From: a virus
IMG/VR virus record: IMGVR_UViG_3300005367_000008
Location: 1 to 28,670 of that record
Strand: one strand, 5' to 3'
Length of the DNA: 28,670 nt
In this document: positions 1 through 28,670 of the stretch, piece by piece
Position numbering within the stretch: position 1 is the stretch's first letter
Layout: the number at the start of each line of letters is the position of its first letter
Program-made: the position numbers and the translations under genes
Notes under the pieces: generated by a model
Told to the model about the DNA's origin: nothing
Seen by the model: the letters and a program-made list of their open reading frames with translations, nothing else
Database searches by the model: none

Positions 1-87
1 GAGCGAGATCTGGTGATGACCAACGACGCGATCGCCGAGGTTATTGCCTGCCTGGAGAGACGCGCCGCCAGCGAGGCGCGGCGATGA
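1..87 (+). CDS. 3' end of an unknown gene (5' truncated)
   Basis: Only the last 28 codons are inside the window, running from the first base in frame 1 to a TGA at 85-87. The visible C-terminus is helical-looking and ends in an Arg/Ala-rich segment (ERRAASEARR). The stop overlaps an ATG at 84 (ATGA arrangement), so it appears to belong to the same rightward, translationally coupled cluster as the helicase. No family can be named from so short a tail. Confidence 0.5.
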   Translation, partial: ERDLVMTNDAIAEVIACLERRAASEARR

Positions 88-146
88 CCGTCATGATCCC
101 CTCGCTGCCGAAGACCATCGATCTCGCTGCCGGGCCGCCGGGATAA
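84..146 (+). CDS. possible 20-residue ORF
   Basis: A very short frame (starts MTVMIPSLPK, ends AAGPPG) begins with an ATG that overlaps the preceding stop as ATGA and ends three bases before the next ATG at 150. The tight packing is the only argument for translation; it may instead be a coupling leader or simply chance. No motif is visible. Confidence 0.22.
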   Translation: MTVMIPSLPKTIDLAAGPPG

Positions 147-149
147 GCC

Positions 150-299
150 ATGCCGCACGGCTTTGAATACATTGTCCGTCCGTATCAGAGCCCCGGTTCG
201 CTGGGCTCGGGTGTCATCCCGGCGACGCCGAAAGGCACCCGCGAACGCGCGCACCTGCTGGAGGGTTTCCTTAAATCTGACGACGCGGGCACGGCATGA
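150..299 (+). CDS. small conserved-looking phage protein, 49 aa
   Basis: ATG at 150 to TGA at 297-299. The stop overlaps the helicase ATG at 296 (ATGA), which implies translational coupling. The protein has a central VRPYQSPGSLGSGVIPATP stretch followed by TRERAHLLEG; this 'RPy.sPGs.Gs..iP.TP.GTRERA' pattern resembles small phage proteins I have seen elsewhere, but I cannot name a family. It has no cysteines, membrane segment or signal peptide. The competing +1 frame (163-390) is extremely Arg-rich and overlaps the helicase start, so I read it as a shadow. Function unknown. Confidence 0.5.
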   Translation: MPHGFEYIVRPYQSPGSLGSGVIPATPKGTRERAHLLEGFLKSDDAGTA

Positions 300-1663
300 A
301 CGACTACGACTGGCTGGGCAAGCAGCCCTGGGATATCCAGCGGACCACGACCGGGCTCCTGGCCAACAGCACGCGCGCCTATTGCCTTAATAGTTTTGGA
401 ACTGGCAAGACCCGCAGCGCGATCTGGGCCGCCGACTATCTGCGCCGCACCGAGGACGTCGGGCCGGTGCTGGTGACGGCGCCGCTTAGTACCCTCGGGC
501 CCGTGTGGGAAGCCGAGCTGTTCCGGCTCGACGCGCGGGCGAAAGTACAGGTTCTATACGGCACCAAGCAGCAGCGCCTCGACGCGCTGGCGCAGAATTC
601 GGAATGGTACATCATCAATCATCACGGGTTGGACCTTATAAGCAACGAGCTGTGTCAGAAGGGCTTTCAGATATTCGTCATAGACGAACTCGCGGTCCTT
701 CGTAATAGCCGCACCCAGTGGTGGCGGGCCGCCAACCGAATTATCCATAGCGGTATTAGGTATGTCTGGGGTTTGACTGGATCGCCGACCCCGAAGGCGC
801 CGACCGATGCCTGGGCGCAGATCAAATTACTGACCCCGGACCGCACGACCAGGAGCTTCACCCGATTCAAGGACGCCACGATGCGCCAGGTCAGCCCGTT
901 CCGCTGGGTAAAGCGCGCCGGCGCCGGCGCCTTGATCCACGAGCAGATGCAGCCCTCGGTGCGGTACGCGTTGGAAGACGTGATGGAGCTGCCGCCGTCG
1001 GTCTACCGCACCTTCAAGATCGACCTCGAACCGGCGGCGGCCAAAGCCTACAAGCTGATGGTCGACAAACTGCGGATGCAGACCAACAACGGCGAGACCA
1101 TCACGGCCGCCAACGAGGGGGTGTTGCAGTCGAAGTTACTACAGGTAGCATGTGGCTTTATCTACACCGACACCAAGGGGGTGTTTAAGCTACCGGTAAA
1201 GCCTCGCCTCGACGCGCTGCTGTCGATCGTCGAGCAGACGACCAGAAAATTTATTTGCTTCGTCCCCTTCACCCACGCCCTCGAAGGGGTCGCGGCCCAC
1301 CTCCAGGCCGCCGACGAGAAGATCGCCGTGGTGCACGGCCAGACCCCGGTCGGGCAGCGCAACCGGATCTTTCGCGCCTTCCAGGAGGACGACGAGCTGC
1401 GCGGCATCGTCGCCCACCCCGGCTGCATGGCGCACGGATTGACCCTGACCGCCGCCAACACGATCATCTGGTACAGCCCGACCAATAGCTTCGAGACCTA
1501 CGAGCAGGCCAACGCCCGGATCGTGCGGCCTGGTCAGACATCCAAGACCCTGATCGCGCATCTTTTAGGGACCGGCGTCGAGCGCGCGGTGTACCAGCGG
1601 CTGCGGGACCGCAGCTCCTTCCAAGGATTACTTCTGGAGCTGTTCCACAGGCAGGAGCTGTAA
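296..1663 (+). CDS. SNF2-type DEAD/H-box helicase (phage replication/recombination)
   Basis: A 455-residue superfamily 2 helicase/translocase. Visible motifs are Walker A GTGKT (residues 35-39), a Walker B/DExx box VIDEL (128-132), motif III TGSP (161-164), and C-terminal motifs V and VI, with CMAHGLTLTAANTIIWY and then QANARIVRPGQ (404-414), the arrangement typical of SNF2-like enzymes. The length matches compact phage SNF2 helicases, which lack the extra targeting domains of cellular remodellers. It probably moves on duplex DNA or remodels forks during phage replication; the exact substrate cannot be read. The DExx box is DELA rather than DEAH/DEGH. The start overlaps the 49-aa ORF stop. 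A structured leader and terminator lie immediately downstream, so its transcript may partly end there. Confidence 0.88.
   Translation: MNDYDWLGKQPWDIQRTTTGLLANSTRAYCLNSFGTGKTRSAIWAADYLRRTEDVGPVLVTAPLSTLGPVWEAELFRLDARAKVQVLYGTKQQRLDALAQNSEWYIINHHGLDLISNELCQKGFQIFVIDELAVLRNSRTQWWRAANRIIHSGIRYVWGLTGSPTPKAPTDAWAQIKLLTPDRTTRSFTRFKDATMRQVSPFRWVKRAGAGALIHEQMQPSVRYALEDVMELPPSVYRTFKIDLEPAAAKAYKLMVDKLRMQTNNGETITAANEGVLQSKLLQVACGFIYTDTKGVFKLPVKPRLDALLSIVEQTTRKFICFVPFTHALEGVAAHLQAADEKIAVVHGQTPVGQRNRIFRAFQEDDELRGIVAHPGCMAHGLTLTAANTIIWYSPTNSFETYEQANARIVRPGQTSKTLIAHLLGTGVERAVYQRLRDRSSFQGLLLELFHRQEL
1137..1150. repeat. degenerate copy of the TACTAC-SS-GTAGTA palindrome
   Basis: Reads TACTACAGGTAGCA inside the helicase gene. 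It keeps the left half-site perfectly, has AG in the centre and one change in the right half. The codons it imposes include TTA and CTA for leucine, which look out of place in this GC-rich gene. It is a possible weak sixth member of the set of five exact palindromes. Confidence 0.35.
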
Positions 1664-1691
1664 TTGACTTTTCAGCCCCCCACCCCTATTT

Positions 1692-1738
1692 GTAACTCGG
1701 TTGTTGGGCCTTCCGGGCCCAGGTTCCATCCGAGTTAC
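1692..1738 (+). promoter_or_regulatory. nested hairpin in the helicase/DUF6378 intergenic region
   Basis: A perfect 9-bp outer stem, GTAACTCGG (1692-1700) with CCGAGTTAC (1730-1738), encloses an inner stem GGGCC (1706-1710) with GGCCC (1716-1720). It lies in the 130-base gap between the helicase and the next gene, directly upstream of a second, terminator-like hairpin. CCGAGT (1730-1735) could instead pair with ACTCGG at 1781-1786, which overlaps the Shine-Dalgarno of the downstream gene. Alternative folds are therefore possible; regulation is inferred, not shown. Confidence 0.5.
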
Positions 1739-1744
1739 CTATAA

Positions 1745-1780
1745 ACGGGGCCAGGTTTACACCTTGGCCCCGTCTTTTTT
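1745..1780 (+). terminator. rho-independent terminator
   Basis: The stem ACGGGGCC (1745-1752) pairs with GGCCCCGT (1766-1773). The inner GGT/ACC pairs extend it, and TCTTTTTT follows at 1773-1780. GC-rich stem plus U-tract is the classic intrinsic terminator form. It ends only about 13 bases before the next ATG, so it separates the helicase transcript from the following cluster or acts as an attenuator in its leader. Confidence 0.75.
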
Positions 1781-1793
1781 ACTCGGAGGACCA

Positions 1794-2117
1794 ATGAAGA
1801 CCGCAGCCGAAATCTGTGCCGATGCCGTCGCCCTGGTTGGTGGTGACCGCCAGGTCACGCACGGGGACAAGACAATCAACTTCCAGAACACCGCCGACAT
1901 CTGGAACGCGATCATCCGAGCCAAGTCGCGCCGAAGCGGTTGGCCGATGACGCCGAACGACGCGGTTTGGCTCGACGCCCTCGATGTCGCCAATATGCTG
2001 GAAGCCTTCAAGATCGCCCGCCGCTACTCGGGCTCGCACAACATCGACGACTATGTCGACGGCGCCGGTTACGCCGGTTGTGCCGGTGAGATTGCCAGCC
2101 GGGAGCCTGGGTCATGA
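1794..2117 (+). CDS. DUF6378-like phage protein
   Basis: A 107-residue protein. I start it at the ATG at 1794, which has GGAGG five bases upstream; an in-frame start at 1701 would read through the two hairpins. The features VGGDRQVTHGD, INFQNTADIWNAI, an aliphatic helix ending MLEAFKIARR, then HNIDDYVDGAGYAGCAGEI match the layout I recall for DUF6378, a family of small phage/prophage proteins of unknown role (GGDR...GD...F..A..W, K.AR, D.aGYa.c..E). The conserved acidic and His/Asp residues could bind metal or nucleotide, but no activity is established. It is coupled to the next gene by ATGA at 2114-2117 and preceded by a terminator/leader structure that could control it. Confidence 0.7.
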   Translation: MKTAAEICADAVALVGGDRQVTHGDKTINFQNTADIWNAIIRAKSRRSGWPMTPNDAVWLDALDVANMLEAFKIARRYSGSHNIDDYVDGAGYAGCAGEIASREPGS

Positions 2118-2500
2118 CCCCGGCTCAGATGATCGAGAAGTACCTTCAGCTCCGAACCAAACTTCGTAACATCGAGGCCCAGCATAAGACCGAACTAGCC
2201 CCGTACCTTGAGATGAAGGAGCAGCTCGAACTGGCCATGCTCAACCACCTCAACCGGAACGGCCTGGAGTCGACCAGGTGCGAGGTCGGAACCTGCTTCA
2301 AGTCGACCGTGACCTCGGTCGTGGTGCGTGACTGGCCCCGAACGCTCGATTTCATCCGCGACAACCAGATGTGGGAACTCCTCGAAGGGCGGGTCGCCAA
2401 GAGCGCCGCCGTCGAGATTGTCGAGGAGATGGAACGGCCTATCCCCGGCGTCGAGATTTCTCAGGCGACCGTCTTGCGAGTCCGTTCGGGCAAGGCGTAA
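2114..2500 (+). CDS. small phage replication-region protein with N-terminal coiled coil
   Basis: A 128-residue protein whose ATG overlaps the preceding stop (ATGA). The first ~50 residues are Glu/Lys/Leu-rich and look like a coiled coil (IEKYLQLRTKLRNIEAQHKT). Then comes RCEVGTCFKSTVTSVVVRDW, DFIRDNQMWELLEGRVAKSA and PGVEISQATVLRVR. This pattern (helical N-terminus, '.t..G.~~KST.TSV.V.DW', 'W.LLE.R..K.a', 'PPG.~~~.~~~v.VR') recurs in proteins encoded beside phage replication genes, but I know no assigned function. The position between DUF6378 and the likely ssDNA-binding protein suggests an accessory replication role. Confidence 0.65.
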   Translation: MTPAQMIEKYLQLRTKLRNIEAQHKTELAPYLEMKEQLELAMLNHLNRNGLESTRCEVGTCFKSTVTSVVVRDWPRTLDFIRDNQMWELLEGRVAKSAAVEIVEEMERPIPGVEISQATVLRVRSGKA

Positions 2501-2504
2501 GCTG

Positions 2505-2525
2505 AAAATATAGACGCTATAAATT
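2505..2525 (+). promoter_or_regulatory. dyad AAAATATAG-ACG-CTATAAATT, promoter/operator candidate
   Basis: In the 49-base gap before the gene at 2550. TATAG (2509-2513) and CTATA (2517-2521) form a short dyad in an AT-rich patch. The sequence AAAATATAG...CTATAA recurs at 8887. It could be a promoter (a TATAAA -10-like element is present, no convincing -35) or an operator. The position directly upstream of the 2550 gene fits rightward transcription. Confidence 0.4.
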
Positions 2526-2549
2526 CACCACCCTATCGGAGGAACCTCT

Positions 2550-3560
2550 ATGGCAGGCCAACTGATCAGCCTGGATCACGGACCGTCGGCGCTCGCCCGC
2601 AACCGGCGCTCGTCGCTCAATTCCAACGCCAAGCAGGGGGTGCAGGCGAGCTTCGCCGTCTTGGGGTACAAGGGGAAGAACTGGCGGCTCAAGTTCCGGT
2701 CGGAGGAGACCGTGCTGCGCGACGACCGAGGTCAGCCGCTGACAAGTATCGAGGCGGTCGTCGTCGGTATCAGCCCGGCGATCTCACGGCAGTATTTTGG
2801 GAAGGCGTTTTCGGAGGGCGACAGCGAGGGGCCGGATTGCTACTCGACCGACGGCATCAAACCCGACGCGGCGGCGCCGAAGAAGCAGAACCCGGTGTGC
2901 TCGACGTGCCCGCAGGGCCAGTGGGGGTCGAGGATCACCGATGCGGGTAAGAGGGCGAAGAATTGCCAGGACACCCGCCGCATCGCGGTCGTGCCGCTGA
3001 CCGACCTGGAGAACAACGCCTTCGGCCCGATGCTGCTGCGGATACCGCCGATGTCGCTGAACAATCTCTCGAACTACAGCGATTTTTTAGATCGCAAGGG
3101 CGCCGGGTTCGAGTGCGTCGCGACGCGGATCGGCTTTGACGTCTCGGTCGCCTACCCCCGCCTCACCTTCGAGGCGCTGGGGTTTCTCGATGAGGACCAG
3201 CAACGCCTCGTGACCGGCGACGACGGCAATAGCGGGCTGTGCGCCGACCCGCTGATCGAGCGGATGCTGGGTGCCGGCGACATCTCGCCGGTCGAGGAGG
3301 CTGCGCCACGCCGGCTTGACCTACGGGCCTCCGACGCCCCCGCACCGGTCGAGGAGCCGGCACCGTCACCGGCGCCGCAGCAGGACCCCGGCGACGAGGA
3401 CGACGAGGAGGAAATCCCGCCGCCCCCGCCGCGTGCGACAAAGCCGGCGCCGTTCGTCGCCAAGACCACCACGATGAAGATGCCGAAGCCGCCGGTCATG
3501 CCGGCCGACGCGGACATGGAGTCGGCGCTCGACGATCTCTTGGGCGATACCGCTGCTTAA
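2550..3560 (+). CDS. probable ssDNA-binding protein with Cys4 cluster and acidic tail
   Basis: A 336-residue protein with a clear GGAGG upstream of the ATG. Residues 30-80 look like a beta-rich core with basic/aromatic segments (GYKGKNWRLKFRSEE). A four-cysteine cluster follows: C97, C117, C120 (CSTCPQGQWGS) and C139, likely binding zinc. From about residue 255 the chain is Pro/Ala/Asp/Glu-rich and disordered, ending DMESALDDLLGDTAA. An acidic disordered tail is a hallmark of phage and bacterial ssDNA-binding proteins (SSB, T7 gp2.5, T4 gp32), and gp32 also has a zinc site. Together with its place before the primase-helicase, this supports an ssDNA-binding role. I cannot confirm the fold, and a DNA-binding scaffold protein is an alternative. 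Confidence 0.55.
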   Translation: MAGQLISLDHGPSALARNRRSSLNSNAKQGVQASFAVLGYKGKNWRLKFRSEETVLRDDRGQPLTSIEAVVVGISPAISRQYFGKAFSEGDSEGPDCYSTDGIKPDAAAPKKQNPVCSTCPQGQWGSRITDAGKRAKNCQDTRRIAVVPLTDLENNAFGPMLLRIPPMSLNNLSNYSDFLDRKGAGFECVATRIGFDVSVAYPRLTFEALGFLDEDQQRLVTGDDGNSGLCADPLIERMLGAGDISPVEEAAPRRLDLRASDAPAPVEEPAPSPAPQQDPGDEDDEEEIPPPPPRATKPAPFVAKTTTMKMPKPPVMPADADMESALDDLLGDTAA

Positions 3561-3569
3561 CCCCGTTCC

Positions 3570-6512
3570 GTGCTCGACGCGCAGGGCTACCTGGCCCGCG
3601 TCGTCGCTCCAGGCGGGTACTACGCCTTCGCCTACAAGCGGCCCGAGTCAGGTATCATCCATCGCTTCTTCCCGCAGTCGCAAGTCGCGGCTGCGGTCAG
3701 TTTTCTGCACGAGTACAGCCGGAGCTACGACGTCTGGGTAGGCGTCGCGAGCTACCGCGACGCCGACCTACAAGGCTACGACACCAGCGGCCGGCAGCGG
3801 TTCAAAGGTAAACGAACCCAGGCTAACGCCGAGCAACTCAAGTGCTTCTGGTACGACGCTGACATCGCCAGGCCGGGCGACGGCAAGTCGCCCGACCGGG
3901 TGTGGGCCGACGACAGAGAGCTAGGCCGCTGGCTGCTCCGAGCCGAGGCCGGCGGGCTGCCGCTACCAAACTTGTGGATCAGGTCGGGGTACGGCGTACA
4001 CCTCTACTGGGTGATGGACACCGCCTTGCCGGCGGCTCAATGGCTGCCGCACGCGCGGGCCTTCAAGAACATGCTCGCGACATTGGGGGCGCGCGGCGAC
4101 ATCGGCATCTCGGCCGACAGCGCCCGCATTTTGCGGCCGCCCGAGACGTGGAACCGCAAGGTGCCAACCTCGCCCGCGCCGTGCCTCGACATGACGCCGG
4201 TGCGCGCCGGGTTACCACCCGAGTATCCAACAGGAAACTTCCTGTCCATATTGCAACCCTTTGTTACTACGGGTAGTACGTTCCTCGGGACACTGCCTGC
4301 CGGTTTCCGGGTTAACACCGGGTTACTGAAAGCTGCCAAGGCGGGGGTCGAGAAACCGCCGCCTTACGACTTCGACCAGATCGCCGCCCAGTGCCCGCAA
4401 GTCGCGCAGTCTCTCGCCGAGGAAGGCGAGCACGACGAGTATGCGATGTGGCACGACATGACCAACCTGGCCTACGCCTGCCGCAACCGCGAGGCGGCGG
4501 ACCGCATCGGTCGGGGCCACGCAAAATACAGCCCGGCCGACACGCAGGCGAAGTGGGACCTGACCGAGCGCGAGCGGCAGGGCAAAGATTTCGGCGCGCC
4601 CTTGTGCGCGACGATTGATGTCGACAGCAAGCGGCCGGGGGTGTGTTCGAACTGCCCGCATTGGGGCCAGATCAAGTCGCCCTACTCACTGGGTAAACCC
4701 GCCGCCTTACCGGGCACGATGCCGTCGAACTACCGGCAGACCGAGGACGCCATCGAGCAGTGGGTCAAGGACGACTGGAGCGAGTTGATCAGCGGCGTGA
4801 TGTCGGACGTGCAGCTCCTGCACTATGGCGGCGGCGGCTACCGCTTGACCTACGACTACACGCTCTCGGGCCAGGTTCATCACGTCGGGATCAACGAGGC
4901 TGAAATTACCATCGGCGCCGACCGGCTGCGCCCGGTCCTGATCCGCCAGGGAGTCGGCCTAAACCGATACAACACATCGCATTATGGGGACCTCCTCATG
5001 TCCTGGATCGAGGAGCTGCGCCGCAACCGGATGTATGTCGAGGCGCCGCCGCCCTTTGGTTGGGTGACCGACGAGGACGGCGAGTATCTCGGCCTCGCCG
5101 TCGCCGGCACCGTCTATCAGGTAGACGGCAATGAGGGGCCGGCGCAGCCCGGTGACCGCAAGATCAACGAGAGCTACCGGCCAAAGGGGTCAATCGAGAA
5201 GTGGCGCGAATCGGCCGAGTTCGTAACCAAGGGCCGGCCGGACCTACAGGCCCTGGTCGCTGCGGCGTTCGCGGCACCCTTGATGGAGTTCGTCGGCGAG
5301 AGCGCGGTGATGAGCGTCTGGTCGGCCCGGTCGGGTGCGCGCAAGACTAGCGCGTTCCGGGTCGGTACCGCTGTATGGGCCAACCCGATCACCGGCATGA
5401 GCGCGATTCGCGACACCACCAACTCGGTGCAGCACAGCCTCGGCGAGACGCGGATCATGCCGGTCTATTGGGACGAGCTGCACGCCGCCAACAAGGACCA
5501 GATCGCGGCGATGGTGGAGATGATCTTCAACATCACGCAGGGGCGCGGACGATCCCGCCTCGACTCGACGATCCAGCAGCGCGATGTCGGGTACTGGCGG
5601 ACCCTAATGATCCTGTCGGCGAATCGGTCTATCGGCGAGATGATCGAGCAGGACCGGGCACACACCAACGCTGGCGCGCTGCGGCTGTTTGAGTTCCAGA
5701 TGGAGCCGGTCGGCCTCGCGACCTTGGAGGCCTCGACCACGGTCGCCCAGGTCGAGCGCAATTACGGCCACGCCGGCAGGATATTCGCCGCCTGGGTGGC
5801 GCAGAACATCCCGAAAACCAAGGAGTTCATCGCCCGGCTGCGCAAGCAGCTAGGGCACGATCTGCGGGTCGTCGACCCCAACGAGCGGTTCCACGTCGCC
5901 ACCGTCCTGGGGATCGTGACCGGCGCCCATATCGCCAGCAGGGAACTCAAGCTGCTACCGCTCGACACCAAGGCGATCTACCGATTCCTGCTCGACAAGA
6001 TGCTGGAGCAGCGGATCGAGCGGCAGATCGACGCCCCGGTCGACGACGAGGGTAAGCACCTGGGTATGACGTTCGAGCGGTTTATGTCGGACTGCGTCGA
6101 CGACTTACTGGTTACGCAGAGCTTTACCCCGGTCGGGCGGCCCAAGATAGGACCCTCTGGGTCTGATCGAGTCAAAGTAATTAAACGCCCGGGGCCACAA
6201 TGCGCGCGGGCTATGATCCACATCGGACTAGATGATGGCGAGATGCGGTTTGACAATAATCGCTTTAAGAAGTGGTGTTACGAAAATAAATTATCACCGA
6301 AGGCGATGTTTAGTTTGATGTATAAGATATGGCCAGTACGGAAGGTGCAGGCAATTCTTGGGATCGGCACAGATTATTCGTCTGGCGCCAAGGTCTGGTA
6401 CCACGTAGTGCAGCTTAACCGGCCCGGGCTGCGACACCACCTCTCCTGGGGCACGCCCAACCCCGACGCCACCAACGTCGTTACGCTGCCGCTGCGCGAT
6501 CCGGCCGAGTAA
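3570..6512 (+). CDS. primase-helicase: RepB/AEP-like primase fused to DUF927-like helicase
   Basis: A 980-residue fusion starting at GTG 3570, nine bases after the previous stop, with a weak ribosome site. The N-terminal primase shows the archaeo-eukaryotic primase/RepB signature: WYDADI (D96, D98), SGYGVHLYW (H144) and SADSARILRP (D183, R186). Residues ~290-370 hold a PriCT-like helical segment and a CxxC pair (C359, C362). The second half resembles DUF927-type superfamily 3-like helicases: Walker A-like SGARKT (588-593), then AVWANP, and Walker B VYWDEL (632-637), followed by an NxxQGRGRSRL segment. It would prime and unwind DNA at phage forks. The 'GK' of Walker A is RK here; I believe related phage proteins share this, but it should be checked. 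One exact TACTAC palindrome lies in the linker after the primase domain. Confidence 0.82.
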   Translation: MLDAQGYLARVVAPGGYYAFAYKRPESGIIHRFFPQSQVAAAVSFLHEYSRSYDVWVGVASYRDADLQGYDTSGRQRFKGKRTQANAEQLKCFWYDADIARPGDGKSPDRVWADDRELGRWLLRAEAGGLPLPNLWIRSGYGVHLYWVMDTALPAAQWLPHARAFKNMLATLGARGDIGISADSARILRPPETWNRKVPTSPAPCLDMTPVRAGLPPEYPTGNFLSILQPFVTTGSTFLGTLPAGFRVNTGLLKAAKAGVEKPPPYDFDQIAAQCPQVAQSLAEEGEHDEYAMWHDMTNLAYACRNREAADRIGRGHAKYSPADTQAKWDLTERERQGKDFGAPLCATIDVDSKRPGVCSNCPHWGQIKSPYSLGKPAALPGTMPSNYRQTEDAIEQWVKDDWSELISGVMSDVQLLHYGGGGYRLTYDYTLSGQVHHVGINEAEITIGADRLRPVLIRQGVGLNRYNTSHYGDLLMSWIEELRRNRMYVEAPPPFGWVTDEDGEYLGLAVAGTVYQVDGNEGPAQPGDRKINESYRPKGSIEKWRESAEFVTKGRPDLQALVAAAFAAPLMEFVGESAVMSVWSARSGARKTSAFRVGTAVWANPITGMSAIRDTTNSVQHSLGETRIMPVYWDELHAANKDQIAAMVEMIFNITQGRGRSRLDSTIQQRDVGYWRTLMILSANRSIGEMIEQDRAHTNAGALRLFEFQMEPVGLATLEASTTVAQVERNYGHAGRIFAAWVAQNIPKTKEFIARLRKQLGHDLRVVDPNERFHVATVLGIVTGAHIASRELKLLPLDTKAIYRFLLDKMLEQRIERQIDAPVDDEGKHLGMTFERFMSDCVDDLLVTQSFTPVGRPKIGPSGSDRVKVIKRPGPQCARAMIHIGLDDGEMRFDNNRFKKWCYENKLSPKAMFSLMYKIWPVRKVQAILGIGTDYSSGAKVWYHVVQLNRPGLRHHLSWGTPNPDATNVVTLPLRDPAE
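4265..4278. repeat. TACTAC-GG-GTAGTA palindrome, copy 1
   Basis: Exact 14-bp palindrome inside the primase-helicase gene, encoding part of VTTGST in the linker after the primase domain. The ACT and AGT codons it uses look atypical for this gene. It is the only exact copy on the rightward side of the window. Confidence 0.8.
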
Positions 6513-6607
6513 ACCAAATCTAGCGTGTAATATTATTGCGGAGCGCTGCATTATGCGCGACGCTGTGGATAGCTTTTCTTTGGGGGGGAACAGCCACGAG
6601 CTGACCC

Positions 6608-6637
6608 AAAAGTAAAAGCCCGCCTGGGGAGGCGGGC
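6608..6637 (-). terminator. rho-independent terminator for leftward transcription
   Basis: The 8-bp stem GCCCGCCT (6618-6625) with AGGCGGGC (6630-6637) has a 4-base loop. On the minus strand the stem is followed by TTTTACTTTT (6617-6608); on the plus strand no T-tract follows. It is therefore oriented to stop leftward transcription, about 1 kb beyond the last leftward gene (7687). Leftward RNA would have to run antisense through both HTH genes to reach it. Confidence 0.72.
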
Positions 6638-6645
6638 CATCACTC

Positions 6646-6694
6646 GGTAAGACCGGAGATCGTGTGTTGCAGATCGATCATGCCCGGTCTTACC
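6646..6694. repeat. 11-bp inverted repeat with nested 5-bp stem
   Basis: GGTAAGACCGG (6646-6656) pairs perfectly with CCGGTCTTACC (6684-6694). Inside, GATCG (6658-6662) pairs with CGATC (6675-6679). The two stems together make about 16 bp with a small asymmetric bulge and a 12-base loop. It could be an operator, an origin hairpin or an RNA element in the HTH leader. Confidence 0.6.
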
Positions 6695-6698
6695 GCAC

Positions 6699-6720
6699 CT
6701 CGCAAGAGCTTTTTTGCGAG
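6699..6720. repeat. 7-bp hairpin CTCGCAA/TTGCGAG
   Basis: CTCGCAA (6699-6705) and TTGCGAG (6714-6720) are separated by GAGCTTTT. It immediately follows the larger inverted repeat and lies about 55 bases before the HTH start. T-rich on the plus strand within the loop/arm, but with no T-tract after the stem, so it is not a convincing terminator. Confidence 0.45.
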
Positions 6721-6774
6721 ATCGGACGGACTCGTCCCCACCCCCGGCGGATTCACGATCCGAAAGGGGGAAGA

Positions 6775-7266
6775 ATGCTTAAGTTTGTCCTCTACACCTT
6801 CGAGCGTAACGCCGGCCTGCCCCGGTACCTGCGGGACTCGGCGGCTCGCATGGTCAGCTTCGCCAGGGCCGACGGCGTCTGCTGGTTCTCGGTGCGGACG
6901 TTCGCTCGGATCGCCGAGCTGTCGAAATCCACCGCGCAACGGCACCTCGACGAGCTAACCCAATCGAAGCACGGCTTTGCCTCGCGCCGACGCATCGCCG
7001 GCGGTGGGTACGAATACAAGATCGACCGTCGCTTCTTGGCGCGCGGCGCGGTGTCCCACGGGCGGGTATCGCCTGTCCCACGAGCGAGACCAAAAGAAGA
7101 AGTAGTTAAGAATAAAAAGAATTTTGGCATTCGATATGAGGGTGAGCTGCCCGACGAGCGCGCCCTGTGGCCCCATCGAATGCGCAGCTGGAAGAAAAGC
7201 GGGTTCTGGTTGCCCTCATATGGCCCGCGACCCGGCGAGCCAGGGTGCCTAGCGCCGCCGGATTGA
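6775..7266 (+). CDS. helix-turn-helix DNA-binding protein, replication/regulatory type
   Basis: A 163-residue protein starting at ATG 6775 behind AAAGGGGGAAG; upstream in-frame codons would run through the hairpins. Residues ~20-75 form a winged-helix-like domain: WFSVRTFARIAELSKSTAQR is a clear recognition-helix pattern, followed by RHLDEL and a basic wing (RRRIAGGGYEYKIDRRFL). After a lysine-rich linker the C-terminus ends FWLPSYGPRPGEPGCLAPPD, a Trp/Gly/Pro/Cys tail I recall from HTH proteins in alphaproteobacterial phages and prophages. It may be a replication initiator-like protein or regulator acting on the inverted repeats just upstream. The overlapping minus-strand frame 6792-7370 lacks a plausible start site or domain and is treated as a shadow. 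Confidence 0.68.
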   Translation: MLKFVLYTFERNAGLPRYLRDSAARMVSFARADGVCWFSVRTFARIAELSKSTAQRHLDELTQSKHGFASRRRIAGGGYEYKIDRRFLARGAVSHGRVSPVPRARPKEEVVKNKKNFGIRYEGELPDERALWPHRMRSWKKSGFWLPSYGPRPGEPGCLAPPD

Positions 7267-7312
7267 CGGCGGGGTCGCCCTGCGGCACAAGGAAACCCGG
7301 TTCCCCCCGGAA

Positions 7313-7331
7313 CAGTACGCGCCAGTACGCG
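7313..7331 (+). repeat. tandem direct repeat CAGTACGCG x2
   Basis: CAGTACGCG occurs at 7313-7321 and again at 7323-7331, one helical turn apart, in the 83-base gap before the GTG start at 7350. A GTTCC/GGAAC hairpin lies just upstream. Two copies at 10-base spacing could be an operator for one of the flanking HTH proteins. Confidence 0.35.
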
Positions 7332-7349
7332 GCGCGACGGGAGGAAACT

Positions 7350-7748
7350 GTGTCGCTCAACCTTGTTCAAGCCGGCGAATTGGTCGGCCGGTCGAAGTCG
7401 GCTATCCTGAAAGCTATACGGCGCGGCGACATCTCGGCGAGCCGAGACGCCGTCACCAACGCCTGGCTGATCGAGCCGGCCGAGCTGACGCGGGTTTACC
7501 AGCCGCGCACTTCCGCAGAAAAAGACGAGGCGGGAAACCGCAATTCCGCACTGGAAACCGTCTTATTGGCCGAGGTGCGCGCCCGGTTGGCCGAGGTGCA
7601 GTCGGTCGTACGCGACCTGCAACAGCGGCTGACCGAATCGGATCGAGAGCGGACCCGGCTGACGGTCTTACTGACCGATCAGCGGTCTAGCAGTCGGCGA
7701 GGTCCTTGGTCATGGCCCTGGCCAACGCGCCGATCGCTTCGAGGGTAG
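7350..7748 (+). CDS. HTH (excisionase/MerR-like) protein with C-terminal coiled coil
   Basis: A 132-residue protein from GTG 7350, preceded by CGGGAGG at good spacing; the in-frame extension back to 7167 overlaps the previous gene and looks non-coding. Residues 1-45 form a compact HTH: LVQAGELVGRSKSAILKAIR then RGDISASRDAVTNAWLIEPA and ELTRVY. Such domains occur in excisionases and in small plasmid/phage DNA-binding proteins. Residues ~65-110 are Glu/Arg/Leu-rich with heptad spacing (coiled coil), and the end is Arg/Trp-rich (RRGPWSWPWP). It likely dimerises and binds DNA, perhaps as a regulator. The last 62 bases overlap the convergent gene at 7687, so the two 3' ends share sequence on opposite strands. 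Confidence 0.66.
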   Translation: MSLNLVQAGELVGRSKSAILKAIRRGDISASRDAVTNAWLIEPAELTRVYQPRTSAEKDEAGNRNSALETVLLAEVRARLAEVQSVVRDLQQRLTESDRERTRLTVLLTDQRSSSRRGPWSWPWPTRRSLRG

Positions 7749-7914
7749 ACGCTTGCCCCCAAACGTAAGATGTAAACGCGGCGTCGCTGTCGACGAAGAC
7801 GGCGACGACGAATCGGAGACCGGGATACTCGCCGGCGTCGACCCGGTCGGCAGCGGCGCGCAGGGCGCGCGAGATGTCGTTGCTGACACTGGCGAACTGA
7901 ACGACTTCAGGCAT
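7687..7914 (-). CDS. small protein of unknown function, last gene of leftward cluster
   Basis: A 75-residue protein; I choose the start MPEVVQFASV (ATG 7914), which overlaps the upstream stop by 8 bases, rather than the far-upstream start at 7998 that adds a Trp/Arg-rich non-coding-looking extension. It has an amphipathic helix (SRALRAAADRVDAG), a beta-like core FVVAVFVDSD and a second helix ending LARAMTKDLADC. An alpha-beta fold is likely, with no recognisable motif. It is the terminal gene of the leftward unit and collides tail-to-tail with the HTH gene. Confidence 0.6.
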   Translation of the reverse strand: MPEVVQFASVSNDISRALRAAADRVDAGEYPGLRFVVAVFVDSDAAFTSYVWGQASTLEAIGALARAMTKDLADC

Positions 7915-8140
7915 CCGCCTCGACCACTTCCTCAAACCATTCCTTGGCGTCGATTTGCGCCACGACCAGGGGCAGGTTGAGGTAGGCGCAAGCGTCATCG
8001 CCTAGAGCGACGATGCCCTCGATTCGGTCGGTGCCGCCGCGCTCCAACGGGGCGCGGCAGAACTCCGTGCCGGCCGGCACCACGATGTCCTGGGTCGATT
8101 TGAAAACCCGGTCAGGCTTTTTTGTGTAGTCCTTGGCCAT
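7907..8140 (-). CDS. small soluble phage protein, unknown function
   Basis: A 77-residue acidic protein from ATG 8140. It begins in the last 29 bases of the zinc-ribbon gene and ends overlapping the next start, so it is tightly packed in the leftward accessory cluster. The sequence looks beta-rich (DIVVPAGTEF, GIVALGDDACAYLNLP) with an acidic helix at the end (EWFEEVVEADA). No known motif. Continuous gene overlap on one strand argues that it is real. Confidence 0.58.
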   Translation of the reverse strand: MAKDYTKKPDRVFKSTQDIVVPAGTEFCRAPLERGGTDRIEGIVALGDDACAYLNLPLVVAQIDAKEWFEEVVEADA

Positions 8141-8474
8141 TCTGGTCCTTGAGGATGGGGGTAAGATCGCCGATCACCCGCAGCGCGGGGTGCACCTGGA
8201 CGGGCGCCTCGTTAACGCAGTCGCCGCTACAGCAGTGGTCGAAGCCGGTGCCGCCGCAGACTTCACAGGGGTAAGGGTATAACTCGTTGCCAGGGTAGGA
8301 GCGGCGCAACACCTTGCCGGTGCCTAGGCACGATTCGCACCTCATCGCGACCAGTCCTCGACCCGGGGGCTCACCCATGATCTCAGCCTCCATCGCCGCG
8401 AGTTGATCCGGCCAGGTTGGCGGGCACCACCAGGAGGGTGTGTCCGAAAGCCGCTCCGTCGCGAACCAGACCAT
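8112..8474 (-). CDS. small DnaJ-type zinc-ribbon protein
   Basis: A 120-residue protein. The frame opens one codon earlier with TTG, but I take the ATG at 8474. The N-terminus is Trp-rich (PSWWCPPTWPDQ). Two CxxCxGxG-type knuckles resemble the DnaJ central zinc domain: C46-ESC-LGTGK and C70-EVC-GGTGF, followed by HCC and C86. No J-domain is present, so it is a free-standing zinc-knuckle protein that may bind protein or nucleic acid. Such small zinc proteins are frequent in phage accessory regions with unassigned roles. It lies 9 bases after the small membrane protein stop. Confidence 0.68.
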   Translation of the reverse strand: MVWFATERLSDTPSWWCPPTWPDQLAAMEAEIMGEPPGRGLVAMRCESCLGTGKVLRRSYPGNELYPYPCEVCGGTGFDHCCSGDCVNEAPVQVHPALRVIGDLTPILKDQNGQGLHKKA

Positions 8475-8483
8475 CAATCGCGG

Positions 8484-8654
8484 TCACCGGATCGGCGCAC
8501 CAAACACCCCCCAGCCCAAGAGACCAATCAGAATGAAAAAGATCAGACTGAACGGCCCATAGGGCTGCAACACGGTCTGGTTGCGCCAGTACCAGCCGCC
8601 GCTAAAGACGAGGCTGATCACAAAGAAAATCCAGAACCATATGGCTGCACTCAT
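8484..8654 (-). CDS. small membrane protein with two TM segments (holin-like?)
   Basis: A 56-residue protein. I start it at ATG 8654, which overlaps the preceding stop as TGATG; the longer frame to 8714 would run out of the coupled arrangement. Two hydrophobic helices are evident: AAIWFWIFFVISLVF (residues ~3-18) and FSLIFFILIGLLGWGVF (~35-51), separated by a short loop with RNQTVLQPYGP. Size and topology fit class II holins, but no lysis partner is adjacent and the region is otherwise uncharacterised, so holin is only a possibility. It is co-translated with the one-TM protein immediately upstream. Confidence 0.6.
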   Translation of the reverse strand: MSAAIWFWIFFVISLVFSGGWYWRNQTVLQPYGPFSLIFFILIGLLGWGVFGAPIR

Positions 8655-8791
8655 CACGACCCCCAATAAGCCAGCGTCGCCAGGGCCGCGACCAGAACGA
8701 TCATCCAGGCCCAAATCTCAATGAGGACGCCACGGTCAGGGCTGGGCGGGTGCAGGCTGCCGGCGACGATCAACCGTTCGACCTTGGGCAT
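8654..8791 (-). CDS. tiny single-TM membrane protein, 45 aa
   Basis: A short frame from ATG 8791 to TGA at 8654-8656, with GGAGGGG just upstream of the start. The N-terminal ~25 residues are soluble (MPKVERLIVAGSLHPPSP) and the C-terminal half is one membrane helix (IWAWMIVLVAALATLAYWGS). Its stop shares a base with the next start (TGATG), so the two membrane proteins are translationally coupled. Strong Shine-Dalgarno and coupling make translation likely despite the small size. Function unknown; a two-component membrane pair such as holin/antiholin is one inference. Confidence 0.58.
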   Translation of the reverse strand: MPKVERLIVAGSLHPPSPDRGVLIEIWAWMIVLVAALATLAYWGS

Positions 8792-8811
8792 CGTGCCCCT
8801 CCATCCGATTC

Positions 8812-8869
8812 GGCGCGGGCAGCCTCACGTCACGAGGTTAAGGGGGTCATCGGACCGGCTGCCCGCGCC
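8812..8869 (-). repeat. 13-bp perfect inverted repeat in leader of the membrane-protein pair
   Basis: GGCGCGGGCAGCC (8812-8824) and GGCTGCCCGCGCC (8857-8869) are perfectly complementary with a 32-base spacer. On the minus strand it sits between the dyad at 8887-8908 and the start at 8791. No T-tract follows on either side, so an intrinsic terminator is unlikely. An RNA processing site or a translational control element is more plausible. Confidence 0.6.
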
Positions 8870-8886
8870 TCCCCCTCGGGGTTCTT

Positions 8887-8908
8887 AAAATATAGGAACA
8901 CTATAATA
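8887..8908. promoter_or_regulatory. dyad AAAATATAG-GAACA-CTATAATA, promoter/operator candidate
   Basis: TATAG (8891-8895) and CTATA (8901-8905) form a dyad with a 5-base spacer, in an AT-rich island at the end of the 63-aa gene. It shares AAAATATAG and CTATAA with the site at 2505. A perfect TATAAT lies on the plus strand at 8902-8907 without a good -35; leftward use would suit the accessory genes below. Direction and function are unresolved. Confidence 0.4.
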
Positions 8909-9092
8909 CCCGGCGTTTGGGTTTGGCGAGGCGGAAAAAATTCTTCGGGTCCATCTCGGCCGCCAGCATCGCCGCCGCCAGCTCCTCGCAGTAAATCTCG
9001 TTGCGCAGCTGGTCCCGCTCGTCGAGGTCGAACAGGTCCAGCTCGGGCGGCGAGACGTCTACTACCGGTAGTATCGTGCGGTGCTGCCTCAC
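8901..9092 (-). CDS. small acidic protein following the giant virion gene
   Basis: A 63-residue protein with a GTG start at 9092 that overlaps the stop of the 2361-residue gene (GTGA), so it is translationally coupled. Starts MRQHRTILPVVDVSPPE and contains an acidic helix (ELDLFDLDERDQLRNEIYCE) before a basic end (FRLAKPKRRVL). No family recognised. Its first codons contain an exact copy of the TACTAC palindrome, here read in a different frame (ILPVV) from the other copies. The stop lies inside the AT-rich dyad at 8887-8908. Confidence 0.6.
   Translation of the reverse strand: MRQHRTILPVVDVSPPELDLFDLDERDQLRNEIYCEELAAAMLAAEMDPKNFFRLAKPKRRVL
9060..9073. repeat. TACTAC-CG-GTAGTA palindrome, copy 2
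   Basis: Exact 14-bp palindrome within the 63-aa gene. It is read here as ILPVV, a different frame from the four other exact copies (TTGS/TTRS), so the constraint is on DNA rather than on protein. Confidence 0.8.
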
Positions 9093-12000
9093 GGCCGGGC
9101 GAACCGCGTCAGCTCGAACTCCGTCGCCTGCTGGCGGCGAGGCACCCGCATCCCATAGAGGTCGGGCTGCGCATTGCTCCGCGCCTGTTCCTTGAACCGC
9201 CGCTGGATTTCCTGCCCGGTGATCTGGTCAGCCGGCGCCACGCTTTTGTTGTAGCGAGTGATCTCAGCGAGGGCCTGCTTGTCGCCTTTGCTCTGCACCA
9301 GTTTGTCGAGAAGGTGCCCGTGGGAGTCCTCGCGGGTCTTCTCGGACAGGTCGATGACGGCGCGGGATTGCTGTGCATCGCTCACCCGCGACGGGTTGAA
9401 CCCGATGCCTTTAGCGAGAAGGTCGAAGGTGGTGAACCGATCGGCCGGTACGATAGTCCGGTCGCCCTTGGCCGTCTTCAACCCCTCGGTGCCCAGCTTA
9501 TATGCCCTGAACGGGTCCTCCAGGATGCGCGGCAACAACGTGGCGAAGGTTTCCCACCTGGTGTCGCCTTGCAGAAGTTTGGTGCCGGTCTCGGCCATCT
9601 TCTCGACCACGTCGCCGGCGGCGCCGGTCAGCACCTTCGCCGCGAACTCCGTGTACCCAGCGACGTCGTATTTCCGTATCTCCGGTACGCCCCCGAGGTT
9701 ACTAAACCGCAGGGACGCGCTCGTATTGATACCGGCTGCTGCCGGTAGCCCGTACTGGTAGACATCCGCGACGGTCTTGCCGAAGATGCTGTGAACATAG
9801 TTACGCGACCAGGTCTCCCACTCGCGGTTGGTGTGCGGCCGGTCGCTGCCGGTCATGTAGTCGTACATACCCATCACGGCCATCATCGGCACCCCGCCAA
9901 ACAGGGTCGAGCCGATGCCACCCCACAACAGCGCGTGGCTGGAGTGGAGCAGGGCCAGGGTCTTCAGGGCTTCGCGGCGCTCGGCGGGAGACCCCTTGCG
10001 GTACGCGTCCGCGATCAGGTTCCCCTGCACCCCGTAAGAGTGCATCCCGAACGACTTGAACTGTGTGACGAGCGAGCCGAACTGGCCGAAAGCCCCTTGC
10101 CGGGTCGTCAGGCGCGGGCGGTTATAGAAATTCCAGTCCGGCAGCGACTTACGGGCGACGTTTTTGGCGTAGGCCAGCGCCCCGGTAACATCGCCGCCGT
10201 TGCGCGCCAGCTCCAAGACGAACGCCGCCTTGCCGGTCCCCACCCGCATCGCACTTTCAAGCGCGTGCTCGCCGGCGCCGAAGATATCCAAGCCGCGAGC
10301 GATATAGTTGAAGCGGCCATTGGCGCCCAGCCAGCCGTCCGGCCCGGCCATACGCCGCACCTCGCTCATGTGCGTCTGATTGATGATGTTGGACCGGTTG
10401 AAATCGTCGATCAGCAGGTCGACGTGCTCGGGTCGTATGTCGCCAGCTTGCTTTAAGCGGGCACGGTATAGTTCCGATGTCATCCAGTTCGCGGCTTTTA
10501 GCTCGCGATGGTAGACCGCCATCGCGTTGCGCCCGGCGGCTCTGCCCGCCGTGCCGGTGAGCTGCGCGTAGGCTTTGGTCAGCGCCACTGTGGATGCGAC
10601 CGCGCCGTGGCGGCCGCCGATCATGCTCAAGGCGAAGGCGTGCGTGCCGGCGAGCGTCATAAACAAATGCGCCGGCCGGACCAAGGCGTCGAGGACGGTT
10701 ATGGTCGTCAGCGCCCGGACGCCACGCCCCATCTGGTCGGCCGAGTTGTCGCCGTCGAGGGAGGTTAGCCGCCGGCGCATCTCCGCGACGCCGGCCTGCG
10801 CGATAGCCACCTGGGCGGCGCTGGCCTGCGGCAGCGGGCGGCCGTCCTTGTCCAGGTTCGGCCCTTGCCCCGGCTGGTGCAGCATCCGAGCTTCCTTGTC
10901 GGCCTGGAAGTACGTCCGCATGACCTCGCCCTGGTGCGCCAGATGGCCCATGCGGGACGTATGCGCCATAAAATTCATCATCAGGTTGCGCGCCTGCTCG
11001 TTCGACGCGCCCGCGATGTATTCGCGTTTCATCGAGTGCGACGCCAGCCGCATCCCCTGCTGAATCAACTGGCCGGCATAAAGCTCGCGCAACGCCAAGG
11101 CGCGTTCCCCAGTAACCCCGGCTTTCTCCATCGCCCGGTCGAACGTGCCCAGCGCCTGGTCCGGCACCATCATCTGACGGAAGTTTTGGTCAGACTTAAC
11201 AAACACCTGCGACACGTCATTGCGGTCCTGCTCCAGCTTCGCCTTGAACTCCTTGGCGGCTGACGGTTTCTCGAACATCTGCACGACGTAGTCGGGCTTA
11301 CCCACCTGACCGGCGGATACCACGTACTCGCCGAACCGGTTCAGGGGGGCGTAGTTGCCCTTAACGAACCCGCCGCGTTCCGACTCGGCTAGGTGCGTAA
11401 TTAAGTCGCCGCTATTGGCCCAGCGCGGGCCTATGCGCTGCGCCAGCGCCGACCTGTCGGCCATGTCGATGATATTCGCGATGCCGCCGACGGTGCTCAT
11501 GTGAGCCACAATGTCGTCGTGCTGGGCAGGGGTAAAATCGGGGAAGGCCGCCTCGGAGATTTGCCTCACCCTTGCCGCGCGCTCGGCCCGGTCCCGTTCG
11601 GTGTAAACCTGAAAGGCTTCCCGGACTGCCTGTCTGGCTGACGGGTCGAGAGCAGCAAATCTGTCTTTCAGGTCGGCGAGCACCGCCGGAGCAACGTGGG
11701 AGTTGTCGGCTTTCGGATCGAGGAGGTCGGCTTTGGCGAAAGTAATGTCGGTCATCAATTCTTGGGCCGCCTCGCCATCCGGGCCAAACTTCAGCTGGTT
11801 GACCAGACGGTCCGTCTTGTCGGCGTGCGGCTCAACGATGGCGCGGCCGTCCTCCGTGTAGGTCGTGTAGTCGCGCACTCGTTCCTGAGTAATCGTATTG
11901 CCGATGCGCTCCCAGGCTTCACGATGGGCGGTTACCGACGGGACGTAGGGCTTGATAAAATCGACGTTGGCGTCCTGCGTCGCGGCATGGAAGGCGCCGC

Positions 12001-15000
12001 GTAATGTCCGACGGCCGGCTGGGCTACCGACATTAGAAAGTATCTCGCGACCGGCTTTACGAAGGTTCTCCAGGCTGAGCGCGGTGCGCTCGGCGATCGG
12101 CGTGTTCAAGACCTCGCGATTGGCCTTCAGCGTCTCGGCCCGCGCCTTGACCACCTCGGCACGATAATTCCCGCCCATCTCGGTGATGTCGGCCAGCGGC
12201 CGGAAGATGTGGTCAAGGATCGAGTCGTTGCCGGGCAGCCCGAATATCTGGCGGATCGTGCGCTTGAAGGCGTCCCATAGCGACGACACCCCACGCGACC
12301 CCAGCCCGACGCTGTCGAGCATCGCCTTCAGCTGCGGGCTGGCCTTGGTCTGCGACAGGACCCGCTGGACCGCCGGATCAGTGAAGACCTGGGTGATAAT
12401 CTCGTGCGGCGCCCCGCCGGCGTACTCGCGCGTCGCGTACCCGGTCGACCGCCGCTCCATCTCGGTCATCGAGATACCGTGGTCGTTGACCACCCGGTAA
12501 ATCTCGTCGGAGATCGCGCGCAGCGCCGTCTTGTGCGCCACCTCGCGGGTCGAGAGGCCCGCTTCCGGCGTCGTGAACAGGCGATGGACGTAGTCGACTG
12601 TCGCACCGTGCAGACCTTCGTGCAGTAGCGTCGTCACGGCGCCCAATGAAGGTCTGTCGCGCAGCGCCTTGGCATTGAGTTCGAGGGCGCCGGTCGTAGG
12701 GTTGTACTTACCCAGTACACGATCCCCGAGGTCCTTATTCACGACCTCCAGGTTGGGCAGTATTCGCTTCAGGATCTGAGCCAGCGCGACGTGCTGCGGC
12801 ACCAGCGCCCGCGACAGCTGGCTGTTGATGATATCGTCGAGATAGCCGTGCAGCTTACCGCCGGCGCCTTCAAGCCGGCGCATCAGCGGCTCGTTGACCT
12901 CGGGTCGCGCCGCCTTGTACGTCGCCGCCTGACCGGCACGGTCAGGCGATCGCGACTCCGGGCTGGGAGGGCCGCCGCCTTCCAGCTCGTTCAGTATCGC
13001 TTGGTGCTCAGCCCGGCGGGCCTTGACGTTCTGTTCGTGGGCCAGGAGGGCGTCGAGCTGCTTCGTCGCGGCCGCCAGCGTGGCCCTGACATTGGGGGTG
13101 ATCTTGCCCTTGGCCTGCTCGGCGATCCCCGCCAGCGTCGCCTTCAGCTCCGTCTCGATGCTCGGGTCGTCGGCCCGCTTCAAGGCGTCGCGAATGTATG
13201 ACGCCAGGTCGCGATGCTGCCTCGGGGCGCCGGGGCCACGGCCCGGCTCACCGACTTCCTTCTGGACGCCATAGGCTTCGTGCGCCTGGGCCACCGACAT
13301 CTCGCGGTTGAGGACTTTATCGACCAGGTACGGCGCGATCCGGTCCGAGACATTGGTCCCGACTGGCGCCCGCTCGCCGGGCAGCGGCTGCGGCGTGCCG
13401 CGCGCCATGCCCTTGCCCGACAGCTTGTCCATCTCTTTGACGGCGCCGCGCGACACCGGGGTAGAAGTGGACTTACCTGGCGTCCTGGCCGATTCAGTCG
13501 GACGACTTGTTACATCCGCCGCCTCGCCGGGGGTGACGTAAGGCTTACTACGCGTAGTAGGGGCTACTTTCTCAGTACGCCCTGTTACCTCGACAATCCG
13601 ATTGCCGGCGTGCTGACCGCTATAGGCTTCAGCCGCCCCGGGTACGTCCTTGACCGGCCCCCACATCTCGACTGGGTGCTTACCGACCCCCGGCTCGGTC
13701 GTGTACGGGATGTCGCGGTTATTGGCGTGGGTGCCCCACTTAGCGTCCGGGCTGGTCTTCCAGGCTAAGGTCGCCTTGCCGTTGTCGAGCACCAGCCGAT
13801 GCCCGAAAGCGCCAGATACCCCGGCACCCGATAGGTTAGCCGCCTCGGCATGGCTGTTGACGTAGATCGTCTTAGCACTGCGCGGCTTAAGCCCGACATC
13901 CTCGGCGCCGTGCTCGGGGTGGAGCGACTTGTTGCGGGTCGTCGTGCCGTCGTCATGCACCTCGTAGGTGCTACCGCGCTCGGTGCGGAAGGATGTGGGG
14001 CTTTTTTGCGAACGATCTGACTCAGCACTTGTTACAGTGTTGGTCTTAGCCTGGGCCGCCGCCTCGGCGTCGGCTGCGATCTTCGCTTTGACCGCCTCGG
14101 CGGCGGCCTTCTTATCGGCGCGGGTCGCGGCCGCCTTGGCTTTGACCTCCTCGGCCTTGGTGAGAGGCGGCGCCTCCGCTACCGTTTGTGCTGGTGTCTC
14201 AGGCACCGTATCGCGACCAACTCGCGCCGCCGGCTCTGTTCCCGCAGCTGCCGGCGGCGCTTCTTGTACAGGTTCTATATTCTCGGGTTGGTAAGGCTCG
14301 CCGTTGCGCGCCCGCGCATCCGCTAGGGCTTCCTCGGGGCTAGCCCCTTTCCCAATAACGTCGCCGCCGGCGTTCTTGGCGACAGACCTGGATGCGTCGA
14401 GATCGTCCGGCTCGACATGTGTCGGCGTGCCAACCGTAAAATCCTCCGGCCGCGTCGGTCGCTGCTCTACCGGGCGCTCGGTCGGGGGGAACGGCTGCGG
14501 CCGGGGCGGTGGCACGGGTTCGCTCGACGGCGCGGGCGGGGGCGAGGGCTCCTCGCGGCCGCTCCGGCTGAAATCTTCGGGGTTAGTTACCGACGCTCTA
14601 AGCCCGGTCGGGCTGGGGCGCAGCGGCACTCGCGGCAACGGTGCCGCCGGTCCGAGATTGGTCTGCGCTGCCATATCGTCGGGCACGATATCCTCACCCA
14701 CCACGGGGGCAGCGCGCGGCGGCGGCGCACTATCCCGAGGCGGCGGACCCGAGGTTTCGCCCATCGACGGCGCCGTCGGGTCGCCGCGCAGGTTGGTCTC
14801 TACACCCATCGTATCGGGTATCGGCGGCAGGGGTACGTCCGGCGGTGGCCGGTTTGGCGGCGGCGGCAGGTTGTCCTGCGGCGGCGGCAAATTATCTTGC
14901 GGCGGGGGCAGGTTGTCCTGCGGCGGCGGCAGGTTGTCCTGCGGTGGCGGCACGTTGTCGCGAGGTGGCGGCAGGTTGTCGGTCGGCAATGGCAACTCGC

Positions 15001-16174
15001 CATGACCGCCGGGTTGAACCGGCGGCAGCTCGCCCTGCGTCGGCTGCGCCTGGGCGAGCGCCAACTTTTGTTCTTCCGTGACTCCAGGTGTAGCAGGACG
15101 GCGGCGCGACGCGACGTACCCGATAGCTCCAACCATCGGACCGGCGAGCACGCCGCCCGCCGCCGCTTCGGCAAGCTGTTCGCCGGACGGCGGCGTGTAG
15201 GTGCCGGTCGCCGCCGCCTTCGGCAACGGCTGAGCCAGTTCAGCACCGACGGTGACCAGCGGCATACCGAGGGTCGCGCGGCCGACGTTATTGAGAAAGC
15301 TCTTACCGGCAGCGCCGTGCAGAAACGGTGCCGGTGCACCGGCAACCGCTGCCCCGACCGCCGCCCCCGTCACTGTCGCAGCAAGATCGCCGTCGTTCTC
15401 CTCCGATGCACGATTAGCGCCTTCCATCGCGCCGAACACCACCATGCGCGGCAGACCGGCGAACACATACCCCGCCAATGTCGGAATTAGCTCGCCGACT
15501 TTGCCGGCGACATAACGCGGCGCGTTTGATGGATCGTTAAAGGCAGCCACAATGCTAGGGACGGTCGCGCCGTACTCCTTGGCCGCTTCCTCCATCCGCT
15601 TCGCCAACGCGGCCTTGTCGCTCTTGGCGGTGGCCGCCAGCCACTCACTGCCGGTCCAATCAGCCAGCTTCTGCTCGACGGCGTTGGCCACCCCTTCAAG
15701 ACCGTGCAGCATCGAGGCGGCGCCGCGCTCTATGCCGCGCCCGACCTCACCGACGATCCCCGGTTTTTCCGGCGTTGGCGTCGTGGTTTCCAGCGTGAGC
15801 GGATCGCCGAGGTTAGAAGAATACTCCTGAAGCAAGCTGGGATCGGACGACACGGCCCGCAGTGCAGCGGTGCTGTCGCCGCCGCCAGCGGCGGCGCGCT
15901 CAGCGATCATCTGCCGGGTCTGCTCGATCAGCGCCTGCATTCGCTCCGACCGCAGGCGCGGCCGGCCGACCGGCCGCCGCGCCAACGCGTAATCAGACGC
16001 GGTCAGCTCCTCGGCCGACGGCGCGGCGGTCTCGTCCCCGCCCGCCCCGTAGTCGGTGCCGCCGGCGAGGGAATCCTCGCCTTCGAGCGCCGAGGGCGAG
16101 ACCGACACCGCTGCGGATGCCGGGTCGAAAACCTGCGGGGTCGTGGCGTATGATTCGTCTTCGAGAGCGGCCAT
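9089..16174 (-). CDS. giant virion-associated PLxRFG protein with zincin-like peptidase motif
   Basis: A 2361-residue protein, ATG 16174, two bases after the previous stop. Order: disordered N-terminus; small-residue-rich hydrophobic helices (~220-370) that could insert in membranes; a Pro-rich repeat tract (DNLPPPQ, 399-440); long disordered Pro/Ala/Glu stretch; a beta-type domain near 735-790 (TYEVHDDGTTTRNK); a gluzincin-like motif HEGLH (H1185, E1186, H1189) with a possible third ligand in PHEII (E1258); then the PLxRFG-type region, with the literal motif PLNRFG at 1610-1615, and a C-terminus ending ELTRFARP. PLxRFG proteins are very large phage polypeptides thought to be packaged and delivered with DNA. 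Position after the transglycosylase parallels T7 gp16, so an ejected internal virion protein is my inference. One TACTAC palindrome lies in its linker. Confidence 0.75.
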   Translation of the reverse strand: MAALEDESYATTPQVFDPASAAVSVSPSALEGEDSLAGGTDYGAGGDETAAPSAEELTASDYALARRPVGRPRLRSERMQALIEQTRQMIAERAAAGGGDSTAALRAVSSDPSLLQEYSSNLGDPLTLETTTPTPEKPGIVGEVGRGIERGAASMLHGLEGVANAVEQKLADWTGSEWLAATAKSDKAALAKRMEEAAKEYGATVPSIVAAFNDPSNAPRYVAGKVGELIPTLAGYVFAGLPRMVVFGAMEGANRASEENDGDLAATVTGAAVGAAVAGAPAPFLHGAAGKSFLNNVGRATLGMPLVTVGAELAQPLPKAAATGTYTPPSGEQLAEAAAGGVLAGPMVGAIGYVASRRRPATPGVTEEQKLALAQAQPTQGELPPVQPGGHGELPLPTDNLPPPRDNVPPPQDNLPPPQDNLPPPQDNLPPPQDNLPPPPNRPPPDVPLPPIPDTMGVETNLRGDPTAPSMGETSGPPPRDSAPPPRAAPVVGEDIVPDDMAAQTNLGPAAPLPRVPLRPSPTGLRASVTNPEDFSRSGREEPSPPPAPSSEPVPPPRPQPFPPTERPVEQRPTRPEDFTVGTPTHVEPDDLDASRSVAKNAGGDVIGKGASPEEALADARARNGEPYQPENIEPVQEAPPAAAGTEPAARVGRDTVPETPAQTVAEAPPLTKAEEVKAKAAATRADKKAAAEAVKAKIAADAEAAAQAKTNTVTSAESDRSQKSPTSFRTERGSTYEVHDDGTTTRNKSLHPEHGAEDVGLKPRSAKTIYVNSHAEAANLSGAGVSGAFGHRLVLDNGKATLAWKTSPDAKWGTHANNRDIPYTTEPGVGKHPVEMWGPVKDVPGAAEAYSGQHAGNRIVEVTGRTEKVAPTTRSKPYVTPGEAADVTSRPTESARTPGKSTSTPVSRGAVKEMDKLSGKGMARGTPQPLPGERAPVGTNVSDRIAPYLVDKVLNREMSVAQAHEAYGVQKEVGEPGRGPGAPRQHRDLASYIRDALKRADDPSIETELKATLAGIAEQAKGKITPNVRATLAAATKQLDALLAHEQNVKARRAEHQAILNELEGGGPPSPESRSPDRAGQAATYKAARPEVNEPLMRRLEGAGGKLHGYLDDIINSQLSRALVPQHVALAQILKRILPNLEVVNKDLGDRVLGKYNPTTGALELNAKALRDRPSLGAVTTLLHEGLHGATVDYVHRLFTTPEAGLSTREVAHKTALRAISDEIYRVVNDHGISMTEMERRSTGYATREYAGGAPHEIITQVFTDPAVQRVLSQTKASPQLKAMLDSVGLGSRGVSSLWDAFKRTIRQIFGLPGNDSILDHIFRPLADITEMGGNYRAEVVKARAETLKANREVLNTPIAERTALSLENLRKAGREILSNVGSPAGRRTLRGAFHAATQDANVDFIKPYVPSVTAHREAWERIGNTITQERVRDYTTYTEDGRAIVEPHADKTDRLVNQLKFGPDGEAAQELMTDITFAKADLLDPKADNSHVAPAVLADLKDRFAALDPSARQAVREAFQVYTERDRAERAARVRQISEAAFPDFTPAQHDDIVAHMSTVGGIANIIDMADRSALAQRIGPRWANSGDLITHLAESERGGFVKGNYAPLNRFGEYVVSAGQVGKPDYVVQMFEKPSAAKEFKAKLEQDRNDVSQVFVKSDQNFRQMMVPDQALGTFDRAMEKAGVTGERALALRELYAGQLIQQGMRLASHSMKREYIAGASNEQARNLMMNFMAHTSRMGHLAHQGEVMRTYFQADKEARMLHQPGQGPNLDKDGRPLPQASAAQVAIAQAGVAEMRRRLTSLDGDNSADQMGRGVRALTTITVLDALVRPAHLFMTLAGTHAFALSMIGGRHGAVASTVALTKAYAQLTGTAGRAAGRNAMAVYHRELKAANWMTSELYRARLKQAGDIRPEHVDLLIDDFNRSNIINQTHMSEVRRMAGPDGWLGANGRFNYIARGLDIFGAGEHALESAMRVGTGKAAFVLELARNGGDVTGALAYAKNVARKSLPDWNFYNRPRLTTRQGAFGQFGSLVTQFKSFGMHSYGVQGNLIADAYRKGSPAERREALKTLALLHSSHALLWGGIGSTLFGGVPMMAVMGMYDYMTGSDRPHTNREWETWSRNYVHSIFGKTVADVYQYGLPAAAGINTSASLRFSNLGGVPEIRKYDVAGYTEFAAKVLTGAAGDVVEKMAETGTKLLQGDTRWETFATLLPRILEDPFRAYKLGTEGLKTAKGDRTIVPADRFTTFDLLAKGIGFNPSRVSDAQQSRAVIDLSEKTREDSHGHLLDKLVQSKGDKQALAEITRYNKSVAPADQITGQEIQRRFKEQARSNAQPDLYGMRVPRRQQATEFELTRFARP
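13546..13559. repeat. TACTAC-GC-GTAGTA palindrome, copy 3
   Basis: Exact 14-bp palindrome in the disordered linker of the giant virion gene, encoding part of APTTRSK on the minus strand. Confidence 0.8.
14855..14980 (-). repeat. six tandem 21-bp units encoding DN(L/V)PPP(Q/R/P)
   Basis: Six consecutive 21-bp units in the giant virion gene encode residues 399-440: DNLPPPR, DNVPPPQ, three DNLPPPQ and DNLPPPP. Units differ at third codon positions, so the array is not a very recent duplication. Proline-rich heptads form stiff extended linkers. The period equals seven codons, so copy-number change keeps the frame. Confidence 0.85.
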
Positions 16175-16176
16175 GC

Positions 16177-18432
16177 TTACCTCGGCGGCGCGGGGGTGGC
16201 GCCAATCGGTGACGCCGGGGCGGCTGCCGGCCTTGACGGCGCCAGTACCCGCATTGCCGTTGGAGACAGAACAATGCCAAGCGGCGTGCCGGCCTTATCG
16301 GTAACCATGCCGCTGCCGGCCAATGCCTTATTCGACCCGGTGTAAGGTCGGGCACCGTACTCGCCGGTAGAAAGCCCCTTGGCGATCTGCGCTGACCGAG
16401 AGGGCGTGATGCTGCGGTTGTTAAAATTTAGGTCCCGCCAGACGTCGGTCTCCCGACCCTGCCGGGCCGATATCTCGGCAGGCATCCCGACCATGTCCTT
16501 CTCGGGCCAATACTGCGGTTCGAGCCGGTCGAGGTGCCGCCGCAATTCCTCCATCGCCTTCGGGTCGGCGGCGCCGGCGGCGGCTATCTTGCGCTGGATC
16601 TCGGCGATCCGGCCTTCGAGCACGTTCTCCGACTTCGCCATCTCGATGTCGGGGCGTTGTTTCAGGTACCCCGCCTGCGCCTTTTTGTACTCGACGTCGG
16701 CTGCTTTATCCGCGATCTCGGCGTTGAGCTTCGCCCCCTCGCGCACGTTCTTCTGGTACGCCATCGGGTCTTGGGTGAGCTGCATCAAGCTCATGATGCG
16801 CGCCTGATCCATCGGTATCGGCGCGCCGACCGGCTGCCCGGTCGCCTCGTTGTAGCGCTGCGCGATGATGCCCTGCGGGGTGACGTGGACCCGCGCCTGC
16901 CCGCCGTCGGGCGTCGCCCAGTAGGCCAGCGCCAGCTCCTTCGCCGCACCCACCATGTCGCCCGCGCCCAAGAGACTATGGGCGCGCATCAACGCCTGGT
17001 TGGCCCCGACATGCTGCATCTGGAACAGCATCTCGCGGGCCTTCTGGGCGCCCTCCATGTCGCCGGCCCGGATAAACCCGGTGACCATCTTCCCCTCGGC
17101 GTACCGCCAGCCGTCGTTACTGGTCATGCCGCGCGGCAGATTGTCGTTCTGGTAGCGGTAGTAAATTCTCGGGTCGCCCGCCTGGGCCGACGCAACCATT
17201 GCCTGGGCGCCGGCGCGCGGCTGATAGGTGCCGTTATCGGTGAGCTTATCCTGCGACTCGGTGCCAGGTTTCGCGTTGGGGCCGCCGATTGCCTGTTGGA
17301 CAAAATTCATATCGACTGGCGGCAGGTGCTCGCGCTGCTGCTCCGGCGTGTGCCGCGACAGCTCGTTGGTCCGGTCGACGCCAACCCGGTAGGCGAGGAT
17401 CGAGGACGGAGTCCGCGGGCCGAACTCGTCGCGCGTCTCGCGGAACTTCAAGGCGCCCATCATCAGGTTGGTCGCCGGGTTCATCGGGTCGGCATTGGCG
17501 AAAGCCTGCCCGTAAGCGCTGTTTTTGAAACTCGCTATGTCGGCGTCGGTCAGCCCGGCCATCCCCTTTCGGCCGCCCTCGTTGTAGTTCGGGTCGAGCT
17601 TGCTGGTGGCGTAGAGGAGGTTGGCATAGTCCCAAGACCCGACCCCGGCTGCGGTCGCCGCCTGCACGATCTGGTCGTGCAGTGCCGGGTTGGATTTTTC
17701 CAGCTGCACCAGAAAGGTCGGGTCGATACTGGCTTTTGGGGTCGCGTTCGGCGGCGCCTCGGGTGCGGCGGTCGCCGACTTGGGGGTGCCGGTCGCTCCC
17801 TTCACGACGTACCGCTCTTTCGTCGGCGTCGTGTCGGCTTTGATCAGCGGCGGCTCAGGTTTCGGCGTCGATGCCGTTTCCGGCGTGCTGCTAGAAACCG
17901 TAGCACTAGGTTCCTCAAGCCCCGAACTGACGCGCTCAGCCTGAGACCCGGCCGAAAGGGCGTTACCGACAGCATCAGCCGCACGCTTAGCAGCTCTACC
18001 GATGCCGGTAACTATCTCCTCCGAATTAGGCGTAGCACGGGCAATATCGCCGGGGCTTAGCGCCTGCCCCGGCCCGACATTGCTGAAGGGGGTGGGCATC
18101 TCAGGCGACGGCGGCAAGGTACCCAGCGCGGACCGTGCCATCGACGGATCTATCGGTCCCTGCGCCTCCGGCGAAACCTCGCGCGGCGGCGGTTGCGGCG
18201 GTGGGGTAGGCGCCGCCATCGGCAGCACGCCTAACGCAGACCGCGCTTGCGCGGGGTCTGGTAAGTCCGGCGACGTAGGCGGGGGCGGCGCCGGCGGCGC
18301 CGCTAACGGTATCCGCTCACCAGCTGCAACTGCTTGCCGGGCGCGCTGCTCAGCAAGAAGCTGATCGACAGCTTGGGTTGCAGCCGCTCGCTCGTCATAA
18401 GGGCTATAGGGATCGTCGTCGAGTGCCGGCAT
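16177..18432 (-). CDS. internal virion protein with degenerate transglycosylase-like domain
   Basis: A 751-residue protein. The first ~235 residues are Pro/Ala/Ser-rich and disordered, with a repeated ARSALGxLP motif (63-71 and 99-107). Residues ~250-355 align by eye with the soluble-lytic-transglycosylase fold of the next upstream gene: LLYATSKLDPN against LLSVESSFNP, then GGRKGMAGL against GAQGIAQL. The catalytic glutamate position is Thr276 here, so this looks like a non-catalytic relative. Residues ~420-560 contain helical repeats (GAGDMVGAAKELALAYW) and a long Lys/Glu/Ala coiled-coil region follows (~570-660). It ends in a Pro/Ala tail. Placement between the active transglycosylase and the giant protein suggests an ejectosome component comparable to T7 gp15. 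Ribosome site GGAAGG precedes the start. Confidence 0.65.
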   Translation of the reverse strand: MPALDDDPYSPYDERAAATQAVDQLLAEQRARQAVAAGERIPLAAPPAPPPPTSPDLPDPAQARSALGVLPMAAPTPPPQPPPREVSPEAQGPIDPSMARSALGTLPPSPEMPTPFSNVGPGQALSPGDIARATPNSEEIVTGIGRAAKRAADAVGNALSAGSQAERVSSGLEEPSATVSSSTPETASTPKPEPPLIKADTTPTKERYVVKGATGTPKSATAAPEAPPNATPKASIDPTFLVQLEKSNPALHDQIVQAATAAGVGSWDYANLLYATSKLDPNYNEGGRKGMAGLTDADIASFKNSAYGQAFANADPMNPATNLMMGALKFRETRDEFGPRTPSSILAYRVGVDRTNELSRHTPEQQREHLPPVDMNFVQQAIGGPNAKPGTESQDKLTDNGTYQPRAGAQAMVASAQAGDPRIYYRYQNDNLPRGMTSNDGWRYAEGKMVTGFIRAGDMEGAQKAREMLFQMQHVGANQALMRAHSLLGAGDMVGAAKELALAYWATPDGGQARVHVTPQGIIAQRYNEATGQPVGAPIPMDQARIMSLMQLTQDPMAYQKNVREGAKLNAEIADKAADVEYKKAQAGYLKQRPDIEMAKSENVLEGRIAEIQRKIAAAGAADPKAMEELRRHLDRLEPQYWPEKDMVGMPAEISARQGRETDVWRDLNFNNRSITPSRSAQIAKGLSTGEYGARPYTGSNKALAGSGMVTDKAGTPLGIVLSPTAMRVLAPSRPAAAPASPIGATPAPPR

Positions 18433-18438
18433 TAGGTT

Positions 18439-19809
18439 TTACCTTCCAAGCGCGTTCGCCCGCTCGTCGACCAGCACGTTGCCGTCATTGCTGATCAACT
18501 GCCCGTCGGACCACCGAGGGGCGCCCGGCGGCGCATATTGGCTTTCGTTCGAGAAGGTCTTGTGGATCGGCGTCTTCCAGAAGTCGGGGTAATGCACCTC
18601 GTTCAAGTCGGGGTTGAGCGACGTCTGCGCCCGAGGGTCGCCCTGCTGCATCGCGCTCCAGAAGCCGCGCATGTCGTAGTCGGTCATATCGGCGTCGGGG
18701 TTGAACTTGACCTTGTTGTTCTTGACCCACGCCCGGAACGCCGCCTCCTGGGTCGGCTGTAACTGGGTGTTGTATGGATTATTGCCGCCGGCGCCGTACC
18801 CTGGCATTTGTGGGGTGCCGCCGCCGGACCCAGCTGTCTTACCGGTATATCTCGCATAATCGTCCGGCGTAACGAGACCGCCAGGGGGCATCACCCCTTT
18901 ACCGGTTACCCGAGGCGGTATCGGCGCCGGTGCAGGAGAAACATTCAATGCCGAAGGCGGCGGCACGGTTATCCTGTTAGCCGCCTCCGGCGGGGGGATC
19001 GCCGCAGTTGCGACGACCGGTCCGGTAGCCGGCGGCACCGCTGCTCGCGCCGCTGGCGTATCTGTCGTAACGCCAAGAGCCGACGGCGCGGCGGCGGGTG
19101 CCGGTGTTGACGCCGGGTACGCCGACGGGTCGTAACCCGTGCCGAATTGCCGGGCTCGACCCAGGACGGCGCCGGGGTAGGCGCGGGTGATCGGCCCCCA
19201 CTGACGAGTGTCGGGACCACCGTGGTAATACATCAGGGCCTTGTTGATGTCGCCGCCGTGCGCGTCGAGACCCTGGCGCAGATACTGCGCCGCCGCCGGG
19301 ATTGCTTGAGTGACGTCGAACGGGTCCTTAACGCCCAGACCCGCAGCCGTGCCGGGCATCAACTGCGCGATACCCTGCGCCCCTGCCGGACTGACGGCTT
19401 TCGGGTTAAAGCTCGACTCGACGCTCAGCAACCCGGTCAGGACGACAGGGTCTATCTTGTACTTCTCGGCGGCCTTGTTGATCAGCCCAGCGATCTCTTC
19501 CGACGGCCTGGTGCTGCTACGCGAGGCGGCATACTCCGGCACCTCGGCGCCCGGCGGCACCACCTTCGACGTACTACTACCGGTAGTAGCGTCAGTATCT
19601 CCCCCTCCACCGTAAGAATCCTGCCCAGTCGTCTTACGGTATTCCTCTAAATCCTTGGCTTCCTGATCCGCTAAGGCTTTACCGGTTTGATACCCCTCAA
19701 TTTCTTCCTGCCTCGCCAGCATCTTCTGGTGCGAGTTGATGAGTTCGTCCATCGACTTCCAGCCCTCGAAGAAACCCCCGACGCCGGCGAGCATGTTGCC
19801 GATCGCCAT
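18439..19809 (-). CDS. virion-associated lytic transglycosylase (SLT domain)
   Basis: A 456-residue protein, ATG 19809, preceded by GGGAGG. An N-terminal helical segment (residues 20-60) is followed by a Gly/Ser linker, then the SLT domain at ~103-225. The catalytic Glu131 lies in SVESSFNP, with GAQGIAQLMP (143-152) and ALMYYHGG (191-198), all diagnostic for family 1 transglycosylases. The rest is Pro/Ala-rich and disordered (~230-345), with a small C-terminal region. It would cleave peptidoglycan locally during DNA entry, as virion transglycosylases such as the T7 gp16 N-terminal domain do. Here the enzyme is a separate polypeptide rather than fused to the giant protein. A TACTAC palindrome encodes part of the Gly/Ser linker (DATTGSSTS). 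Confidence 0.82.
   Translation of the reverse strand: MAIGNMLAGVGGFFEGWKSMDELINSHQKMLARQEEIEGYQTGKALADQEAKDLEEYRKTTGQDSYGGGGDTDATTGSSTSKVVPPGAEVPEYAASRSSTRPSEEIAGLINKAAEKYKIDPVVLTGLLSVESSFNPKAVSPAGAQGIAQLMPGTAAGLGVKDPFDVTQAIPAAAQYLRQGLDAHGGDINKALMYYHGGPDTRQWGPITRAYPGAVLGRARQFGTGYDPSAYPASTPAPAAAPSALGVTTDTPAARAAVPPATGPVVATAAIPPPEAANRITVPPPSALNVSPAPAPIPPRVTGKGVMPPGGLVTPDDYARYTGKTAGSGGGTPQMPGYGAGGNNPYNTQLQPTQEAAFRAWVKNNKVKFNPDADMTDYDMRGFWSAMQQGDPRAQTSLNPDLNEVHYPDFWKTPIHKTFSNESQYAPPGAPRWSDGQLISNDGNVLVDERANALGR
19575..19588. repeat. TACTAC-CG-GTAGTA palindrome, copy 4
   Basis: Exact palindrome, extended to 16 bp by an outer C-G pair, in the Gly/Ser linker of the transglycosylase (ATTGSS on the minus strand). 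Confidence 0.8.
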
Positions 19810-19813
19810 ACCG

Positions 19814-21139
19814 TCAGCCTCCCAAGGCGCTCAGGGTCGCCCGTGTGTAGTCGACCGCCTTGTAGCCGGACGGGGTGGTAAAGACGGCGCGGGGGTCGAC
19901 CCGCTCGACTTCGTCGGCCATGTAGCCGACCTGGAGCGCCGGGCTGCCCTTGTAGCGGAAGGTGTACATCGGCAACCCGCCGACCCGGCCGATCGGCTTG
20001 ATGTCTTCCTTCAGCCGGCGGTCAGAGAGGAACCCAAGCATCGACGCGCCGATAGTGCCGGTCGCCGGCGAAGTCAGGAACGACCCGATGCCGCCGGCCG
20101 CCTTGAACAACCCGCTCCACGCGTCGTTCTCAGATTTCTGCGTCGCGGCGAAAGACGCCAGTTGTTCGTCGGCACCGGCCTTCTGCGCTCCGGTCGCACC
20201 GGCGATCACCGGCGCCAGGTTGCCGAGGGCCGAGGTGCCTTGGCCATAGAGGCTGTTAGCCGACCCCAGCTGCTGGCCGGCCGACGTCGTGTAGGGGTTG
20301 CCGGCGACGTAGCTGTAGCCGATCGGCGAGCCGCCGGCATTGACCCCGGCGGTCATGGCGCCGGTAGCGCCGGTGATGCCGCCGCTGCCGGCTTGCCCCG
20401 TCTGTATCCCGGTGCTGGCGCCACTCGTGGCTTGCTGCAACTCTTGCAGCGCTTGGGTCGGCAGGTTCGCCCCCATCGACGCCGCCTTGCCGGCCAGGTC
20501 GAGACCGGTCAGGTAAGACCGCTCGCGCGCCTGCGTCCCGGCGCCGGCTTGCGCCGCCGACGTGGCGATGTCGGCGATCCGGTTAGCCCCGGCATAAGCC
20601 GGGTCACTCGGGTCGAGGCCGCGACCGCGCAGCTCCTGTTCCTGGCGCTGCCGCGCCGCGTCGGCGGCGGTGCGCACATCGGCCTGCGCCGACGCCGACG
20701 CCTGATCGGCGCGGGCCGGTGAATTATAATCCAACGCCGACTGAACAAATTTATCTTCAGCCGGCATAAACACGTCGCGATACCGGTTGTAGGTATCGGT
20801 CGCCCGCTGGCGCGCCTCGCGCGCCGCAATGATCGACTCGTCGGCATTCTCCCCGGCCAGCTTCGACAACGAGGATTGCGAGGAGAGGTAGTCCTTGGCG
20901 TAGGGCCAGATATCGTTGAACTGCTGGCGGCCCCAGTTCTGCGCGTCCTGCGCCATCTTTAAGTAGGCTTGGCTGCGTTCGCCAGAAGCGGCGGTCAGGT
21001 CGTTGCCGTACTGCAACTGGCCGGGCGCGAGGCCGTAAAACATCGACGCGGCGTCTTGGTCGGAGTGAAACGCCTGCAACGACGCATCGAGCATCGGCTG
21101 GTAGGAGGGGGCATTTGGAGCGTCGGCGCCGAGACCCAT
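19814..21139 (-). CDS. helical virion protein ending in a short S74 intramolecular-chaperone domain
   Basis: A 441-residue protein. Residues 1-210 are mostly helical with Ala/Gln/Arg-rich coiled-coil character (DQASASAQADVRTAADAARQ); residues ~215-345 are Gly/Ala/Ser-rich. The last 70 residues begin SDRRLKEDI (S372, K377), the Ser-Lys motif of Peptidase_S74, and continue VGYMADEVERVDP and AVDY, all family marks. S74 domains normally autocleave just before this Ser after assisting trimer assembly of fibres and spikes. Here the body does not look like a beta-helical fibre and the position corresponds to internal virion proteins (T7 gp14-like). The S74 unit is a short version. The start has only a weak ribosome site. 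Confidence 0.7.
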   Translation of the reverse strand: MGLGADAPNAPSYQPMLDASLQAFHSDQDAASMFYGLAPGQLQYGNDLTAASGERSQAYLKMAQDAQNWGRQQFNDIWPYAKDYLSSQSSLSKLAGENADESIIAAREARQRATDTYNRYRDVFMPAEDKFVQSALDYNSPARADQASASAQADVRTAADAARQRQEQELRGRGLDPSDPAYAGANRIADIATSAAQAGAGTQARERSYLTGLDLAGKAASMGANLPTQALQELQQATSGASTGIQTGQAGSGGITGATGAMTAGVNAGGSPIGYSYVAGNPYTTSAGQQLGSANSLYGQGTSALGNLAPVIAGATGAQKAGADEQLASFAATQKSENDAWSGLFKAAGGIGSFLTSPATGTIGASMLGFLSDRRLKEDIKPIGRVGGLPMYTFRYKGSPALQVGYMADEVERVDPRAVFTTPSGYKAVDYTRATLSALGG

Positions 21140-21162
21140 CGAATTTGACTTTCAGATAGGAT

Positions 21163-21645
21163 CTATACGATCACGGGAATAGTAGACCTAAAATACCTTG
21201 GCTGATAGGCCAGCCACGGGCAGCTCGACGAGTACATCGCCAGGACGGTCATGCCGACGCCGGGCTCGTAGAGGTCAGCGATCGTCGTCTCGAGCGTCCA
21301 GCCGCCGCGCTGGCACATCTCTAAGACACGCATGTCGTCCGACCGAACCCCGGTCACCAGCTTGCCGCAGCCGCACTGGTTAAAGGCGTAGTCGCACACC
21401 AACCAGGCCAGCTCACGCGAGAACCAGCGAGGATCGTCGGCAGCCATGTGGGCGCGCATGCTGTTGCCGAGGTATTCGCAGGTTACAACCCCGCCCAGGA
21501 TGCGCTTACTACCCGTAGTAGGATCGACGTGACAGGTCACAAAGCTGTGGTCGACGCCGATAGTAAACCAGCCGCCGACCCGCTCCATGACCCAGCTGCC
21601 AGCGGCCGGTGCGTCGATCAGTATCTGCCGGGTTACCAGTGCCAT
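21163..21645 (-). CDS. GNAT-fold virion protein (T7 gp13-like position)
   Basis: A 160-residue protein from ATG 21645, overlapping the end of the fibre gene by 13 bases. The pattern resembles GCN5-like acetyltransferases: a beta-strand with RILGGVVTCEY, helix RWFSRELAWLVCDYAF, strand KLVTGVRSDDMRVLEMCQRGGW (written by family as V...N..~~~~~~~~GF) and a final strand. The GNAT acetyl-CoA signature (Q/RxxGxG/A) is not clear, so catalysis is doubtful. T7 gp13 and relatives have a GNAT-like fold and precede the internal core proteins, which matches this location. It is rich in cysteines (~7). It contains one exact TACTAC palindrome (DPTTGSKR). Confidence 0.6.
   Translation of the reverse strand: MALVTRQILIDAPAAGSWVMERVGGWFTIGVDHSFVTCHVDPTTGSKRILGGVVTCEYLGNSMRAHMAADDPRWFSRELAWLVCDYAFNQCGCGKLVTGVRSDDMRVLEMCQRGGWTLETTIADLYEPGVGMTVLAMYSSSCPWLAYQPRYFRSTIPVIV
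21507..21520. repeat. TACTAC-CC-GTAGTA palindrome, copy 5
   Basis: Exact palindrome in the GNAT-like gene, encoding part of PTTGSK between two predicted strands, about 1.9 kb from copy 4. Confidence 0.8.
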
Positions 21646-23810
21646 GTCTGCACACTCACCGCGTATTGCCGGGGCGGCAGGAGCTGCACGTTGGCGTCTA
21701 CCTGAAGCCGGCTCTTGGTCTCGATCCGCCCGTCGATCAGGGTAGCAACGCCGCCGCCGGGGCCGCCGCCGCCAGGGCCGCCGCCGCCACCCGTCCCGCC
21801 GCCGCCCGCACCGATGCCGCCACTCACCGGCGGGATCGGCACGATAGGCGTGCCGCCAGTCGTACCGTCGCCGTTGATGCCCGGCGGCGCTGAGTAGATG
21901 CCGAGATTTGTATTGCCCCCGGTGCCGGCGCAGACCTGGGCGGCCGACGGGATCGAGAACGCCAATACCTGGCCGGGGGTAAAGAGCGCCGTATTGACCG
22001 CGCCCACTACGCTCCCGCCGCCACCGCCGTCGCCGCCGGTAGATAGCCCACCATTGTGACCGCAGCCGCCAGCCCCGACGATCAGGACCGTGTTGTTGGA
22101 GGTGTTCCAGTCGGGTGGAAAAGTAAAGGGGCTGGTCGAGCTATGCGTCAGGAGGATGACAACGGGCCCGGTGCCGGGGTCGTACTCTAGGTAGATAACT
22201 CCTTCGCCGCCCAGAGCGCCAAGACCACCGCCGGCCAGGCCAGCACCACCGCCGCCACCTCCACCGCCATAAAGTCCGCCAACCCCGCCATTTCCACCAT
22301 GACCACTACCGCCCCAAGATCCACCAGAGCCGCCAGATCCCGATCCTCTCGTGCCGTCATATTCAGTCCCCGTGTTGCCGGTGGTGCTGGGGGTAGTCTG
22401 CCTCGGGGTGTGAAAGAGATCGCCCGCCCCGCCATAGCCGCCGGTGCCGTCGTACTGGCCGCCCTGGCCGTACTCGCCGGCGCCGAACAGCCCCGCCGCG
22501 CCGCCGCCGCCCGCGCCGCCGGCGACGCCGGAAACCCCGCCGGTAATCGTGAGCTGAGCCTGGAGGAACGACTTGGCGTTGGCCTGGTTGCCGCCGAAGT
22601 TCTGGGTGATCGCAAGGGTAGCTTGCGCCGACGAGCGGGCGGCAGCGCCCTGGCCGTCGAGACCGAGACCGGCGACCAGCGCCTCGCGGGCGACGCCGCC
22701 TAGGTAGACGATGCCATCGGAACTAAGGAGGGATTCGCGGGTGACGCCACCCAAAACCGCGTTAGGGATCGTCGTCGCAGCCGACCACGACGAGAAACCC
22801 GACGGCGGCGTGTATTGCAACGCACCCGCTCGGTCGCGCAATGTAAAGACGGTAGCCGCTGCCGCTCCCGTGCTAGCCACTAGCGTCATCGGCCATGCCG
22901 TCGCCGTTAACGCCGAACCACCTGTACCTGCCGCTGGGTTGCCGGCCGTCGAACTAGCGCCAAACCACGAGCCGTTATTTTTATTCCACCATAAAAGATT
23001 ATTAACAGCATCATAAGCTATGCCGATTATGTCACCCGAGACATAACTAAGACCTAATGCAACACCGTTTGAAGTAGTCCCCGATGACAACAAATAAACA
23101 GCATATGCCAACCCGGCTGTCGGTCCTTGAGTTATTCCTACATTCGCGGAACCAACACCAATCCCAGGAAGACCGGCAAGCGTACCTCCTACAAGTATTT
23201 CAGCGTACCATTTACCAGTGCCGGATACTTTCGTTACAAGACTTCGCGCACCACTGTTTGCCGTACCTGCTGGACATGTAGCTACGGTATTAAACGACGA
23301 TAGCGTAACACCAATAGCTTGATCCGCGCTAAACCCATAGCCCGACGTATCAGTGCCATCTAATTCAAGTGCAATCATCAACGAGGCAACACTAGAACTC
23401 CCTGTTGCTAAAGGATTGGCCGGAGTCGTGACGCTCTGTCCGCCATTCGCCCACCACGATATTGGCCCAGTGCTCGCGCTGACCGATATCGGCAAACTAG
23501 TCGAACAAGCATACCCCACGTAATATGTTGTCCCAGCGGTAACACTTAAAAGATTAGCGAGTGGTATGCGATTATACCCAGCGCCGATGCTTGTTATTTG
23601 AGCACTCGACGCTAACAGCACACTGTGTGCGCTGTCGTATATCAATGCCTTAAAAGTTGTACTAGCCGTTGCAGATGGAGTGTCTAACAGGACGGCTGTA
23701 ACCAAGCCATTACGCTGCGCTACCAACGCCGTTAGAAATATTGAATTAGCGTTTGCGTTGCCGCTAGTGCGAACAGACGGTGCATACCCGCTAAACCCGC
23801 CGGTCGGCAT
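21633..23810 (-). CDS. tail appendage protein: shared beta-domain, SPRY-like domain, polyglycine region
   Basis: A 725-residue protein whose ATG shares sequence with the preceding stop (TAATG overlap). Residues ~20-150 match by eye a domain inserted in the upstream gene (NSIFL..., SVTAGTTYYVGYACST). Residues ~195-345 look like a SPRY domain: GKWYAEILVGG, PGIGVGSANVGI, GDIIGIAYDAVNNLLWW and YTPPSGFSSW. Residues ~425-560 and 600-690 are glycine-dominated, with an intervening FTFPPDWNTSNNTVLIVGAGG stretch typical of glycine-rich phage tail domains. Glycine-rich tracts of this kind can pack as polyglycine-II helices in receptor-binding tips. The role is therefore host-surface binding, by inference. 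The DNA encoding the first ~280 residues (about 22970-23810) is visibly less GC-rich than its surroundings. Confidence 0.7.
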   Translation of the reverse strand: MPTGGFSGYAPSVRTSGNANANSIFLTALVAQRNGLVTAVLLDTPSATASTTFKALIYDSAHSVLLASSAQITSIGAGYNRIPLANLLSVTAGTTYYVGYACSTSLPISVSASTGPISWWANGGQSVTTPANPLATGSSSVASLMIALELDGTDTSGYGFSADQAIGVTLSSFNTVATCPAGTANSGARSLVTKVSGTGKWYAEILVGGTLAGLPGIGVGSANVGITQGPTAGLAYAVYLLSSGTTSNGVALGLSYVSGDIIGIAYDAVNNLLWWNKNNGSWFGASSTAGNPAAGTGGSALTATAWPMTLVASTGAAAATVFTLRDRAGALQYTPPSGFSSWSAATTIPNAVLGGVTRESLLSSDGIVYLGGVAREALVAGLGLDGQGAAARSSAQATLAITQNFGGNQANAKSFLQAQLTITGGVSGVAGGAGGGGAAGLFGAGEYGQGGQYDGTGGYGGAGDLFHTPRQTTPSTTGNTGTEYDGTRGSGSGGSGGSWGGSGHGGNGGVGGLYGGGGGGGGAGLAGGGLGALGGEGVIYLEYDPGTGPVVILLTHSSTSPFTFPPDWNTSNNTVLIVGAGGCGHNGGLSTGGDGGGGGSVVGAVNTALFTPGQVLAFSIPSAAQVCAGTGGNTNLGIYSAPPGINGDGTTGGTPIVPIPPVSGGIGAGGGGTGGGGGPGGGGPGGGVATLIDGRIETKSRLQVDANVQLLPPRQYAVSVQTWHW

Positions 23811-25303
23811 TAACTGTCGATCTTAAAACCGCTCGTCGCGGCGTTCAGCGTCGTCGCACTCCAGGCCGCACCGCTGTTGGGATCGGTCGGAAAATAACTC
23901 GCGAGCCAACCAAACGACGTGCCTAAAGCCTGACCGGCGAGAGACCCGGCGCTGTCGGTCGCGCCGGATTTGGTGCGCATAGATACCGTGCGGGTGCCGC
24001 TGTCAGACTTCTGGGCGTATGCTTTCACTGCGACGCAGTGAACGATGCCGGGTGGTGGCGAGGAGAGGGGGGCGAAAGCGTAGAGGTCTTCGTGGTTCAC
24101 GACGCTGTCGTAGACGTAGGAATACTGGCCGTCCGGCGGGTTGTTGTTTACCTCGTCGTAGTTTGCCGCGATGCCGGTGAGGTTGCCCCAAAAAAGGTAA
24201 TTCGCGACTGTCGTTGTTCCACCTGATGGCGGGTTAGGCGCGCCAGACCCAAACGTAGCAGTCCATCGGGTCGTGTTATTTCCGCCATCAAGCAATTGAG
24301 TATTGACTGCCGTATCAACCATAAAGCCAATCCAATATGTCGTACCGGCAGTAAGACTTTGAGGCGTCGTCAGCGGTAATATCGAAGGAACACCGGAGGT
24401 GCAACCTGTCACAGTGGTGCCGGAAGACATCAAACTACCTGGCGCGCCGCTGCTATTAGCATACACTACGCCACGATAATTTATCGTACCATTAGTAATA
24501 GCAGGCACGATAGAAATCGAATTTAGTGTACCAGAAGCTGCTGGTGTATAAGAACGAAGAAAAAGACCGTTTGCAGCAGGCTGACTTACATTAGAGCTTT
24601 TCGACACGCTAGACCCCAATATCCCCGCGCCAAACGCAAACTGCACCGCGCTGTCGGAGGCCGGAAACGTCGTCTCGATGCGCGGGGAGGTGAGGAGGAC
24701 AGCGTTGTTCGTGCTGCTCGTCGAGTCGAACAGATAGAGATCGTCGAAAGTCAGACTCCCGGTAATCCCAACGGCAATCGCAATCCCGTTAGCATAATTA
24801 TTAGCCGTACCTGTCGTATCGCCAGTGCCGCTAAACGCCGACACGCCATCAAGCCAAACTTGGTACGCAGCCGAATTACCGAAGGTGATATCCCATTCAA
24901 GATAGTGAGTCGAATTAGCAGCGACTGCGGCCGAAGACGCTAAGATCGTCCCCGCCACGGTACCATTTCGTAGATTAATAATCCCAGTCGGCTCAATGGT
25001 GATCGAACATTGTGGAGTAGCGCCATCACGAAATTGCATCAGTGTCGCGGCGTTACCCCCGGCGAGAGGACTATTAAAACGAATGCCGCCAATCAATCGC
25101 GAATAGTTAGTCGGCAGTGTTTTAACCAGTGACGAAGACGTACCGAGTGTATACGCCTGTCCCGTGGCACTCAACGGGGCTACAATAGTATGGGTACCGG
25201 CAGCGCTTGTCCATTCGCCTGCCGCCAGCAACGTCAGCACGACCGACGTATTGCTGTTAACGCCGCCATACTTATCGAATCCCTCCGTGAAGATCACCGC
25301 CAT
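23810..25303 (-). CDS. tail fibre/appendage protein with lectin-like fold and inserted beta-domain
   Basis: A 497-residue protein. I start at ATG 25303 (MAVIFTEGFDKYGG), five bases after the upstream stop; the longer frame adds an Arg-rich extension. Residues 1-215 resemble a concanavalin/LamG-type jelly roll seen in phage structural proteins (SRLIGGIRFN, YLEWDITFGN, YQVWLDGV, FDDLYLFD). A typical companion segment NYDEVNNNPPDGQYSYV (~381) with C-terminal VKAYAQKSDSGTR follows. Between them (~223-378) is an inserted domain, NGLFLRSYTP...SLTAGTTYWIGFMVDT, that matches the N-terminus of the next gene. The insert is encoded by less GC-rich DNA (about 24170-24637). No trimer chaperone is visible. 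It probably decorates the tail and binds glycans; this is inference. Confidence 0.68.
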   Translation of the reverse strand: MAVIFTEGFDKYGGVNSNTSVVLTLLAAGEWTSAAGTHTIVAPLSATGQAYTLGTSSSLVKTLPTNYSRLIGGIRFNSPLAGGNAATLMQFRDGATPQCSITIEPTGIINLRNGTVAGTILASSAAVAANSTHYLEWDITFGNSAAYQVWLDGVSAFSGTGDTTGTANNYANGIAIAVGITGSLTFDDLYLFDSTSSTNNAVLLTSPRIETTFPASDSAVQFAFGAGILGSSVSKSSNVSQPAANGLFLRSYTPAASGTLNSISIVPAITNGTINYRGVVYANSSGAPGSLMSSGTTVTGCTSGVPSILPLTTPQSLTAGTTYWIGFMVDTAVNTQLLDGGNNTTRWTATFGSGAPNPPSGGTTTVANYLFWGNLTGIAANYDEVNNNPPDGQYSYVYDSVVNHEDLYAFAPLSSPPPGIVHCVAVKAYAQKSDSGTRTVSMRTKSGATDSAGSLAGQALGTSFGWLASYFPTDPNSGAAWSATTLNAATSGFKIDS

Positions 25304-25307
25304 CGCA

Positions 25308-25967
25308 CTAGCTCGACGTAATAACAAACGACGCCGGTGGGAACGTCGCCGATGCGCCGTTGATAATTGCCTGGGCGGTGAACTTGCGGACCATGCCGTT
25401 GCCAGCAACCGACGTATTAACCGGGGTGCCGCCATTGGTCACAGTAAAAGTATTAGTAGTAGGGCCAGCAACCACCAAAGCACCAGTAAAGTTGCTCGCA
25501 CTGAATGTAGGATTTGTACCGCCATGCTCGATCGTCCACTGCACCAGGTCGGCCGCTGCGTAGCCGTGCCCCGGCACGGTCAAAACACCGGGCGACGCCG
25601 CTGAGACAGTGGCGGGGCGCCAGGGGTAGTTGCCGAGAAAATCCCAGGCGAGGAGATTGCCTGACGTCAGAGCGTCGAAGAGGCCAAAGGCGATGACGAT
25701 GCCCCAGTCAGCCGTCGCGGTGACAAACGCCAAAGACGTAGAATTGGCGATGGTGCTGGGGCCGGAGCCTGACGCCGCCGCCCAGTCGGCCGCGACGGTA
25801 GATTTGCGCGCGTAGGACCCGCCAGTCACCTCGGTAAAGCCGGTGCCAGCGTCGGTGCCGATAGCGGTAAAAAGGCCAATATAGGCCGTCGGGAGCGAGA
25901 AAATCGCCGACTTGCCGGTGATATGGTTGAGTATCCCTTGAGACACCCGGTCGGTGAAGCCGGTCAT
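25308..25967 (-). CDS. Gp80-like tail fibre protein with inserted FCCH-like domain
   Basis: A 219-residue protein. The N-terminal half follows the pattern of phage Gp80-like tail proteins: LNHITGK, TAYIGLFTA, EVTGGSYARKS, TSLAFVTATADWGIVIAFGLFDAL and SGNLLAWDFL. Its usual C-terminal strand (QAIINGASATFPPASFVIT) is separated from this by ~70 residues, ASPGVLTVPGHGYAAADLVQ...TNTFTVTNGGT, which look like the small beta-barrel repeat (FCCH-like, 'HG...gD.V...ntf.v') found in many phage fibres. Start ATG 25967 overlaps the upstream stop (ATGA). It is an accessory fibre/collar subunit by context; the exact place in the tail is unknown. Confidence 0.65.
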   Translation of the reverse strand: MTGFTDRVSQGILNHITGKSAIFSLPTAYIGLFTAIGTDAGTGFTEVTGGSYARKSTVAADWAAASGSGPSTIANSTSLAFVTATADWGIVIAFGLFDALTSGNLLAWDFLGNYPWRPATVSAASPGVLTVPGHGYAAADLVQWTIEHGGTNPTFSASNFTGALVVAGPTTNTFTVTNGGTPVNTSVAGNGMVRKFTAQAIINGASATFPPASFVITSS

Positions 25968-26452
25968 GGCATGCTACTTTCAAAGCCAGTCAACGTGCAG
26001 GCGAAATCACCGAAAGTGGCGTCGGGCGACGCCGGCCCAACGATAGCCAAAGTGTCCCCTTCGAGAAAATTGAGCGGCACGCCCGAGGTCGTCAGGGTGC
26101 CAAGGAGCTGCCCGGCGCCGACGGTGCCGCTCGCTACCGTGGTGTAGACCCCAGGTGCGGCTTCGGTCGCCTGGCGGATCAGGACGGTGACGCTGGCAGT
26201 CGCTACGAGCCCGCCGCGCATCTCGCTCGAATGGCCGAGGTAGTCGCCGAAATCTATCGGGAAGGTAACCGCCTTGGAGAACCGGTGCAGGAGTAAGCTC
26301 TGGTTGGCAGTAAGCTTATCGGGGACGAAGCACGCCACGATGTAGCGTGGGTGCGCTGAGGCGACGTCCCATTTGACACCGTCCCAGACCCAACTCGACC
26401 GATGGCCGTTAAATATTTGCCCTATAGACGGCGAATCTGGAAAATTGAGAAT
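25964..26452 (-). CDS. virion tail protein, N-terminus probably starts at an ATT codon
   Basis: The first conventional start in this frame is a GTG at 26338, but the frame stays open upstream and encodes ILNFPDSPSIGQIFNG and WVWDGVKWDVA. This is the well-known 'LNFP..P..GQ.f....~~~W.WDG.KW' N-terminus of many phage tail proteins. An in-frame TAG at 26462-26464 closes it off. Between the TAG and the conserved part lies only TAG-GAG-GCG-GCT-ATT, so GGAGG (26462-26458) is five bases from an ATT at 26452. I therefore annotate 162 residues from ATT. An upstream ATG-GCA directly precedes the TAG, so readthrough is the alternative. The remainder is beta-rich (VTFPIDFGDYLGHSSEMRGG, TASVTVLIRQAT) as in phage structural proteins. 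The HNH gene abuts this start. Confidence 0.62.
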   Translation of the reverse strand: MLNFPDSPSIGQIFNGHRSSWVWDGVKWDVASAHPRYIVACFVPDKLTANQSLLLHRFSKAVTFPIDFGDYLGHSSEMRGGLVATASVTVLIRQATEAAPGVYTTVASGTVGAGQLLGTLTTSGVPLNFLEGDTLAIVGPASPDATFGDFACTLTGFESSMP

Positions 26453-26473
26453 AGCCGCCTCCTATGCCATAAT
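26445..26473 (+). promoter_or_regulatory. sigma70-like promoter for the HNH gene
   Basis: TTGAGA (26445-26450) and CATAAT (26468-26473) are separated by exactly 17 bases; each hexamer is one base from consensus. Transcription would start near 26480, about 60 bases before the HNH ATG. The promoter overlaps the ATT start and Shine-Dalgarno of the divergently oriented tail gene. Confidence 0.6.
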
Positions 26474-26542
26474 CGCGGCGAGGCTAGTGCGTCCAACACC
26501 AGCCCCGCCACTTGACACAAGCAACCTTTCAGAGAGGTCGCC

Positions 26543-27181
26543 ATGTCCGCCTTTATTGATATCACCGGTCAGCGATTTGGCCGCCTGCTTATCCTTCAGC
26601 GCGATAAAACGCAGGGTAGGACTAAATGGCTGTGCCTTTGCGATTGCGGTCAGAAAGTGATCGTTCGTAGAGATAGCCTGAAAGAGGGACGCACACTGTC
26701 TTGTGGCTGTTACCACAAAGAAGTAATAGCTCCGAAAAATGCCCAGCGAAACATTGCGAGAACAACCCATGGGCACTCGCGTCGAGGCCGGATAACTAAA
26801 ACTTACGCTACTTGGAACCGCATGTTCAACCGGTGTTACAACCCCAACGTCAAAGACTATCCTGACTACGGTGGGCGCGGCATCACAGTCTGCGAGCGCT
26901 GGTACGTCTTTACTAATTTTCTCGCCGATATGGGCGAAGCACCGCCCGACAAAAGTCTGGATCGTTGGCCCGATAATGACGGCAACTACGAACCGGGCAA
27001 TTGCCGATGGGCGACACCTAAAGAACAATCCGCTAATAGGAGGCGACGCAAAGATAGCCCTACACCCGAGCAGGTAATTGCCATATTCAATGATCCACGC
27101 ACGCACCAAACAATTGCAGCGTACTACGGGATTAATCGCGGAACCGTCCACAATATCAAGCATAAACTGCATGGGCACTAA
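26543..27181 (+). CDS. free-standing HNH homing-type endonuclease
   Basis: A 212-residue protein, the only plus-strand gene inside the leftward virion block. N-terminal zinc-type segment: CLCDCGQK (31-38) and LSCGCYHKE (52-60). Core of the common phage HNH family: THGHS (75-79), TYATWNRMFNRCYNP (87-101), YPDYGGRGITVCERW (106-120), SLDRWPDNDGNYEPGNCRW (138-156) then ANRRRR. The C-terminal ~40 residues form an HTH (QTIAAYYGINRGTVHNIKHK), as in intron-associated DNA-binding tails that read a target site. It likely makes a site-specific cut to spread its own gene. It has GAGAGG upstream, its own promoter, and its stop overlaps the neighbouring gene's stop on the other strand (27178-27181). Base composition looks less GC-rich than its neighbours, consistent with transfer. 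Confidence 0.88.
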   Translation: MSAFIDITGQRFGRLLILQRDKTQGRTKWLCLCDCGQKVIVRRDSLKEGRTLSCGCYHKEVIAPKNAQRNIARTTHGHSRRGRITKTYATWNRMFNRCYNPNVKDYPDYGGRGITVCERWYVFTNFLADMGEAPPDKSLDRWPDNDGNYEPGNCRWATPKEQSANRRRRKDSPTPEQVIAIFNDPRTHQTIAAYYGINRGTVHNIKHKLHGH

Positions 27182-27537
27182 CCCCTGCGCCGCTTGGGTT
27201 GGCGGGGCAGGCGGAACTCGGCCGGACCGACCTCGCCGTGCGGGCTGACGATGGCGTCAGGCGACATGACGCCGTAATCGACGAGGTCCTGAAAGATGAC
27301 CGCTCGGTTGGTCGGGTCGCCGCGCTGTCCTGCCAGGCTCTCGACGGCTGCTTTCAACGCGGCCACAACCGCGCCGACATTGCGAAACTGGCCGGTCTCA
27401 TCAAACACCAGGGCGGGGATCACACTGGCGAAGGGATTGGGCGCCGGCACCCCCGGCCCGCCGCCGGCGAACTCCGAGGCCGGCGGCTTTGACAGCCTGG
27501 GCGACGGCACATGGTTAAAGGCGGTGCGGGTCCGCAT
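27178..27537 (-). CDS. small virion-region protein, unknown function
   Basis: A 119-residue protein whose ATG overlaps the upstream stop (TGATG at 27535-27539). The first ~45 residues are Pro/Gly-rich; then a helix (VGAVVAALKAAVESLAGQRG), NRAVIFQDLVDYGVMSPD and a basic C-terminus (LPRQPKRRRG). The '..LK.AVE.L.GQRG...NRAV.FQDLVD.G' pattern recurs in phage proteins encoded just after tail-tube/nozzle genes, with no function I can assign. It would be co-translated with that gene. The HNH gene begins to overlap only its last bases, so the coding region is intact. Confidence 0.62.
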   Translation of the reverse strand: MRTRTAFNHVPSPRLSKPPASEFAGGGPGVPAPNPFASVIPALVFDETGQFRNVGAVVAALKAAVESLAGQRGDPTNRAVIFQDLVDYGVMSPDAIVSPHGEVGPAEFRLPRQPKRRRG

Positions 27538-28670
27538 CAGACGCCTCTAAGCTCAGTCATGGTCGTCCCAAGTTGGACGGAGTACACGCTCGCCATCGAG
27601 ACGATCTCGATCTGGTGGTCGAAGGCGCGGAAGCCGGCGGGCAGTCGAAAGAGGTCCTGCTGTTTCGTCAGGTTGGCCTGCATGATCAGTTGGAAGTCGG
27701 GGCCGGCGTAGTAGCGCAGCACGCCCCAGACGCCGTCGGGCAGGGCGAGCGAGGGGTCGCCGTTGTCTAAAGGGGGAGGAGAGAACTGCCCCGTGCGGGG
27801 AATTTCCACTTCGGGGCCGAGCGTCACCTGCACGGCGCCCAGGCTTATGGGGGTGGGAGCGAAGAACCGCTTCGAGCGCCAGCGGAACCGCAGACGGGGC
27901 TGGCTCGTATCGTCCCAGCGGTAGATTTTCTTGTCGGCGCAGATATAGGTGTCGCCGTAATACTCATCGTTGAAGACGCTCACCGCGTTCTTGAAGGTCG
28001 AGAGGTCCTCGAACGCCAATCTTTGGTCAGCGTAGTCGAGGACAAATCCCGCGCCGGTTCCGTTGATCGCGAGGTACTGCGAGCGGTGCCGGGCGCAGTA
28101 GATGTCCTTGGCGTGGTAGCGTTCCTGCCACGCCTCCTTGTCGACCAATTGCAGCGTCTGGTTCGACATGCCATAGCCCGATATCTGGATCAGACCGTTT
28201 TGCGACGCGTAGTAAACCGCCAGCAGGTCGGTCACGACCGAGCCGCGCGACACGCAGGGCTCAGGGACCTGGGACTGCACGATGATGAAGTTAGACGGGG
28301 AGTTGCCAGACCCGGTCGACGGGTAGCCCGTCGTCAGAATCATCAGGTACTGCTGCCACACCGCCAGCGCGATGATGTTGTAATGGGCCGACTGATCGTA
28401 GATCGACGGCCAGGTGTGGGGTCTATCGGGTTCGCAGAAGTGGATCGTGTTGCCGGTCCAACCGACCAGCATACCGCCCGGCAGCGCGGTAAGGCCGTCG
28501 AGGTTATCCGGCGGGTTTTCCCAGCCGGCACTAGGCAGGGTCAGATTACCGACGATCGCGGTGTCGAGGGCGCTGTCAAGATAGGTGTTGGGCGGCGGGT
28601 TGCCACCGGGGCCATAGTTAAACCTCGCCACCTCGAAATACTGCGTGCCGGTGTCCTGGCCGGTGACCGT
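27537..28670 (-). CDS. tail-tube/nozzle-type protein (5' end outside the window)
   Basis: The frame is open to the window edge (378 codons visible), with TVTGQDTGTQYFEVARFNYG before the internal GTG at 28631, so that codon is not the true start. The sequence LDGLTALPGGMLVGWTGNTI, HFCEPDRPHTWP, NIIALAVWQQYLMILTTGYP and a CVSRGSVV segment follow a pattern widespread in short-tailed phages at the position of the T7 gp12 (tail tubular protein B, nozzle) gene. Later segments are WD/beta-propeller-like (DIYCARHRSQYLAING, YICADKKIYRWDD). It probably forms the tail nozzle or its adaptor to fibres. Identification rests on pattern memory and gene order. Confidence 0.6.
   Translation of the reverse strand, partial: TVTGQDTGTQYFEVARFNYGPGGNPPPNTYLDSALDTAIVGNLTLPSAGWENPPDNLDGLTALPGGMLVGWTGNTIHFCEPDRPHTWPSIYDQSAHYNIIALAVWQQYLMILTTGYPSTGSGNSPSNFIIVQSQVPEPCVSRGSVVTDLLAVYYASQNGLIQISGYGMSNQTLQLVDKEAWQERYHAKDIYCARHRSQYLAINGTGAGFVLDYADQRLAFEDLSTFKNAVSVFNDEYYGDTYICADKKIYRWDDTSQPRLRFRWRSKRFFAPTPISLGAVQVTLGPEVEIPRTGQFSPPPLDNGDPSLALPDGVWGVLRYYAGPDFQLIMQANLTKQQDLFRLPAGFRAFDHQIEIVSMASVYSVQLGTTMTELRGV

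Follow-up and report, generated by a model that had tools for sequence, protein, structure and literature searches.

How is a phage structural gene translated when the codons for its conserved N-terminus are preceded by none of the usual start codons? The question is raised by a locus in the virus record IMGVR_UViG_3300005367_000008, of which positions 1 to 28,670 (28.7 kb) were analysed and are referred to here as the window. At this locus, a tail-fibre-like virion gene lies next to a free-standing HNH endonuclease gene on the opposite strand, and an earlier note, made from the letters alone, had proposed that the virion gene is translated either from an ATT codon or by readthrough of an in-frame TAG. 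The elements of the virion gene are as follows.

25964 to 26452, minus strand: tail-fibre-like virion gene, counted with its start codon; initiation at the ATT would give 162 residues
26450 to 26452, minus strand: ATT as the proposed start codon; the alignment places GTG (L002), TTG (L003), and ATG (L004) at this position
26458 to 26463, minus strand: AGGAGG Shine-Dalgarno sequence, with a 5-nt spacer CGGCT (26457 to 26453) to the ATT
26462 to 26464, minus strand: in-frame TAG, taken to be a normal stop that lies outside the gene; stops also lie near the start in relatives
26336 to 26338, minus strand: GTG, first ordinary in-frame start, without a Shine-Dalgarno sequence; GTT in L003, GTC in L004
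25308 to 25967, minus strand: downstream gene of the Gp80 podophage fibre family, with an ATGA overlap with the virion gene stop

The N-terminus of the virion gene

Read down the minus strand from position 26470, the junction is ATGGCA TAG GAG GCG GCT ATT CTC AAT TTT CCA, and the frame is open from the TAG (26464–26462) to the stop at 25964. The earlier note described this arrangement correctly: the TAG precedes the ATT by three codons, GGAGG is five bases from the ATT, and the conserved N-terminus lacks an ordinary start, as no in-frame ATG, GTG, or TTG occurs between the TAG and the GTG at 26338. The 37 codons separating the ATT codon from this GTG encode LNFPDSPSIGQ...SSWVWDGVKW. When they are compared with three relatives, substitutions at codon positions 1/2/3 amount to 4/2/12, 7/1/23, and 7/4/17 and are thus mostly third-position and synonymous, a pattern of purifying selection. 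Because of this distribution, the segment upstream of GTG 26338 is regarded as genuine coding sequence.

The predicted virion protein matches PHROG 11585 (E 1e-9) and PHROG 7049, tail fiber protein (E 6e-7), with both matches spanning residues 35–155 only, and its homologues in three viral contigs (L002, L003, and L004) are 95, 80, and 75 % identical, respectively. No relatives were found in the bacterial genomes searched with a profile of the protein, and none in the PDB at a meaningful E-value; an AlphaFold model (mean pLDDT 52.5) was too poor for use. The extent of the PHROG matches implies that different N-termini can be joined to the C-terminal domain, which would suit a start at GTG 26338 that yields this domain only (residues 39–161). 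Such an internal start is nevertheless highly improbable and was rejected, since the GTG is not preceded by a Shine-Dalgarno sequence, the codon is not conserved, and the 37 codons ahead of it bear the selection pattern described above. Gene callers that accept only ATG, GTG, or TTG would cut 38 residues from the virion protein.

Start position and initiation

The three closest homologues begin exactly at the position of the window's ATT, each with an ordinary start codon: GTG-TTG-AAT-TTC in L002, TTG-TTG-AAT-TTT in L003, and ATG-ATC-GAC-TTT in L004. Close relatives accordingly begin [start]-LNF or [start]-IDF, and a pattern scan added two further phages with ATG-LNFPD behind GGAGG, one beginning MLNFPDAPSIGQ (L072/L073) and the other MLNFPDSP (L075). 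In more distant relatives, the start lies one or two codons further upstream (M-A-LDF, M-P-LDF, M-T-A-LNF, M-A-INF, and M-A-A-INF). The earlier note had assumed that relatives commonly begin M-A-I-L-N-F and had seen the two halves of such a start in ATGGCA and the ATT; as no relative was found to begin in this way, the idea of a split start was abandoned. The ATT itself is not conserved, being replaced by GTG, TTG, or ATG in relatives. No other ATT start for the LNF motif emerged from the pattern scan of viral contigs, and the 38 matches to the same pattern in genome contigs were all judged from their downstream translation to be due to chance.

The duplex of the Shine-Dalgarno sequence with the anti-Shine-Dalgarno (−10.8 kcal/mol) is the strongest of the 15 genes tested, and AGGAGG has just 6 copies on the minus strand of the 28.7 kb, one of which stands well spaced before the homologous start position; this placement is more than chance. 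As a point against the AUU start, the RNA fold predicted there pairs the last Shine-Dalgarno bases, although it is no better than that of shuffled sequences. Because the homologous start position, a perfect Shine-Dalgarno sequence, and a conserved coding N-terminus all converge on it, the ATT start favoured by the earlier note is well supported, and we assign a probability of roughly 0.7 to the reading of an intact virion gene with AUU 26452–26450 as its start codon. By its start position and Shine-Dalgarno sequence, it can be classed as a predicted AUU-initiated gene. The initiator tRNA would start the gene at this AUU, aided by the near-perfect AGGAGG with its 5-nt spacer, at a rate probably below that of AUG. 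AUU is a weak start codon, and structural proteins usually need good expression; we infer that AUU is used here and that the yield is reduced.

An alternative explanation is a sequencing or assembly error, with ATG as the true codon at 26452–26450 and one base (G to T at 26450) miscalled. A single substitution at 26450 would indeed give ATG-CTC-AAT-TTT, ideally spaced from the Shine-Dalgarno sequence in the manner of L072. Because the record is one viral contig and no second, independent copy of its ATT junction was found in pattern scans of viral and genome contigs, such a one-base error has to be reckoned with, but we regard it as unlikely: the surrounding tract is coherent (Shine-Dalgarno sequence, promoter-like site, and open frame) and the virion gene shows no further damage to its frame.

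The second proposal of the earlier note, readthrough of the TAG, would produce an N-terminally extended protein beginning at ATG 26470 or in the frame antisense to the HNH gene, and upstream the frame does in fact run on without a stop to 27178. A search for a suppressor tRNA, which the earlier note had recommended, found no tRNA in the 28.7-kb record (possibly a fragment) or in three relatives, and TAG terminates other genes in the window. ATG 26470 is not preceded by a Shine-Dalgarno sequence, and protein homology upstream of the TAG is absent from the close homologues, all of which start after it and have no residues there. Moreover, the normal arrangement here is a stop adjoining the start, as seen in all close relatives (TAGacGTG, TAGgaactattagTTG, and TGAgATG), and in L002 the stop before the GTG ends a 50-aa ORF. 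The window's TAG is therefore expected before such a gene. It is an ordinary stop; readthrough is not supported and is scarcely credible.

The HNH gene and the replaced tract

If the virion gene starts at AUU, its ordinary start must be accounted for, and the DNA ahead of it offers a plausible source of the loss. The features concerned are as follows.

26543 to 27181, plus strand: free-standing HNH endonuclease gene (phrog_374, E 1.7e-65)
26404 to 27190, no strand: replacement tract relative to G001, ends approximate; HNH gene and first ~16 virion-gene codons
27178 to 27537, minus strand: upstream gene encoding 119 aa, which forms the left flank of the tract
26462 to 27178, minus strand: stop-free stretch on the strand opposite the HNH gene, in frame with the virion gene; it runs from a GTG that shares bases with the TAG of the upstream gene (TAGTG) down to the TAG ahead of the ATT
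26445 to 26473, plus strand: sigma-70-like promoter, candidate for the HNH gene (TTGAGA-17-CATAAT, extended −10 TG), overlapping the virion start codon

The alignment with HNH-free relatives called for by the earlier note was made with G001, the contig of L002, which has an empty site and a GTG at the ATT position. Window and G001 are 97.6 % identical over 16697–26446 and 98.4 % over 27196–28670, and between these flanks lie 749 nt in the window versus about 183 in G001. Seen as a replacement, ~790 bp (HNH gene plus first ~16 virion codons) stand in for ~220 bp of G001 that hold the 50-aa ORF. The first 16 virion codons have 67 % nucleotide identity to G001 (9 synonymous and 3 nonsynonymous codon differences) and ~40 % G+C, as compared to 63 % for the window; the next 21 codons are 97 % identical, and identity after the first 16 is 97–99 %.

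Homing with co-conversion of flanking DNA is known for free-standing phage endonucleases (PMC2988022). Because the empty site in the near-identical G001 and the diverged flank match this pattern, the HNH gene was presumably acquired in the same manner: the ~790-bp segment would have arrived with it by homing, with co-converted flank, and would have displaced the ordinary junction together with a start like the GTG of G001. The loss of the normal start would thus go back to a mobile nuclease gene that took the place of the DNA directly ahead of the virion gene. The suspicion that the junction is a scar of the HNH insertion is borne out in so far as it is linked to the insertion, whereas the small scar envisaged within a split ATGGCA...ATT gives way to a replacement tract that extends ~16 codons into the gene.

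It is also conceivable that the HNH insertion left a start-loss mutant in which the virion gene is unmade or made at useless levels, given that AUU initiation is weak (PMC13009471) and that the ordinary GTG start, present in G001, was lost to the replacement. This scenario is very unlikely, as the whole reading frame is undamaged and its protein is 95 % identical to that of L002, the window's strongest Shine-Dalgarno sequence precedes the ATT, and the downstream fibre gene is likewise intact with its ATGA overlap.

Several further observations concern the HNH gene and its surroundings. No Pfam HNH model matches the HNH protein; residues 180–208 weakly resemble sigma-70 region 4 or a helix-turn-helix (Pfam E 1.8e-4, below the cut-off), and this C-terminal part probably binds DNA. 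The 50-aa ORF of G001 (MPIYTVTIQAPAIYEEVV...VVTEQ, L002:2842–2995) sits at the place of the HNH gene and is missing from the window. Ribosomes might in theory use the frame antisense to the HNH gene to cross the insertion by coupled translation; this frame would be open with a probability of ~0.23 under the phage's codon usage, and 4 of 25 HNH homologues are also stop-free in this frame, for which reasons it is probably incidental and was set aside as a coupling device. Elsewhere, 11592–16697 aligns with G001 only patchily, in short pieces of 89–100 % identity with gaps (92–98 % on either side), and constitutes another mosaic region, within and around the gene for a 2361-aa protein. Since positions 1–90 of the window are identical to G001 59274–59363 and those from 256 onward match G001 6014 onward, either the left end of the window is rearranged or the two genomes were opened at different points.

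The replaced tract contains a second element that bears on the start region. A site TTGAGA-17-TGcCATAAT, found with an E. coli consensus scan that may not fit the host, lies upstream of the HNH gene and is directed into it. It is the only site on either strand of the 28.7 kb in which hexamer matches plus TG reach at least 10, and none of 3000 local shuffles attained its score, in a test made after the site had been seen. No comparable site is present in the same region of L002, L003, or L004. As one occurs upstream of just 2 of 22 HNH homologues (L028 and L029), members of the family do not generally carry a promoter of this type of their own.

The −35 of this site covers virion codons 1–3 and its extended −10 covers ATGGCA; the reverse complement of TGCCATAAT is ATTATGGCA, and that of TTGAGAAT is ATTCTCAA. 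The ATGGCA that had appeared striking to the earlier note is thus better explained as the reverse complement of the extended −10 (TGcCATAAT) of a candidate HNH promoter. The −35 owes its final A to the third base of the ATT; any NTG start would turn the hexamer into TTGAGC. Because this base completes the −35 on the other strand, one stretch probably serves two divergent functions, with an HNH promoter, whose activity we infer from sequence, on the opposite strand of the same bases; the overlap probably shaped the start region. It is speculative to hold the promoter responsible for the loss of the ordinary start. A tentative and rather doubtful extension would be that a selfish HNH gene incorporated its neighbour's start into its own promoter: the ATT would improve the −35 (TTGAGC to TTGAGA) at the cost of the normal start, the strong Shine-Dalgarno sequence would compensate in part, and virion expression would be lowered and locked. 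If real, the locus represents a clear phage AUU start with a traceable origin, the start-bearing relative being 97–98 % identical, and points to promoter overlap as a means by which mobile nuclease genes can remodel the start region of an adjoining gene.

Relation to known systems

AUU starts are documented for E. coli infC and pcnB (as cited in PMC1780047) and for S. aureus cvfC1, where an AUU behind an extended Shine-Dalgarno sequence gives ~10 % of the yield of AUG (PMC13009471). The virion gene resembles all three in having AUU where an ordinary start is absent, and cvfC1 in particular in that the AUU follows an unusually strong Shine-Dalgarno sequence. However, infC, pcnB, and cvfC1 are chromosomal genes that are limited or autoregulated via the weak start, whereas here the AUU is predicted for a phage structural gene and, unlike in this comparison set, is not conserved in its relatives.

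With respect to the nuclease gene, the locus is reminiscent of the T4 mob genes (PMC2988022), in that one of two near-identical phages carries an intergenic HNH gene that the other lacks, beside a diverged flank as expected from co-conversion; embedded or flanking promoters are likewise known in T4. In contrast to the mob genes, the HNH gene is antisense to its neighbours and the promoter-like site overlaps the start codon of one of them. As in exchange regions bounded by homing endonuclease genes (HEGs; PMC10448857), a nuclease gene edges a recombined segment beside structural genes, yet the window has a single nuclease gene with a short tract rather than a nuclease-bracketed cargo island. 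AUU starts and HNH homing are thus known kinds of event, while the overlap of a probable promoter with a neighbour's start is the new and interesting part of this locus.
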